Assembly (NCBI GenBank): GCA_902799355.1
Contig: CADCAG010000013.1
Coordinates: forward strand, 1 to 56,121
DNA length: 56,121 nt
Source of the DNA: an uncultured Bacteroidales bacterium
Lineage (GTDB): Bacteria; Bacteroidota; Bacteroidia; Bacteroidales; Bacteroidaceae
Direction of reading: 5' to 3'
The notes beneath the pieces were generated by a model, which worked only from the letters and a program-made list of their open reading frames with translations, did not search any database and was not told where the DNA came from. Shown one piece after another: positions 1-56,121 of this stretch. Position 1 is the first letter of the stretch. Each line of letters begins with the position of its first letter. A program made the position numbers and the translations under genes.

Positions 1-303
1 CCACTTCTCTTCGAAGTTGACGCAGTAGCCGTTGGTGAACTTGATGCTCTTCATCTCCTTGTTGGTCTTCGTCTCTAAGAACTTGATTTCTCCGTTCTTC
101 GGGAGACTGCGCTCGGCCATCCAAGCCAGCAGGTCGGGAGTACCATCGTTGAGAGCCTTAACGCGGACTGTGATCTTTCCACCTCGTGGAATACCTGCCA
201 TCTGTCCTTCTACGTCAGTTGCCTGACTGAACTCATAGGTTACCATCAGTACTTCTCTTTCTTTGTAACCGTCGATTGTCATCGATACTGGAGTCTTTGC
301 CAT
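1..303 (-). CDS. tssD: Type VI secretion tube protein TssD (Hcp-like), 3' end outside window
   Basis: The 101 visible codons start at the ATG complementary to 301-303 and run off the left edge, so the C-terminus is missing. The reading has the pattern of the Bacteroidota TssD/Hcp-like family: an early beta-strand segment with TIDGYKE, a YEFSQATD motif, a GGKITV strand, a LLAWMAE helix and a KFTNGYCVNFEEKW strand. TssD proteins stack as hexameric rings into the inner tube that the type VI apparatus fires into neighbouring cells. No other T6SS gene lies in the window, so this could be an orphan tube gene or the edge of a locus to the left. It diverges from the SpoIIE-type phosphatase gene. Family assignment is by motif memory; function is inferred. 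Confidence 0.72.
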   Translation of the reverse strand, partial: MAKTPVSMTIDGYKEREVLMVTYEFSQATDVEGQMAGIPRGGKITVRVKALNDGTPDLLAWMAERSLPKNGEIKFLETKTNKEMKSIKFTNGYCVNFEEKW

Positions 304-361
304 AATTTGTTTCCTTTCTTTATTTTAGTTAATAATTTGTTGTTGTTTGATTTTCTTGATG

Positions 362-392
362 CAAAGTTATGGTAAAAAAAGTCTAGTTCCAA
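362..392 (-). promoter_or_regulatory. Bacteroidota-type promoter of tssD
   Basis: On the minus strand a TAACTTTG -7 box (complement of 362-369) is preceded by a TTG (complement of 390-392) with a 20-base spacer, matching the TTTG-N19-21-TAnnTTTG pattern. The predicted transcript would have a leader of roughly 55 bases containing the purine-rich GAAAGGAAACAAATT before the ATG. Confidence 0.55.
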
Positions 393-420
393 CTTTTTTT
401 CTGGTTTTTAGTTCGGTTAT

Positions 421-479
421 ATGCGACAGTATCGTTGTATTGCGACAAACTGGAGTCGATGTCGCGATTTGTGTCGCAA
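421..479. promoter_or_regulatory. Cluster of four GCGACA/TGTCGC sites upstream of the SpoIIE-type gene
   Basis: Two direct copies (ATGCGACA at 421-428, TTGCGACA at 440-447) are followed by two inverted copies (TGTCGCGA at 460-467, TGTCGCAA at 472-479). Spacings of 19, 20 and 12 bases place them near helical repeats. They lie about 50-100 bases upstream of the predicted -33 box at 527-530, a usual place for activator sites. The same pair of octamers recurs upstream of the MATE/ATPase fusion gene. No regulator is identified. Confidence 0.4.
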
Positions 480-526
480 AGAGAATGGCAATAATAAAAG
501 AAAAAACAAAAAAAATCTTTTTTTGC

Positions 527-557
527 TTTGTTCTTCGCTCACTTATTCGTACCTTTG
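527..557 (+). promoter_or_regulatory. Promoter of the SpoIIE-type phosphatase gene
   Basis: TTTG at 527-530, a 19-base spacer and TACCTTTG at 550-557 form a near-consensus Bacteroidota promoter. Transcription would begin around 562-566, so the leader before the ATG at 566 or 578 is very short. This argues against translation from more upstream in-frame starts. Confidence 0.65.
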
Positions 558-565
558 TAGCGTTA

Positions 566-2659
566 ATGGAAAATGGAATGAAGAGAGGACTGAGGTCTAT
601 GACTGTTATCGTGGCTATGATGTTGATAGTCATGATGTTATTTTCGTGTGACAAGACTCAGCGCGAAGAGCTGAAGGCTGGCCATGCTGACAGTCTGATC
701 TTTGCTGCTGGTGCTGTGATGCAATATGATCGATTGCTGACGCTGGTAGACAGTTTTGATGCGACGGGAGATATCAATAAGCTTGATGCCTATCGCTGGC
801 GTGGAGCCTACTACTATCACCAGAATCAGTATCGCATGGCAGAGGTGTGCTTCCGAAATGCGCTGGACTATGAGGTGAAGACGGATTTCGACCAGTTGGT
901 GTATAATAAGGTGGTACGCCGACTGTCGGAACTGCTGGTTGTGCGCGGCGACTATGAAGGTGCGCTGCAGATTGCCGTACCAGCCATTGGGCGTATGGAC
1001 AAGACGGGCATTGGCTCAGACATCGACTATGCCATCCTCTTCAACAACATGGGCGTCTGCCAGTTAAACCTGGGACAGGAGAAGGAGGCCAAGGAGAGTT
1101 TTATGAAGGCTCGCGACCGCTATACCAACCGCTGCGAGACAGACTCTACGAGTCGTGGCTATCAAGAGGCTGTGCTGGGAACGGTATATACCAGCATGGC
1201 ATATATCAATACCCGCCGCTATGAGGAGTCTATCTACTGGATAGACCGCACACAGACGTTGCTTGACCAGTATCGCCAGCGCTCGGATGCCCGTAAGCAG
1301 TACTTCGACGAATACCAGGGACGTATCGAGATCATGCGTGCCACAGCCCTGCAGGGTCTGGGTAAGAACAAAGAGGCCTACGAGGCCTATAAGCGTTTCA
1401 AGACTACCGCCTTCTCTGAGACGGGTGTCGGTAGGGTGCATGGTAACGGCTATCTGGTCTCTGCCCAGCGCTACAAGGAGGCCGCCGAGAACTACCGCTA
1501 CTTGGACAAGGCCATGCAGGAGCAGGGCTTGGAGCCTACGTTGGACGTTATCCAGCTATATATGCTGCCCAAATACCACGCCAACTATCAGGCTCATCGT
1601 GAGGACTCTGCACGGCGGATGGGTATGCACATTCTCTCTCTGCTTGACACGGCCATCACTACCCAGAAGTTGAGTGCTTCGGCAGAGTTGGCTACCATCT
1701 ACCACACCAACGAGAAAGAGGCAGAGATCGGTCGCCAACAGTCCAAGATGGCGATGATACAAATGATTGCCGGACTAGCCACGCTGGGACTAATCATCAT
1801 ATTCCTGCTGTTCTACACGTTCCACAAGCGTAGGGCCGCCCACCGTCTGCGTGCTGCCCACGAGAAACTGGAGGAGGCCCACCAGAAGCTGAAGGGAGCC
1901 TACGACCAGCTGGAAGAGACGACACAGGCCAAAGAGCGTATTGAGAGTGAGCTGCGTATTGCCCGTAACATCCAGATGTCGATGGTGCCTAACACCTTCC
2001 CCACCCGCGAGGGTCTGGACATGTATGCCTCGATGACACCAGCCCGTGAGGTCGGTGGCGACCTCTATGGCTACGTGATGATAGACGACGAGCTGTACTT
2101 CTGTGTGGGTGACGTGAGTGGCAAGGGTGTTCCTGCCTCGCTGTTCATGGCACAGGCTACGCGACTGTTCCGCATCTTGGCTACCCAGCACATGATGCCT
2201 GCCGAGATAGCTACCCGCATGAACAGTGTACTGACGGAAAGCAACGAGCAGGGCATGTTCATCACTATGTTCATTGGTCTGGTGAATCTGACATCAGGAC
2301 GTCTGGACTATTGTAATGCGGGTCACAACCCACCTGTGCTGGGTGTCGACGGCGACGACCACTTCATGGAGATGGAGTCGAACGCGCCTATTGGTCTGTG
2401 GCCTAATCTGGAGTATATCGGTGAGCATGTGGACAATATCCGACAGAAGCTGCTACTGGTATATACCGACGGTCTTAACGAAGCAGAGAACCTTCAACAG
2501 GAGCAGTTCGGTGAAGACCGCCTGCTCGACATCTTGAATCACCGCCATTTCAACAGTTGTCGTGAGCTGGTAGAACATCTGAACGAACAAGTCGCCAAAC
2601 ACCGTGATGGTGCTGATCCCAACGACGACCTGACGATGATGTGTCTGATGGTATTGTAG
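566..2659 (+). CDS. TPR-containing SpoIIE/RsbU-type PP2C phosphatase with lipoprotein-like N-terminus
   Basis: The product is about 697 residues from the ATG at 566 (578 is an alternative). Upstream in-frame starts are rejected because the promoter at 527-557 lies inside them. Order of parts: a hydrophobic N-terminus ending in a lipobox-like LFSC, an alpha-helical TPR-like region to about residue 390, one transmembrane helix (IAGLATLGLIIIFLLFYTF), a coiled coil, then a SpoIIE-type PP2C domain over the last 240 residues. Metal-site motifs are intact: EVGGDLYG, DVSGKGVPASLF, YTDGLNEAEN and NDDLTMMCL. Such enzymes dephosphorylate serine or threonine on anti-anti-sigma (STAS) proteins in partner-switching pathways, but no STAS gene is visible here. 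The TPR region probably senses a periplasmic partner. Gene gpmI follows about 80 bases downstream. Confidence 0.85.
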   Translation: MENGMKRGLRSMTVIVAMMLIVMMLFSCDKTQREELKAGHADSLIFAAGAVMQYDRLLTLVDSFDATGDINKLDAYRWRGAYYYHQNQYRMAEVCFRNALDYEVKTDFDQLVYNKVVRRLSELLVVRGDYEGALQIAVPAIGRMDKTGIGSDIDYAILFNNMGVCQLNLGQEKEAKESFMKARDRYTNRCETDSTSRGYQEAVLGTVYTSMAYINTRRYEESIYWIDRTQTLLDQYRQRSDARKQYFDEYQGRIEIMRATALQGLGKNKEAYEAYKRFKTTAFSETGVGRVHGNGYLVSAQRYKEAAENYRYLDKAMQEQGLEPTLDVIQLYMLPKYHANYQAHREDSARRMGMHILSLLDTAITTQKLSASAELATIYHTNEKEAEIGRQQSKMAMIQMIAGLATLGLIIIFLLFYTFHKRRAAHRLRAAHEKLEEAHQKLKGAYDQLEETTQAKERIESELRIARNIQMSMVPNTFPTREGLDMYASMTPAREVGGDLYGYVMIDDELYFCVGDVSGKGVPASLFMAQATRLFRILATQHMMPAEIATRMNSVLTESNEQGMFITMFIGLVNLTSGRLDYCNAGHNPPVLGVDGDDHFMEMESNAPIGLWPNLEYIGEHVDNIRQKLLLVYTDGLNEAENLQQEQFGEDRLLDILNHRHFNSCRELVEHLNEQVAKHRDGADPNDDLTMMCLMVL

Positions 2660-2673
2660 CGGCCTGAAAGCCT

Positions 2674-2694
2674 AGTGAAGAGTGAACAGTGAAT
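2674..2694 (+). repeat. Three tandem heptamers, unit AGTGAAC
   Basis: AGTGAAG, AGTGAAC and AGTGAAT follow each other without gaps, 14 bases after the stop codon of the phosphatase gene and before gpmI. Each unit contains TGA, and a period of 7 places it in all three frames. One of several short tandem arrays at gene junctions in this window. Confidence 0.7.
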
Positions 2695-2742
2695 AACGAA
2701 GATTGAAACATATTAAATATATAAAGGTTAATTAGAAAAATT

Positions 2743-4263
2743 ATGGCAAAGAAAGCATTATTGATGATTCTCGATGGATGGGGAATCGGTAAGCATGGAA
2801 AAGGAGACGTTATCTACAACACACCAACACCGTATCTGGATTATCTCACAGCAGTTTCTGCCCACTCACAGCTGCAGGCCAGCGGTGAGGATGTAGGTCT
2901 GCCCGACGGACAGATGGGTAACTCTGAGGTGGGTCATCTGAACATCGGTGCAGGTCGCATCGTCTATCAGGACCTGGTGAAGATCAACCGCGCCTGCAAG
3001 GACGGCAGCATCGTAGAGAATCCACAGGTGAAGGCAGCCTACAGCTATGCCAAGGAGAATGGTAAGAAGCTGCACCTGATGGGTCTGTGCTCGGATGGTG
3101 GCGTACACTCAAGCCTGGATCACCTGTTCAAGCTCATCGAGGTAGGTAAGCACTACGGTCTGAAGAACCAGACCTTCGTACACTGCTTCATGGATGGTCG
3201 TGACACTGACCCCAAGAGCGGTAAGGGCTTCATCGAGCAGGTTACTAAGGTTTGCGCTGACAACGACGCAGCTATCGCCAGCATCGTTGGTCGTTTCTAC
3301 GCTATGGACCGTGACAAGCGCTGGGAGCGCGTCAAGGAGGGTTACGACCTCATCGTCAACGGTACTGGTAAGCAGGCTACCGATATGGTAAAGGCCGTAG
3401 AGGAGAGCTATGCCGATGGTGTTACTGACGAGTTCATCAAGCCTATCCATAACAGCACCGTTAACGGCTGCATCGAAGAGGGTGACGTTGTCATCTTCAT
3501 CAACTTCCGTAACGACCGTGCCAAGGAGCTCACCATCGTGCTCACTCAGCAGGATATGCCTGAGCAGGGCATGAAGACCATCCCTGGCCTGCAGTACTAC
3601 TGCATGACGCCGTACGACGCATCGTTCCAGGGCGTACACATCCTCTTCCCCAAGGAGAACGTAGAGAACACGCTGGGCGAATACCTCTCTCAGCAGGGCA
3701 AGAAGCAGCTGCACACCGCAGAGACCGAGAAGTACGCACACGTAACGTTCTTCTTCAACGGTGGTCGCGAGGCTCCCTACGACGGTGAGGACCGCATCCT
3801 GGTACCTTCTCCCAAGGTGGCTACCTACGACCTGAAGCCTGAGATGAGCGCCTACGAGGTGAAGGACAAGTTGGTGGCTGCCATCAACGAGAATAAGTAT
3901 GATTTCATCGTGGTGAACTTCGCCAACGGCGATATGGTAGGCCACACGGGTGTCTACAACGCCATTGCCAAGGCCGTATGGGCTGTTGACCACTGTGTAG
4001 AGGCTGTCATCGAGGCTGCCAAGGCCAACGACTACGAGGCTATCATCATTGCCGACCACGGTAATGCTGACAACGCCATCAATGCTGACGGCACACCTAA
4101 CACCGCCCACTCACTGAACCCCGTACCCTTCATCTATGTGACCAACAACAACAGCGCCACAGTGAAGGACGGTCGTCTGGCCGACGTTGCTCCTTCTATC
4201 CTGCACATCATGGGTCTGGAGCAGCCTGCCGATATGACGGGTGAGAACCTCATTCAGGATTAA
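2743..4263 (+). CDS. gpmI: 2,3-bisphosphoglycerate-independent phosphoglycerate mutase
   Basis: This 506-residue enzyme interconverts 3- and 2-phosphoglycerate in glycolysis using two Mn ions. Family motifs are all present: LDGWG at the N-terminus (metal Asp 11), [15 protein letters not shown] with the phosphorylated serine at residue 61, [27 protein letters not shown] and ADHGNADN near the C-terminus. Length is normal for iPGM (about 510). The start ATG follows an AT-rich spacer with AAAGGTTAATTAGAAAAATT. The gene ends in a strong hairpin terminator at 4285-4322. It is read in the same direction as the SpoIIE-type gene but with an 83-base gap holding heptamer repeats, so co-transcription is possible but not shown. 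Confidence 0.97.
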
Positions 4264-4284
4264 TTTCCCCCTGATCATAACTTA

Positions 4285-4322
4285 TTTTCCCTGCTTGCCA
4301 TCCGTTGAGCAAGCAGGGAAAA
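4285..4322 (+). terminator. Hairpin terminator after gpmI
   Basis: A perfect 14-base stem TTTTCCCTGCTTGC (4285-4298) and GCAAGCAGGGAAAA (4309-4322) with a 10-base loop lies 22 bases after the gpmI stop. It is flanked by T on one side and A on the other, so it could work in both directions. Confidence 0.85.
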
Positions 4323-4324
4323 TT

Positions 4325-4845
4325 GGTTTTCAAAAAAAAGGTTCCACCTTTCACGGATTTGTCGGAACCCTAGTAAATAAAGGGCTTGCGGGCATGCGGA
4401 GGCGTTCCAAACGTTCCACAAACGTTTCACAACCCTTTCACAAATTAAATAGGTTCGCGAGATAGCTGTACCTGCGCGTGGGATAGCTGTAGCCGCGTGC
4501 GGGAATAGCTAATACGTGGAAAAGTCGTACGACTTTTCAGAAAGTGGTATCACTTTTGGCTGGGAACAGCTATCTCGTCAGTGAGATGAGCTAACTTGTT
4601 ACTGAGATAGCCGTACCCAAGAGAAAACGCTCACCGTTTCCGGCAAAACGCTCAGCGTTTTTTTGCGAGACAGCTGTTCTCGCAGCCGTATCACCCTTCT
4701 GCCATCAGCCCTCAGCCATCGCACCCACGTGGAAGCACTGTGAAAGCAATGTGAAACGTCCGCGCACACGCGAAACGCCCAGAACCTCTTTAAATAAAGG
4801 ACTTTTGGTGTCCCCGTGGAAGGTGGAACCTTTTTTTTGAAAACC
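4325..4845. repeat. Long-arm inverted repeat enclosing AGCTGTA-rich repeats
   Basis: The left arm GGTTTTCAAAAAAAAGGTTC (from 4325) continues as CACCTT to 4350. It is matched on the other strand by the right arm ending at 4845, with about 26 bases identical. Between them lie degenerate units built on GATAGCTGTA (about 4452-4515) and related AGCTGTT/AACAGCT copies up to about 4690, plus two copies of a GAACC-N5-TAAATAAAGG motif. The AGCTGTA motif continues to about 5010. No convincing protein is encoded; short frames here have no recognisable domain. Possibly a decayed mobile element or an intergenic repeat family. Confidence 0.6.
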
Positions 4846-5035
4846 ACACAGCGTGCGCACGCGCGTACCTAATTAAAGTGTCCCCGAAAATGGTGGTCTT
4901 AGATAATTTTTTATACAGCTGATACAGATACGAGACAGCTGTATTTGCATACTGAGTACAGCTAAACCAGCGCTGGGGTTGCTGTTCCCGCAGCTGTATC
5001 AGCTGTACATTTCGAAAAAGACCTCACATTCCCCC

Positions 5036-5350
5036 GATGCCTTTATTTACAGGGGTTCCAGGGTGGGGAACCCATCTTGAGGTTCCCCACATATTCCCCA
5101 TATATTCCCCCTTTTTCAAATACTTGGCCCTAACAGGGGAAATTCTACAAATCGTCTCAAATCAAACAAAATATTTTTCACAGCTAGGGTGGGGAACCTG
5201 TGTGGAATGTATGGGGAACCTTGGAAAGGGTTCCCCACCTCTCTATCCCTTTCTACATCGGCATTCCGAGAGATTTGTGGGGAATGGGGAAACTCTTTCA
5301 AAACATGTAACCTATTAACCTAACACCCTTGAACCCCCTATAAATAAAGG
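5036..5350. repeat. GTGGGGAACC inverted pairs and dispersed TAAATAAAGG motif
   Basis: GTGGGGAACC (5063-5072) pairs with GGTTCCCCAC (5081-5090) across 8 bases. A second pair is GTGGGGAACC (5189-5198) with GGTTCCCCAC (5229-5238), and TGGGGAACC recurs at 5212-5220. A motif resembling GAACCCCTNTAAATAAAGG occurs at about 4365-4383, 4783-4800, 5331-5350 and, inverted, about 5040-5058. The tract has no recognisable gene. Confidence 0.6.
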
Positions 5351-5490
5351 GCTCACAGCATGTTAATACCTTCTCCAACTATTAGCATACATTTCACATC
5401 TATTAAATGGCTGTTAATAGTTTTGGCAACATTTAACATGCCTCAAACCCCGATGTACAAAGGCTTTGAGGCATGTTATGTTAATAGGTT
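5309..5490. repeat. Element bounded by AACCTATTAAC inverted repeats, with inner hairpin
   Basis: AACCTATTAAC at 5309-5319 is matched by GTTAATAGGTT at 5480-5490. Inside, a perfect 14-base stem TAACATGCCTCAAA (5434-5447) pairs with TTTGAGGCATGTTA (5465-5478) over a 17-base loop. The whole is about 182 bases and non-coding. It could be a small MITE-like element or a structured transcript. Confidence 0.5.
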
Positions 5491-5559
5491 AAATCTTTTT
5501 GCGAATTGCGACATAGAACGACTGTAATAAGTGTACTTTGTATTGTTAATTAATTGATG

Positions 5560-5583
5560 AATTAGGCGACATGTCACCTAATT
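5560..5583. other. 24-base near-perfect palindrome
   Basis: The palindrome centred on GACATGTC has a single mismatched pair (567 with 576) and is followed by TTTGT on the plus strand. It could be a weak hairpin terminator or an operator. The surrounding gap 5491-5696 is AT-rich and otherwise shows nothing recognisable. Confidence 0.4.
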
Positions 5584-5696
5584 TTGTAGGATTTTATTAA
5601 TTGAATCGTAATTTATTCTTAGGTATTGTAATCTTTGTACCATTCGTATAAGTTATGATGACTTTGAGAGAAACGCTCCGAATTCTTGATTAGATG

Positions 5697-6752
5697 CTAC
5701 TTAAAGAAGAACTTATGACCGTCACCGTAGAGAAGTTCTTCCAGATCTGCGTCGCCTACAATACGAGCGATATGGTGGCCTTGTGCTTCCTGCGCCTCCA
5801 AGTCAGTAAGCTTGCCGCCACTAACATTAATCGGACCGATAATAACGGCATCGGTGTTCTTGGTGACGCCAGAGACCTTCTTTGCTCCCATGGCCACCAA
5901 CGCACGTTCTATCTCCTTGCGATTGATGGCAAAAGCACCAGTGAGCACCACCTTCTTGCCGTTTAGCGCACTATTCTCCCCCATCTTCAGACGGGCGATG
6001 TCAACAATGCCGTCTTTCTCCTTGGGCATCTTGTCGCCCTTATCGAATACGTCCACAACTTGCAATTGTGCGCCTGCATAGGTAGATGAGAGTTCTGCAA
6101 AGAGATCCTCACCTCCTAACGGGTTCTGCGCATAGTAGTCCGTAAATTCACCTAAACACAACACACGCTTACCCTGCTGAGACTTACGCAGCTGCTCTGC
6201 ATTGACGGGAACATTCGACCAGTCAGGACGAATGCCCTCTGCATAGCGGATTAGTAGCTTAGCCAATATCTCGGCATCGTAGAGCGCGTCATGATGTTCG
6301 TTCTCATCGAAAGGAATATTCATGGCCATGCAACACTGTTGTAATCCGTTTCCACCCTTACAATCTGAACGCCGAAACAGTTCGATGCTGTCGTGGATGG
6401 AGAGCCACTCAGCACTCATATTGTATTCTGCGAGGCTCTTCTGGAAGGCAGGTATCTCGGCACTTACAGCATTATGTGCCCATAACTCGCCTATCAGAAG
6501 ATAAGGCTGTATCTCAGGCCACAAAACTTCGAGTGTTGGTTTCGTTGCCGTCATTTCCGGACGGATATGGTGACTACGGAATAGTGTCTCATCGTACTCA
6601 TTGCCTGGGGGCTGAATAAGCCATTGCGGATGCTCTACTATTTTCCCGTTGCGTACTACTGCCATTCCTATCTGGCAAATCTGTTGGTCTCTAGTGGCCC
6701 ACTCTACGTCAATAGTGACGAAGGTGTTAGCAGGTAGATTTTTAGTGTTCAT
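5697..6752 (-). CDS. DnaQ-type 3'-5' exonuclease with C-terminal BRCT domain
   Basis: From the ATG at 6752 the product has 351 residues; a longer reading would need a TTG start at 6776. The N-terminal part is an exonuclease RNase-T/DnaQ fold: FVTIDVEW with the DxE motif, a middle WAHNAVSAE segment with the second acidic site, and HDALYDAEILAKLL carrying the HD-x4-D motif. A BRCT domain fills about residues 265-351 (NGKKVVLTGAFAINRKEI, MGAKKVSGVTKNTDAVI). Exonuclease-BRCT fusions resemble the epsilon-like proteins of Bacteroidota and Firmicutes and probably act in repair rather than as the main proofreading subunit. It stands alone on the minus strand with 118 bases upstream. Confidence 0.85.
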   Translation of the reverse strand: MNTKNLPANTFVTIDVEWATRDQQICQIGMAVVRNGKIVEHPQWLIQPPGNEYDETLFRSHHIRPEMTATKPTLEVLWPEIQPYLLIGELWAHNAVSAEIPAFQKSLAEYNMSAEWLSIHDSIELFRRSDCKGGNGLQQCCMAMNIPFDENEHHDALYDAEILAKLLIRYAEGIRPDWSNVPVNAEQLRKSQQGKRVLCLGEFTDYYAQNPLGGEDLFAELSSTYAGAQLQVVDVFDKGDKMPKEKDGIVDIARLKMGENSALNGKKVVLTGAFAINRKEIERALVAMGAKKVSGVTKNTDAVIIGPINVSGGKLTDLEAQEAQGHHIARIVGDADLEELLYGDGHKFFFK

Positions 6753-6894
6753 AATATTGTTGTTGTTTGAGTTCAAATAATGGGGACTGAATATCTACCA
6801 ATCACCCCAATTCCTCTGATTGCTATTTTTTATTTACCTTGAGTCAAAGTTGGGTGCAGCTTCCTTCGGATCAAAACTCGTAGCATATTTGTTC

Positions 6895-7563
6895 TCACCA
6901 ATTATCATCGTCGTTTTTGATGGTAGAAATATTATCATTTAAATACTTGATAAGACTTGAAACTGTCAGTAGACCGTTATAATGGCAATTTATAAAAGCC
7001 ATAGCATGTGAATCCTTTTGTTTCGCATCTGGGACAACAGGGTAGCAGTCTCCTGGAGCAGTATATTCCGCCCCTTTCCATGTACCAGCTATGTAATTAA
7101 ATATCCTTGACGTTACTCTGACTCTATTCTCCTTAACATCTATCATTACTTCTTCGTTGGCATTGATGTAAGTACCATAAGCTCCGTTTGTCTTGCCTAC
7201 CCCTCTGAGTGTTCCCGATATCCTAAAATGTTCATTGGAACCGACGTTACTCTGAACCGCATCTGGAAACTTTATTTTACACCATGCAGACAAAACGTTG
7301 CTTATAATATCAGCACTAAATGTGGTGTCACATTTAATAACATACTGATGCTTGATAGATTTATCAGAAGCTATCGAGAATACTTCAAGAAGTTTTTGAG
7401 ACCACGTTCTGTTTCCTTTATTTTTGTACAGATTTTCAACTTCATCGAATTTTTTTTTTGCATCTTCATAATCTTGGCTTTGCCAAACATGCTTTGAAAC
7501 ATTCTGACAGTTGACCACTACGGCTATCATTATACATAATACTAATACTCCAGTTCTTTTCAT
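6895..7563 (-). CDS. Secreted protein of unknown function, DUF4468-like
   Basis: This 222-residue product starts with MKRTGVLVLCIMIAVVVNCQ, a signal peptide with either a cleavage site after the C-Q region or a lipobox-like VVNC. The body is a mixed alpha/beta domain: an N-terminal charged helical stretch, then HQYVIKCDTTFSADIISNVL and a strand-rich ISGTLRG...VMIDVKENRVRVTSRIF segment. That layout resembles DUF4468 (a TBP-like fold found in secreted Bacteroidota proteins). I am unsure of the family and of the role. The next gene downstream on this strand is the exonuclease, 142 bases away; the upstream neighbour is another small secreted protein. Confidence 0.6.
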   Translation of the reverse strand: MKRTGVLVLCIMIAVVVNCQNVSKHVWQSQDYEDAKKKFDEVENLYKNKGNRTWSQKLLEVFSIASDKSIKHQYVIKCDTTFSADIISNVLSAWCKIKFPDAVQSNVGSNEHFRISGTLRGVGKTNGAYGTYINANEEVMIDVKENRVRVTSRIFNYIAGTWKGAEYTAPGDCYPVVPDAKQKDSHAMAFINCHYNGLLTVSSLIKYLNDNISTIKNDDDNW

Positions 7564-7685
7564 AATTGTTCATTAATTGGGATAATTCACTCTTTTCTTT
7601 AACTCTACGACTGAAAGGATCTTATTTTGCATGAAAAATAGAGAGCAGATTAGGGAGAACCGGCTCGCCTTTTTCTAGAATTGGA

Positions 7686-8189
7686 CTAGTTGTTGATGCA
7701 GGGCACCTTCATATCAAACTCCTTGCCTCTATATGTGGGTATGATAATACGAACATAGCCTCGTTCGTTCATCAGGAATGGTACTACATCGCGGCAACCT
7801 TTGGAAGTTTTCCCCCATATATTCTTCGAGGCTTCAGCAACCTGCATATTGTTGGTAAGTTCAATCATACAATTCTCCCACTTTTTGATTAGCTGGCCGT
7901 TCTCGTCATAGAATCCAATTGTGGCGTAAGTAATCGGATTATAAGTTTTTTTGTGAATAACTCCACGTTTGTCTGGCATAAAGACGTTGCCGCCAATGCC
8001 TACCTTCCAAAAGTCGCCCGGTTGATAGAATGCTATAACCTGTCGTGCAATTGAGTCAACCATCTTATATTTATCACAGTCAGTTGTGCCTTTTAGTTCG
8101 TCGCCCTTCTCCAATGATTTTTCCCAAGTTTGTGCTTTTGTTGTTACTGTCACCAGCATTAGGGTGATGAATAATAGTAATTTTCTCAT
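7686..8189 (-). CDS. Small secreted protein of unknown function
   Basis: The ATG at 8189 gives a 167-residue product beginning MRKLLLFITLMLVTVTTKAQ, a clean signal peptide with an AQ cleavage typical of Bacteroidota; the in-frame ATG at 8195 is an alternative. The mature part has no domain I recognise. It contains KMVDSIARQVIAFYQPGDFW, a strand-rich middle (YATIGFYDENGQLIKKWENC) and a KGCRDVVPFLMNERGYVRI stretch, so it is probably a globular periplasmic or outer-membrane-associated protein. It lies between the other secreted protein and a toxin-antitoxin pair, with the inverted-repeat element at 8265-8381 just upstream. Confidence 0.6.
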   Translation of the reverse strand: MRKLLLFITLMLVTVTTKAQTWEKSLEKGDELKGTTDCDKYKMVDSIARQVIAFYQPGDFWKVGIGGNVFMPDKRGVIHKKTYNPITYATIGFYDENGQLIKKWENCMIELTNNMQVAEASKNIWGKTSKGCRDVVPFLMNERGYVRIIIPTYRGKEFDMKVPCINN

Positions 8190-8264
8190 AATCATATAGT
8201 TCTTTGTAGTTATAGTTATTTCAATATACACAAAAAGAAAACGTGGACAATTTACTTCGTCTAC

Positions 8265-8381
8265 GTTGTTCTGGTATCGCCAAACACCAATCTATCTTAA
8301 ACGAGTAATGCCCACGCCTTTCAGCGTGAACTCCTACTTCAGTTCTTGATAGATGTTTTGAAATTGGCGATTTCGAACAAC
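8265..8381. other. Nested inverted-repeat element, four collinear stems
   Basis: Four arms nest in order: GTTGTTC 8265-8271 with GAACAAC 8375-8381; ATCGCCAA 8276-8283 with TTGGCGAT 8364-8371; ATCTATC 8290-8296 with GATAGAT 8348-8354; CACGC 8313-8317 with GCGTG 8324-8328 around a 6-base loop. The arms stay in register, so the segment could fold into one long interrupted hairpin as DNA or RNA. It fills most of the 287-base gap between the secreted-protein start and the toxin gene. Outer arms do not match the integron attC consensus. Confidence 0.5.
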
Positions 8382-8476
8382 AAGAATCTAAAAGTGGATG
8401 TTCAAATCCTATATGTCCTTTTCAGTTATATTTTATTCAGCCCATAGGCATTTTCGGTTTTAGGGGTTATACATTA

Positions 8477-8755
8477 TTATTTCTTAAACAAGTCGGAATG
8501 GGTGCCAGTGTTGAGCATTAACAACTCCAACACGTCGTCATACTGATTCCAAATCAGCAGCCAGTCTGGCTTGATGTGACACTCCCACTGACCTTCACGA
8601 CTACCATGAAGCATGTGAGGGCGGTATTTGGCAGGGAGTTTCCCGTCACGTTCTAACAATTTGATGACCTCACGGAAATCATCCATGGGGTAGCCACGCT
8701 TGATGCAGCGGTTCAGATCCTTCTCAAATTGATGGGTGGTATTAATCTTGTACAT
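8477..8755 (-). CDS. YafQ-type mRNA interferase toxin
   Basis: The 92-residue product is RelE/YafQ-like: MYKINTTHQFEKDLNRCIKR at the start, a PAKYRPHMLHG segment, WECHIKPDWLLIW in the core beta sheet, and the closing TGTHSDLF, where the histidine matches the catalytic His near the C-terminus of E. coli YafQ. Such toxins cut mRNA on the ribosome when free of antitoxin. The start codon overlaps the stop of the upstream antitoxin gene by one base (TGATG), implying translational coupling. Length is as expected for the family. Confidence 0.88.
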   Translation of the reverse strand: MYKINTTHQFEKDLNRCIKRGYPMDDFREVIKLLERDGKLPAKYRPHMLHGSREGQWECHIKPDWLLIWNQYDDVLELLMLNTGTHSDLFKK

Positions 8756-8994
8756 CAGATTCCCATTTTCTTAAAGAAATCCTCGCTGCTTTCGTATGAA
8801 TTCACTCGTCCTTCCTTGGCATCGAGCAATGACTGCTCGTAACGCGAAAGGCGACGACGGCGTACAGCTGGCTTGGCAGCAGACTTTGCCGTACTAACCT
8901 TTTCCACTCCCACCAGTGACTTGACAATGCGCCGGATGTTAGGGAGATAGGACTGGTCCTTCAGGGTTATCACCAATTGTGTCATATCTTGCAT
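8755..8994 (-). CDS. Antitoxin partner of the YafQ-type toxin
   Basis: This 79-residue protein directly precedes the toxin gene and overlaps it by one base. It has a short N-terminal beta/alpha segment (MTQLVITLKDQSYLPNIRRI), a basic Ala/Arg-rich linker and a C-terminal helix ending SSEDFFKKMGI, as expected of a small antitoxin whose tail wraps the toxin. It does not clearly match DinJ/RelB; the assignment comes mainly from context. The promoter at 9011-9042 gives a leader of about 10 bases; a second in-frame ATG at 8985 is possible. Confidence 0.72.
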   Translation of the reverse strand: MQDMTQLVITLKDQSYLPNIRRIVKSLVGVEKVSTAKSAAKPAVRRRRLSRYEQSLLDAKEGRVNSYESSEDFFKKMGI

Positions 8995-9010
8995 GTTTTG
9001 TTTCTGTCTG

Positions 9011-9042
9011 CAAATATAAGGACTTTTTCCGACACTTCCAAA
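9011..9042 (-). promoter_or_regulatory. Promoter of the toxin-antitoxin operon
   Basis: Minus-strand TTTG (complement of 9039-9042), 20-base spacer and TATATTTG (complement of 9011-9018): a full-consensus Bacteroidota promoter just upstream of the antitoxin start. Confidence 0.75.
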
Positions 9043-9088
9043 TTATGATGCAGAAAAGTAGTGCAGATACAACTGTCTCGCGTCTGTG

Positions 9089-11083
9089 TCAGGACTCTTT
9101 CTTGTACTGTATGGCCAGCATGGTGAGGTCGTCGCTCTGCTCGGCAGCACCGGCAAAGAAGTGGACGGCAGCAGTCATGCGCTGAACAAACTGCATGGGC
9201 TGGTTCTGTCCCTTTGCTAACAACTCTTTGGCGAGTGACAGGACTTGCTCATCGCCAAACTGCTGATGAAGCGCATTCTCTGCCTCGTTGAGACCATCGG
9301 TAAACAAGAAGATGGTGGTCTGTGGGGCTATGGTGGTCTCCTGGACGGTGAAGTCCCAGTCATCCATCACACCAATGGGCAGGTTGGCATCGCAAGGCAA
9401 TACGCCAACTCCTTGGCCTATCAGCAATGGTGCATCGTGGCCTGCATTACAATAGCGCAATACGCCCGTCTGCAGGTCGAGAACACCTATGAACATGGTG
9501 ACGAACATATTCATCTCGTTGCTCTCGCTCATCGATTCGTTAAGGGCCTTAGCGATGATATTGGGTTCTGGAACATGGGCAGAGATGTTACGGAACAGCG
9601 AACGTGCCACAGCCATGAACATAGAAGCGGGAACACCCTTGCCACTGACATCACCAATACAGAAGAAGAGCTTCTCGTCGCGGATGTAGAAGTCGAAGAG
9701 GTCGCCACCAACAGCCTTGGCAGGCGTTACCTGACCGTAGATATCGACATCGTTACGTTCCGGATAGGGTGGGAAGGTCTTGGGCAACATGGACATCTGG
9801 ATGGCGTGAGCAATGTTCAGCTCACTCTCGATAGTAGCCTTCTCGGCCGTTGTCTTCGTCAGTTGCTCCGTATATTCAGCCAACGACTGCTCCATCTTTT
9901 CGAAAGAGTCGCGCAACAGGTGTATCTCGTCACGACTCTTCAACTGTGGTAGGGCTGCCTTGAAATTACCCTTTGCCACATCCTCAGCTGAGAATGCCAG
10001 CAGTCTGATGGGTAGAGAGGCTTTGGTGATGGCTCTACGTGCTGTGATAATCACCACCATCAGGTTTATAACAATGAAGGAGAATACAATACCTGCCAAG
10101 ATATAGAACCCCCATACAATGTAAGTGTAATTAATCGCCATACCTATCGTCCAAGGGGTGTCTTCTACAGGTCGATAATTGACAAGCATTTCTTTACCTT
10201 CAATTTCCAACACATCTTCAGTGTCTCCTTTTCTTTTCAGAATTTTGTCAGTACAGATGTTTTTGGGATCATTGGTGACAAGCTCCTGGAACTTCTTGTT
10301 GATGATACGTTGTTCATCGGGGTGTGCCAGGAAGGTACCTGTAGAGTCTATGACAAAGAAATATAAATCGTTATCATTGTCTGATTTCACCTCAACACTG
10401 TTGTTTTTCTCTTTGTAAAGAAGTGACCAAATGGAACTTTTAAGCCAGTCGACAGACAAATCTACGCCCAATATCGCAACAAGCTGTTGCTGACGGTTAT
10501 GGATAGGCACCATATAGGATACCAATGGTGTCGTTTTGTCTGTTCCTTCAAAGAAGGGGCTCGACCAGTAGGAAGAATCTCTCTGTAGGGCCTCTACGAA
10601 CCAGTTGGCTTGAAGATAGTCATGTTGCTTGCTGCCAATGTTCAGCCGCTCAATAGTCACACTGTCTCGACGAACGGCATAGGGGCAAAACCAATGTCCT
10701 TTCTGAGGATAGTAGTTATCCACAAAGCTGATGCCACAACTACGGACCAACTCGTTCGTACGCACCATATGATCCATGATGTCATAGAGCTTCTCGGGAT
10801 TGTCCAGATTATCCTCGATATAATGAATGGTGTTGTTGGCCGCTACCATGACTTCTGACGATACACGGCGAGCCTCTACATATTGTCTATTGGTTAGTTG
10901 TGAAAAAAGTACGACACCAAAACCGTATGTTAGGAAATATCCTCCCAGATAGAGGATTAACATTGGCATGGCCATGAATATCAGCATGCGGAGTATGATA
11001 CGGCGTGTCAGTCGACTACCAAAAGATTTGGGATAGGGGTTGTCTGACTTCTTCCAGAGTCTTGATAATAGGTCTTTTATCAT
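9089..11083 (-). CDS. Membrane sensor SpoIIE/RsbU-type PP2C phosphatase (Cache-HAMP-PP2C)
   Basis: The 664-residue product has a first membrane helix around residues 31-58 (ILRMLIFMAMPMLILYLGG), a large extracytoplasmic domain of Cache type (ending WTIGMAINYTYIVW), a second helix near 322-350, a HAMP linker with DVAKGNFKAALP, a coiled coil, and a SpoIIE-type PP2C domain. Active-site motifs are intact: AVGGDLFDF, DVSGKGVPASMF, FTDGLNEAEN, QSDDLTMLA. The linker ESELNIAHAIQMSML is closely similar to that of the phosphatase at 566-2659, so the two are paralogous outputs with different sensors. It probably reads a small extracellular ligand and dephosphorylates a STAS-type protein encoded elsewhere. 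It sits 24 bases behind the symporter gene, at the tail of the dcw run. Confidence 0.9.
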   Translation of the reverse strand: MIKDLLSRLWKKSDNPYPKSFGSRLTRRIILRMLIFMAMPMLILYLGGYFLTYGFGVVLFSQLTNRQYVEARRVSSEVMVAANNTIHYIEDNLDNPEKLYDIMDHMVRTNELVRSCGISFVDNYYPQKGHWFCPYAVRRDSVTIERLNIGSKQHDYLQANWFVEALQRDSSYWSSPFFEGTDKTTPLVSYMVPIHNRQQQLVAILGVDLSVDWLKSSIWSLLYKEKNNSVEVKSDNDNDLYFFVIDSTGTFLAHPDEQRIINKKFQELVTNDPKNICTDKILKRKGDTEDVLEIEGKEMLVNYRPVEDTPWTIGMAINYTYIVWGFYILAGIVFSFIVINLMVVIITARRAITKASLPIRLLAFSAEDVAKGNFKAALPQLKSRDEIHLLRDSFEKMEQSLAEYTEQLTKTTAEKATIESELNIAHAIQMSMLPKTFPPYPERNDVDIYGQVTPAKAVGGDLFDFYIRDEKLFFCIGDVSGKGVPASMFMAVARSLFRNISAHVPEPNIIAKALNESMSESNEMNMFVTMFIGVLDLQTGVLRYCNAGHDAPLLIGQGVGVLPCDANLPIGVMDDWDFTVQETTIAPQTTIFLFTDGLNEAENALHQQFGDEQVLSLAKELLAKGQNQPMQFVQRMTAAVHFFAGAAEQSDDLTMLAIQYKKES

Positions 11084-11107
11084 GGTGTTGTAGTAGCTTC
11101 TGTTAAT

Positions 11108-12466
11108 TTAGTCTTCTTGCATCTCTTCGTCCAGACGGTTGGCCCATAGGTATTTCTTTGTCTCATGGGCCGCCACACCGCTTAGAAGCAGGAGTGCTAT
11201 CAGGTTAGGAATAGCCATCAGTGCATTCATGCAGTCGGCAATGTTCCAGATGATGTCAAGGTTGATGATGCTGCCGAAGAACAGGGCAACGATATAGAGG
11301 ATGCGATAGAAACGGTTGATGCGGTGCCCCTCGATGTAGTTGACGGCACTCTCGCCATAGTAGCTCCAGCCCAGAATGGTGCTGAAGGCAAAGGTCAGGA
11401 TGCCAAAGGTGAGCAGCGGTGCGCCGACGTAGGGAATCTTTGAGAAGGCGACCTTCGTCAAGGCAGCGCCATCGGAATAGGAGATATCCGGATAAGCAAT
11501 GATACTGCTAACGAGTACCAGTCCTGTGAGGGCACAAATGACGACGGTATCCCAAAAGGTTCCTGTGCTGCTGACCAATGCCTGACGCACAGGGTTGCGT
11601 GTCTGGGCGGCAGCAGCCACGATGGGTGCAGAACCCATACCGCTCTCGTTAGAGAACAGTCCACGGGCTATACCATAGCGGGCAGCCATCATTACCGTAG
11701 CACCCACAAAGCCACCACCGGCAGCAGAGGGGTTGAAGGCAGCATCGACGATGAGCTGGACGGCAGGCCACACATAAGCATGATTGATGGAGAGGATAAT
11801 GATGCACCCTAATACATAGAGTACGGCCATGAAGGGCACGAGGACGGTACATACACGGGCTATGGCCTTGACACCTCCTAAGATGACGGCAGCCGTCAAC
11901 AGACAAACCACCACACCGATAATCCAAGTGTCGATACCAAAGGTCTCATGAGCCAGCAAGGCGATACTGTTGGCTTGTACCGTACAGCCAATACCAAACG
12001 ATGCCAAAGCGGTAAAGACTGCAAAGAGTATCGCTAGCCATTTCATCTTCAGGCCACGCTCCAAGGCATACATCGGACCGCCATACATCTGTCCGTTATC
12101 CGCCTTGACGCGGTATTTCACGGCCAACAGTCCTTCTGCATATTTCGTCGACATGCCGAAGATACCAGTCAGCCAGCACCAAAGTACGGCACCAGGGCCT
12201 CCCAGCGCTACGGCGGTGGCCACACCAACAATGTTACCTGTGCCGATGGTTGCTGCCAGCGCAGTGGCTAACGCGCCAAACTGACTGACATCACCTTCAG
12301 CACCAGGGTCTTTCTTCACCGATAGGCGAATACCTGTCAGTAGCCTTCTTTGTGGAAAGCGTAGGCGGATGGTCAGGAACACATGGGTTCCTAACAAAAG
12401 GATAATCATCGGCCAACCCCACAGGAAGTCACTTAGCAGTGAGAAAAACGCATTGATAGTCTCCAC
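11108..12466 (-). CDS. AgcS-family sodium/amino-acid (alanine or glycine) symporter
   Basis: A 452-residue polytopic membrane protein. Family landmarks are the N-terminal WGWPMIILLLGTHVFLTIRL, ATALAATIGTGNIVGVATAV in the substrate/Na site, GGPMYALERGLK and NESGMGSAPIVAAAAQT. These transporters import alanine or glycine with sodium. The best start is a GTG at 12466; there is no in-frame ATG that keeps the conserved N-terminus and no obvious ribosome site. It lies 14 bases after the ftsZ stop, so it is probably read through from the dcw operon. D-alanine and glycine demand for wall and glycine-lipid synthesis might explain the position, but this is speculation. Confidence 0.9.
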   Translation of the reverse strand: METINAFFSLLSDFLWGWPMIILLLGTHVFLTIRLRFPQRRLLTGIRLSVKKDPGAEGDVSQFGALATALAATIGTGNIVGVATAVALGGPGAVLWCWLTGIFGMSTKYAEGLLAVKYRVKADNGQMYGGPMYALERGLKMKWLAILFAVFTALASFGIGCTVQANSIALLAHETFGIDTWIIGVVVCLLTAAVILGGVKAIARVCTVLVPFMAVLYVLGCIIILSINHAYVWPAVQLIVDAAFNPSAAGGGFVGATVMMAARYGIARGLFSNESGMGSAPIVAAAAQTRNPVRQALVSSTGTFWDTVVICALTGLVLVSSIIAYPDISYSDGAALTKVAFSKIPYVGAPLLTFGILTFAFSTILGWSYYGESAVNYIEGHRINRFYRILYIVALFFGSIINLDIIWNIADCMNALMAIPNLIALLLLSGVAAHETKKYLWANRLDEEMQED

Positions 12467-12480
12467 GCCGTCACCAGGTC

Positions 12481-13803
12481 TTATGCGAACTTAATGGTAC
12501 CCTGAATAATCTCTGGCTGTGCCTCTGCTTTCTGCTGAGGCTCCTCGCCACTGGCCTGCTGATAGATGCTGTCCAGTATCTCGCGGGTACGCTTGTAGGT
12601 CGGTGTCTGTTCTACGGCTGAGATGACATCGTCATTGTCCAGGTCATCAGGACGGAACAGGAAGATATGCGGACGACGCTTGTAACGCTTGCTGGAGCCA
12701 TCACCACCATAGTAGCGGTTACGACGATCCTGGCGCTGTGCTTCCTTCTCCTGTTCGGCAGCGATGCGCGTTGCCTCCTCCTGGGTATTATGACGCTGAC
12801 GGTGGTTGGTCATACCGTCTACACGATCGATGCCAAAGCCTGTGGCCAGAATGGTGACCTTCACCTTCTTGCCCAACTCGGGGTCGGTGGCCAGACCCCA
12901 CTTGATTTCGAAGTCATTGCCGAACTTGCCCATGAAGTCGTTGATGTCGTTCATCTCCTCCATCATCAGCGAGTCCTTGCCATCCTTCGTGCCAGCGAAA
13001 TTGATGCTGAGCAGAATCTTCTTGGAATTGAAGACATCGTTCTCGTTGAGCAACGGTGAGTTCAGGGCGTCTTCGATAGCCTTACGTACACGACCTTCAC
13101 CCTCACCATAACCGGTAGACATGATGGCTACGCCACCGTCCTTCAGCACGGTCTTCACATCGTTGAAGTCCAAGTTGATGATACCGTGTACGGTGATAAT
13201 CTCAGCGATAGACTTAGCAGCTACTGACAGTGTATCGTCGGCCTTACCGAAAGCGTCGAGCACGGTGAGCTCAGGATAGATCTCACGGAGACGCTCGTTG
13301 TTGATAACCAACAAGGCGTCGACATGCTTTGACATCTCTTCAACACCGTCCAGTGCCTGGTCAATCTTGCGGTCGCCCTCGAAACGGAAAGGAATGGTAA
13401 CGATACCTACGGTAAGGATACCCATCTCCTTAGAGACACGAGCTACTACAGGAGCAGCACCTGTTCCTGTACCACCACCCATACCGGCAGTGATAAAGGC
13501 CATACGCGTACCGTCGTTGAGTACATTCTTGATATCTTCCAGACTCTCCTCAGCAGCAGCACGAGCCTTTTCAGGACGATTACCTGCACCTAGTCCCTCC
13601 TTACCCAACTGTAGATGTACGGGTACGGGAGAGTCGTTAAGTGCCTGATTATCGGTATTACAGAGCACGAAAGTTACATCGTGGATGCCTTCACGATACA
13701 TGTGGTTGACTGCATTGCCGCCACCGCCACCAACACCAATCACCTTGATGATGCTGTTCTCCTTTTCGGGTTCTCCGAAATCGAGCAATATGTTGTTGTC
13801 CAT
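12481..13803 (-). CDS. ftsZ: Cell division GTPase FtsZ
   Basis: The 440-residue tubulin homologue polymerises into the Z ring at midcell. Visible are the nucleotide loop GVGGGGGNAVNHM (about 23-35), the GGGTGTG signature at 109-115, FRFEGDRK, and the T7-loop region LDFNDVKTVL. After the core (to about residue 320) comes a basic Q/R-rich linker (NHRQRHNTQEEATRI, RRNRYYGGDG) and a tail with TPTYKRTREILDSIY, longer than in E. coli; a TPTYKRTR segment may replace the usual C-terminal FtsA-binding peptide. It is the last dcw gene, 63 bases after ftsA, across an octamer array. Confidence 0.98.
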   Translation of the reverse strand: MDNNILLDFGEPEKENSIIKVIGVGGGGGNAVNHMYREGIHDVTFVLCNTDNQALNDSPVPVHLQLGKEGLGAGNRPEKARAAAEESLEDIKNVLNDGTRMAFITAGMGGGTGTGAAPVVARVSKEMGILTVGIVTIPFRFEGDRKIDQALDGVEEMSKHVDALLVINNERLREIYPELTVLDAFGKADDTLSVAAKSIAEIITVHGIINLDFNDVKTVLKDGGVAIMSTGYGEGEGRVRKAIEDALNSPLLNENDVFNSKKILLSINFAGTKDGKDSLMMEEMNDINDFMGKFGNDFEIKWGLATDPELGKKVKVTILATGFGIDRVDGMTNHRQRHNTQEEATRIAAEQEKEAQRQDRRNRYYGGDGSSKRYKRRPHIFLFRPDDLDNDDVISAVEQTPTYKRTREILDSIYQQASGEEPQQKAEAQPEIIQGTIKFA

Positions 13804-13824
13804 AGTCTTTCTTTATTTTCGTTA

Positions 13825-13866
13825 TTACGATGTTTCGATATTTCGATGTTTCGAAGTTTCAAGCGA
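13825..13866 (-). repeat. Octamer tandem array between ftsA and ftsZ
   Basis: On the plus strand TTACGATG, TTTCGATA, TTTCGATG, TTTCGAAG and TTTCAAGC follow with period 8, ending at the ftsA stop. Read along the operon the unit is ATCGAAAC, the same octamer as at 31500-31539 in another operon on the opposite strand. Confidence 0.75.
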
Positions 13867-15315
13867 TTACTCTTCCTCTTCAACAATCTTTGTTGCAGCA
13901 CTCTTCAGCCAACGACCGAACTTGCTGAGAGGACTGTTACGACGACGCTCCTCAGCCTCTTCACGAGCCTTACGTTCTGCCTCTTCACGGGCCAGACGCT
14001 CCTCCTCTTCTTTCTTGAGGCGAGCCTCCTCTTCGGCAAGACGTTTCTCCTCAGCAGTACGTACCACACCAGCAGGCGTCTCTGTGGCCGTACGGGCACG
14101 ACGCTGTTCGGGGGTATCGATAGTTCCTGGGCGCTGTGCTGCAAAGAGATCGCCATTGGGATCATACTCGCCACCAGCACAGTTGATATCGCCCTTGGCC
14201 AACAGTCCCAGCACGGTATTCATGCGTCCGTCACGGGCTGTCACCTCAGAAATCTGTGACGTGATGGTCTGCGTGACAAACTTGGCAATACGAATCTTGT
14301 CAATATGCGTGTAGTTCTGGAAGGCCTTCTCGATATCCTTCATATTCGAGCCACCACCAGTCAGGATGATACCTCCCAGCAGTTTGTCGCAATAGTCCTC
14401 AGGAACCTGGCACCACACGTTGGCGATAATCTCTTCCAGGCGGCCCTCGATAATCTCAATGAACTTACGTGCCTCTACCTGACGGTCTTGGTCGATAGAG
14501 TACTTCATGTTATTGTCGATCTCGTTATTCTCAGTATAGGCACTGCCGTATTTGATCATCATGTGTTCAGCCACACGCTCTTCCATCTGCAACGAGGCGA
14601 TGTCTTTGACAATGTTGTTGAAGCCAAGGGGAATAACAGCCAGATGGCGTAGGATGTTCTTGAAGTAGACACAGACAGTAGTCGTCTCTGCACCCAGGTC
14701 GACAAGGGCACATCCTGAGCGACGCTCGGTCTCTGTCAGCACGCTGTCGGCGAGGGCGAGGGGAGCGAGGTACATCTCTGCGACGCTGATCTCTGCATTC
14801 TCAAAACACTTGTTGAGGTTCTTGTAGAAGGTCTTGCGCTGCAGGATGTTCAGGAAGTTTCCTTCGATATGCGTACACTGGATACCCACAGGGTCAAGCT
14901 GATACTGGGCGTCAACCTTATACTCCTGTACTGCAGCATCGAGAATCTCCTGGTCAGGATAGTTTACGTTGCGGTTGGCATCCATCAGTTCGATAACCAT
15001 GTCTTGCGTAACAACAGAATCGCTGGGAACATCCTTGGCGATAACGTTGTGAATAGAGCGGATAGACTGACCAGCAACACCTACATAAACTTGTGTGATG
15101 GTCGTCTTCAGTTGCTTCTCCAGACGACTGACAATATTTGTCAGACTCTGGGCGGTCTTGTCGATGTTGTAAACCACACCCTTGCGGATAAATGACGAAG
15201 AATCCTCCTTGACACATGCCAGCACCTGAATGCTGCCGTCAAGATTCTTCTTACCCGCGATACCGGTCATCTTGGATGACCCTAGCTCGATAGCTACAAT
15301 AAATTCCTTTGGCAT
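13867..15315 (-). CDS. ftsA: Cell division actin-like protein FtsA
   Basis: FtsA tethers FtsZ to the membrane. The 482-residue product has actin-fold landmarks: IVAIELGSSKMTGIAGKK at the start, QVYVGVAGQSIRS, CALVDLGAETTTVCVY and GGIILTGGGSNMKDIEKAFQ (ATP-binding motifs). It is about 60 residues longer than the E. coli protein because of a charged, E/R/A-rich helical linker (about 405-455: AEEKRLAEEEARLKKEEEE) before the terminal SPLSKFGRWLKSAATKIVEE, which has the look of the amphipathic membrane-targeting helix. The linker would place the actin core away from the membrane. It lies 19 bases after ftsQ. Confidence 0.96.
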   Translation of the reverse strand: MPKEFIVAIELGSSKMTGIAGKKNLDGSIQVLACVKEDSSSFIRKGVVYNIDKTAQSLTNIVSRLEKQLKTTITQVYVGVAGQSIRSIHNVIAKDVPSDSVVTQDMVIELMDANRNVNYPDQEILDAAVQEYKVDAQYQLDPVGIQCTHIEGNFLNILQRKTFYKNLNKCFENAEISVAEMYLAPLALADSVLTETERRSGCALVDLGAETTTVCVYFKNILRHLAVIPLGFNNIVKDIASLQMEERVAEHMMIKYGSAYTENNEIDNNMKYSIDQDRQVEARKFIEIIEGRLEEIIANVWCQVPEDYCDKLLGGIILTGGGSNMKDIEKAFQNYTHIDKIRIAKFVTQTITSQISEVTARDGRMNTVLGLLAKGDINCAGGEYDPNGDLFAAQRPGTIDTPEQRRARTATETPAGVVRTAEEKRLAEEEARLKKEEEERLAREEAERKAREEAEERRRNSPLSKFGRWLKSAATKIVEEEE

Positions 15316-15334
15316 CTCTTACATATTTTATGTT

Positions 15335-16078
15335 TTATCTTTTCTTGCAAATTATCTGATTGTCGAATTCGACATTGATATAGGAGTACTTGTTCCAGCC
15401 AGCCTTGGAGAGTCCGTATTTATAGAACTTCTCGAGGCGTTCCAGTTTGCGTTCCAGATTGGCAGGACTACCTAGATAGACGATATGGTCACCAACTCGC
15501 GGCACCATCTCTATAGTGCCATCGGCTAACACATTGAGTTGCTCAACCTGGGAACCCCAGAGAGGGGTGTTCAGCAGATAGCAGCCGATGTCCTTCAGTA
15601 CCTTTTGGGCATATTTTTGGTGGATGGCTCCCGTGGCTACTACCAGGTTGCTGGCAAAATGCGTATTCGGCATGATGTTGCCATGCTCGTCGACATAGTA
15701 GTCATCGCCATTGTCTGCCTTGACACGGATGACGGGCAGGCGTTGGTCAATGGTGATATTGACATGACCCGTCTGTGTCTTGTAACACTGGACATCCTTG
15801 ACGAACGGGTTCTTCTGCAGCTGTTCTTCAATGTTGCGGACGTCCACATGGCTCATCTGGTCACCGATGGGATAGCATCGAGAACGCTGGAGCAGACCCT
15901 TGATCTCTTCTTGGTCAAGAAAACCTTTCACAGAACCGTCCTCCACATGAATATTCACCTCACGACACACATTGTCCGACTCATCAGGGCTGTTGAAAGC
16001 CGTGATGGCCAGTACAAGGTAGAATGCCAGTGCAATGTCAACCAGTACGAGGGCTGTATTTTTCCAGTTAATCGTCAC
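15335..16078 (-). CDS. ftsQ: Cell division protein FtsQ
   Basis: A 247-residue single-pass protein: a short cytoplasmic start, membrane helix TALVLVDIALAFYLVLAITA, then a periplasmic POTRA-like region (SHVDVRNIEEQLQKNPFVKD) and a beta domain with INITIDQ-like strands and YYVDEHGNIMP. FtsQ links FtsB/FtsL to the division synthase. Sequence identity in this family is low, so the call rests on topology, POTRA pattern and position between murC and ftsA. Its start overlaps the murC end by 4 bases, indicating coupled translation. Confidence 0.9.
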   Translation of the reverse strand: MTINWKNTALVLVDIALAFYLVLAITAFNSPDESDNVCREVNIHVEDGSVKGFLDQEEIKGLLQRSRCYPIGDQMSHVDVRNIEEQLQKNPFVKDVQCYKTQTGHVNITIDQRLPVIRVKADNGDDYYVDEHGNIMPNTHFASNLVVATGAIHQKYAQKVLKDIGCYLLNTPLWGSQVEQLNVLADGTIEMVPRVGDHIVYLGSPANLERKLERLEKFYKYGLSKAGWNKYSYINVEFDNQIICKKR

Positions 16079-17457
16079 AATGAATATTTGTCTTTAAGAA
16101 TTCTGGCAATCTCAGGAACCTGATTGTCGAGGTCACCGGCTCCTAAGACGATGAGCACATCGACATCGTGTGTCTTAATAAAGGGGATGACCTGGTCCTT
16201 CTGTATCATCTGCTTTTCGATGCCAGGACGCAGGTTGTCGTAGATCAGTGCCGACGTGACACCCTCAATAGGTAGTTCACGAGCAGGATATATCTCGGTG
16301 AGGATGACCTCGTCGAGCAGACTCAGCGCATCAGCGAAGTCGTGATAGAAGTCGCGCGTACGAGTATACAGATGTGGCTGGAAGATAGCCGTAATCTTAC
16401 GGTTCTTATACAACTCACGAATGCTGCGTGCACTCTGCAGAATCTCCTTCGGATGGTGGGCGTAGTCGCTCAGGAACACCAGCTTGTCAGTCTTAATCTT
16501 GAAATCAAAGCGCCGCTCCACGCCGCTGTAAGTCATCAGGCCGATACGCAGCTCCTCGGCAGTACATCCTGCCAGCTGGGCCATGGCCATCGCAGCGATA
16601 CCGTTCTCTATATTGATGGGTACGGGCTGTCCCAGTTCGATATTCTTTACTGATTCAATTGGCGAGACGAAATCGAAGGTAATCTCACCATTCTCGATGC
16701 GGATATTCTCTGCATGGAAGTCGCCCTCTGTCAGTGCATAGTCGTAACGACGTACACCGGCAGGCAGATTCTCCTTCATTTCAAGGCCACGGTGTATGAT
16801 GAGTGCTCCTTGGGGCTGGATAAGCTCTGTATAATGGCGGAAACTCTCCAGATAAGCCTCCTTCGTACCATAGATATCCAGATGGTCAGGGTCTGTCGAC
16901 GTGATAACCGTCATATATGGACTCAGCCAATGGAAAGAGCGGTCGAACTCGTCGGCCTCGATGACTACATAGTCTGAGTCAGAGAGGATATAGTTCGTGC
17001 CATAGTTCTTGGAGATACCACCGAGGAAGGCGTTACAGTCAAGATGGCTCTGGTGCATGATATGGGCACACATCGTCGATGTCGTCGTCTTGCCATGCGT
17101 ACCTGCTACACACAGTCCTTTGTGTTCGCGGGTCAGCGTACCCAACACCTGTGCACGCTTCTGTATCTCGAAACCGTTCTCACGGAAGAATATAAGTTCC
17201 TTGTGGTCAGCGGGAATGGCAGGGGTATAGATGACCAGACAGCTCTCCTTCTTACGGCAGGTATGAGGAATCTCGTCGACATTCTCCTCGTAGTGGATGA
17301 GCATTCCTTCCTTTTCCAGTTGGCGGGTCAGCGTGCTGGGGGTCTTGTCGTAACCGGCAACGACCAGACCACGCTTGATGAAGTAACGGGCGATGGCACT
17401 CATGCCGATGCCACCAGCACCTATAAAATAAACAGCTTTAATATCTTTCAGTTCCAT
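16075..17457 (-). CDS. murC: UDP-N-acetylmuramate--L-alanine ligase
   Basis: MurC adds L-Ala to UDP-MurNAc in the cytoplasm, using ATP. The 460-residue product carries the Rossmann start FIGAGGIGMSAIARYF, the P-loop AGTHGKTTTS (about 116-124), the EADEFDRSF metal segment, and the MurC-type SDYAHHPKEI and FQPHLYTRTRDF motifs. Length is normal. It overlaps ftsQ by 4 bases and follows murG by 15 bases, a spacer made of CCCATTAA repeats. Confidence 0.97.
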   Translation of the reverse strand: MELKDIKAVYFIGAGGIGMSAIARYFIKRGLVVAGYDKTPSTLTRQLEKEGMLIHYEENVDEIPHTCRKKESCLVIYTPAIPADHKELIFFRENGFEIQKRAQVLGTLTREHKGLCVAGTHGKTTTSTMCAHIMHQSHLDCNAFLGGISKNYGTNYILSDSDYVVIEADEFDRSFHWLSPYMTVITSTDPDHLDIYGTKEAYLESFRHYTELIQPQGALIIHRGLEMKENLPAGVRRYDYALTEGDFHAENIRIENGEITFDFVSPIESVKNIELGQPVPINIENGIAAMAMAQLAGCTAEELRIGLMTYSGVERRFDFKIKTDKLVFLSDYAHHPKEILQSARSIRELYKNRKITAIFQPHLYTRTRDFYHDFADALSLLDEVILTEIYPARELPIEGVTSALIYDNLRPGIEKQMIQKDQVIPFIKTHDVDVLIVLGAGDLDNQVPEIARILKDKYSL

Positions 17458-17482
17458 GATGGGTTTAATGGGTTAATGGGCT
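17458..17482 (-). repeat. CCCATTAA repeat at the murG-murC junction
   Basis: Along the operon strand the junction reads GCCCATTAACCCATTAAACC followed by CATC and the murC ATG: two and a half CCCATTAA units. The murG stop codon TAA is inside the first unit. Confidence 0.6.
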
Positions 17483-18594
17483 TGTTCAGCCAGTTTGATG
17501 ACTTCTTTGGCGATGATGTCTGCAGAATCAGGCAGCGCCATCTTCAGGATGTTCTCGCTCAGACTCTTCAGCTTAGCAGCATCCTGTACGGTGTCGATGG
17601 CCATAGGCAACAGCAGCTTATCAGCCTCGCGGTCCTTGACATAGAGGGCAGCGTCTTTGTTAACCAATGCCAGTGCGTTTTTCGTCTGGTGGTCTTCAGC
17701 CACATTGGGTGAAGGAACCAGAATAACGGGAACTCCTAACAGACAGAACTCACTGATGCTACCTGCTCCAGCGCGACTGATAACCAGGTCGGCAGCCTTA
17801 TAGGCAGCACCCATATCGCTGATGAAGTCAGTAACAACCAGGTTGTCGGGCTTGCCATCCTTCAGACGTTCGGCAATCTCAGCACTATAGTACTTACCCG
17901 TCTGCCAGACAAACTGTACATCAGTATGCTGGCGAACGAGGTCGAGGTGCTGCAATACACTCTCATTGATGGTACGGGCACCTAACGAGCCACCTACCAG
18001 GAGAATGGTCTTCTTATTGGGATCGAGGCCAAAGGTCTTGACAGCCTCTTCACGAGTCAGGGTGGTATCGAGCAACTGCTGACGAACGGGGTTACCTGTT
18101 AGCATCAACTTCTCAGCGGGGAAGAAACGTTCCATGCCCTCATAAGCCACACAGATCTTTGCAGCCTTCTTGGCAAGGGTCTTGTTGGCCAGTCCTGCAT
18201 AGCTGTTCTGCTCTTGCAGCAGGGTAGGGATACCCAGCGCATTGGCGGCACCAAGGGCAGCACTGCTGGCATAGCCACCGACACCGACAGCCACCTGTGG
18301 GTCGAACTGGCGCAGCAGTTTCTTGGCCATCCGCTTACTGCGCAGATAGTCTATTGCTACCCCGATATTGCCCAGCTTCCATAACGGACGCAGGAAACCA
18401 CGGATGGGCAGACCTTCGATATCATAGCCGGCAGCAGGCACACGCTGCATCTCCATTCGACCTTGTGCACCCACAAACAGAATCTTGGCATCAGGGCGTA
18501 AAGCCTTGATGGCATTGGCGATAGACACTGCTGGGAAGATATGACCTCCCGTACCGCCACCACTGATAATGACTCTTAACTCCTTTTCTTCCAT
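17473..18594 (-). CDS. murG: UDP-N-acetylglucosamine transferase making lipid II
   Basis: MurG moves GlcNAc from UDP-GlcNAc to lipid I at the inner face of the membrane. The 373-residue GT-B protein has IISGGGTGGHIFPAVSIAN (G-loop), VGVGGYASSAALGAAN, LLQEQNSYAGLANK, LVGGSLGARTINESV and the C-terminal nucleotide site SRAGAGSISEFCLLGVPVIL. Length is typical. It is preceded by a 9-mer repeat array that also provides the purine-rich GGAGTTAAAAGAAGC ribosome-binding region. Confidence 0.98.
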   Translation of the reverse strand: MEEKELRVIISGGGTGGHIFPAVSIANAIKALRPDAKILFVGAQGRMEMQRVPAAGYDIEGLPIRGFLRPLWKLGNIGVAIDYLRSKRMAKKLLRQFDPQVAVGVGGYASSAALGAANALGIPTLLQEQNSYAGLANKTLAKKAAKICVAYEGMERFFPAEKLMLTGNPVRQQLLDTTLTREEAVKTFGLDPNKKTILLVGGSLGARTINESVLQHLDLVRQHTDVQFVWQTGKYYSAEIAERLKDGKPDNLVVTDFISDMGAAYKAADLVISRAGAGSISEFCLLGVPVILVPSPNVAEDHQTKNALALVNKDAALYVKDREADKLLLPMAIDTVQDAAKLKSLSENILKMALPDSADIIAKEVIKLAEQAH

Positions 18595-18601
18595 ATGCTT
18601 C

Positions 18602-18665
18602 TTTTAACTCCTTTAACTCCCTTAACTTCTTTAACTCCCTTAACTTCTTTAACTCCTCCTAACTT
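18602..18665 (-). repeat. 9-mer tandem array across the ftsW stop and murG leader
   Basis: On the plus strand seven units TTTTAACTC, CTTTAACTC, CCTTAACTT, CTTTAACTC, CCTTAACTT, CTTTAACTC and a degenerate last unit run with period 9. Along the operon the unit is GGAGTTAAG/GAAGTTAAA. The array begins inside ftsW, encoding its last residues EVRRS and the stop codon. Confidence 0.8.
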
Positions 18666-19902
18666 CATCCAATTCTTCTTCCTTCTTAACCTTTGCCGAA
18701 CGGCTGACACTCAGGATGGCACCGATATAGGCACAGTTGATGATGGTCGACGTACCACCCTTGGAGATGAGCGGTAATGGCTGACCAGTGACAGGTGCCA
18801 AACCAACAGCTACCATCATATTGAATGTTGCCTGGATGACCAACAGCAATCCAAGTCCCATAGCCAGGAATGCAGGGAAGTTGTTCTCGCATCTGCTGGC
18901 AATACGTGCACAACGATAGAGTAGGAAGATATACAGGCACATGACCACGAAGGCTCCGACGATACCCAGCTCCTCAATGATGATAGCATAGATAAAGTCC
19001 GAGAAAGCCTGCGACAGGAAGTCGCGCTCAGTACTCTTGCCAGGACCCTTGCCAATGACACCACTCGATACGATGGCGATATTGGCATGTGCCACCTGTG
19101 CATCCTTGTCGAGGTCATACTCCTGGGGAGAGGGTTTGGGCTTGCCAAACTTCATGATACGGCTCTTCCACGTGTCGGCACGGTGGAACATCTTCTCGAT
19201 GGCGTTCTTTTTCTTCGGTTGTGTGACCACCTGTTCAGTCTGTGCCAGTTCTGCTTCATCATTGCTGGTATCATGACCGACAAGCATCACCATGGAGAGG
19301 GCAAAGACCACGAAAACAATGATGACTGCTGCTAGCTTTGCCAACTGACGGATGGGCACCAAGCCAATGAACATCATCAGGTAGACCACGGCGAAGAGCA
19401 TGGCAGCGGTCGACAGGTTCTCCAAGCCTATCAGAAAACAGGCTGGTACCGTGATGCGCATAATCCACTTGAAAGTGTTCTTGTCGGCACCATCCTCGCG
19501 TTGCATGGCTGCCAACACCTGGGCAACAGCCAGCACGATGGTACCCTTGGCAATCTCTGAAGGCTGGAAGGTAAAGCCAAACAGACTGATCCAGCGTCCT
19601 GCATCACCCACCTTGGTACCTGCCAGGAGCACCCATAGCAGGGTCACCGCGGAGATGAGCATCAGGAACGGTGTCATCAGCTTGAAATAACGGCAAGGTA
19701 TATTCAAGGTGATGATAGCCACCAACACACCCACCACGATGGTTCCCGTGTGGTATACAATGGGGCCGATGTAGTTCTGACTCTTATAGGTAAGACCGCT
19801 GGATGCGGAGAACACCTCCACGATGCTCACCATGCAGAGAAAGAAGAAGATCATCCAGACGACCTTATCTCCCTTGAAGAGATTGCCTAATTTCTTATTC
19901 AT
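18649..19902 (-). CDS. ftsW: Septal peptidoglycan polymerase FtsW (SEDS family)
   Basis: FtsW polymerises lipid II at the septum with FtsI. The 417-residue multi-helix protein shows SEDS landmarks: VEVFSASSGLTYK, WISLFGFTFQPSEIAKG, HANIAIVSSGVIGKGPGKS and GGTSTIINCAYIGAILSVSR near the end. It has an enlarged charged cytoplasmic loop around residues 195-260 (DEAELAQTEQVVTQPKKKN) not present in the E. coli protein. Its start overlaps the murD end by 4 bases. The final codons lie in a 9-mer repeat array. Confidence 0.96.
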   Translation of the reverse strand: MNKKLGNLFKGDKVVWMIFFFLCMVSIVEVFSASSGLTYKSQNYIGPIVYHTGTIVVGVLVAIITLNIPCRYFKLMTPFLMLISAVTLLWVLLAGTKVGDAGRWISLFGFTFQPSEIAKGTIVLAVAQVLAAMQREDGADKNTFKWIMRITVPACFLIGLENLSTAAMLFAVVYLMMFIGLVPIRQLAKLAAVIIVFVVFALSMVMLVGHDTSNDEAELAQTEQVVTQPKKKNAIEKMFHRADTWKSRIMKFGKPKPSPQEYDLDKDAQVAHANIAIVSSGVIGKGPGKSTERDFLSQAFSDFIYAIIIEELGIVGAFVVMCLYIFLLYRCARIASRCENNFPAFLAMGLGLLLVIQATFNMMVAVGLAPVTGQPLPLISKGGTSTIINCAYIGAILSVSRSAKVKKEEELDEVRRS

Positions 19903-21230
19903 AGATTTCTTGCCAATTCCTTGAACTGTTCCCCACGGTCTTCCATATTCTTAAAGAGGTCGAAGCTGGCACAACACGGTGACAGCAGTACCGTCATGCC
20001 TGGCTCAGCCATCTCGTAGCAGGCCTGGATACACTCTTTCATGGAGTGGGTGTCACGCACAGGGATGCCCAGCGCATCGAAGTTGTCGTGCAACTTCTGA
20101 TTGTCAGCACCGAGGTATACCAAGCCAGCACATTTCTCCTTGACCAACGGCTTGATGGGATCGTAGTCGTTACCTTTGTCCTTACCACCGATGATGAGGA
20201 TGGTCTTGGTCTTCATAGACTCCAGGGCATACCAGCAGGCATCGACATTGGTGGCTTTAGAGTCGTTGACATACTGCACGCCACGTACAGTACATACCTT
20301 CTCCAGACGATGCTCCACGCCAGGGAAGTCGCTGAGTGACTGACGAATGATGTCTTTCTTGATACCAGCGATGTTAGTGGCAATACCTGCTGCCAGTGAG
20401 TTGTAGATATTGTGTTTACCCGTCAGACTCAGTGCCTCCTGTTCCATATTGAATGGTTCAGGCTGCTCGATGGTATACTGACCGGCCTCGATATAACCGA
20501 TAGAACCCTTCTCCTTGAGCTCTGAGAACGGGTACTGGATAGACTGAATGTCGTACTTCTCCAACTCACGTTTGATGATGGGGTCATCGTTCCAATAGAT
20601 GAAGGCATCTTGCGGTGTCTGGTTCTGGATGATACGCATCTTGGCATCAACATAGTTCTGCATCTTGAAGTCGTAACGATCCAGATGGTCGGGGGTGATA
20701 TTCAGCAAGATAGCGATATTGGCACGGAAGTCGTACATGTTATCCAGCTGGAAAGAACTCAGCTCGATGACATAGTAGGCATGAGGGTCTTCAGCCACCT
20801 GAAGTGCCAGCGAGTTACCGATATTGCCAGCAAGGCCGACATCGTAACCGGCATTCTTGAAGATGTGGTAGATGAGCGATGTGGTGGTAGTCTTACCATT
20901 AGAACCGGTAATACAGATCATCTTAGAATCGGTATAGCGTCCGGCGAACTCTATCTCACTGATGATGCCTATGCCACGCTCCTTGATCTTCACAATCATC
21001 GGGGCAGTGTCAGGAATACCAGGACTCTTGATGATTTCGTCGGCAGCGAGAATCTTCTCCTCGGTATGCTGTCCTTCCTCCCACGCTATCTGGTGGTCGT
21101 CAAGCATCTTCTTATACTTGTCGCTAATCTTCGACATGTCACTGACGAACACGTCGAAACCCTCTTTCTTGGCCAGTACGGCAGCTCCTGCACCGCTCTC
21201 GCCAGCTCCTAATATGACAATCTTACTCAT
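19899..21230 (-). CDS. murD: UDP-N-acetylmuramoyl-L-alanine--D-glutamate ligase
   Basis: MurD adds D-Glu to UDP-MurNAc-L-Ala. The 443-residue Mur ligase has ILGAGESGAGAAVLAKK, the P-loop ITGSNGKTTTTSLIYHI (about 110-126), NITPDHLDRY, the VNDSKATNVDAC motif and the closing LLSPCCASFDLFKNMEDRG, all typical of MurD. Length is normal. It overlaps ftsW by 4 bases and follows mraY across a 9-mer array. Confidence 0.97.
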   Translation of the reverse strand: MSKIVILGAGESGAGAAVLAKKEGFDVFVSDMSKISDKYKKMLDDHQIAWEEGQHTEEKILAADEIIKSPGIPDTAPMIVKIKERGIGIISEIEFAGRYTDSKMICITGSNGKTTTTSLIYHIFKNAGYDVGLAGNIGNSLALQVAEDPHAYYVIELSSFQLDNMYDFRANIAILLNITPDHLDRYDFKMQNYVDAKMRIIQNQTPQDAFIYWNDDPIIKRELEKYDIQSIQYPFSELKEKGSIGYIEAGQYTIEQPEPFNMEQEALSLTGKHNIYNSLAAGIATNIAGIKKDIIRQSLSDFPGVEHRLEKVCTVRGVQYVNDSKATNVDACWYALESMKTKTILIIGGKDKGNDYDPIKPLVKEKCAGLVYLGADNQKLHDNFDALGIPVRDTHSMKECIQACYEMAEPGMTVLLSPCCASFDLFKNMEDRGEQFKELARNL

Positions 21231-21233
21231 ATC

Positions 21234-21273
21234 TACTTTAACTTCTTTAACTTCTTTAACTCCTTTAACTTCA
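21234..21273 (-). repeat. 9-mer tandem array between mraY and murD
   Basis: Plus strand CTACTTTAA, CTTCTTTAA, CTTCTTTAA, CTCCTTTAA, CTTCATCTC with period 9. Along the operon this is GAAGTTAAA/GGAGTTAAA, the same unit as between ftsW and murG, running from the mraY stop codon to three bases before the murD start. The GGAG-like core could act as repeated ribosome sites. Confidence 0.8.
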
Positions 21274-22542
21274 TCTCACCTTCAGGGTGATAATCGTTAA
21301 TGCTGCTAATATGATACTGATAATCCAGAAACGGATAGTAATCTTCGACTCATGGAACGGACGACGAGGCCAGCCCTTCAAGATATAGGTGCTGGTGGCA
21401 TCGAGCTGTGAGTCCAGACGACGGAAGGTGTCGTGGATAGGTGTTGCACGGAACACACGTATACGCTTGCCCTTTTTCTTCTGTATCTTAAACCACTGGG
21501 TCTGGATGATGACACTCAGACTTTCTATGAAGAAGATGCCACACAGTATGGGCAGCAGCAGTTCCTTATGGATGATGACGGCACAGACACCGATGATACC
21601 ACCGATGGCCAGCGAACCTGTATCGCCCATGAAGACCTGTGCGGGATAGGCGTTATACCACAGGAAACCAACCATAGCACCCACGAAAGCTGCCAGGAAG
21701 ACTACCAGCTCCTGCGACTGCGGGATATACATGATGTCGAAATATGCTGCATAGACAATATGCGACGATACATAGGCAAAGATGGCCAGTGCCACACCCA
21801 CAATAGCCGAGTTGCCGGCACACATACCGTCCATACCGTCGTTCAGATTGGCACCGTTCGATACCGCTGTCACCACGAAGATGGTCATAAAGACAAACAG
21901 GATCCAGCCAGCGGCAACCTTGTACTTTCCACAGAACGACATCACATTGGAGTAGTTCAGGTTGTGATTCTTGATGAACGGAATGGTGGTCTGCAGTGAC
22001 TTGACAGCCTGTGGTTGGTGCTTGATGACAACCTCCTTATTCTGCTGAGGTACAGACACATTCTCTCGTACCACTGCATCAGGACTCAGCCACAGCGTCA
22101 GACCCACGATGAAGCCGATAGACAGCTGACCTATAATCTTATAGCGACCTTTCAGACCATCTTTGTTCTTACGGAAAATCTTGATATAGTCGTCCATGAA
22201 ACCCAGGAAACCCAGCCATACCGTGGTGCCTATCATCAGCAAGAGGTAGATGTTGCGCATACGGCCCAGCAGGATAATGGGTACCAGGATGGCCACGATG
22301 ATGATGATACCACCCATGGTAGGTACACCTTTCTTCTCTACGCCAAACGGATCGATACTTGGGTCACGTGCTGTCTCAGAAATGTTGCGACGCTTCATCC
22401 ACTTGATGAAGTACTCGCCAAACCATGCCGATATCAAGAGCGACAGGATAAGGGCCAACAGTGCACGGAACGAGATGTACGACCAGATGTGAGAACCTGG
22501 GATGTTGAACTGTTCAAGGAATCTGAAGATGTAATATAGCAT
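21271..22542 (-). CDS. mraY: Phospho-N-acetylmuramoyl-pentapeptide transferase
   Basis: MraY couples UDP-MurNAc-pentapeptide to undecaprenyl phosphate, giving lipid I. The 423-residue membrane protein has PTMGGIIIIVAILVPIIL, LGFMDDYIKIFRKNKDGL with the catalytic Asp pair, NLNDGMDGMCAGNSAIV, and RATPIHDTFRR near the end. It is about 60 residues longer than the E. coli enzyme owing to a central insertion (NKEVVIKHQPQAVKSLQT), which is usual in Bacteroidota. It sits between murE and murD as in related genomes. Confidence 0.98.
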   Translation of the reverse strand: MLYYIFRFLEQFNIPGSHIWSYISFRALLALILSLLISAWFGEYFIKWMKRRNISETARDPSIDPFGVEKKGVPTMGGIIIIVAILVPIILLGRMRNIYLLLMIGTTVWLGFLGFMDDYIKIFRKNKDGLKGRYKIIGQLSIGFIVGLTLWLSPDAVVRENVSVPQQNKEVVIKHQPQAVKSLQTTIPFIKNHNLNYSNVMSFCGKYKVAAGWILFVFMTIFVVTAVSNGANLNDGMDGMCAGNSAIVGVALAIFAYVSSHIVYAAYFDIMYIPQSQELVVFLAAFVGAMVGFLWYNAYPAQVFMGDTGSLAIGGIIGVCAVIIHKELLLPILCGIFFIESLSVIIQTQWFKIQKKKGKRIRVFRATPIHDTFRRLDSQLDATSTYILKGWPRRPFHESKITIRFWIISIILAALTIITLKVR

Positions 22543-22558
22543 GTTCTTTTGTTTTTTA

Positions 22559-22586
22559 TATCGTTATAACGTCATGACGTCATTGT
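22559..22586 (-). repeat. TGACGTCA-type octamer repeat between murE and mraY
   Basis: Plus strand TATCGTTA, TAACGTCA, TGACGTCA with period 8; the murE stop codon (complement of 22580-22582) falls in the array. The last unit is palindromic (ATGACGTCAT). Weaker than the other junction arrays. Confidence 0.45.
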
Positions 22587-24052
22587 GAGATTCCGAAGAT
22601 TTCCCTTACTACCTCACGGTCGTCGAAGTGGTGCTTGACGCCCTTGATTTCCTGATAGTCCTCATGACCCTTGCCGGCAATGAGGATGACATCACCCTTC
22701 TCGGCCATCATGCAGGCGGTACGGATAGCTTCCTTACGGTCGACAATGCTGACGACTTTCTTCATCTGCTTCTGATCAAGACCTGCCAGCATGTCGTTGA
22801 TGATGTCCTGAGGCTCCTCAAAACGGGGATTGTCGGAAGTAATGATGACACGGTCGCTCTGCTTGACGGCCTCCTGAGCCATCAGCGGACGCTTACCCTT
22901 GTCACGGTTGCCACCGGCACCACAGACAGTGATGATCTTTCCCTGTTTGCCTTCCATGACCTCGTGAATGGCATTGAGCACGTTCTCCAAAGCGTCAGGG
23001 GTGTGGGCATAGTCCACGACTGCTGTGACACCTTCCTCTGAACGGATGGGCTCCAGTCGACCAGCCACGCTCTTCAGCGTGCTGAGTACCACGAGGATGT
23101 CTTCCGGCTTTTTGCCTAGCATGACGGCAGCGCCGTACACTGCCAACAGGTTGGAAACATTGAACTTACCGATAAACTGTACACCAACCTCCTGGCCATT
23201 GATTTCCAGATACATACCCTCGAAATGGCATTCGATGATGCGGGCACGGAAGTCGGCCATACGCTGTACGGAATAGGTCTTCACCTGTGCCTTGCAGTTC
23301 TGCACCATCACACTGCCGTTCTTGTCGTCGCCATTGGTAATGGCAAAGGCATCCTTTGACAGTCCATCGAAGAAAGCCTTCTTGGCATCGCGGTAGTTCT
23401 CGAAGGTCTTATGGTAGTCCAGGTGGTCGCGGGTGAGGTTGGTAAACAGTCCTCCGGCAAACTTCAGGCCACCAATGCGCTGCTGGGCAATGGCATGACT
23501 GGAGCACTCCATGAAAGCATATTCACAGCCAGCCTCCACCATCTGGTGCAGCAATTTGTTCAGTTCAATGGGGTCTGGGGTAGTATGGTCGGCAGGGATG
23601 GCCTCGCCCTCGATATAGTTACATACCGTAGAGAGCAGACCACACTTGTGACCGAACTTGCGGAACATATTATATAATAAGGTGGCGATGGTCGTCTTAC
23701 CATTGGTACCGGTGACACCCACCAACTTCAGCTTCAGTGAAGGCTCACCATAGAAGACGGTAGCTACAGGGCCCACGGCAGCCTCAGTAGAAGCTACCTG
23801 CACATAAGTAGTGTGCTCAGCAGTTTTGTCGCTGAGACCCTCGGGTAAGTCCTCGCACAACACAGCCACAGCACCCAGTTCCAGTGCCTTGGGGATAAAG
23901 CGGTGTCCATCAGTCTGTGTACCTTTGATGGCCGCAAAGAGATGTCCCTTCTCTATCTTTCGTGAATCGATATTCACTCCCGTAATGTCTACGTCAGCAT
24001 TACCAACAATGGTAATCGGATGGACGTATTTCAGCAGTTCGCTTAATTTCAT
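22580..24052 (-). CDS. murE: UDP-MurNAc-tripeptide synthetase, meso-diaminopimelate type
   Basis: MurE adds the third peptide residue. The 490-residue protein has the P-loop [15 protein letters not shown] (GTNGKT at 115-120), the substrate motif [32 protein letters not shown] and, decisively, [10 protein letters not shown]: the DNPR motif marks enzymes that add meso-diaminopimelate rather than lysine. GKGHEDYQ follows near the C-terminus. Length and domain order are normal. It lies 30 bases after ftsI. Confidence 0.97.
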
Positions 24053-24082
24053 ATACCTTATTATATTTATTTCGTTTTCTAA

Positions 24083-26278
24083 TTATTCTAATGTCAACAC
24101 GCACTCTCCACCCTTGACGATGGCGCTACCCGCGTGCATGCTCTGGTGCTTGACCTTACCGCGTCCCTGCAGCTTGACCCGTAGACCGTATGTCTCCAGC
24201 AGGAACACCGCATCCTTGGCGCCCATACCCGTCACATCGGGAACGGAAGTGTTGCTGGGTTTGATCTTTGACAGGGCCACGCCGTCATGGCGTCGCTCTG
24301 CACTTCCCCAGATAGGATTACCGTTCGAGTAGCTGCCACTCCAGTGGCTATTGGTCTTGATGCCTAAGTCTGTAAGTACCTGACTGGCGGCAGCGATATT
24401 TCCGTTCTTGACGTCTGGGATGACGATAGAGCGCTCATCATGGGCATCGTCGACAGACATCTTCAGGTGACGAGCCATCACACCTTCTGCAATATGATGG
24501 AAGACAACACCACTCATACCACCACCCGAGGCGGGCAGACCGGTCTTCTTGATACAGACAATACACGTATAGAGGGGATTGTCAGCAGGGAAATAGCCAC
24601 AGAACGACAGCCAGTAGCGGGTGATGCCGGAATGGTAGCTACCGTGCTGGTCGGCCACCTGTGCCGTACCCGTCTTTCCTGCCACCTTGAAGAGTGGTGA
24701 ACCTGCCTTTCTTCCCAAACCTTGGCTGACCACATGGTGCAGGACAGTCTGCATGGTCTTGATGGCCTGTGGCTTGGCAATGCGCTCCTTGATGACCTCT
24801 GGTTCGAAGTTGACAACTGTCTCACCATTCTTGACAATCTTCTTGACGAAGCGCGGACGCATCATCTTACCATTGTTGGCAATGGCATTATAGAAGGTCA
24901 CCGTATTGATAGGTGCTATCTGTGTCTCATAACCGATAGACATCCAGGGCAGGGCCGTCTTGCTCCAGTTCTCGTACTGGCCACGCTTGTTCTTGTGGGG
25001 CATGCGGATGCGTGGAGGCAGATAACCTACCAATGGCAGCTTCAGGTCCTCATGAATACCCACGCGATAGAGTCCCTTGACATAACGCTCTGGATTCTTA
25101 CCGTAGAACTTGTCGATGACATGGCTGACACCGATGTTCGAGCTGACTTCCAGGGTGCGTGCTACATTGATGTCGCCATAGCCGCCACGACGCCAGTTGT
25201 GGTCTTTCATCCAACGGCCGTGCATTTCTTGTACACCACTACCTGTATGGATGACATAGCTGGTATCTACAACACCGTCATCAAGAGCCACCAGGAATGA
25301 TGCCACCTTGAAGACGGAACCTGGTTCACAGCGGTAGCTGATGGCACTGTTCACGGCTTCTGCATACTGGTAGTTCTCAGGATTATCACCCATACGCATC
25401 ATGTTGACAATGGCTTTCACGTCACCGGTCTTTACTTCCATCAGGATGGCCACACCCATCTCGCCGTTGACCAGCTTCAGTTCATCTATCAATGCCCGTT
25501 CAGCGATATCCTGCATGTTGACATCGATGGTGGTGACAATGTCAGCACCGTCCACAGGCATCATAACGGGGATGTTCATGTACTTGTTGAGGATCTTACG
25601 GCGACCGGTAATACCGGGCGTACCACGCAGGATGGAGTCATATGACAGCTCAATACCATAGTAGGCAGAATCCTTGGCACCAAACAGTCCGCCAACGGTA
25701 CGTTTGGCCAGTGAACCGAAGGGACGGTTACGCGAGTTGTATACCTCCTCCGTAAAGCCGCTCTTGTTTTTGGACATATTGAAGAAGGGAAGCTGCTTAA
25801 CCTCCATATAGGTGTTATAGTCGATGCGCTTAGGCCAGATGTTCCACCAGCGTGAACCCATCACCTGTCTGCCGGTCTTCCTGTCTGTCACCATCTTGTG
25901 GCGCCCTTCCTCCAAGTGTGTCTTAAACTCTTCAGTCGTACGCGTGGGAAAAATATTGTGTAAGCCTTCACAGACAGAGTCTAACTTGTCCAGCCATAGC
26001 GAATCATTTTCAAAGGCTGAGGCCTGGAAGTCCATGAAAATCTTGTACTCAGGAATAGAGCTGGCCATCAGCTGTCCGTCGCTGCTCAGGATGTTACCGC
26101 GATTGGGCTTTACGATGACACTGTCTCTCTTCAGACGTCCGGCCACCTCAGTCCAATACTGCTTCTTGGCAGTCATGATATAGAAGGCCTTACCGATAAC
26201 GGCAATACCAATAAGCGTCAGCACCAAGGCTATCGCCATGTAGCGGGGCATTACTTTGCTGTTGTCAAACTTGCTCAT
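24083..26278 (-). CDS. ftsI: Septal transpeptidase FtsI (PBP3) with C-terminal PASTA domains
   Basis: This 731-residue class B penicillin-binding protein cross-links septal peptidoglycan with FtsW. It has an N-terminal membrane helix (ALVLTLIGIAVIGKAFYIM), a dimerisation region, and a transpeptidase domain with the catalytic EPGSVFK serine near residue 318, SSNIG, and KTGTAQV near 537. After the catalytic domain come two PASTA-like repeats (VIPDVKNGNIAAASQVLTDL and SVPDVTGMGAKDAVFLLET), which E. coli FtsI lacks but Bacteroidota and Gram-positive homologues carry. Its start overlaps the ftsL end by 4 bases. Confidence 0.96.
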   Translation of the reverse strand: MSKFDNSKVMPRYMAIALVLTLIGIAVIGKAFYIMTAKKQYWTEVAGRLKRDSVIVKPNRGNILSSDGQLMASSIPEYKIFMDFQASAFENDSLWLDKLDSVCEGLHNIFPTRTTEEFKTHLEEGRHKMVTDRKTGRQVMGSRWWNIWPKRIDYNTYMEVKQLPFFNMSKNKSGFTEEVYNSRNRPFGSLAKRTVGGLFGAKDSAYYGIELSYDSILRGTPGITGRRKILNKYMNIPVMMPVDGADIVTTIDVNMQDIAERALIDELKLVNGEMGVAILMEVKTGDVKAIVNMMRMGDNPENYQYAEAVNSAISYRCEPGSVFKVASFLVALDDGVVDTSYVIHTGSGVQEMHGRWMKDHNWRRGGYGDINVARTLEVSSNIGVSHVIDKFYGKNPERYVKGLYRVGIHEDLKLPLVGYLPPRIRMPHKNKRGQYENWSKTALPWMSIGYETQIAPINTVTFYNAIANNGKMMRPRFVKKIVKNGETVVNFEPEVIKERIAKPQAIKTMQTVLHHVVSQGLGRKAGSPLFKVAGKTGTAQVADQHGSYHSGITRYWLSFCGYFPADNPLYTCIVCIKKTGLPASGGGMSGVVFHHIAEGVMARHLKMSVDDAHDERSIVIPDVKNGNIAAASQVLTDLGIKTNSHWSGSYSNGNPIWGSAERRHDGVALSKIKPSNTSVPDVTGMGAKDAVFLLETYGLRVKLQGRGKVKHQSMHAGSAIVKGGECVLTLE

Positions 26279-26742
26279 TCCGGTACTTCTATAATATAGG
26301 GAGGCTGGTCTGCCTGATGCAGCAGCGAGTCCTTGTTCTGTTTCAATATCTCTAGCACATGGCTCTCACGGCATTTCTCCGTCAGACGGCTAGACGAGCT
26401 GAGTGCCCTGAACTTGGCATCCTTCAGCTGCTGCTCCATCTTGTCAATAGTCAGCATGTCCTGCTGACACTGGTAGCGGAAAGCTACATAGACGATAGAG
26501 AAGGCCACTATCAAGACGAACAGCCAGATATGTGAACGTACCATCTCGGAGGTCAGCAAGTCGCCACCGAGGATGGTGCGCAGATTCAGCTGCGAAGAAG
26601 GCTTTGGATCTTCCTCGCTCACTGTTTCCTTGATTTTCTTCAGCGTCTCCTTCAAATCGTGCTCCTCCTCACTGGCGGTGTCAGGAGGAGTGGGGGCATC
26701 AATCTCGAGGGTCAGCTCTTCTTTTATCTGTTCGTCTGCCAT
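26275..26742 (-). CDS. ftsL: FtsL-like cell division protein
   Basis: The 155-residue product has an extended acidic cytoplasmic N-terminus (PTPPDTASEEEHDLKETLKK), one membrane helix (IWLFVLIVAFSIVYVAFRY around 85-103) and a coiled-coil periplasmic part (MLTIDKMEQQLKDAKFRALS). That layout and the place between rsmH and ftsI identify it as the FtsL equivalent, which bridges FtsQ/FtsB to FtsWI. Primary sequence of FtsL is poorly conserved, so topology and position carry the call. The cytoplasmic tail of about 85 residues is longer than the E. coli one. Confidence 0.85.
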   Translation of the reverse strand: MADEQIKEELTLEIDAPTPPDTASEEEHDLKETLKKIKETVSEEDPKPSSQLNLRTILGGDLLTSEMVRSHIWLFVLIVAFSIVYVAFRYQCQQDMLTIDKMEQQLKDAKFRALSSSSRLTEKCRESHVLEILKQNKDSLLHQADQPPYIIEVPE

Positions 26743-26751
26743 GTTATAATC

Positions 26752-27672
26752 TTATATTTTCTCTGCTATGCGGAGCTTGGCGCTACGGCTGCGCGGGTTC
26801 TCCGTCTGTTCTTGTTCGTCGGGTACGATGACCTTGTTGTTGACCAGCTTGAAAGGCGACAGGAAACGTCCGAAAAAATCCTGTTCCACTTTCCCTTCGG
26901 CATTACCCGATTTCATCACGTTTTTCACGATGCGGTCTTCCAGTGAGTGATAGGTGATGACACTGAGGCGCCCACCCTTTGCCAGTAGTTGTGTAGCACC
27001 TTTCAACATCTCGCGCAGGGCGTCCATCTCATGGTTCACCTCAATGCGCATAGCCTGATAGATCTTGGCCATATCCTTTTTCCACTGGTTGTTGGGATTG
27101 TCAACATCTATTCCCAATACTTGCAACAGTTGGCCTGTCGTTTCTATGCGTTTTTGCTGACGTGCTTTTACCAGTGTCCTGGCAATGCGGCGGGCATCTT
27201 TTAGTTCGCCATAGAGGTAGAACACGTCGGCCAGCTGTTCTTCGGTATAGTCGTTCAGCACGTCGGCAGCAGTCTTTCCTGCACGGTTGTTCATGCGCAT
27301 ATCCAGTGGAGCGTCGTAGCGAAACGAGAAACCACGCGTCTCGTCGTCGAAATGGTGACTCGATACTCCCAGGTCTGCCAGCAGTCCGTCAATATGCTCT
27401 ATACCGTAATATTGCATCCAGTTCTCTATATATCTGAAGTTGCTGCGCACAAAGGTAAATCGATCATCATTGACGATATTCTTCTCTGCATCAGCATCCT
27501 GGTCGAAGCTATACAGATGTCCCTTGGCACCCAGGCGTGAGAGTATCTCCTTGGAGTGTCCGCCACCACCGAAAGTGACATCCACATAAACGCCGTCGGA
27601 CTGGATATCCAGTCCGTCAACGCTCTCTTTCAAGAGGACAGGTATGTGATATGTATCCACTGTGGTTAGCAT
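26752..27672 (-). CDS. rsmH: 16S rRNA (cytosine-1402-N4)-methyltransferase
   Basis: RsmH (MraW) methylates C1402 in the ribosomal decoding site using S-adenosylmethionine. The 306-residue protein shows HIPVLLKESVDGL, the SAM loop VDVTFGGGGHSKEILSRL, DGLLADLGVSSHHFDDETRG, DMRMNNRAGKTAADVLN and the C-terminal VITYHSLEDRIVKN and RSRSAKLRIAEK. Length is normal. It starts 6 bases after mraZ, so the two are co-translated. Confidence 0.98.
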   Translation of the reverse strand: MLTTVDTYHIPVLLKESVDGLDIQSDGVYVDVTFGGGGHSKEILSRLGAKGHLYSFDQDADAEKNIVNDDRFTFVRSNFRYIENWMQYYGIEHIDGLLADLGVSSHHFDDETRGFSFRYDAPLDMRMNNRAGKTAADVLNDYTEEQLADVFYLYGELKDARRIARTLVKARQQKRIETTGQLLQVLGIDVDNPNNQWKKDMAKIYQAMRIEVNHEMDALREMLKGATQLLAKGGRLSVITYHSLEDRIVKNVMKSGNAEGKVEQDFFGRFLSPFKLVNNKVIVPDEQEQTENPRSRSAKLRIAEKI

Positions 27673-27678
27673 AATATC

Positions 27679-28152
27679 TTAACTTTCAGCGCTAGCATCC
27701 TCGCCCATCAGCTCTTCTAAGGCTTTGCCAAATTCCTCTGGGTTCATCTGAGACTGCTCGGCCTTGGCATTGCTCCAGATCTCTATGGTGTCGCCCATGC
27801 CTACGAACTTCACATCTTGGTCGATGTCAGCCATGCGCAGATAACGCTTGGGCACTAGGAATCGGCCATTACCGTCGAGCGTCAGCACTTCTACCTCGCT
27901 GACGAATTGACGGAACACCTGCTGGTGTTGTTTGTTCCAACGGTTCAGACGTTGGCGCAAAGCATCCATCTGCTCATTCCATACATTTTCAGGATAGAGT
28001 ACCAGGCAAGGCTGGAAGACATCCTTGCGCAATACCAGACGCACATCAGTAGTGCCATTGCTGCCAGCCTGCAGTATTTTGCGGAATACAGCAGGTAGGA
28101 AGGCACGGCCTTTGGCGTCCATTTTTGCCTCTATGTTACCTAAAAATCGCAT
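27679..28152 (-). CDS. mraZ: Transcriptional regulator MraZ, first gene of the dcw cluster
   Basis: MraZ is a DNA-binding ring protein that represses its own dcw promoter. The 157-residue product begins MRFLGNIEAKMDAKGRAFLP, the first of two SpoVT-AbrB-like halves; the second reads VEVLTLDGNGRFLVPKRYL. A DxxGR motif appears in each. The acidic C-terminal tail EELMGEDASAES extends beyond the E. coli length. Three direct repeats matching the MraZ site pattern lie just upstream at 28201-28230, so autoregulation is likely. Confidence 0.97.
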   Translation of the reverse strand: MRFLGNIEAKMDAKGRAFLPAVFRKILQAGSNGTTDVRLVLRKDVFQPCLVLYPENVWNEQMDALRQRLNRWNKQHQQVFRQFVSEVEVLTLDGNGRFLVPKRYLRMADIDQDVKFVGMGDTIEIWSNAKAEQSQMNPEEFGKALEELMGEDASAES

Positions 28153-28183
28153 GCGTACTTATATAAAAAACTAGTTTCGGATG

Positions 28184-28191
28184 CAAAGGTA
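28184..28191 (-). promoter_or_regulatory. -7 box of the dcw (mraZ) promoter
   Basis: Complement of 28184-28191 reads TACCTTTG, a consensus -7 element, giving a leader of about 25 bases before mraZ. No TTTG box stands at the -33 position; that place is taken by the MraZ repeats. Confidence 0.65.
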
Positions 28192-28200
28192 TACATTTTC

Positions 28201-28230
28201 CTCCACATTCCCCCACTTTTCCCCACTTTT
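28201..28230 (-). promoter_or_regulatory. MraZ operator: three 10-bp direct repeats
   Basis: Along the operon strand AAAAGTGGGG, AAAAGTGGGG and GAATGTGGAG stand in tandem with an exact 10-base period. Known MraZ sites are TGGG- or GTG-containing direct repeats spaced at one helical turn. The array spans the -33 region, as expected for repression. Confidence 0.82.
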
Positions 28231-28341
28231 TTTGAGTGAAAAGATGCAAAAGATTGCTTATTTGCGCAAATTTTCTTTAAAAGTGCAGTTTTTAGAACAT
28301 TTTTCCGTATATTTGCATGCCGTTTGTACTAACAGAGAGAA

Positions 28342-29166
28342 ATGGGACAGATTACAGAGAAGACAATCGACATCGATGGTATCCTGAAAAACAAGATGGG
28401 GAATAAAGCCAAATGGCTTCCTCGTCCTCTAGTGGCGTGGTTGAAGCGCATCGCTCATCAGGACCAGGTCAACGCCTTTCTCTGGGAGTCGCGTGACAAG
28501 GTGGGGACACCCTGGCTGGAGGCCTGTGTGGACTACTTGCAGATGACGCTGGAAATCGAGGGCAAGGAGAACCTGCCTGACCCTGCTGACGGACGCCTGT
28601 ACACCTTTGTCTCCAATCATCCTTTGGGTGGGGAAGACGGGGTAGCTCTGGGGGCACTTATCGGACGCCATTACGACTCGCGTTTCCGCTATCTGGTCAA
28701 CGACCTGCTCATGTACTTACCAGGTCTGGCACCATTGTGCATCCCTATCAACAAGACAGGCAAGGCTAGTCGTAGCTTCCCCGCTATGGTGGAGGCAGGT
28801 TTTCAGAGCGATAACCACATGCTCATGTTCCCTGCAGGACTCTGCTCACGTCGTCACAACGGAGTGATCCGTGACATTGCGTGGAAGAAAACCTTCATTG
28901 CCAAGAGCGTAGAATATCAGCGTGATGTGGTACCTATCCATTTCGGTGGACAGAACTCTAGCTTCTTCTATCGCCTGGCAAACTTCTCCGACCGTTTCTT
29001 GCCCTTCAATCTGGCCATGCTCTTTTTGGTCGATGAGATGTATAAGAATGTGGGAAAGACCTTCCGTGTCGCCATCGGTAAACCCATTCCCTGGCAGACC
29101 TTCGACAAGAGTAAAAGCCCGATGGAATGGGCAAAATATGTGCAAGACATCGTCTATAACCTATAA
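28342..29166 (+). CDS. glsA: PlsC-like O-acyltransferase, probable glycine-lipid GlsA
   Basis: The 274-residue product is a lysophospholipid-type acyltransferase with NHPLGGEDGVAL (the HPLGGxDG variant of the catalytic HX4D box), LCIPINKTGKASRSF, a MFPAGLCSRRHNG block equivalent to the PEGTRS motif, and VVPIHFGG. In Bacteroides thetaiotaomicron adjacent genes glsB and glsA make N-acyl glycine and then O-acylate its 3-hydroxy chain to give glycine lipids; the neighbour here is a GlsB-like protein, so the same path is inferred. It has its own -7 box (TATATTTG, 28308-28315) diverging from the dcw promoter. Confidence 0.8.
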   Translation: MGQITEKTIDIDGILKNKMGNKAKWLPRPLVAWLKRIAHQDQVNAFLWESRDKVGTPWLEACVDYLQMTLEIEGKENLPDPADGRLYTFVSNHPLGGEDGVALGALIGRHYDSRFRYLVNDLLMYLPGLAPLCIPINKTGKASRSFPAMVEAGFQSDNHMLMFPAGLCSRRHNGVIRDIAWKKTFIAKSVEYQRDVVPIHFGGQNSSFFYRLANFSDRFLPFNLAMLFLVDEMYKNVGKTFRVAIGKPIPWQTFDKSKSPMEWAKYVQDIVYNL

Positions 29167-29180
29167 AACCCTATAACCCA
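29153..29180 (+). repeat. CTATAACC-type repeat at the glsA-glsB junction
   Basis: The junction reads CTATAACCTATAAAACCC and then TATAACCC: three degenerate copies of CTATAACC. The glsA stop codon TAA is in the second copy. Confidence 0.45.
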
Positions 29181-29189
29181 GACACACCA

Positions 29190-30182
29190 ATGGAACAACC
29201 GATTATCCAGCCCATTTCCAAGGATGTACTCAAAAGCGAGCTCACTCCTGACAAGCAGTTGCGCTTGACCAACAAGAGCAACAACGAGATTTATATCGTT
29301 ACAGCTCATAATGCACCTAACGTGATGCAAGAGATTGGTCGACTGCGCGAGATTGCGTTCCGCGAAGCAGGCGGTGGTACTGGCAAGGAGGTAGACATCG
29401 ACGAGTTCGACATCTGCGAGAACTGCTATAAGCAGCTTATCGTATGGAATCCTGAGGAGGAGGAGATAATCGGAGGATATCGTTATTTGCTGGGTACTGA
29501 CTGGGAGTACGACGAGAAGGGACAACCGAAGTTGGCCACCAGTCACATGTTCCATTTCTCAGAGAAATTCCTCAAGGAGTATGCACCCTATACGGTGGAG
29601 TTGGGGCGTTCGTTTGTGGCATTACCCTATCAGTCATCACGTATGGGTGCCAAGAGTCTCTTTGCACTCGACAACCTATGGGATGGTCTGGGTGCGTTGA
29701 CAGTCATTCGTCCTAATGTGAAATACTACTTTGGAAAGATGACCATGTACCCCAGCTACATACGCAAGGGACGTGACATGATTCTCTACTTCCTGAAAAA
29801 GCATTTTGATGACAAGGAGAATCTCATTATCCCGATGAAACCGCTCGAAATTGAGACTAATCCAACGGAACTGGAAGCACTCTTCTGTGGTAAGGACTTT
29901 AAGGAAGACTATAAGATTCTGAATGGCGAAATCCGTAAGTTGGGCTATAACATCCCACCATTGGTCAATGCCTATATGGGTCTGTCGCCCACGATGAAAC
30001 TCTTTGGCACCGCAATCAACTATGGTTTCGGAGACGTAGAAGAGACGGGTATCCTTATCGCTGTCGACGAGATTTTCGAAGAGAAGCGCAAACGTCACAT
30101 CGATTCGTTCATCCAGGAGCATCATGACGAACTGAAGCTGACCTCTGGTGCTAATAAAATCATCTACAAAGATAAGGATTGA
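29190..30182 (+). CDS. glsB: OlsB/GlsB-like N-acyltransferase
   Basis: The 330-residue protein belongs to the GNAT-related ornithine/glycine-lipid N-acyltransferases. It shows a REIAFREAGGGTGKEVDIDE segment near residue 60 and IIGGYRYLLG, then VELGRSFVALPYQ and an extended C-terminal half with GLGALTVIRPNVKYYFGKM. In Bacteroides the GlsB enzyme transfers a 3-hydroxy-acyl chain from acyl carrier protein to glycine. The upstream PlsC-like gene would add the second chain. The 23-base gap to that gene is made of a degenerate CTATAACC repeat overlapping its stop. Function is inferred from family and pairing. Confidence 0.8.
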   Translation: MEQPIIQPISKDVLKSELTPDKQLRLTNKSNNEIYIVTAHNAPNVMQEIGRLREIAFREAGGGTGKEVDIDEFDICENCYKQLIVWNPEEEEIIGGYRYLLGTDWEYDEKGQPKLATSHMFHFSEKFLKEYAPYTVELGRSFVALPYQSSRMGAKSLFALDNLWDGLGALTVIRPNVKYYFGKMTMYPSYIRKGRDMILYFLKKHFDDKENLIIPMKPLEIETNPTELEALFCGKDFKEDYKILNGEIRKLGYNIPPLVNAYMGLSPTMKLFGTAINYGFGDVEETGILIAVDEIFEEKRKRHIDSFIQEHHDELKLTSGANKIIYKDKD

Positions 30183-30189
30183 AAGTAGG

Positions 30190-31053
30190 ATGAAATACTA
30201 CTATAAAGTTGCTGAACATGTCTTCTCGGTAGAGTTACCAAACGGATGTTCTATTCTCGATGAAATGGGGCAATATACTCCATTTGTAACAGATGAGGCA
30301 GCTCAGGTTATATTCTCCTTACGCGTTGTAAACAAGGAGCATTTTCCACAGACTGACGACATCACTACAGAGATGAATCAGGACGATGATGGCTCACAGA
30401 TTCTGGCAGGCAGTCTTCATGGACAACCCTACTTTGAGTTCCAGCTATGGGGACGCTGTGCAGCACGTATGATTACTGACAACAACTATCACCAGGCTGA
30501 CGTCCTATTGGTTGACGAGCCCCTTTTTGGCATCAATAATGCATTGATGGTGATGTATGCGTTGTCTACAGCTAATCTACAGACCGCGTTGTTCCATTCC
30601 TCAGTGGTCAGCTGTGCTGGTTACGGTTATATGTTCCTGGGTAAGAGCGGTACTGGTAAGAGTACGCATTCTAGCTTGTGGCTCAAGCATATCAGTGGTA
30701 CAGAACTTGTTAACGATGACAACCCCGTAGTGCGCCGAATGCCCGATGGATTCTATGTTTTTGGCTCTCCATGGAGTGGAAAGACACCCTGCTACCGTAA
30801 CATCCGCTATCCATTGGGAGCAGTGGTACAGCTGAGTCAGGCACCTTATAATAAGATACAACGCTTGCGCCCATTGGCAGCCTATGCCGCATTGGTTCCC
30901 TCTATCTCTGGCAAACGCTGGGACAAGCAGGTTGCTGAAGGATTGCACCAGACGGAGGACCTGATGGCTGGTGAGGTTGCTGTATGGCATCTGGAATGTC
31001 TGCCCGATGAGGGTGCTGCACGCCTTTGTTCTGAAACGATAAGAAAAGCATGA
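30190..31053 (+). CDS. HprK-like P-loop kinase of a peptide-tailoring-type cassette
   Basis: The ATG at 30190 gives a 287-residue protein (an earlier start at 30148 would overlap glsB). It resembles the HPr-kinase-related ATPases found beside PqqD-like proteins, such as the kinases of some lasso-peptide clusters. The P-loop FLGKSGTGKSTHSSLW lies near residue 150, followed by LVNDDNPVVRRM and FGSPWSGKTPCYRN, the HprK core. The N-terminal 130 residues are a separate beta-rich domain. The substrate is unknown. It overlaps the next gene by 4 bases, forming a tight run of kinase, peptidase, PqqD and ABC exporter. Confidence 0.75.
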   Translation: MKYYYKVAEHVFSVELPNGCSILDEMGQYTPFVTDEAAQVIFSLRVVNKEHFPQTDDITTEMNQDDDGSQILAGSLHGQPYFEFQLWGRCAARMITDNNYHQADVLLVDEPLFGINNALMVMYALSTANLQTALFHSSVVSCAGYGYMFLGKSGTGKSTHSSLWLKHISGTELVNDDNPVVRRMPDGFYVFGSPWSGKTPCYRNIRYPLGAVVQLSQAPYNKIQRLRPLAAYAALVPSISGKRWDKQVAEGLHQTEDLMAGEVAVWHLECLPDEGAARLCSETIRKA

Positions 31054-31505
31054 CGACTTCTCCATCCGATAACGAGATTATCCAGAGTGCCATCAAACTG
31101 GTGCAGGAGGGGTTGCGTGTTACCTTTCCTGTTAAGGGCTATAGCATGCTACCTTTTATCATCGGCAGTAAGGAGAGTGTAGATCTTGTGAAACCGGAGA
31201 ACCTACAGGTGGGACATGTCGTACTGGCGTGGGTAGAAGGTTGTCGCTATGTGGTACACCGCATTATTGAAATCAATGGTAATCAGGTGGTACTCATGGG
31301 CGATGGAAACATAGCGGGTGTAGAGCACTGTCGACTGGACGAAGTGGCCGCACTGGCCATCAATGTGGTGACGCCCAAGGGCAAACATCATCCGCTCTAT
31401 TCTCCCTGGCGTGTCAGAGCCAGCCGTCTGTGGTGGCGTCTGCTGCCCATCCGTCGCTGGATATTGGCCATCTATCGTCGGACTTGGCTGAAAATAATGT
31501 CGTAA
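31050..31505 (+). CDS. S24/S26-type signal-peptidase-like protein
   Basis: This 151-residue protein has the S26 signal-peptidase core: VKGYSMLPFI with the catalytic serine box (SM-P), then the beta strands VVLAWVEG and YVVHRIIEI, and QVVLMGDGN. A basic C-terminal stretch (RVRASRLWWRLLPIRRWIL) is amphipathic and may attach to the membrane. The usual lysine of the S26 dyad is not obvious; the R in VVHRI occupies the box where type I peptidases often keep it. It probably processes a peptide or protein linked to the adjoining ABC transporter, but no precursor gene is visible. Confidence 0.7.
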   Translation: MTTSPSDNEIIQSAIKLVQEGLRVTFPVKGYSMLPFIIGSKESVDLVKPENLQVGHVVLAWVEGCRYVVHRIIEINGNQVVLMGDGNIAGVEHCRLDEVAALAINVVTPKGKHHPLYSPWRVRASRLWWRLLPIRRWILAIYRRTWLKIMS

Positions 31506-31539
31506 TCTCGAAACATCGTAACATCGAAATATCGAAAAA
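31500..31539 (+). repeat. Octamer array at the peptidase-pqqD junction
   Basis: TCGTAATC, TCGAAACA, TCGTAACA, TCGAAATA, TCGAAAAA: five units of period 8. The stop codon of the peptidase gene is inside the first unit. The unit is a rotation of the one between ftsA and ftsZ. Confidence 0.78.
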
Positions 31540-31548
31540 TAATAAAAT

Positions 31549-31821
31549 ATGAAACAGAAAGAAGGATTTGTATTACGCACAGTCTGTGGCGAACATGTGA
31601 TAGTTGGCGAAGGCCTGGGTACCATTGACTTTGGCAAGCTCATCAGTCTCAACGAGACAGCAGCATGGCTGTGGGGAAAAGCCGGTGAAATGGGCGATTT
31701 TACGATAGACAATCTCGCTGAAGCACTCTGCGAAGAGTATGACGTTGATGCTCAGCAGGCCCACGACGATGTCGAGAAGATGGTACGTCAGTGGCAGGAA
31801 ATCGGCATCATAGAAAGCTAA
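31549..31821 (+). CDS. PqqD-like (RiPP recognition element) protein
   Basis: The 90-residue protein has the PqqD fold signature: an N-terminal beta hairpin (GFVLRTVCGEHVIVGEG), the ISLNETAAWLWG helix start, a middle helix and a winged-helix-like end with LCEEYDVDAQQAHDDVEKMV and WQEIGIIES. PqqD-like domains bind leader peptides in ribosomal peptide maturation. The neighbours (HprK-like kinase, S26-like peptidase, ABC exporter) fit this, but no cyclase, asparagine synthetase or precursor is present. It is close in size to PqqD (about 90). Confidence 0.82.
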   Translation: MKQKEGFVLRTVCGEHVIVGEGLGTIDFGKLISLNETAAWLWGKAGEMGDFTIDNLAEALCEEYDVDAQQAHDDVEKMVRQWQEIGIIES

Positions 31822-31843
31822 CAGTTTGTAGTTAATAGCCCAC
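31816..31843 (+). repeat. Heptamer array at the pqqD-ABC junction
   Basis: AGCTAAC, AGTTTGT, AGTTAAT, AGCCCAC: four degenerate units of period 7 whose first unit contains the stop codon of the PqqD-like gene. Confidence 0.5.
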
Positions 31844-31846
31844 AAC

Positions 31847-33478
31847 ATGCGCTACGTCCTCTGGATTATCCGTAACATGGTGGGTATCAGGTGGAACACC
31901 TTGATACGCATCGTGGTAGGCATCACACAAGTGATGCTAGGACTCGTGATGATCTGGTTTAGCAAACAGTTTATTGATGTCACCATCCGGACGGGTACTG
32001 ATCAGGACGTAATCAATATGGTGGCGTTGCTCATCTCGTTGGTGGTAACGGCTATCTTACTGCGTCAGCTCTACTATTATCTGACTACCAAGGCCAATAC
32101 GCATCAATCGAACACCATTCGTCTACGCGTATTCAGCAGCCTGTTCCGTCGTCAGATGTATGAAGACCAGCTACATTCAGGCGATGTCACCTCCCGACTC
32201 TCAAAGGATATCGATACCGTGGCTGATGTCACCACGTCGCTGCTTCCGCAGTTTATCGTCACGGGTGTACAGCTAGCGGGCGCGTTCCTATTAATGTACT
32301 CCATGGATGCTCGACTGGCGCTGGCACTGCTGCTCGTTACACCGTTCGTGGTAGCTTTCGGCAAACTCTTTGCCCACCGCCTGCGCAACATGACGCTCGA
32401 CATCCGCCAACAGGAGAGCACCATCCAGATGCAGGTGCAGGAGAGCATGGAACATAATGCTGTGCTACGCTCGTTAGGCAGTGAACAGTGGGTAACAGGA
32501 CGACTCAGCGATATGCAAGACCAGCTGATGGGACGTGTCCTGCGTCGCACACGTTTCACCGTCATCTCGCGTCTTATTCTGGCTTTTACCTTCAGCTTGG
32601 GCTATCTCATCGCTTTTATCTGGGGCGGTCTGCAGTTGCGTGCAGGCGTTATCACCTTTGGTGTCATGACATCGTTCCTCCAGTTGGTAGGCCAGATTCA
32701 GCATCCTATCCTCAACATGCTCAGCATGATGCCACAATTCTTCTATGCTACGGCGAGCATCGACCGTCTGGAAGAGCTGACGAAAACCTCAGAGGCCACC
32801 ATAGCCGCTAAGCAGCATGAGATACCCGGACCTATTGGTATCTCAGCGCATGATATTAGTTTTACCTATGCCACAGGTGACCGTGAGGTACTCCATCATT
32901 TCTCTCACGACTTCCTGCCTAGTAGCAAGACGGCTATCATGGGAGCGACGGGTATCGGCAAGACCACGCTGTTCCGCTTGATGCTTGCTTTCATCAAGCC
33001 CAGTATCGGTGAAATCGTCCTTTTTGGTGCCGATAAGAAGCAGCATGCTGTCGACGAGCATACGCGAAAGCATTTCGTTTTCGTACCTCAAGGCAACACT
33101 CTGATGAGCGGTTCTGTGCGCTACAATCTACAGCTGGCACGTCCAATGGCTACTGACGACGAGCTGCGCCAAGTGCTCCATGTGGCAATGGCCGACTTCG
33201 TCTATAACCTGCCCAACGGCATTGACACCCAACTGGGTGAACGAGGTATCGGACTCAGTGAAGGCCAGGCTCAGCGTATCGCCATTGCTCGCGGCTTGTT
33301 ACGTCCTGGCGGCATCCTGTTGCTTGACGAAATAAGCTCGTCACTTGACGAACAGACCGAGCACGAACTCTTCCGTCGCCTCTTCGAATACTGTCACGAC
33401 AAGACGATGATTTTCATTACGCACCGTCCTGCCGTCAGTCAGCTTTGTGACGCCGTCATCCGTTTGGAAGAGGCATAA
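31847..33478 (+). CDS. ABC exporter, fused membrane and ATPase domains
   Basis: A 543-residue half transporter of the ABCB type. About six membrane helices occupy residues 1-310; the nucleotide domain follows with Walker A GATGIGKTTLFRLM, signature LSEGQAQRIAIARG (LSEGQ in place of LSGGQ), Walker B ILLLDEISSSLDEQ and the switch histidine in FITHRP. There is no C39 peptidase domain, consistent with a separate S26-like peptidase in the same operon. It likely exports a peptide or lipid as a homodimer; the cargo is unknown. The stop is 6 bases from the convergent GH31 gene. Confidence 0.9.
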   Translation: MRYVLWIIRNMVGIRWNTLIRIVVGITQVMLGLVMIWFSKQFIDVTIRTGTDQDVINMVALLISLVVTAILLRQLYYYLTTKANTHQSNTIRLRVFSSLFRRQMYEDQLHSGDVTSRLSKDIDTVADVTTSLLPQFIVTGVQLAGAFLLMYSMDARLALALLLVTPFVVAFGKLFAHRLRNMTLDIRQQESTIQMQVQESMEHNAVLRSLGSEQWVTGRLSDMQDQLMGRVLRRTRFTVISRLILAFTFSLGYLIAFIWGGLQLRAGVITFGVMTSFLQLVGQIQHPILNMLSMMPQFFYATASIDRLEELTKTSEATIAAKQHEIPGPIGISAHDISFTYATGDREVLHHFSHDFLPSSKTAIMGATGIGKTTLFRLMLAFIKPSIGEIVLFGADKKQHAVDEHTRKHFVFVPQGNTLMSGSVRYNLQLARPMATDDELRQVLHVAMADFVYNLPNGIDTQLGERGIGLSEGQAQRIAIARGLLRPGGILLLDEISSSLDEQTEHELFRRLFEYCHDKTMIFITHRPAVSQLCDAVIRLEEA

Positions 33479-33484
33479 CCTATT

Positions 33485-35653
33485 TTACTGTTCCAGTTCG
33501 AAGACCGGAATGAAGGTTTTGTCAATCTGTGTGGTAACGGTCTGTCCGCCTGCATAGTACTTGCCGGTATGGCGGTCGCGCCAGCGTCCACGGGTCTTGG
33601 GCAGATAGGTCTTCCACTCATTGGCGTCGGGCTCGGTGACAGGGCTGATGAGCAACTTGGGACCGAACATATACTCATACTTCTGGGCCAGTGCCTGTGG
33701 GTCGTCGGCAAAGTCGAACACCAGCGGACGCATCAGCGTATAACCTTCGGTGCTGACGCGACGGGCACACTCCTCGATATAGGGGCGCAGAGCCTCGCGC
33801 TCCTTGATACAGTTGGCAATGGTGGCTTGTGCCTCCTTGCCGTAGTTCCACGGCTCGGTATTACTCATATAGCCGTGTACACGCATCAGGGGCAGATAGA
33901 CCGACAGCTCTATCCAGCGCAGCATACGGTCGATATATGCCTGGTCATGATACTGATTTTGCGGACGGAAGAAACCTCCGGCATCGTAGGTCCACCAAGG
34001 CATACCGGCAGCTTGTACGCCCAGTCCTGCAGTAATCTGGCGACGCAGTGTCTCCCAGTCGTTGCCCACATCACCGCTCCATACGGCAGCACCATAGCGC
34101 TGGATGCCAGGATAGGCACAACGTGTCAGGATGAAGGGCTCCTGCTGACCGCATACCTTCAGACCCTCATAGACGGTCTTGTTGACGAGCAGGGGGAATA
34201 CGTTACGTACTGCATTACCACGCCAGCGGCCGTTGTTGACCATGCGTCCTGCCAGGTCGTCGTTCTCGGGTTCCGTAGCATCCTGCCACCACGCATCGAT
34301 GCCCAGCGGCACGAGACGCTCGGCAAAGTTCTTCCAGTAGGCAGCGGCAGCATCGGGATTGAAGAAGTCTATCCAGTCGGTATTAGGGATATAGTAGTTG
34401 CTGGCGAGCATCTGCTTGCCCACCTCTGAGCTCTTGTCAATCTTCGACCATACGCTGACCATGAAGCGAATGCCCATATGGTGCAGATAGTCGGTGAGTG
34501 CCTTGGGATCGGGGTAGTTGTCTTCATCGAAGCACATGGCATTCCATCCATATTTGCCCCAGTACTGCCAGTCTTGCACGAGCATGCCTACGGGGATGCG
34601 CTCCTTCTTGAAGCGGTTGGCGGTCTGCAGGATCTCGTCAGACGAGTGGAAGCGCTCACGGCAGTGGATATAGCCCAGCGCCCACGAGGGCATCGGGGCA
34701 CAGGGTCCTGTCAGCTCGCGATAGGTGGCGATGACTTCATCGGCAGAACCGATGAATACGGTATAGTCCACCTTGGCAGCTATGGGTGAGCGGAACGTCG
34801 TCTCGTCTTTCACCAGATGGTAGTAGAGCACGGGCTTGTCATCCTTGGTAAGTTCGGCAGAGACCTTGTGCTTGCCAGCTTTCAGATGCACGATAGCAGA
34901 GCTTGTTGGTGGCAGCCACAGGTTCTGCATGTCCATCACCTTCTTGCCGTCAATCTCCAAATCATGGCGACGAGCCATCTGCTGACCCACATCGAGCAGC
35001 AGGGAATAGTCGCCCTCTTTGGCTATCTGCAATTCAGCACTGAAGATGTTACGCTGGCGCACCTCCTTCTTGCCACCCTCGGTGGTGGTGATGTTGACCT
35101 CCTCACTCATACCTTCGCCATTACCTTTCTTCAGCGATACACTCTCGCTGCTGGGGTTAAACTCTGCCATGCCGTAGTTGTTCCACAGCACGCCATAACC
35201 CTTGCTCGACAGTACCATCGGCAGCGAAATCTGTGTGTTGACCTGTGTCAGACGGCGCGACAGTCCGCGCACATTGGTATAGCCGTCCTGGAACTGTCCC
35301 AGACCATAGAGGTATTCATCCTTGGGCGACACAAAGGTCATCGTGGCCTGCTCACCCTCCATGTCGTGGTGCGTGGCGGTAAAGACAACACGTCCCTGTT
35401 TATCCTTGACCTGCAACAACTGGCGCTTCTTGTCTATCTTTATACTGATGTCGTGCTGTGCCACCTCATCCTGGCGCACATAGCTCCAGTCGGGCAGTTG
35501 CTCGGGCAGTTTGCCACCCTCGTCATACTGGATGCGAACGGCATTACGTGCCACATACTTCACCGTCAGTTGTCCCTGTCCAAAGGGCACTGTCTCAGCC
35601 CACGAAAACTGCACTGCCACCATAGCTAGTGCAGAAAAAAATAGTCTTTTCAT
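33485..35653 (-). CDS. GH31 glycosidase, alpha-xylosidase/alpha-glucosidase type with PA14-like insert
   Basis: The ATG at 35653 starts a signal peptide (MKRLFFSALAMVAVQFSWAE) on a 722-residue secreted enzyme. Order: N-terminal beta-sandwich; an inserted PA14-like domain (FSAELQIAKEGDYSLLLD to VSAELTKDDKPVLYY); a (beta/alpha)8 catalytic domain with SWALGYIHCRERF, VDWQYWGKYGW-like QDWQYWG, the nucleophile in WWQDATEPEND near residue 450 and the acid/base in WSGDVGNDW near 525; then C-terminal beta domains. The inserted PA14 recalls the Bacteroides alpha-xylosidase BoGH31A. It is convergent with the ABC gene and diverges from the zinc-ribbon gene. Confidence 0.9.
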   Translation of the reverse strand: MKRLFFSALAMVAVQFSWAETVPFGQGQLTVKYVARNAVRIQYDEGGKLPEQLPDWSYVRQDEVAQHDISIKIDKKRQLLQVKDKQGRVVFTATHHDMEGEQATMTFVSPKDEYLYGLGQFQDGYTNVRGLSRRLTQVNTQISLPMVLSSKGYGVLWNNYGMAEFNPSSESVSLKKGNGEGMSEEVNITTTEGGKKEVRQRNIFSAELQIAKEGDYSLLLDVGQQMARRHDLEIDGKKVMDMQNLWLPPTSSAIVHLKAGKHKVSAELTKDDKPVLYYHLVKDETTFRSPIAAKVDYTVFIGSADEVIATYRELTGPCAPMPSWALGYIHCRERFHSSDEILQTANRFKKERIPVGMLVQDWQYWGKYGWNAMCFDEDNYPDPKALTDYLHHMGIRFMVSVWSKIDKSSEVGKQMLASNYYIPNTDWIDFFNPDAAAAYWKNFAERLVPLGIDAWWQDATEPENDDLAGRMVNNGRWRGNAVRNVFPLLVNKTVYEGLKVCGQQEPFILTRCAYPGIQRYGAAVWSGDVGNDWETLRRQITAGLGVQAAGMPWWTYDAGGFFRPQNQYHDQAYIDRMLRWIELSVYLPLMRVHGYMSNTEPWNYGKEAQATIANCIKEREALRPYIEECARRVSTEGYTLMRPLVFDFADDPQALAQKYEYMFGPKLLISPVTEPDANEWKTYLPKTRGRWRDRHTGKYYAGGQTVTTQIDKTFIPVFELEQ

Positions 35654-35677
35654 ATTGCAATAAGTTAGTTTCTGGTG

Positions 35678-35685
35678 CAAAAGTA
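35678..35685 (-). promoter_or_regulatory. -7 box of the GH31 gene
   Basis: Complement of 35678-35685 reads TACTTTTG; an AT-rich region with TTGATTG lies about 20 bases further upstream. Leader of about 20-25 bases. Confidence 0.5.
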
Positions 35686-35769
35686 CTAAATATTCCCCTT
35701 TTTTAGCAATCAATTCGTAAAAAAACGATTTTTTTTAGGAATGGAGCGGCGTATTCTCTTTTTTTTTAC

Positions 35770-35777
35770 TATATTTG
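35770..35777 (+). promoter_or_regulatory. -7 box of the five-gene signalling operon
   Basis: TATATTTG at 35770-35777, 22 bases before the ATG at 35800, with no clear TTTG at -33. It faces away from the GH31 promoter across about 85 bases. Confidence 0.5.
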
Positions 35778-35799
35778 CACCATGTAACTAAAGACGACT

Positions 35800-36717
35800 A
35801 TGATACCAGAAGACAACATAAGAACACGAGAGCGGGAGGCCGTCAAGAGCACGACCGCCTCAAAAGCCAAGCCTTCCGATAGTGAAGGCGAAGGTCAATG
35901 CCCCCACTGTGGGGCTATCGTTTCAACCGCCTACGAGATTTGTCCGGAGTGCGGTTGGAAACTAGTGAACTATTGTACTTTCTGTGGTGCACCCATGAGT
36001 CCTAATGACATGGACTGTCCGGAGTGTGGCATGCCTGCCGATGGCGTGATGTGTCCCACCTGTAATGTCCGTAACTTCCGTCCGTTCTGTAAGCAGTGCG
36101 GTCAACCTCTGTCGCGTGCGGCAAGGATGGCGGTAGAGAAGGCAAAGAAAGACCCGAAGGTACAAGAAGCTGCCCGTCTGCTGAAACAGATTGCCAAGTT
36201 ACAGGCAGAATTGGACGCTGCCAGTAGCGAGACTGAGGAAGAAGAACCTGCAGGACCTACTGAAGGCGAACTACGTCTGCAGGCACTGATGGCCAAGGTT
36301 GGCTTTACGGCTGCTGAGAAGCCTAAAGTCGTCACTAAGAGTAAGAATAGTCGCAGTCGTGAGGCGATTCTTGCTGAATACCAGAAGGCCGTAGATGCTG
36401 CCAATCGCGTGATGGAAGAGATGCTGCCACCGGCAGGTAGTACGCCACAGGAACAGCGCAACTATTATACCGCCCGTAAGGTGGCCATGATGGAACTCAT
36501 CGAGGAGACCTTCTATGGCATCAACCCTAGAGACACCATGGGTTGGAAATGCTACCATTGTCAGATTATCCACGACAACCCGTCGCAGTGCGAATTCAAA
36601 GAATTAGGTGGTGAGTGGGTGAAATGTGAGAATTGGAAGATGTGGGATGTGGTAGATGCTGCCACTCCTGGTGCTGTATTAGTATCGAGATATTCAGAGA
36701 AAAAGGTATATAAATAA
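35800..36717 (+). CDS. Multi-zinc-ribbon protein, first gene of the kinase/AAA/FHA/PP2C operon
   Basis: This 305-residue cytosolic protein opens with a run of CxxC knuckles between residues 31 and 105: CPHCG, CPECG, CTFCG, CPECG, CPTC and CKQCG, forming about three zinc ribbons (DZR-like). A helical coiled-coil middle follows (LKQIAKLQAELDAASSETE). The C-terminal 100 residues are unlike anything I recognise and end in another cysteine set (CYHCQIIHD and WVKCENW). No enzyme motif is seen. The ribbons resemble those starting the AAA+ and FHA proteins of the same operon, so it may dock with them. The kinase gene follows after 9 bases. Confidence 0.75.
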   Translation: MIPEDNIRTREREAVKSTTASKAKPSDSEGEGQCPHCGAIVSTAYEICPECGWKLVNYCTFCGAPMSPNDMDCPECGMPADGVMCPTCNVRNFRPFCKQCGQPLSRAARMAVEKAKKDPKVQEAARLLKQIAKLQAELDAASSETEEEEPAGPTEGELRLQALMAKVGFTAAEKPKVVTKSKNSRSREAILAEYQKAVDAANRVMEEMLPPAGSTPQEQRNYYTARKVAMMELIEETFYGINPRDTMGWKCYHCQIIHDNPSQCEFKELGGEWVKCENWKMWDVVDAATPGAVLVSRYSEKKVYK

Positions 36718-36726
36718 GTATCAGTT

Positions 36727-39700
36727 ATGGACGAACAGAATAACATACAGAATTCTGTCGAAGAGCCACAGAAGACTGCTGTGGCTCCACAGAAAACCGC
36801 CGTTGCCCCTCAGAAGACGGCAGTAGCGCCACAAAAGACAGCCGTTGCTCCTCAAAAGACAGCGGTAGCTCCTCAGAAAACTGCCGTTGCTCCGCAAAAA
36901 ACGGCTGTTGCCCCTGGTATGGGTGCCCCGCAGAAGACAGCCGTAGCTCCGGGTATGAGTTCGCAGCCGACTGCCGCTCCTCAGCCTGCCGACGAGAAGG
37001 AGATTACGGTAGGTGGCAAGACTTACCAAGTAGAGAAACTCATCAGCAGTGGTACGGAAGGCGATGTTTTCATCGTCACTGACGGCCATCGCCGCTATGC
37101 CCTCAAGCGTTGTCACCCAGGTTTCCAGACCAATATGGCCGTCATGCCTGCCCTGCAGAAGCTGAATGGCAAGGGGTATATCGCTGATATCTACGACTGT
37201 GCTGCCGACTTCGAACTGCTGGAGTGTATTCCAGAGGGTAGTGCTGCTTCCGCCAACATCCGAGGCAACGCCCAAGCCATCTTGGCTATTGCTGTCAAGA
37301 CAGCTATGGCCCTCGACCAGATGCATAAAGTAAACATCCTTCACAAGGATGTCAAGCCCGCCAACATCCTCATCAAAGACACCAATACGTGGGATTGCGT
37401 GCTGTGCGACTTCGGTATTGCTGACATCTTGAAAGCCGATGGTACCGTCAGCACCCCGCAGAACCGTACCATCATCTATGCGGCTCCTGAGATGTATGCC
37501 AAGGATAATATTATCTTCAACGAGGGAAATACCTACTCTGAGCTGACAGCCAAGGCCGACTACTATTCTCTTGGTATGACCATCTTGTCACTCTGGATGG
37601 GCGAGGGGGCCTTCTTGGCTAAGGAGCACGAGTTGGCCATGGATAAGAACAAGGGCCGCATCACCGTGCCTGAAGACATGCCCGACCCACTGGCGAAGAT
37701 CTGTCGCGGACTGCTCATCAAAAGTGTTGAGAAGCGCTGGGATTATGAGAAGATAGAGCGTCAACTTAATGGTGAGGATGTACCCGTCGACGAGGCCATC
37801 ATCATTGAGGACTTGAATATCACGTTCAATGCTGCCAAGCATCTGGTGGCAAACAACCCCGAAGAGCTGGCCGCCTGCATGGAGGAAGACCCAGAATTGG
37901 GTACGAAATACCTCTACCGTGGACAGTTGGAGACGTGGCTGAAGCCCTATCCTGAGCTGGCCATCGAGATGCAGGAGATTGTTGAGAAGCGCTATCCCAA
38001 GAATCAGCAGATGGGTTACTATGCAGCCCTCTGTGCGCTGAATCCTGCCAAGCCCTTCAGTCTCACTGGTACTAACCGTGAGACAGGCGAGGAGATGTCG
38101 ATAGATGCTGTTACGCTGAAAGACGTTAGCAACTTCTGCAACGAGGCCATCCTCAGCGCCAACTCCATGGATGATGTCTCAGCAGATATATTTAAGGAGT
38201 GGGTGCGCGCGCGTTATGCCTCTGTTGTCAAGGATTTCCCCAACCTCGACGATACCCACGAGCCAGCTGATGTCCACATGCTTCGCATACAGATGATCGA
38301 CCCGCTGTCCGACATCAACCTGCGCAACGACCCGTCACACCCCGACTATGCCATGACGGGAGAGGCGATAGGTCGTTTTCTGAATAAGGTATACAACATC
38401 TACTGGAACATCTGCGAAGGTGACATCGACTCTGTAGAGCGTATATGGAACAAAGAGGAATATGCGCCGATGAATCATCAGATATCAGCAGCGACAGTGG
38501 TTGCTGTGGCTTCCTGTTTTGTTGACAATGAGAGTCACTATATCACCAATTTCTTCAATACCAAGGGTAACCGTTTCAAGGAGCAGATGCGCTGGTACCT
38601 GTCAGCTACTGACATCGACGACGAAGACTATCAGAAGAAGGCTGGCCCTGGCGATGGCACCTTCTTCGCCCAACAGTCATGGATGAAGGTCATCAAAGGC
38701 TACGGTGCCACTCCTGAATACGATCTGGTAGAGTCTGGCAAGACCGTTACCACCCTTGACGAGTTGTTCCGTGAGAATAAGAAGACCTTGAAGATAGAGT
38801 ATGAGGAACGTGGTTTGATGGGCTTCCTGGCAGTGAACCGCATGGAAGACCCCACCGCTGATCTGAAGCCGAAGTTCGCCTATGAGGAACTGTTGCAGCA
38901 GTATGTGGAAGACCTCGCAAAGATTGACGACAAGATGGAACCCGTCACGCGTTTCCGTCAGGCTGTCAAGGAGGCCGAGAAACTGATCAGTGAGGGTAAG
39001 TCAAAGATTCGCGGTCTAGTGGCTCGCAACATCACACAGTATGTGCTCAGCATAGTCTTTGCTGTGGTTCCTGCTGTGCTGCTGCTCGCCATGCTGCTGT
39101 TCTCTATCATTGAGAATCCTGTTGTCAATACCGATACCCTCGACATCTGGAAATATATCTGGGTCATTGGTCTGGTCATGGCTGCCGTCATCTATTCCAA
39201 GACAGAAGATGCAGGCTGTCTGCCAGCCATCATCGGTGGCGTCATACTGACAGTACTACTCGTCATAGCGGTGAAATTCCTCGGACAGTATATTCTGTAT
39301 TTCTATGCCCTCATCACGCTGGCTACCCTGCTGTTCTTCGGATGGAAGACGCTCTTCTCGCCCAGCAAGTATGCCGAGACAGCCCGTAAGTTCAACAAGC
39401 CAGGCTTCGAGGAGAAGGTACTGGAGCCCCTCTACTTCGCCTTCAGTGACGAGGAAGAGTTTGACTCCTCGCTGAATGCTGCCTTCAACGATGACGAGAT
39501 GAACGGCTGGAGGGCTGACCTGAAGGTGCGCCGCTGGTTTATGTTTATGTTCATCGGTGCCGTATGGTTCCTGTTGCTGTTCAGCATGCTTATTCCTAAG
39601 AGCGAGCGATTCAACAGATACTCGGCACCGCTGGTAGAGAAGATTTTCGGTAAGACCGTGGAACCCGAGAAGATTCCCGCCTATCTGGAGCTGCCCATGC

Positions 39701-40302
39701 AGCGTGGCGATCAGGGCGAACAAGTCAGGAAGCTGCAGGAGTTCCTCTTCCAGCAGGGCTATACGAAGAACCGTCCTGATGGTGACTTCGGCCGTGGCAC
39801 GGAGAAGGTTGTCAAGGCCTTCCAGAAGGCTGTAGGTCTGGATGCTACGGGTGTCGTTGATGCCAAGACCATCGAGACCATCAACAAGATAGTCGCAGAG
39901 ACTCCTAAGGAGGAACCTGCCGCAGAGCCTGCCATCGAACAGAAACCTGCCACGACAACGAAGTCAAAACAGAGCGCTCAGCCCAAGGAAACTACTGCCC
40001 AACCTGCAGAGGCTACACAGCCTGCTGCTGCCCAGCCCGCCAAGACAGTGACGACAGGTACGGCGGTCAGTGGTCCAAAGAGTACGGGTACTGCAACCAC
40101 AGGTACTGCAACTACGGGTAAGGCTACGACAGGTACGGCTACTACTGGTAGGGCCACGACCGGTAGGCCGGGTACCGCCACTACCTCTAAGCCTGCCACC
40201 GCAACGCCTGCTACTACTACTGCTCCTGCCTCAAACGGCAACTCCGTATCCTTGGATCAGCTCCTGAAAGCATCAAAGAATAAGAATAACTCAGAACAAT
40301 AA
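36727..40302 (+). CDS. Transmembrane Ser/Thr protein kinase with PQKTAVA repeats and peptidoglycan-binding-like domain
   Basis: The 1191-residue product has, in order: eight PQKTAVA peptides (residues 14-74), a Hanks-type kinase domain from about 98 to 350 with SSGTEGDVF glycine loop, Lys127, HKDVKPANIL (Asp208), DFG at 228-230 and APE at 253-255, so it looks active; a long region of unknown fold (about 350-765); five hydrophobic helices (about 768-875 and 936-957); a PG_binding_1-like domain (about 988-1055, LPMQRGDQGEQVRKLQEFL); and a Thr/Ala/Pro-rich tail with GTATTGKATTG-type repeats. An odd number of helices puts the last domain in the periplasm and the kinase in the cytosol, like PASTA kinases but with a different wall sensor. 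Next gene after 9 bases. Confidence 0.88.
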   Translation: MDEQNNIQNSVEEPQKTAVAPQKTAVAPQKTAVAPQKTAVAPQKTAVAPQKTAVAPQKTAVAPGMGAPQKTAVAPGMSSQPTAAPQPADEKEITVGGKTYQVEKLISSGTEGDVFIVTDGHRRYALKRCHPGFQTNMAVMPALQKLNGKGYIADIYDCAADFELLECIPEGSAASANIRGNAQAILAIAVKTAMALDQMHKVNILHKDVKPANILIKDTNTWDCVLCDFGIADILKADGTVSTPQNRTIIYAAPEMYAKDNIIFNEGNTYSELTAKADYYSLGMTILSLWMGEGAFLAKEHELAMDKNKGRITVPEDMPDPLAKICRGLLIKSVEKRWDYEKIERQLNGEDVPVDEAIIIEDLNITFNAAKHLVANNPEELAACMEEDPELGTKYLYRGQLETWLKPYPELAIEMQEIVEKRYPKNQQMGYYAALCALNPAKPFSLTGTNRETGEEMSIDAVTLKDVSNFCNEAILSANSMDDVSADIFKEWVRARYASVVKDFPNLDDTHEPADVHMLRIQMIDPLSDINLRNDPSHPDYAMTGEAIGRFLNKVYNIYWNICEGDIDSVERIWNKEEYAPMNHQISAATVVAVASCFVDNESHYITNFFNTKGNRFKEQMRWYLSATDIDDEDYQKKAGPGDGTFFAQQSWMKVIKGYGATPEYDLVESGKTVTTLDELFRENKKTLKIEYEERGLMGFLAVNRMEDPTADLKPKFAYEELLQQYVEDLAKIDDKMEPVTRFRQAVKEAEKLISEGKSKIRGLVARNITQYVLSIVFAVVPAVLLLAMLLFSIIENPVVNTDTLDIWKYIWVIGLVMAAVIYSKTEDAGCLPAIIGGVILTVLLVIAVKFLGQYILYFYALITLATLLFFGWKTLFSPSKYAETARKFNKPGFEEKVLEPLYFAFSDEEEFDSSLNAAFNDDEMNGWRADLKVRRWFMFMFIGAVWFLLLFSMLIPKSERFNRYSAPLVEKIFGKTVEPEKIPAYLELPMQRGDQGEQVRKLQEFLFQQGYTKNRPDGDFGRGTEKVVKAFQKAVGLDATGVVDAKTIETINKIVAETPKEEPAAEPAIEQKPATTTKSKQSAQPKETTAQPAEATQPAAAQPAKTVTTGTAVSGPKSTGTATTGTATTGKATTGTATTGRATTGRPGTATTSKPATATPATTTAPASNGNSVSLDQLLKASKNKNNSEQ
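36766..36948 (+). repeat. Coding repeat: eight PQKTAVA units
   Basis: Seven tandem 21-base units (36766-36912), a 15-base PGMGA spacer, then an eighth unit (36928-36948). All eight peptides are identical, while the codons differ at many third positions (for example ACT, ACC, ACG and ACA for Thr). The peptide therefore seems to be kept by selection rather than by recent slippage. Confidence 0.9.
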
Positions 40303-40311
40303 TACATCACC

Positions 40312-43300
40312 ATGAATTGCAATAAATGCGGAAGAGAAAACAGACCTGAGGCCAGCTTCTGCCGCTTCTGCGGAGAACCGCTGGTACAGGAGTCTACCCA
40401 GAAGGGACTGATAGGCAAAGCCTCCATCACGGCCATTCTTGACGACCTCGACAACAAACTCCAGGTGGCCAAGGTAGTAGCCCAAAATGGTACACGTATC
40501 GGTCTTGACTGTCTGATTCTTGGCGACTCAGGCACGGGAAAGAACTTTATCGCCAACCTCATCGTCTCCAAGATGCTGGCTAGTGGCGTAGTGAAAAAGG
40601 CTGCCACCAAGGTCGATGCCGCCGACTGGGACGATTTCGCCAGCGACTTCGACAAGAAGATTGCCGGACTGAAGGACGGCGTGCTGCTCATCACCAATGC
40701 ACAGAAATTGCTGCCCACCTCGAAGGCCTCTGACGTCAACCAGCTCGACAAGCTGTTCACTCGCATGCGTAACACCGAGGGAGCACCCATCGTTATCATG
40801 TGTGGTCTGCACAACGACTTGGCAGAGTTCCTGGAGAACAACAAGGACGTACACCGCCTCTTCGAGTTCGACTTCATCCTGCCAGCCTTTGGCCTCAATG
40901 ACCTCACGGAGCTGACCTTGGAACTGCTGAAAGAGAAATATAAGGTGGAGGCTGCTGATGACCTGAGCGCTAAACTCAAGGCCCACTTCGGCTGGTATAT
41001 GCGCCAGACGGACGTCGGCCATACCAATGGTCACCTGTCAGAGAAGGTGGCAGAGGGCCTCTACGTAAAAGCTACCCTCCGCGGCAGCAAGGTCGTCGAG
41101 GCACAGGATATTGACACGTCAGAGTGCTTCATTCCTAAGACCGAGGAACAGATACTCGCTGAGCTCGACGACTATGTGGGCTTGCAGAGTGTGAAGGACG
41201 AGATTCGTGCCATCATCCGCAATGTCAAGGCCAAGAAGGAGAACGGTGTGAAGGACAAGCTGCTGAAAGACCACTACCTCTTCACGGGTAACCCTGGTAC
41301 GGGTAAGACCACCTTCGCCCGTAAGTTTGGTGAGGTGCTCAATGCCATCGGTGCACTGCCTACCGGCCAGTTTGTCGAGGTGCCTGCGAAAGACTTCATC
41401 GGCCAGTTCATTGGTGATAGTGAGGCCAACGTCAAGAAGTACGTTGACAAAGCCATGGGTGGCGTGCTGTTCATCGATGAGGCTTATGCGTTGAACCAGT
41501 CAACGGGTGGCTATGGCATGGATGCCGTCAACACGCTGCTGACGCTCTTGGAGAACCGTAAAGGTGAGTTTGTCTGCGTCATGGCTGGTTACACCAAGGA
41601 GATGGGCGAATTCGTCCGTATGAACCCTGGCATCCCGTCACGCTGCAATGTCACTATTGAATTCCCTGACTATACGGCCCGTGAACTGGAGACGTTGTTC
41701 CGTAACATGCTGTTGCGCAACAATGAGAGAACGGAGTTTACCCTTGATGCCAAGGCAGAAGAGATGCTGCCCAAGGTCTTCGACAAGATGTACCTCAAGC
41801 GCAGCGACACCTTCGGTAATGCCCGCGAGGTGCGCAACCTCTTCGACCTGGCTGTGAAGCGCCATCGTCTGCGCAACGCCACTGACGACGTGCTGACCTA
41901 TGCCGATATCGTGGGCGAGGATGCTACCGAGGAGATCTCTGTCGACGACATCATGAAGGAGTTCGACAGCTTTGTAGGCATGCAGAGTGTGAAGGATGCC
42001 GTGCGTCGCATCGCCAAGGAGATAGCTGTACAGAAACAGCTCATTGAGATGGGCGAGGCTGCCGAGGGTCTTACCAAGTATAACTTCATCCTGACAGGTA
42101 ACCCTGGCACGGGTAAGTCTACTGTGGCACGCATCTTCGGTAAGGTCTTCAAGGCCTTGGGTGTGACATCTACCGACCGTGTGACGGAGAAGGTGCCCAA
42201 GGACATTATCGGACAATTCGTTAATGAGTCCGACAAGAAGATGGATGCAGCCATCAACGAAGCCATGGGTGGTGTGCTGTTCCTGGACGAGGCATACGAC
42301 CTGGAACCGATGGATGCTGCAGGTAAGAGCACGTCGTCGGAAGGCAAGAAGGCCGTCCAGCTGCTCATGACACGCATGGAGAATGAGGCCGGTAAGTTTG
42401 TGGTCATCTGTGCAGGCTATCCTAAGGAGATGACAACCTTCATGAATTCCAACCCAGGTCTGAAGCGTCGCTTCTCACATACCATCCATATCGAGGACTA
42501 TACCGCTGACGAGCTGCTCGAGATTTACGAGCGTGCTGCCAAGGCCAAGAAGTACAACTTCTCGCTGGCTGACGACGCCGTACGCATGAAGGCGCTGAAC
42601 ATGTTCCGCAACATGATAGCCATGAAGGACGACAAGTTCGGCAATGCCGGCGAGGCCATGAAGAAGGTCGCCGAGACCAAGACAAACATCAACAACCGCC
42701 TGATGAGTATCCCACCCGACCAATGGACGCCAGAGGTGCTGCATACCGCTCTTGCTGAGGATATTCCTTACGAGGAGCCTGCCAAGGTGTCTATCGAGGA
42801 CTGTCTCGCTGAGCTGAATGCGCTGATTGGCCTGGGTGGTGTGAAGGATGCGTTGACCAAGCTGGCTCATACCATCAACAACGAGATAGAGAGTGCCAAG
42901 CAGGAGAACCGTCGTCCGGAGATTCCGCTGGGCCACTACCTCTTCCTGGGTAATCCTGGTACGGGTAAGACCACCGTCGCCCGTCTTATGGGTAAGATTC
43001 TCTACTCGATGGGTGCTCTGCCTACGCCTAATGTCGTGGAGGTCGGCAAGTCGAACCTCGTAGGCAGGTATGTCGGCGATACGGAGGCTATCACCTCACA
43101 CGTCATCGACACCGCTATGGGTGGCATCCTGTTCATCGATGAGGCCTATCAGCTGGCTTCCGACCAGTTCGGTCGCAACGCCTTGGAGGTACTTGTCGCC
43201 CGACTGGAGAATGACCGCGGCAAGTTTGTCTGCATCGCTGCGGGCTATACCTACGAGATGGAGTCCTTCATCTCTGAGAACAGCGGCTTTGAGTCGCGCT

Positions 43301-43593
43301 TCCCACAGCGTAATCGCATCACTTTTGAGGACTATAATCCTGAGGAGTTGTTCCAGATATTCATGATTTATGCCAATAAGGGAGGCTACGTGCTCGACCA
43401 GATGGCGGAGAATGCCGTACGCGGCAAGCTCACCATGCTCTATAACAACCGTGGACGCTCGTTCGGCAACGGACGCGATGCCCGTAACCTCTTTGACGAG
43501 GTAAAGAGCAACCTTGCCGCACGCCTGGCAGAAGAAGGCGGAACCCATACCCCAGAGGAACGTAAAACAATAAAGATGGAGGATGTATTATGA
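40312..43593 (+). CDS. Zinc-ribbon protein with four AAA+ modules (CbbX/SpoVK-like)
   Basis: The 1093-residue product begins with a zinc ribbon (CNKCG, CRFCG; Cys 3, 6, 17, 20). A first P-loop module (GDSGTGKN at 71-78) has a degenerate Walker B (GVLLITNAQKL, no acidic pair). Three canonical CbbX/CbxX-type modules follow, each opening with a GLQSVKDEI-like motif: Walker A GNPGTGKTT near 326, 597 (GKST) and 880, and Walker B LFIDEAY or LFLDEAY near 387, 656 and 941. CbbX-like AAA+ proteins remodel protein complexes by threading a peptide end. Having three to four modules in one chain is unusual. The stop overlaps the FHA gene by 4 bases (ATGA), implying fixed stoichiometry. Confidence 0.88.
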   Translation: MNCNKCGRENRPEASFCRFCGEPLVQESTQKGLIGKASITAILDDLDNKLQVAKVVAQNGTRIGLDCLILGDSGTGKNFIANLIVSKMLASGVVKKAATKVDAADWDDFASDFDKKIAGLKDGVLLITNAQKLLPTSKASDVNQLDKLFTRMRNTEGAPIVIMCGLHNDLAEFLENNKDVHRLFEFDFILPAFGLNDLTELTLELLKEKYKVEAADDLSAKLKAHFGWYMRQTDVGHTNGHLSEKVAEGLYVKATLRGSKVVEAQDIDTSECFIPKTEEQILAELDDYVGLQSVKDEIRAIIRNVKAKKENGVKDKLLKDHYLFTGNPGTGKTTFARKFGEVLNAIGALPTGQFVEVPAKDFIGQFIGDSEANVKKYVDKAMGGVLFIDEAYALNQSTGGYGMDAVNTLLTLLENRKGEFVCVMAGYTKEMGEFVRMNPGIPSRCNVTIEFPDYTARELETLFRNMLLRNNERTEFTLDAKAEEMLPKVFDKMYLKRSDTFGNAREVRNLFDLAVKRHRLRNATDDVLTYADIVGEDATEEISVDDIMKEFDSFVGMQSVKDAVRRIAKEIAVQKQLIEMGEAAEGLTKYNFILTGNPGTGKSTVARIFGKVFKALGVTSTDRVTEKVPKDIIGQFVNESDKKMDAAINEAMGGVLFLDEAYDLEPMDAAGKSTSSEGKKAVQLLMTRMENEAGKFVVICAGYPKEMTTFMNSNPGLKRRFSHTIHIEDYTADELLEIYERAAKAKKYNFSLADDAVRMKALNMFRNMIAMKDDKFGNAGEAMKKVAETKTNINNRLMSIPPDQWTPEVLHTALAEDIPYEEPAKVSIEDCLAELNALIGLGGVKDALTKLAHTINNEIESAKQENRRPEIPLGHYLFLGNPGTGKTTVARLMGKILYSMGALPTPNVVEVGKSNLVGRYVGDTEAITSHVIDTAMGGILFIDEAYQLASDQFGRNALEVLVARLENDRGKFVCIAAGYTYEMESFISENSGFESRFPQRNRITFEDYNPEELFQIFMIYANKGGYVLDQMAENAVRGKLTMLYNNRGRSFGNGRDARNLFDEVKSNLAARLAEEGGTHTPEERKTIKMEDVL

Positions 43594-44183
43594 TACAGTG
43601 TCCTGAATGTAGAGAAATGATTCTTGATGATAGTGCTTTCTGCGACAAGTGCGGAAAGGAGCTGCATTGGTGTCCGGAATGTAAACGTCCCAAACGTGGC
43701 ACAGAGTGTCCCGTATGTGGCAACGACCTTATACCTGGTCGCAAATACCTGGCCATGATAGAGAGTGGAGAGATACCGTCTGCCCAGCCACAGACTACAA
43801 CACCACCGAAGCCACAGAATACCGAACCTATCCAACAGCCTGTGTCGGCACCGCAGAGCCAGCCTGCAGAGCAGCCTCAGCGCACTGCCGTGGCAGGAGC
43901 TGTTGCTGTACCGACGGCACTCGTTGGCAATGGCTGGCGCCTGCAGTTACAGGCTGGCGCCTTTGGTCGTGTGGGTGGCATGTGGCCTGAGCTGAGCACC
44001 TGCACTTATGTCTCCAGCAACCATGGAGTGATAGCCAGGACGGCTACCGGTTGGACCATTACCGACAACGGTACCACTAACGGAACATATGTCAATGGCG
44101 CACGCCTAGCGACAGGCACACCTGTCGCTATCGCCAAGGGCAACAGTGTGAGAATAGCAACCCTTGAATTTACTGTAGAATGA
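43590..44183 (+). CDS. Zinc-ribbon/FHA phosphothreonine-binding adaptor
   Basis: The 197-residue protein has two zinc ribbons at the start (CPECRE, CDKCG, CPECK, CPVCG; residues 4-43), a Pro/Gln-rich linker with PQRTAVA at 96-102, and a C-terminal FHA domain (about 113-197). FHA hallmarks are visible: GR at 126-127, SSNHG at 142-146, and TTNGTYVNG around 162-170. FHA domains bind phosphothreonine peptides. The linker peptide matches the PQKTAVA repeats of the kinase two genes upstream. It overlaps its neighbours by 4 bases on both sides, so the AAA+, FHA and PP2C proteins are translated together. Confidence 0.88.
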   Translation: MIQCPECREMILDDSAFCDKCGKELHWCPECKRPKRGTECPVCGNDLIPGRKYLAMIESGEIPSAQPQTTTPPKPQNTEPIQQPVSAPQSQPAEQPQRTAVAGAVAVPTALVGNGWRLQLQAGAFGRVGGMWPELSTCTYVSSNHGVIARTATGWTITDNGTTNGTYVNGARLATGTPVAIAKGNSVRIATLEFTVE

Positions 44184-44914
44184 AAGTCGAGATTGATGCC
44201 CTTTGTCATAAGGGGCTTGTACGCGACAATAACGAGGATGCGCTGTCTGTTGGTGGCTTCATCCTCCGTGATAATGTGACCAATATCACCGTCGACACCC
44301 CAGAGGAAGGTTCCTTCTATCTGCTGGTGTCCGACGGTATGGGAGGCCACGACGATGGCGAGGAGGCCAGCGCATTCACCCTCAACGAGATTAAGAAGAA
44401 GTTTAACGACCAGCTGATTGGCGCCGAGACTTTTGAGGATGACATTCGTACCACCACCAATACCATCTCTATGCAGCTCAACCAAATGGCGGCTGAGAAA
44501 GGACAGCAGCTGCCTATGGGTTGCACGCTGACAGGTGTCGTCTGGCACTATGGTTGCGTATGGCTTGTCAATGCTGGTGACAGCCGTACCTACCGCTTTC
44601 GCAATGGCATGTTGCGCCAGCTGACCATCGACGAGACGGAGCGAGGCATCACGGGTAACCCCAACGCCGACAAATTCTTGCTTAACTGCATTGGCGCAGG
44701 TCAGGAGGGGCGTCTTACCATTATTGATATGGAAGGCAAGTTCCTGGAGGACGATATCATACTCATCTGCTCTGATGGTCTCACCGATATGGTCACTGAC
44801 GAGCAGCTGGAGGAAGCTCTCGCGGAGGGTACTACGGCTGCCGACCTCTATCGCCTGGCCTGCGAGGGCGGTGGCGTCGATAATGTCTCCGTCATTCTCG
44901 CACGTATTAAGTAA
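44180..44914 (+). CDS. PP2C-type Ser/Thr protein phosphatase
   Basis: The 244-residue single-domain PPM phosphatase carries all metal-binding motifs: RDNNEDAL, VSDGMGGHDDGEEAS, TLTGVVW, VNAGDSRTYRF, CSDGLTDMV and VDNVSVILAR. It is the natural counter-enzyme to the kinase of the same operon and is comparable to the PrpC/Stp and PppA families. It has no membrane or targeting segment. The start overlaps the FHA gene by 4 bases. The GH3 gene follows 22 bases later and could be on the same transcript. Confidence 0.93.
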   Translation: MKVEIDALCHKGLVRDNNEDALSVGGFILRDNVTNITVDTPEEGSFYLLVSDGMGGHDDGEEASAFTLNEIKKKFNDQLIGAETFEDDIRTTTNTISMQLNQMAAEKGQQLPMGCTLTGVVWHYGCVWLVNAGDSRTYRFRNGMLRQLTIDETERGITGNPNADKFLLNCIGAGQEGRLTIIDMEGKFLEDDIILICSDGLTDMVTDEQLEEALAEGTTAADLYRLACEGGGVDNVSVILARIK

Positions 44915-44936
44915 TAAGGTATTTTACCAACACAAC

Positions 44937-47237
44937 ATGAAGAAAAACATTTTGATAGTGTGTCTGATGGCATGCCAGATGCTACAGGCGCAAACAACAG
45001 AGATGCGTCAGTTCGTCGACAAGCTGATGAGCAATATGACGCTGGAGGAGAAGTTAGGACAACTCAACCTGGTACCTGCTAGCGACGAGATTGTTACGGG
45101 TGGCACAGTAGATACGCAGGTCGGCCAGCGCATTGCCAATGGACAGCTGGGTGGCATCTTCAACCTGAAGGGTGTCGACAAGATTCGTGCCCTGCAAGAT
45201 ATTGCTGTCAAGAAGTCGCGACTGGGCATACCCCTCATCGTGGGTATGGACGTCATCCATGGCTATGAGACCATCTTCCCCATTCCCTTGGCACTGTCGT
45301 GCTCATGGGATATTCCCGCCATTGAGAACATGGCGCGCATCTCCGCCCTGGAGGCTACTGCCGACGGCATCAACTGGGTCTACTCGCCCATGGTTGACAT
45401 CTGTGTCGATGCTCGCTGGGGCCGCATTGCCGAGGGTGGTGGTGAAGACCCCTACCTGGGCAGCGAGATAGCCCGTGCCTATGTTCGTGGTTATCAGGGA
45501 CCACTTTCAACTATCAACTCTCAACTTTCAACTCAACACACGATGGCCTGCGTCAAGCACTACGCACTTTATGGTGCCTCAGAGGCTGGCCGCGACTATA
45601 ACACCGTAGATATGAGTCGTCTGCGTATGTACAACCAGTATCTGCCACCCTATAAGGCAGCTGCTGAGGCTGGTGCCGGCTCGTTCATGTCGTCGTTCAA
45701 CATCGTCGACGGACAGCATGCCACTGCCAACCACTGGCTGTTGACCGAGGTGCTGCGCGACCAGTGGAAATTCAATGGCTTTGTGGTCACTGACTACGGC
45801 TCCATCAACGAGATGTCGATATGGGGCTTTGGCGACCTGAAGAGCAACTCTGCCAAGGCGCTGAAGGCTGGCACCGATATGGATATGTGTGCCAACGGCT
45901 TTGTGGGAACCTTGGCTCAGTCGCTGCAGGACGGCACCGTTACCATGGCTGACATCGATCAGGCCTGTCGCCGTGTGCTGGAGGCCAAGTGGAAGCTGGG
46001 ACTCTTCGACAATCCCTATCGCTACCTCGACAGCCAGCGCCGCGCTAAGGATATCTACACCACGGCAAACCGTGCCGCCTCGCGCCAGCTGGCCACCGAG
46101 ACCTTCGTACTGCTGAAGAACGCAGTGCCCAGCGGTTCAGCCGCTGGGAAGGCGCTTCTTCCGCTCAGCCCCAACAAGACCATTGCTCTTATTGGTCCTT
46201 TAGCCAACGACCGTGCCAATATTGCAGGCACCTGGTGTGTGGCTTATACACCAGAGCGCTATGCCACTATCAAGGAGGCTCTGGAACGTCGCCTTCCCAA
46301 GGGTAAGTTGCTCTATGCTCAGGGCTGTAATCTGACGCACGATGCTGACCTGCAGCAGGCTGCTGAGTTTGGCAAGAATATCCCTCGTGTCAATGCTGCC
46401 AAGGCTAAGGCCGAGGCGCTGGCCATTGCCAAAAAGGCCGATGTCATCGTCTGTGCCATGGGCGAGTGTGCCGACTTCTCGGGTGAGTCATCGAGTCGTG
46501 CCACCCTGGAGATGCCCGATGCCCAGCGTGAACTGCTGGAAGAACTGGTAAAGATCGGCAACCCCATCGTGCTACTGAACTTCTCAGGACGTCCCACCGT
46601 GCTCACCTGGGAGCAAGAGCATCTGGATGCCATCATGAACGTATGGTTTGCAGGCTCAGAGGCCGGCGATGCCATTGCCGACGTGCTCCTGGGCGATGCA
46701 GCACCTAGCGGACGTCTTACTGTCACCATGCCACAGGCTCTCGGACAGGTTCCTCTCTATTATAACCACCTGAATACTGGTCGTCCTGTAGAGAAGGGTG
46801 CCGATAAATACCGCAAGTATGCCAGCAACTACCTGGAGGTACGCAACGACCCTCTCTATCCTTTCGGCTACGGACTGACCTATACCACCTTCCGCTATTC
46901 CGACCTGTCGCTGAGTAGTGCCACCATGGCTGCCGACGGTTCTGTAGAGGCCAGCATCGTGGTCAGTAATACTGGCCAGCGTGATGGCGACGAGGTGGTA
47001 CAGCTCTATGTCCACCAGCAGGCCGCCTCTATTGCTCGTCCTGTCAAGGAATTGCGTGGCTTCCAGCGCATCCATCTGAAGGCTGGTGAACAGCGCCGCG
47101 TCACCTTCTGCATTGACCGCGACCAGTTGCAGTACCTCAACGCACAGGGTGAACCAGTCCTTGAATCCGGGCTCTTTGACATCATGATAGGTGGTAATAG
47201 CGACGATACCAAGTCTACGACACTGAGGGTACAATAA
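44937..47237 (+). CDS. bglX: GH3 beta-glucosidase, secreted (BglX-like)
   Basis: The ATG at 44937 gives a signal peptide (MKKNILIVCLMACQMLQAQ) on a 766-residue enzyme; earlier in-frame starts fall inside the PP2C gene. Domains: (beta/alpha)8 barrel with MTLEEKLGQLNLV, LIVGMDVIHGYETIFP, CVKHYALYG and the nucleophile in VTDYGS near residue 285; alpha/beta sandwich with AMGECADFSGESSSR; and a C-terminal fibronectin-III-like domain (YPFGYGLTYTTF onward). Such enzymes remove beta-linked glucose in the periplasm. An odd PLSTINSQLSTQ insertion at about 189-200 comes from an in-frame heptamer array. Confidence 0.93.
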   Translation: MKKNILIVCLMACQMLQAQTTEMRQFVDKLMSNMTLEEKLGQLNLVPASDEIVTGGTVDTQVGQRIANGQLGGIFNLKGVDKIRALQDIAVKKSRLGIPLIVGMDVIHGYETIFPIPLALSCSWDIPAIENMARISALEATADGINWVYSPMVDICVDARWGRIAEGGGEDPYLGSEIARAYVRGYQGPLSTINSQLSTQHTMACVKHYALYGASEAGRDYNTVDMSRLRMYNQYLPPYKAAAEAGAGSFMSSFNIVDGQHATANHWLLTEVLRDQWKFNGFVVTDYGSINEMSIWGFGDLKSNSAKALKAGTDMDMCANGFVGTLAQSLQDGTVTMADIDQACRRVLEAKWKLGLFDNPYRYLDSQRRAKDIYTTANRAASRQLATETFVLLKNAVPSGSAAGKALLPLSPNKTIALIGPLANDRANIAGTWCVAYTPERYATIKEALERRLPKGKLLYAQGCNLTHDADLQQAAEFGKNIPRVNAAKAKAEALAIAKKADVIVCAMGECADFSGESSSRATLEMPDAQRELLEELVKIGNPIVLLNFSGRPTVLTWEQEHLDAIMNVWFAGSEAGDAIADVLLGDAAPSGRLTVTMPQALGQVPLYYNHLNTGRPVEKGADKYRKYASNYLEVRNDPLYPFGYGLTYTTFRYSDLSLSSATMAADGSVEASIVVSNTGQRDGDEVVQLYVHQQAASIARPVKELRGFQRIHLKAGEQRRVTFCIDRDQLQYLNAQGEPVLESGLFDIMIGGNSDDTKSTTLRVQ
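45504..45531 (+). repeat. In-frame heptamer array inside bglX
   Basis: CTTTCAA, CTATCAA, CTCTCAA, CTTTCAA: four units of period 7, followed by CTCAACA. Translated it adds LSTINSQLSTQ between GYQG and HTMACVKHY, where homologues usually have a short loop. Confidence 0.75.
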
Positions 47238-47262
47238 GGCGATATTAAAGAACGGGCGCGAT

Positions 47263-47809
47263 ATGAAAAGACTGATAGGCTTCCTACTTATCCTGTTTTC
47301 ATTGCAGGTTGTTGAGGCTGGCGACAGACTCTCTATGTTGCCGTGTCCCATCCTTGGCGGAGAACTAAGCAACTCTGCTGCAACGTCGGTAGATGATATT
47401 GACGAGGTGATGCCACGCATGCGGGCATTGGGACTGAATACAGTGCTGGTGCCTGCCTATTGGGAGTTTATAGAACCTAAAGAAGGACATTTCGACTTCA
47501 CACTTATCGACCGCACTATTGATGTGGCCCGACGAGAACATCTGCTAAGGCAGCACGTGAGATTCATGATATGCCGCTCTACGTGAATGCTGCCATGAAC
47601 AGTCGTGGCCGTCGACCAGGTGAATATCCGTCTGCAGGTCCGTTGGCGCATCTCATCGACTTCTGGCATAAGGGTGCTCCGAGTATAGACCTGCTGGCAC
47701 CATGCAGTATCTTCGTCGTCACAATGGTGACCAAACGCATCAGGGCCGTAATGCTCGCATCGGCGTAGGAGAATGGAAGATGCTCCACATCCAACTATAT
47801 GAGTATTAG
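47263..47809 (+). pseudogene. Remnant of a GH35-type beta-galactosidase-like gene
   Basis: Three pieces of one gene remain. The first (from ATG 47263, with signal peptide MKRLIGFLLILFSLQVVEAG) matches the family start: PILGGELSNSAATS and VLVPAYWEFIEPKEGHFDF. The second, in another frame from about 47571, reads YVNAAMNSRGRRPGEYPSAG and SIDLLAP. The third, from 47702 in a third frame, has NGDQTHQGRNARIGVGEW and ends at the TAG at 47807, like the C-terminus of GH35/DUF5597 proteins. An intact homologue would have over 500 residues; about 180 codons survive, so large internal stretches are lost. It follows bglX by 25 bases. Family call is from memory. Confidence 0.78.
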
Positions 47810-47970
47810 CCCATTACCACGTCGAGTACCATCATCAGCACAAAACCGACGGCAAAGCCCAACAGTGTCTTCTGTACTCGGGGCGACAGGTCGTCTTTCA
47901 TGAAGAAGACGAATGCTGCGCCGAGCATGGTTCCCAAGAGGGGGATGAGCAAACCGATAATTAGAGTCAT
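47806..47970 (-). pseudogene. Internally deleted ZIP-family metal transporter
   Basis: A 54-codon frame begins at the ATG complementary to 47968-47970. Its first 40 residues (IPLLGTMLGAAFVFFMKDDL, then SPRVQKTLLGFA) match the N-terminus of ZIP zinc transporters; it then jumps to VGFVLMMVLDVVMG, which matches the C-terminus. The intervening 200 or so residues are missing, with the join at GFA/VGF, as if recombined between similar short sequences. The frame is intact but cannot make a transporter. Its end overlaps the end of the GH35 remnant. Confidence 0.75.
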
Positions 47971-48032
47971 GCGCTTAATGCTTTTTTAATAAGGTATTGT
48001 CAATTTTGGGACAAAATTACACAAAAAAAGGG

Positions 48033-48068
48033 AAAAATACTCATTTCTGATGGAAAATGAGTATTTTT
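48033..48068. promoter_or_regulatory. 14-bp inverted repeat over the msrA -7 box
   Basis: AAAAATACTCATTT (48033-48046) and AAATGAGTATTTTT (48055-48068) are perfect complements around an 8-base spacer. The right arm covers the TATTTTTG -7 box at 48062-48069. It could be an operator or an AT-rich terminator for upstream transcription. Confidence 0.5.
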
Positions 48069-48097
48069 GCAGTCGCTTAGAACATAGTAATAAAACG

Positions 48098-48643
48098 ATG
48101 AAAACGACAGAAGATAAGTTGGAAACGAAACCCACCAAGGATATCTATCTTGCTGGTGGCTGCTTTTGGGGAACGGAACATTACTTCAAGCAGATGGAGG
48201 GTGTGGTCATGACGGAAGTGGGCTTTGCCAATGGACATACGGAGAATCCGACGTATAAGGAGGTGTATACCGACCAGACAGGTTTTGCCGAAACGGTTTT
48301 TGTAAGGTTCTATCCTGATGTGGTCAGTCTTGAATTTTTGCTGCAGATGTTTTTCAAGGCCATCGATCCGACGAGTCTGAACAAGCAGGGACACGATGAA
48401 GGCACTCGCTATCGCACAGGTGTTTATTACACAGATCCAGCAGATCTGCCTGTCATCGAGAAGGTCTTTGCCGAAGAGCAGAAGAACTATGAGCAGCCTT
48501 TAGTGGTGGAAAAACTGCCTTTGGAGAACTTCTATACGGCCGAAGAATACCATCAGGACTATCTTGACAAGAATCCAGATGGCTACTGCCATCTGCCTCT
48601 CGCTCTATTCGAGTTTGCAAAAAAGGCAAAAGAGAAGAAGTGA
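48098..48643 (+). CDS. msrA: Peptide methionine-S-sulfoxide reductase
   Basis: MsrA repairs oxidised methionine. The ATG at 48098 gives 181 residues; an earlier in-frame ATG at 48050 falls in the inverted-repeat promoter and is rejected. The catalytic box YLAGGCFWGTEHYF with the active-site Cys is present, followed by GFANGHTENPTYKEV, HDEGTRYRTGVYY and a C-terminal YHQDYLDKNPDGYC that supplies a resolving cysteine. There is no signal peptide and no MsrB fusion. Length is usual for single-domain MsrA. Confidence 0.96.
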   Translation: MKTTEDKLETKPTKDIYLAGGCFWGTEHYFKQMEGVVMTEVGFANGHTENPTYKEVYTDQTGFAETVFVRFYPDVVSLEFLLQMFFKAIDPTSLNKQGHDEGTRYRTGVYYTDPADLPVIEKVFAEEQKNYEQPLVVEKLPLENFYTAEEYHQDYLDKNPDGYCHLPLALFEFAKKAKEKK

Positions 48644-48662
48644 TTATTTGATATTTCAGAAG

Positions 48663-48670
48663 TATCTTTG
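48663..48670 (+). promoter_or_regulatory. -7 box of the M13 peptidase gene
   Basis: TATCTTTG at 48663-48670, about 29 bases before the ATG at 48699; no TTTG at proper spacing upstream. Confidence 0.45.
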
Positions 48671-48698
48671 CAACAAATATGACAAAAGAGGAATAAAA

Positions 48699-50582
48699 AT
48701 GAAGATAAATAACGTTTTTGGAGTTGTCACCCTATTAGCTATCAGTAGCTTGAGTTTGTTTACCGCGTGTTCGAAGGATGATGTCGCAGAGATACCATCG
48801 GCGACAGATCCGTACCCATATCCTGACGAATACACGGCCAACAAGGACCTCTCGGTGAATCCTGGCGACAGCTTTTATGACTATTGTAATGGTACGTGGC
48901 TGAAGAAAAACCCTATTCCCGACGACTTTACCAAGAACCTCGGCGGACTTTATGCTACCAAGGGTGCAATGGAAGAAAGAGTACAGGAACTGACAAAGAG
49001 CGTTCCCGACATCAGCAGCTTCTACACACTCATGGACCACATGCACGACTACTCCAAGGAGTCGCGTGACTATATTACCGCACTGATGGCGAAGTATAAG
49101 AAGCCCACCACCAAGGAAGAGGCATACCGCACCCTCGGTAAGATGTTCATGGACGGCATCGACGTCGTGAATCTCTCACTTGTCTGGGACAAAGACAAGC
49201 TAAAAGCCGTCATTTTGCCTGGTTCTTCAAGAAACACCCAGCAATACATCGAGCAACTGCAGTCTCAGGAGCGCCGCAGCCTGTCAGCAACTAGAGCGGG
49301 AGGCGGCGAGACGGCTATTGCACTTGTGGCCGAGGGAATGGGCATAGACCCCGCCATGCTGCAGATGTCCGAAGTCGAAATCCTGCGGTGGAACATTTTC
49401 TGGGAAAATCACACGATAGGCGATATCTATCAACTGATGCAGAGCGCCTTACTGCTTTATAAAGCCTATGCCGACGAGGCAGGACTGGCCGAATACAACA
49501 TGGGACTGTCGCCTGAGGACCAGGCTACGATGAAATCGTTGCGCAACGATGCACGACTGGAGCTGAACTACGTCATGTCATACCATCTGCAGCAGAAATA
49601 CTTGTCACAGGAAATGAAGGACAAGTATGTCAATATCACCAAGGAAATCCAGGCAGCCTTGCGCAAGCGCATTGTACGCGTCGACTGGATGAGCGAGACC
49701 ACCAAGAACAATGCTATTGACAAGTTGAACCACTGCCATATGAACGTCGCCTACCCCGACACGTGGCATAAGGAGTGCCTTCCCACCATCACCGACTGCA
49801 AGACGATGGTAGAGACGCTGCACCGGCTGAAGGCTGCCAATGCCCTACTGGCGGCTAAACTCGTGGGAACCGACGACCTCTTCACCGACATGCTGATGAG
49901 CTCTATGCAAAGCTCCAACGGCGACCCCATACCCTCCGACCTCACACTGGTCAATGCCCTCTATATGCCCAGCAACAACTCCATCACCATTTACCCCGCC
50001 ATGCTCCTGCCGCCCCTCATGCCGTCAGGCAATGTCAGCGAGGCCTGCTCCTATGCCGTCTTCACCATCATTGGCCACGAGTTCACCCATGGCTTCGACA
50101 ACAATGGTGCCGAGTGGGACAAGTATGGCCAGCGCAAGAACTGGTGGACGGTAGCTGACAGGATGAACTTCAATGAGCGCAGCGAAACCCTCGTCAGCAC
50201 CTACAACTTGCTGGAGCTTGACCCCGAGCGAGATCCGCTGTTCTTCTGCGACGGCAAGCGCACACTCGGTGAGAATATCGCCGACCTGGGTGGCTTCCTC
50301 GCCGCACTTGACGCCTATCAGGAGCGTCTCGACCAGCAGGGCTTCACTGGCGAGACACGCAACGAGCAACTTCGCAAATTCTATGAGTCGTATGCCCACC
50401 TCTGGTGCATCCAGTACGGGCAGAACACGTTCGAAATCCTCAAATATACCGACGTGCACTCCCATGCCCGCCTGCGTGTCAATGGCGTCGTGATGAATAC
50501 CGACTCATGGTACGACCTCTACAACGTCAATCAGAATCGCCTGCTATACTTGCCCGCAAAGCGCAGGACATATATTTGGTAA
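48699..50582 (+). CDS. pepO: M13-family zinc metallopeptidase lipoprotein (PepO/neprilysin-like)
   Basis: From ATG 48699 the product has 627 residues. It starts with a lipoprotein signal (TLLAISSLSLFTACSKDD, lipobox FTAC). The N-terminal M13 region begins NPGDSFYDYCNGTWLKKNPIP; the catalytic domain has the zinc motif IGHEFTHGFDNNG near residue 458 and the second-ligand motif GENIADLGGF near 523. Family members cleave oligopeptides; a lipoprotein would do so in the periplasm or at the cell surface. The usual C-terminal CxxW is replaced by a short RTYIW ending. Length is slightly below the family norm (about 670). Confidence 0.92.
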   Translation: MKINNVFGVVTLLAISSLSLFTACSKDDVAEIPSATDPYPYPDEYTANKDLSVNPGDSFYDYCNGTWLKKNPIPDDFTKNLGGLYATKGAMEERVQELTKSVPDISSFYTLMDHMHDYSKESRDYITALMAKYKKPTTKEEAYRTLGKMFMDGIDVVNLSLVWDKDKLKAVILPGSSRNTQQYIEQLQSQERRSLSATRAGGGETAIALVAEGMGIDPAMLQMSEVEILRWNIFWENHTIGDIYQLMQSALLLYKAYADEAGLAEYNMGLSPEDQATMKSLRNDARLELNYVMSYHLQQKYLSQEMKDKYVNITKEIQAALRKRIVRVDWMSETTKNNAIDKLNHCHMNVAYPDTWHKECLPTITDCKTMVETLHRLKAANALLAAKLVGTDDLFTDMLMSSMQSSNGDPIPSDLTLVNALYMPSNNSITIYPAMLLPPLMPSGNVSEACSYAVFTIIGHEFTHGFDNNGAEWDKYGQRKNWWTVADRMNFNERSETLVSTYNLLELDPERDPLFFCDGKRTLGENIADLGGFLAALDAYQERLDQQGFTGETRNEQLRKFYESYAHLWCIQYGQNTFEILKYTDVHSHARLRVNGVVMNTDSWYDLYNVNQNRLLYLPAKRRTYIW

Positions 50583-50639
50583 TATCGTCCAATATCAACG
50601 CAAGGCAGAGACCTAATAATGACAAGAAAAACTTCTTTC

Positions 50640-51017
50640 TCATACTCCGGCAACGACTTCAATTTCAACCAATGCTCCTTTGGGCAACGTCTTTACAGCA
50701 ACGGCAGATCTTGCAGGGTATGGCTCTGTGAAGAATTCTGCATAAACAGCGTTCATTTCTGCAAAGTCGTTCATGTCAGCCATGAATACTGTTGTTTTTA
50801 CGACGTCGTTCATAGTAAGTCCGGCTTCTTCGAGAATGGCCTTCACGTTGAGCAATGACTGGCGGGTTTGTTCCTTGATACCGCCTTCTACAAACACGCC
50901 GGTAGCAGGGTCGATGGGAATCTGACCAGAGGTATAAATGAGATTGCCAACTTGTATTGCTTGACTATAAGGACCTATGGCTGCAGGTGCCTTTGTCGTA
51001 CTGATTACTTTTTTCAT
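50640..51017 (-). CDS. ridA: RidA-family enamine/imine deaminase
   Basis: RidA hydrolyses reactive enamines and imines made by PLP enzymes. The 125-residue product has [31 protein letters not shown], the [15 protein letters not shown] helix, and [20 protein letters not shown] with the conserved Arg and Glu of the active site. Length is standard. It ends 57 bases from the convergent peptidase gene and lies just downstream of the nitroreductase gene on the same strand (18-base gap), likely co-transcribed. Confidence 0.96.
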
Positions 51018-51035
51018 CTTCTTATGGCGTTTTGT

Positions 51036-51539
51036 TTATTTGCATATTTCTTCAATGGCCTTACGCTTCTTTTCCTTCAAGTCATCAGCAGGATAGCCGA
51101 TGGGAATCAGGACGGCAGGTTCTTCATGCTCACCTAGACCAAAGGACTTCTTGCACAGTTCAGCATCAAAGTTGCAAACCCAGCAAGTGCCAAGTCCCTG
51201 TTCTGTTGCTGCCAGACAAAGATGCTCTACTGCAATGGCTATATCAATATCGCCATGATGCTTCCCGTCAGAGCGTACCCACTCTTCGTCATGGAGGATA
51301 GAGCAGATGACGTACATTGGAGCCGTTTGGAACCACTCGCGGTTGTAGCATTCCTGAAGTTTCGCCTTATCGGCTTCGCTCCTGACTATATGGAACCTCC
51401 AGGGCTGCTTGTTCACCGCAGAGGGGGCAAACCTGACACACTCCATGATGTAGTCCAGCTTTTCTTGTTCAACACTCGTAGGCTGATAGCTCCTACAGCT
51501 ATATCTCGCTTTTACTAATTCCAACAAATTCATATCCAC
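51036..51539 (-). CDS. Nitroreductase-family FMN oxidoreductase
   Basis: The 167-residue protein has the nitroreductase FMN fold: an ARYSCRSYQPTSVEQEKL start with the RxSxR phosphate motif, FAPSAVNKQPWRFHIV, a middle AVEHLCLAATEQGLGTCWV and VLIPIGYPADD. It is short, as in the single-domain group used for small electron-transfer or flavin-dependent reductions. Natural substrate unknown. The start could also be the ATG at 51533. Transcription comes from the divergent promoter segment at 51561-51670. Confidence 0.92.
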   Translation of the reverse strand: MDMNLLELVKARYSCRSYQPTSVEQEKLDYIMECVRFAPSAVNKQPWRFHIVRSEADKAKLQECYNREWFQTAPMYVICSILHDEEWVRSDGKHHGDIDIAIAVEHLCLAATEQGLGTCWVCNFDAELCKKSFGLGEHEEPAVLIPIGYPADDLKEKKRKAIEEICK

Positions 51540-51560
51540 TTAGTATTTCTATTTGCAGTT

Positions 51561-51670
51561 TTCACAATGATGTGCAATAATTCTCTAAAAGTATTGTAAT
51601 GATAGTTGCAAAGATACGAATAATAAATGGAAAAGAAGTTCCTTTGCCAACAGTTTTAATAAGATTTGTG
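51561..51670. repeat. Divergent promoter segment, copy A
   Basis: 110 bases aligned without gaps to 54381-54490, with about 91 identities by hand count. It holds a minus-strand TATCTTTG (complement of 51609-51616) for the nitroreductase gene and a plus-strand CCTTTGC facing the MATE gene. The rest of the gap (51671-51819) has the GCGACA sites and the MATE promoter. Confidence 0.72.
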
Positions 51671-51672
51671 AT

Positions 51673-51731
51673 TTGCGACACTGACACCACCGTTGCTCGG
51701 CTTTTGTCGTTTATCGAAAGCCCTGTCGCAA
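51673..51731. promoter_or_regulatory. TTGCGACA / TGTCGCAA pair upstream of the MATE fusion gene
   Basis: TTGCGACA (51673-51680) and its complement TGTCGCAA (51724-51731) flank a weaker TTGTCGTT copy near 51706. The same octamers occur at 440-479 before the SpoIIE-type gene. Confidence 0.4.
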
Positions 51732-51759
51732 CAAACCACGTAGAAAGGTTTGTTTTTTC

Positions 51760-51790
51760 TTGGAATGAGCCTTTTTATTCCCTAATTTTG
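51760..51790 (+). promoter_or_regulatory. Promoter of the MATE fusion gene
   Basis: TTG at 51760-51762, 20-base spacer, TAATTTTG at 51783-51790, and a leader of about 23 bases before the ATG at 51820. Confidence 0.6.
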
Positions 51791-51819
51791 CTATCAGAAT
51801 AATAAAAACCAGAAGAGTT

Positions 51820-53613
51820 ATGAAAGCAGATCATATCAGAAAACCGTATCTCGCATACGCAGAGTTGACAACTTTTATCATTGCCAGCGTTTGTAATTCA
51901 ATCATCCTGCAGGCTAATGTCTTCATAGACGCTGTGATCGTGGGCAATTACGTCAGCACCGATGCGATGGCTGTCATCAACCTGTTTGCTCCGCTGCTCA
52001 TCTTAGTAACGATGGTCCCCATGCTGTTGGCAGAGGGATCGATGGTGGCTGGTTCACGCGCTTTTGGTGAGCAAGACTACCCTCAGGTGAATCGTACGTT
52101 CATGGTTAACCTGGCAGGCGGTCTGTTCTTCTCGCTGGCTGCAGCCCTGCCCATCTCGCTGTTTGCCCCGTCGCTGGTAGGTCTTTATACCGACAATGCA
52201 CGTCTCTATCCGCTGGCTCTCGACTATCTGCCCGCAGCAGCGTTCATCGGTGTCGCATTCGCCATTCAGAACAGCTATACTGTGTTCCTACAACTGATAG
52301 GTAAGGCCCAGCTGGTGGTCAGAGTCACCATTGTCCAGATGATGATTAATCTGCTGTTCGACATGCTGTTCATCGTCGTCTTCGGCTGGGGCCTTCAGGG
52401 CGCCGTCTATGCCACTATCTGCAGTTATCTGCTGTCGTTGGTGATGATTGTTCCCGAGGTGCGTCGCCAGTGGCGCATCTTCGCCCTCATGTCTGTATTC
52501 CGTTCCTGGTTCCCCTCGCTTATCTGGCGTTGTGGCAAACTTGGACTTTCCGACGCTACAGGCTCGTTCGTCTCAGTCATCATCTTCTCTGGCATCAATG
52601 CAGCAGCCCAGCACCTCTATGGAGCTGACGGTCTCGTCGTGGTAAGCGTATTCATGCAGATGCTCTCTGTCGGTTCACTGGTTACGATGGGTGTCATCTT
52701 CTCCATGCAGTCGCTTGGCATGACCTTCCTGGGCGAGAACGACCTTCGCGGCTATCGCATGGTTATCAGCCGCAGCCTGCTCATCGTCATAGTTTGTATG
52801 AGTATCATCAGTTTGGCTATGGGACTGTTGCCCGAGTTGCTGCTTAGCTGTTTCGGAGCTGATGAGCACCTGATAGCTTTCGCCAGCCAGCCCATCACGA
52901 TTCTCAGCACCGCTCTGCTGCCGTTTGCCCTCCTGTTCTACTATTGCTCTGTCTATGTCACCCAGAATCGCGTTCGACTGTCGATAGGCGTCATCCTTTC
53001 CGAGCCGCCGTTCATCCTGGCTACGCTGTGGGTTATGGAGCACTACTTCCCAGGACTCTTCTGGTGGTTCTTCCCCGTGGGTGTTGTCATCGCCCTTGCC
53101 GCCTGTCTTGCAACAGCCTGGATGATTTCTCGCCGCAATCCTATGGTCGATCGTTTCACCCTCGCTCCCAAGACCGTCGATGCTCCTTATCTCGACTACT
53201 CCTTGAACTACGATGAGCAGGAGGCCCGTTCTGCTTTCCGCGACATCCTGAAGTATCTCGATATCTGCGAACTGTCGAAAGATTTGTCCAATCGTATTGC
53301 CGTCTGCGCTGAAGAGATTATGAACAGCCTCATTGGCTTGAATACCCAGGAGAGCGAGTCCAACCGTCATTTCTACGATATACGCATGATGGAGATGATG
53401 GACGCTGAGGGCACTCAGTCGTGCGGCATACAGTTCTTCTTGAAGGCGCGTGGCAAGTCCTTCAACCCTGTCCGCGAACTCTCTCTCAATACCGACTCCA
53501 TGATGACAGGCAATGCGCTCAGCCTGCTCCTCGTCAACAAGCTCTGCGACCATATTGACTACAACTATCGCAATGGTGTCAACTGCGTCGTCATGACGTT
53601 TCTTAAATCATAA
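51820..53613 (+). CDS. MATE-family transporter fused to an RsbW-like ATPase domain
   Basis: Residues 1-445 form a twelve-helix MATE-type multidrug/cation antiporter: FIIASVCNSIILQANVFIDA, YVSTDAMAVINLFAPLLIL and AFIGVAFAIQNSYTVFLQL with repeated symmetry in the second half. The last 145 residues are soluble and look like a GHKL (HATPase_c/RsbW-like) domain: RIAVCAEEIMNSLIGLN (N-box) and a closing NALSLLLVNKLCDHIDYNYR helix-strand. Single-domain MATE proteins end near residue 450. Related fusions occur in Bacteroidota and Firmicutes, but their role is unclear. RsbW-type domains are kinases or anti-sigma factors countered by SpoIIE-type phosphatases, two of which are in this window. Confidence 0.82.
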   Translation: MKADHIRKPYLAYAELTTFIIASVCNSIILQANVFIDAVIVGNYVSTDAMAVINLFAPLLILVTMVPMLLAEGSMVAGSRAFGEQDYPQVNRTFMVNLAGGLFFSLAAALPISLFAPSLVGLYTDNARLYPLALDYLPAAAFIGVAFAIQNSYTVFLQLIGKAQLVVRVTIVQMMINLLFDMLFIVVFGWGLQGAVYATICSYLLSLVMIVPEVRRQWRIFALMSVFRSWFPSLIWRCGKLGLSDATGSFVSVIIFSGINAAAQHLYGADGLVVVSVFMQMLSVGSLVTMGVIFSMQSLGMTFLGENDLRGYRMVISRSLLIVIVCMSIISLAMGLLPELLLSCFGADEHLIAFASQPITILSTALLPFALLFYYCSVYVTQNRVRLSIGVILSEPPFILATLWVMEHYFPGLFWWFFPVGVVIALAACLATAWMISRRNPMVDRFTLAPKTVDAPYLDYSLNYDEQEARSAFRDILKYLDICELSKDLSNRIAVCAEEIMNSLIGLNTQESESNRHFYDIRMMEMMDAEGTQSCGIQFFLKARGKSFNPVRELSLNTDSMMTGNALSLLLVNKLCDHIDYNYRNGVNCVVMTFLKS

Positions 53614-53639
53614 ATAATTGTGCTACTATTTCCAACAGA

Positions 53640-54368
53640 TCACTCAATGACAGTCATTCTCATTTCGATGTCATCCACAGGTCTGTCAGCACGTCCAGTA
53701 GCAGTGCCTTGTATCATTTCAACCACGTCAAGGCCTTCCTCGACCTCACCGAACACAGTATATTGGCCGTCAAGATGGGGAGTGCCACCAACAGTAGAAT
53801 AGATATTCATCTGGTCATCGGTCAACCCTGTCTTTCCCACTTTGCTCTCAGCTTCCGCAGCCAGCTTGTCTTGCAATTCCTGTAGCCCGGCACGATTTCT
53901 TTCACGGCGCATCTGCATGATTTCATCACGATGTTCTGCTGCAAGTGCATTGAATACAGCCTGAACTTTCTGCATCCTCAACTGCTTGGAAAACTGGCGA
54001 AGCTGTCCTTCGTTGTACACATCTCCCCAGACAATATAGAACTGAGATCCGCTACTGCGACGCTCTGGATTCACTTCGTCACCCTGACGTGCAGCAGCCA
54101 AGGCACCACGCTTATGGAACAACCCGTCCTTAATCTCGGCTTCAAGGGTATAACCAGGATCTCCCATACCAAGCATCTTTCCAGCAGGTGCCCCCTTTGA
54201 ATCAGGATCACCGCCCTGAATCATAAAGCCCTTAATCACTCGATGGAACAGTGTACCATCGTAATATCCCTCCTTTGCCAGCTTGAGGAAGTTATCACGA
54301 TGGATGGGAGTCTCGTCATATAGGCGAACCACGATGTCGCCAAGCATTGTTTGAATCTTTACTTTCAT
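53640..54368 (-). CDS. Cyclophilin-type peptidyl-prolyl isomerase
   Basis: The 242-residue enzyme has the cyclophilin fold: GDIVVRLYDETPIHRDNFLK, FHRVIKGFMIQGGDP with the catalytic Arg, SGSQFYIVWG and DGQYTVFGEVEEGLDVVE. A charged helical insertion of about 70 residues (LRMQKVQAVFNALAAEHRD to KLAAEAESKVGK) sits between the QFYIV and YTVFG strands, a common variant in Bacteroidota. There is no signal peptide, so it is cytosolic. It is driven from promoter segment copy B. Confidence 0.93.
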   Translation of the reverse strand: MKVKIQTMLGDIVVRLYDETPIHRDNFLKLAKEGYYDGTLFHRVIKGFMIQGGDPDSKGAPAGKMLGMGDPGYTLEAEIKDGLFHKRGALAAARQGDEVNPERRSSGSQFYIVWGDVYNEGQLRQFSKQLRMQKVQAVFNALAAEHRDEIMQMRRERNRAGLQELQDKLAAEAESKVGKTGLTDDQMNIYSTVGGTPHLDGQYTVFGEVEEGLDVVEMIQGTATGRADRPVDDIEMRMTVIE

Positions 54369-54380
54369 ATCCTATTAGTT

Positions 54381-54490
54381 TTCACAGTTATATGCCATAA
54401 TTCTCTTAAAGTATTGTAATGTTGGCTGCAAAGATACGAATAATAAAAGGAAAATGAGTACCTTTGCAGTGCGTTTTAATAGAATTTGTG
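54381..54490. repeat. Divergent promoter segment, copy B
   Basis: Pairs with 51561-51670 (about 83 percent identity). Minus-strand TATCTTTG (complement of 54429-54436) serves the isomerase gene; plus-strand TACCTTTG (54459-54466) faces the small genes at 54493 and 54605. Confidence 0.72.
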
Positions 54491-54492
54491 AA

Positions 54493-54607
54493 ATGGATTT
54501 CTTACCGAAAGACCCTGCAATACTGGTTTCAAGCGTCAACATGCTTCTGAGGGATGAAGAGTTTGACACGTTGGAATCCGTCCGATAGGCTATGACAAAA
54601 ACAAATG
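54493..54607 (+). pseudogene. Frameshifted DUF4250-like small gene
   Basis: The reading from ATG 54493 (MDFLPKDPAILVSSVNMLLR, then DEEFDTLESV) fits the small DUF4250 family, which has the LPKDP start and LLS-VN-LRD pattern. It stops at 54586, but a frame 2 bases on (from 54585) continues IGYDKNK and ends in a TGA overlapping the ATG of the next gene. A single indel near 54578-54585 would restore a protein of about 38 residues coupled to that gene. The usual length is about 60, so it may be truncated too. Confidence 0.55.
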
Positions 54608-54856
54608 ATAACGAAAGACAGTATAGAGACAGCCTACAGTTTCCTGCATCAGAAGCAGAGGATCTATATTCATTCGACGCTTGACTGGCAAAAGGATGAC
54701 ATTGAAATCGCTATTGCCTCGTATGCAGATGAAATGAGCCAGGAACTACTTGATGTTATTTCTGGTGGCAGGGCTGACTTTCTGAGAGACCACAAACGGT
54801 TTAAAGAAGACATCACCAAGGCTGTTGAGATACTGGAAAATATGCTATACATTTGA
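54605..54856 (+). CDS. Small conserved-looking protein of unknown function
   Basis: The 83-residue product reads as a helical protein: SIETAYSFLHQKQRIYIHST, LDWQKDDIEIAIASYADEM, then RADFLRDHKRFKEDITKAVE. The HSTLDWQ-DDIE pattern is one I associate with small uncharacterised Bacteroidota proteins, but I cannot name a family. It has no signal or membrane segment. Its ATG overlaps the end of the DUF4250-like remnant, so the two were probably one operon behind promoter copy B. Confidence 0.6.
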   Translation: MITKDSIETAYSFLHQKQRIYIHSTLDWQKDDIEIAIASYADEMSQELLDVISGGRADFLRDHKRFKEDITKAVEILENMLYI

Positions 54857-54866
54857 GTATGTCGGA

Positions 54867-55140
54867 ATGAAGAATGGTCGTCATCTGGTACACGCTAATA
54901 AAGGATTCTCCATTATCGGATATAAACAGTCGTCAGATAGTTTTATGCTTGATGGCATTCCTCATATAAAATGACTTGGACAAGAACTTTTTGTGTGTAG
55001 ATTTGACATAGCTCTTGCCGCCACCAATCTCCTTGACGAAACAAACTACCGCTACACCTCTTTTGGCTCCCTCTCAGAATCTTTGTATTCCTTCAACATA
55101 CGACCAAGAAATATCATTATCAAAATGCAAATAAAATTTA
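54867..55140 (+). pseudogene. C-terminal remnant of a TonB-dependent outer-membrane receptor
   Basis: From 54975 one frame reads LGQELFVCRFDIALAATNLL, then DETNYRYTSFGSLSESLYSF and NIRPRNIIIKMQIKF, the pattern of the last beta strands of a TonB-dependent receptor (NLLD--YRY, IRPRN, closing aromatic). Past the usual terminal Phe the frame runs on to 55236 with no signature. Upstream in the same frame, 35 codons from 54867 (MKNGRHLVHANKGFSIIGYK) end in TGA at 54972; they may belong to the same remnant. Everything before is gone. The gap 55141-55280 holds only the next promoter. Confidence 0.6.
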
Positions 55141-55211
55141 ATTACGAAAATGAAATAATGAAGATTTCAAGACTTGCCTTTGAACTGTTTTTTTCAATTT
55201 CGCGGAATTTC

Positions 55212-55243
55212 TTTGGCATATTCCAAAATAAAGTGTAATTTTG
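55212..55243 (+). promoter_or_regulatory. Promoter of the glycine-rich secreted protein
   Basis: TTTG (55212-55215), 20-base spacer and TAATTTTG (55236-55243): a full-consensus match, 37 bases before the ATG at 55281. Confidence 0.72.
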
Positions 55244-55280
55244 CACCCCGGAAAATGGAATTGTTAAACAAAAGATTGTT

Positions 55281-56121
55281 ATGAAGATTAAGTTTTTCTT
55301 TATTTGGTGTTTGTCCCTGCTGACAGTTCTCGAAGCGCAGGGCGAAAACGTGACGTTCCGTGTGCGCTCATGGGACGCAGTAAACAAACAGGTGGTGACC
55401 ACCACCGACACAAAGGATGCCACCGTGCTCAGCGGTGAGCACGAGAACGACAGGATAGCCCTCGGCAACGGCTACTACGTGGTGAATTCCCATACGCAGT
55501 ACAAGGTGCTCAACATCATTGGCAACGACGTACACCTCATCCTCTCGAACGGCGCTGAGCTCAACTGCGCACATGTGAAGCTGAAAGACGGCTACAAACT
55601 TCACATTCACGACGTGTCCGACCAAAGCTCGGGCAAACTCATCGTGGAGAATCATAAAGAGTATACTAAAAAAGCCGGTAAAAGAAAATATGGCAATCGG
55701 ATTAGGTGCTGCCATCGGTGGCGGTCTTGAGTGGGGCATCGGCATCAACAACGAGGTGACAATCTTCGGTGGTATTGTCGAAACTCACGTCTTTAGCGAC
55801 AACTATTCCGGTGCTGGCATTGGCGGCGGCATGAAAGCCAATCAGGGTGGACCGATAAACATCTATGGCGGTACCGTGGTATCTATGATTGATGGAGATT
55901 GGCAATCATGCTCGCATGGTGCCGGCATCGGCGGCGGCGGATGGGACGGCAACGGCGGCACAGTGAATATCTGGGGCGGCCATGTCATTGCTATCGGCGG
56001 AAAAGATGGTTGCGGCATTGGCGGCGCCGACGGTGGCAAGGGTGGCGACGTACACATCTACGGTGGCACGGTAGAAGCACGCGGTGGTGAGAAATGCTCA
56101 GCCATCGGCGGCTACAGAGGC
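55281..56121 (+). pseudogene. Frameshifted secreted glycine-rich repeat protein, 3' end outside window
   Basis: The frame from ATG 55281 has a signal peptide (MKIKFFFIWCLSLLTVLEAQ) and a beta-rich N-terminal domain (NVTFRVRSWDAVNKQVVTT to LKDGYKLHIHDVSDQSSGKL), and stops at 55730. The frame one base on continues without a stop to the window end with repeats of the type GAGIGGG...NIYGGTV...GG (from MAIGLGAAIGGGLEWGIGI), like beta-helix adhesin-type proteins. Shortening the A6 run at about 55667-55672 by one base would join the two frames. It could be a true frameshift, a phase-variable homopolymer or a sequencing error. Confidence 0.7.

Follow-up and report, generated by a model that had tools for sequence, protein, structure and literature searches.

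Bacterial circuits of a Ser/Thr kinase, an FHA protein and a PP2C phosphatase are known mainly from type VI secretion (T6SS) firing and from actinobacterial cell-wall control. In mycobacteria, PknB and PknA, PstP and the proteins FhaA and FhaB constitute such a cell-wall set, for which FHA proteins of the GarA/OdhI type offer a related comparison. Further points of reference are the TerY-P triad with its vWA protein TerY, and EccA of the type VII secretion system (T7SS), in which one AAA+ module follows an N-terminal helical (TPR-like) domain. In Agrobacterium, TssL is phosphorylated at Thr 14 by the kinase PpkA and is then bound by Fha (PMC3953482). Sets of a kinase (with zinc ribbon), a PP2C and a vWA protein are described for actinobacterial GTPase-centred systems (PMC7159879).

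The locus compared here with these systems lies in a window of 56,121 nucleotides, the whole stretch of DNA that was analysed, from an uncultured Bacteroidales bacterium; coordinates are window positions on the plus strand unless stated otherwise. Five ORFs encode a multi-zinc-ribbon protein (ZR, 305 aa, 35800..36717, Pfam double zinc ribbon DZR at 1.6e-9), a membrane Ser/Thr kinase (KIN, 1191 aa, 36727..40302, Pkinase at 3.4e-21 and PG_binding_1), a protein with a zinc ribbon and four tandem CbbX/SpoVK-like AAA+ modules (AAA, 1093 aa, 40312..43593), a protein in which a flexible linker joins a double zinc ribbon to an FHA domain (FHA, 197 aa, 43590..44183, Pfam FHA and DZR) and a soluble PP2C-type phosphatase (PP2C, 244 aa, 44180..44914, Pfam PP2C_2). 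Judged from the related loci and genomes described below, these ORFs are one unit. The initial annotation had proposed a five-gene run at 35800..44914 with two gaps of 9 bases and then two overlaps of 4 bases; the ORF coordinates agree with this spacing, and the run itself is borne out more strongly than claimed by the related loci described below. Three of the five proteins had also been said to share CxxC ribbons at their starts, which is correct for the AAA+ and FHA proteins but not for ZR, whose first CxxC is at residue 34. Upstream of the block, TATATTTG (35770..35777) is a weak candidate promoter element that matches TAnnTTTG, the Bacteroidota -7 element; a clear -33 box was not seen. 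Promoter and terminator scans of the window gave counts close to those of shuffles (11 vs 7.4 and 6 vs 6.9, respectively), and no Rfam families were found in the window. The absence of a named counterpart had been suspected from the start, and a named system matching the five-gene combination was indeed not found in searches of a library of open-licence papers.

The AAA+ protein sets the locus apart from the kinase circuits. Pfam assigned AAA and AAA_lid_6 to three stretches each, and a module profile recovered the four modules postulated by the initial annotation, the first with a far weaker score (49 vs 344-349 bits). Modules 2 (41164..41886), 3 (41962..42711) and 4 (42814..43539) have intact Walker A and B motifs, while module 1 (40417..41034) keeps Walker A and carries Asn instead of the Walker B Glu. 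Across the family, with gaps set aside, the Walker A Lys of module 1 is present in 106 of 106 members and the Asn in 103 of 106; module 1 is predicted to bind ATP without hydrolysing it. Among 108 uncut chains, a set in which two loci are duplicates and two AAA+ proteins are additional ones encoded upstream, 99 have four modules, four have three, three have five, one has six and one has two. The nearest solved structures are CbbX (3syk at 7.9e-42; 3zuh) and EccA1 (9lur). The models for EccA (554 bits, cut-off 466.65), SpoVK (587.5, cut-off 422.95) and CbbX (495.4, cut-off 459.25) each match the chain in four stretches. In contrast to the single-module Rubisco activase CbbX, the chains are mostly of four modules, and in contrast to EccA the window protein consists of a zinc ribbon plus four modules. 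The 3-6 modules, the N-terminal zinc ribbon and the Asn in module 1 together distinguish the chain from CbbX, SpoVK and EccA alike, and a Rubisco, spore or ESX context was not seen in the flanks inspected.

The arrangement is not a chance one: of 107 related loci, duplicates excluded, 94 have the complete five-gene order. The loci were selected by an AAA+ match and some are close kin of one another; nine of the 13 loci without the complete order are at contig ends. Of the loci labelled, 24 had served to train the profiles; in the 60 loci L103-L162, none of which was used for training, the complete ordered block was present in 59. The AAA+ identity to the window reaches down to about 35% among block-bearing loci, and the order also occurs in five genomes outside the class of the window; distant relatives exist elsewhere in the phylum, beyond the genus of the window. 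Many relatives of Prevotella have the block in this fixed form. PP2C was not detected in the divergent loci L091 and L093 and in L100, and L145 had neither kinase nor ZR above the threshold. Within the genus, 125 of 299 genomes carry the AAA+ signature and 126 the FHA protein; both occur in 124, the AAA+ signature alone in one and the FHA protein alone in two, as judged from 6-11 first-look candidates scored per genome with many genomes incomplete. The genes of the block are not usually found apart.

The insertion site was compared in genomes with and without the cassette. MetA was searched for in nine cassette-negative and two cassette-positive genomes; one negative genome had no match, and in six of the eight negative genomes thus examined the M13 peptidase and MetA matches are 122-301 bp apart. 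Gain and loss seem to affect all five genes together. In 70 of 75 lineage-2 loci, no more than 50 bp separate the end of PP2C from the start of the MetA match. This proximity and the closeness of the AAA+ modules to CbbX and EccA1 would fit a CbbX-like, phosphorylation-regulated activase of a metabolic enzyme such as the adjacent MetA, yet we consider this role highly improbable. The neighbours of MetA are unchanged in genomes without the cassette and MetA adjoins none of the 13 complete lineage-1 cassettes, so that the neighbourhood looks inherited. After the empty-site comparison, MetA was set aside as the AAA+ client; the lack of a MetA match in the window's own genome, which is 83% complete, carries no weight in this.

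Some genomes of the genus carry a lineage-1 cassette in addition to one of lineage 2, which suggests horizontal gain. A mobile-element origin was considered and dropped: viral contigs gave 122 pattern matches to the N-terminal signature of the AAA+ protein, none of which was confirmed. AAA+ matches turned up in 275 plasmid records and 12 phage records, and none reached 60% identity, as seen from the best eight of each. Several cassettes have additional neighbours. Beside the L036 cassette are genes for two TerB proteins and for one that matches RyR slightly below threshold (26.9 bits, Pfam cut-off 27.4); a DUF4062 protein is encoded beside the L041 cassette. SMI1/SUKH genes are located within the cassette in L086 and behind it in L087.

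These observations bear on the possibility that the block is a stress or conflict system, either an inducible, Ter-like response to envelope or chemical stress or an anti-phage module, in which phosphorylation switches on the AAA+ remodeller. The patchy presence in the genus (125 of 299 genomes) at a recurrent site, the apparent horizontal gain of lineage 1 and the TerB, RyR-like, DUF4062 and SMI1/SUKH genes are consistent with this view, as are PADLOC matches of the kinase to mad6 (E 3.2e-25) and PD-T4-6 (1.2e-16) and of the AAA+ protein to IetA (1.3e-17). However, the window kinase reached only 63.3 bits with the model of the MADS defence kinase MAD6 (cut-off 460) and the AAA+ protein 40 bits with an IetA-type NCBIfam model (cut-off 510), scores so far under the cut-offs that the resemblance seems to be the one shared by kinase and AAA+ domains in general. 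For ZR, FHA and PP2C there was no PADLOC family at E <= 0.01, lineage 2 occupies a housekeeping site, and no viral contig was confirmed to match the AAA+ signature. We regard a stress or conflict function as rather unlikely. The likeness to the TerY-P triad consists in a locus that unites a kinase, a PP2C and zinc ribbons, and in TerB genes beside one lineage-1 cassette; the families listed for the five window proteins (25 of 61 for the AAA+ protein) include no vWA family.

The catalytic domain of the kinase (37024..37755) has K127, D208, K210, N213 and D228; among aligned members, with gaps set aside, the first four are kept in 102 of 102 and D228 in 103 of 103, and the sequence of the kinase, for which inactivity had been a concern, gives no sign of its being inactive. 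A conserved middle domain of no known family (37744..39027), taken as cytosolic, follows. In the window member it matched no Pfam family at E <= 0.05 and one PDB entry at E 0.18; over 55 members, six Pfam families appeared at E up to 0.05, the best at 0.0087 and the commonest in four members. These matches were regarded as chance. The transmembrane region (residues 768-959, 39028..39603) we read as five helices, with number and orientation taken from hydropathy. A predicted periplasmic PG_binding_1 domain (39712..39879) agrees with the wall-facing kinase of the initial annotation for the window copy, but not as a general feature, as the domain is optional in the family, present in 7 of 17 kinases and missing from 10. 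Like the mycobacterial PknB/PstP/Fha set, the block joins a kinase, a PP2C and an FHA reader in one locus; it differs in the AAA+ chain and in the kinase, for which no PASTA family was among the Pfam matches listed and which scored 43.4 bits with the PASTA-kinase model (cut-off 450).

The N-terminal tail of the kinase (36766..36948) contains eight copies of PQKTAVA, seven contiguous with no imperfect unit between them and one after a five-residue spacer, and is a candidate phosphothreonine/FHA docking array. The copies differ in nucleotide sequence solely at third positions, an absence of replacements that is partly by construction since the copies compared were picked by identical peptide. 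Elsewhere, tails often carry repeated [DE][KR]T[ILV]R, and the Thr share is 11.1% in tails and 4.5% in the remaining kinase. From 100 tails (duplicate loci and identical tails excluded, seven over-extended starts trimmed by hand), 97 distinct ones contained 205 copies of T[ILVMAF][RK], compared with 20.1 +/- 4.2 and at most 34 in shuffles that preserve composition but not the relatedness of the tails. To judge from these sequences, the repeated Thr-motif tail is under constraint. That the kinase's own run of Thr motifs is a candidate FHA docking site is new relative to the initial annotation. The Thr motif varies by lineage (TAVA vs TIRP, TVVLG, TPMD and TAIP) and in 8 of the 97 tails T[ILVMAF][RK] occurs once or not at all; one fixed FHA specificity can therefore not be taken as given. 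Against the docking view, T[ILVMAF][RK] is usually absent from the partners, with 6 FHA linkers and 34 ZR N-termini, out of 95 each, containing it. In the window, the FHA linker carries one copy of the tail motif, as PQRTAVA (43875..43895).

The pattern Q[KR]TAVA was detected at 11 places in the window's own genome, compared with three for a reversed-pattern control. Eight are in the kinase and one in the FHA linker; one reads QQTAV and one is antisense in a 360-aa gene. This pattern search revealed no trans substrates sharing the motif in that genome. The result weighs on another interpretation of the AAA+ chain, namely as a reset or assembly factor that takes the phosphorylated complex of kinase and FHA protein apart or re-folds it, with the true output being another FHA-bound protein encoded elsewhere: the sole other in-frame motif found in that genome lies inside the cassette. 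The AAA+ protein is the slowest-evolving member in lineage 2 (80% mean identity vs 56-61% for the other four proteins), a rate that would suit a core machine better than a tuned effector, and a first module predicted to bind ATP without hydrolysis is compatible with a regulatory chaperone. The sequence does not tell this interpretation from the best explanation given below, and we deem it a minor possibility.

The FHA domain has its conserved Arg, Ser, His and Gly in 104 of 104 members and Asn in 102 of 104, with gaps set aside; the positions of Arg, Ser and Asn we take to be those of the pThr pocket. With these residues kept, the protein is a predicted phosphothreonine reader. Its best NCBIfam match was FhaB/FipA (41.6 bits), below the cut-off of 125 bits. 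The four Asp residues of PP2C are present in 101 of 101 members (gaps set aside) and PP2C_2 in 16 of 16 aligned members; the score with the Stp1 model (120 bits) was below its cut-off of 230 bits. The functional residues of kinase, FHA protein and phosphatase are kept almost throughout. In ZR, a C-terminal domain W.C...H..P..C...GG.W is conserved, with 22 invariant columns in 55 sequences; the search against the PDB gave three weak matches, the best (2e-4) to a double-zinc-ribbon protein. A kinase, a PP2C and zinc ribbons in one locus also recall the actinobacterial kinase/PP2C/vWA sets, but the block has a separate FHA adaptor and a CbbX-like AAA+ chain, neither of which is mentioned in the excerpt of PMC7159879.

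The joint encoding of a Ser/Thr kinase, an FHA reader and a PP2C eraser, all with functional residues kept, is also the logic of PpkA/Fha/PppA (PMC3953482), and the block could control type VI secretion. TssD was found in 26 of 125 cassette genomes and in 20 of the 174 genomes without the cassette (odds ratio 2.0; Fisher p 0.034, uncorrected for relatedness). Five TssD matches come from the genome to which the window belongs, and the partial tssD that the initial annotation had noticed is real (4-279, minus strand, PF17642). Nonetheless, 99 of the 125 cassette genomes, incomplete ones included, have no TssD (PF17642) match, in line with the earlier claim that the block is not linked to T6SS; no T6SS gene was seen in the flanks inspected, mostly by eye, and the FHA protein scored 32.6 bits with the T6SS FHA model TIGR03354 (cut-off 120.25). 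Besides lacking a general T6SS linkage, the block differs from the T6SS pathway in its tandem AAA+ chain, its zinc-ribbon protein and zinc-ribbon FHA protein, and in a kinase that itself bears the repeated Thr motifs. In view of the weak, uncorrected association and the many cassette genomes without TssD, T6SS control was rejected as a general role, and we give it very little credence.

The best explanation, to which we assign an even chance, is that the block is a self-contained phosphothreonine signalling unit with an AAA+ machine as output. A signal, envelope stress where the periplasmic PG-binding domain is present, would reach the membrane kinase, which would phosphorylate its own tail at the Thr repeats. 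On the marked tail the zinc-ribbon adaptor would dock through its FHA domain, several copies per tail, and the zinc ribbons common to the adaptor, the AAA+ protein and ZR would hold the assembly together. The tandem AAA+ chain would thereby be brought to the membrane, where it may thread or remodel a client, until PP2C removes the marks and the assembly dissolves. We infer the docking of the FHA protein on the tail and the existence of an AAA+ client; an envelope signal may be the trigger, although 10 of 17 kinases lack PG_binding_1, and the FHA protein may be what recruits the AAA+ chain.

Tentatively, and in our view possible rather than probable, the block would represent an undescribed signalling machine of several Bacteroidota lineages. 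In it, a multivalent phosphothreonine scaffold borne by the kinase would gather FHA/zinc-ribbon adaptors and a chain of 3-6 AAA+ modules, the first of them a nucleotide sensor, into a dynamic assembly at the membrane, a direct kinase-to-unfoldase switch. The known kinase/FHA/PP2C logic is here coupled to an AAA+ remodeller of several modules. Should docking take place on the tail, the block would offer a compact and testable example of an unfoldase steered by phosphorylation, for which the tails, sensor domains and AAA+ chain lengths of the family provide a natural series for comparison.

The five open reading frames that the initial annotation had placed in one run (35800..44914) were all present, on the forward strand, with the spacings it gave: a zinc-ribbon protein (ZR, 35800-36717), a membrane Ser/Thr kinase (KIN, 36727-40302), a tandem CbbX-like AAA+ protein (AAA, 40312-43593), a zinc-ribbon/FHA protein (FHA, 43590-44183) and a phosphatase (PP2C, 44180-44914), with gaps of 9 and 9 bases followed by two 4-base overlaps. 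Pfam searches assigned a double zinc ribbon to ZR, a kinase domain and PG_binding_1 to KIN, AAA with AAA_lid_6 to the third protein, a zinc ribbon and FHA to the fourth, and PP2C to the fifth. A module profile resolved four AAA modules in the window's chain, the first of them weak.

A scan of named genomes yielded 32 loci. In 16 of these (L031-L046), with AAA+ proteins 70-100% identical to that of the window, the cassette order was the same as far as the contig reaches, with two extra genes between FHA and PP2C in L035; in the other 16, AAA+ relatives were found and the remaining four genes were not detected. Whole-genome searches added a second lineage, with AAA+ identity of about 35%, within the genus of the window, as well as more remote forms elsewhere. 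The AAA+ sequence of L032 is the same as that of G935, a genome of the genus. Second-lineage loci were taken by a non-random draw (78 loci), and 107 of the 109 labelled loci remained after two duplicates were left out. ZR-KIN-AAA-FHA-PP2C was complete and in order in 94/107, and in 59 of the 60 loci that were taken last and left out of profile training. Nine of the 13 incomplete loci lie at contig ends (L032, L037, L044, L045, L074, L078, L085, L090 and L092); the AAA+ frame of L078 also ends prematurely, 44 bp short of the contig end. L091, L093, L100 and L145 are not, or not clearly, at a contig end: no PP2C was found in L091 and L093, nor in L100 within 1.5 kb up to the contig end, while L145 gave no kinase and only weak, partial ZR matches. 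Counting overlaps, gaps of at most 50 bp separate ZR from KIN in 97/99 pairs, KIN from AAA in 101/106, AAA from FHA in 100/106 and FHA from PP2C in 102/103. The five-gene set is a real, recurrent signalling unit, unnamed as far as searched.

L091 and L093 hold a divergent cassette with a short kinase bearing TPMD motifs, a three-module AAA+ protein and a second AAA+ protein upstream; their genomes (G934 and G818) carry the second-lineage signature too. Between the kinase and AAA+ genes of L078 (genome G047) lie two small ORFs of 72 and 189 aa, the second nucleotidyltransferase-like by eye.

Co-occurrence of the AAA+ and FHA proteins, proposed initially as a check, was borne out in the window's genus. 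The N-terminal AAA+ signature was detected in 125/299 genomes (E up to 1e-60), the FHA protein in 126/299 (E up to 1e-15) and both in 124; G920 had only the AAA+ protein, G821 and G1044 only the FHA protein. With matches spanning the whole signature model at >200 bits, 6/393 genomes of an order-wide and 7/395 of a phylum-wide sample were positive, G000 and G362 being in both counts. Five of the seven phylum-sample genomes belong to other classes than the window; their cassettes are complete in four cases, and the remaining one (L090) begins at a contig end. The pairwise distances of all five proteins correlated closely, at r 0.91-0.97 over the 94 complete cassettes and at r 0.78-0.92 within 75 second-lineage cassettes, a pattern of co-inherited genes to which the common species tree adds.

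Of the 75 complete second-lineage loci, 74 have MetA after PP2C and 61 have an M13 peptidase ahead of ZR on the same strand; neither adjoins a first-lineage cassette (0/13 loci). M13 and MetA adjoin in six of eight cassette-negative genus genomes, their matches 122-301 bp apart; in a seventh they are separated by about 2.3 kb, and in the eighth the stretch lacks an M13 match. None of these eight stretches contained a cassette protein match. The five genes thus appear to be gained and lost together at one site. The MetA match begins at most 50 bp from the PP2C end in 70/75 complete second-lineage loci (L064-L162), so that cassette and metA may share a transcript there. The window's lineage occurs in 3/299 genus genomes (G000, G1000 and G935), alongside the second lineage in G1000 and G935. 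In a midpoint-rooted AAA+ tree with some long branches, it groups with loci of other Bacteroidales including Rikenellaceae, apart from the second lineage. Horizontal gain of the window's lineage is the simplest reading.

In its logic the cassette resembles the T6SS threonine phosphorylation pathway (PMC3953482). Unlike that pathway, and in line with the initial annotation, the cassette is not generally tied to T6SS genes: 99/125 cassette genomes have no match to TssD/Hcp (PF17642), and the cassette FHA protein fails the T6SS FHA model. Among solved structures, the AAA+ modules match those of CbbX and EccA1; the chain passes the SpoVK, EccA and CbbX models together, each over four stretches, so it is best given none of these names. 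Sets of kinase, PP2C and vWA as well as FHA effectors have been described (PMC7159879; PMC8195603); the five-gene set differs from those in their passages on FHA, zinc ribbon and PP2C, and CbbX, looked for in PMC7159879, is absent there. Among the open-licence papers listed for the combination, no title or abstract start describes it, which agrees with the earlier remark that no named counterpart was known; a description may exist elsewhere. The set adds an AAA+ chain and a candidate self-docking tail to known kinase/FHA/PP2C logic.

The partial tssD noted earlier was confirmed at the window start (1-303, reverse strand), and with five TssD matches the window's genome may carry its own T6SS. 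The window also holds pieces of a partner-switching-like set, at 347-2659 (forward), 9089-11083 (reverse) and 51820-53613 (forward): two SpoIIE-type phosphatases, one with TPRs and the other with dCache-HAMP, and a MatE protein whose C-terminus matches HATPase_c_2 below the Pfam cut-off.

Neighbouring genes at individual loci hint at networks of stress response or conflict. The first-lineage locus L036 has two TerB proteins upstream (L036:3850-5951) and downstream a protein matching RyR just below the Pfam cut-off (L036:16841-18682); visual inspection showed similar genes in L038 and, on the downstream side, in L043. All three cassettes are also accompanied by two proteins, one small and lipoprotein-like and one of 559 aa, which gave no Pfam match in L036; relatives of these, with visible CxxCxGxG repeats, separate FHA from PP2C in L035. 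DUF4062 and DUF1963 proteins adjoin the first-lineage L041 cassette, and DUF1963 that of L063. A SMI1/KNR4 (SUKH) gene lies between ZR and KIN in the distant cassette L086 (L086:3288-4082) and another after PP2C in L087.

Functional residues are kept almost throughout the alignments, gaps set aside: the kinase Lys, HRD Asp, Lys and Asn in 102/102 sequences and the DFG Asp in 103/103; the FHA Arg, Ser, His and Gly in 104/104 and Asn in 102/104; and five PP2C positions in 101/101. Modules 2-4 of the AAA+ chain have the Walker A Lys and Walker B Asp-Glu in all aligned sequences (103-106). Module 1 retains the Walker A Lys (106/106) with Asn at the Walker B Glu position (103/106), and is thus predicted to bind and not to hydrolyse ATP. 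Among 108 uncut chains, duplicate loci and two additional AAA+ proteins from upstream of cassettes included, 99 have four modules, four have three, three have five, and one each has six and two. The six tandem modules of L090 (G493) form one chain of 1677 aa; six modules could in principle close into a ring within one chain, as in dynein and midasin.

By hydropathy, the membrane region of the window kinase spans residues 768-959, with five putative helices, a probably cytosolic kinase domain and a probably periplasmic C-terminus. PG_binding_1 was found in 7/17 kinases, all first lineage by alignment; within that lineage L034 and L035 lack it, and the C-terminus of the other kinases varies. The middle domain (residues 340-790) gave no Pfam family match in the window member and no significant match to solved structures.

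The N-terminal kinase tail is a candidate self-docking site. Each of 97 distinct tails contains 3-14 Thr, which make up 11.1% of tail residues versus 4.5% elsewhere in the kinase. T[ILVMAF][RK] was counted 205 times in the tails, whereas 500 shuffles gave 20.1 (sd 4.2) and at most 34. The Thr is most frequently found in the context [DE][KR]T[ILV]R[PA]; tails of the window's lineage carry PQKTAVAP or near variants of it, and other tails repeat DKTVVLGN, DKTLKPD, GTAIPQQ or TPMD. Fewer than two copies of a broader pattern are present in 8/97. PQKTAVA occurs eight times in the window kinase and eleven times in that of L031. The window copies differ on average at 4.7 of 21 bases, without exception at third positions, which points to selection on the peptide and against recent slippage; L070 differs in having three short copies with identical DNA. 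A search of the window's genome with the pattern for Q[KR]TAVA gave 11 matches, and the reversed pattern, as control, gave 3. Of the 11, the kinase accounts for eight and the FHA linker for one; another reads QQTAV, and the last is antisense in a 360-aa gene. Kinase and FHA protein have the motif in common in the window, L031 and L033, and no general rule of such sharing emerged across cassettes.

The unit, its functional residues, the tail and a module 1 without the Walker B Glu can be read directly from the sequences, and a mechanism may be proposed around them. The kinase would autophosphorylate its own tail, on which the FHA domain would dock, and the zinc ribbons would assemble the complex; the AAA+ chain, once positioned, would remodel a client, and PP2C would reset the system. 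The candidate self-docking tail makes the mechanism of the unit directly testable.
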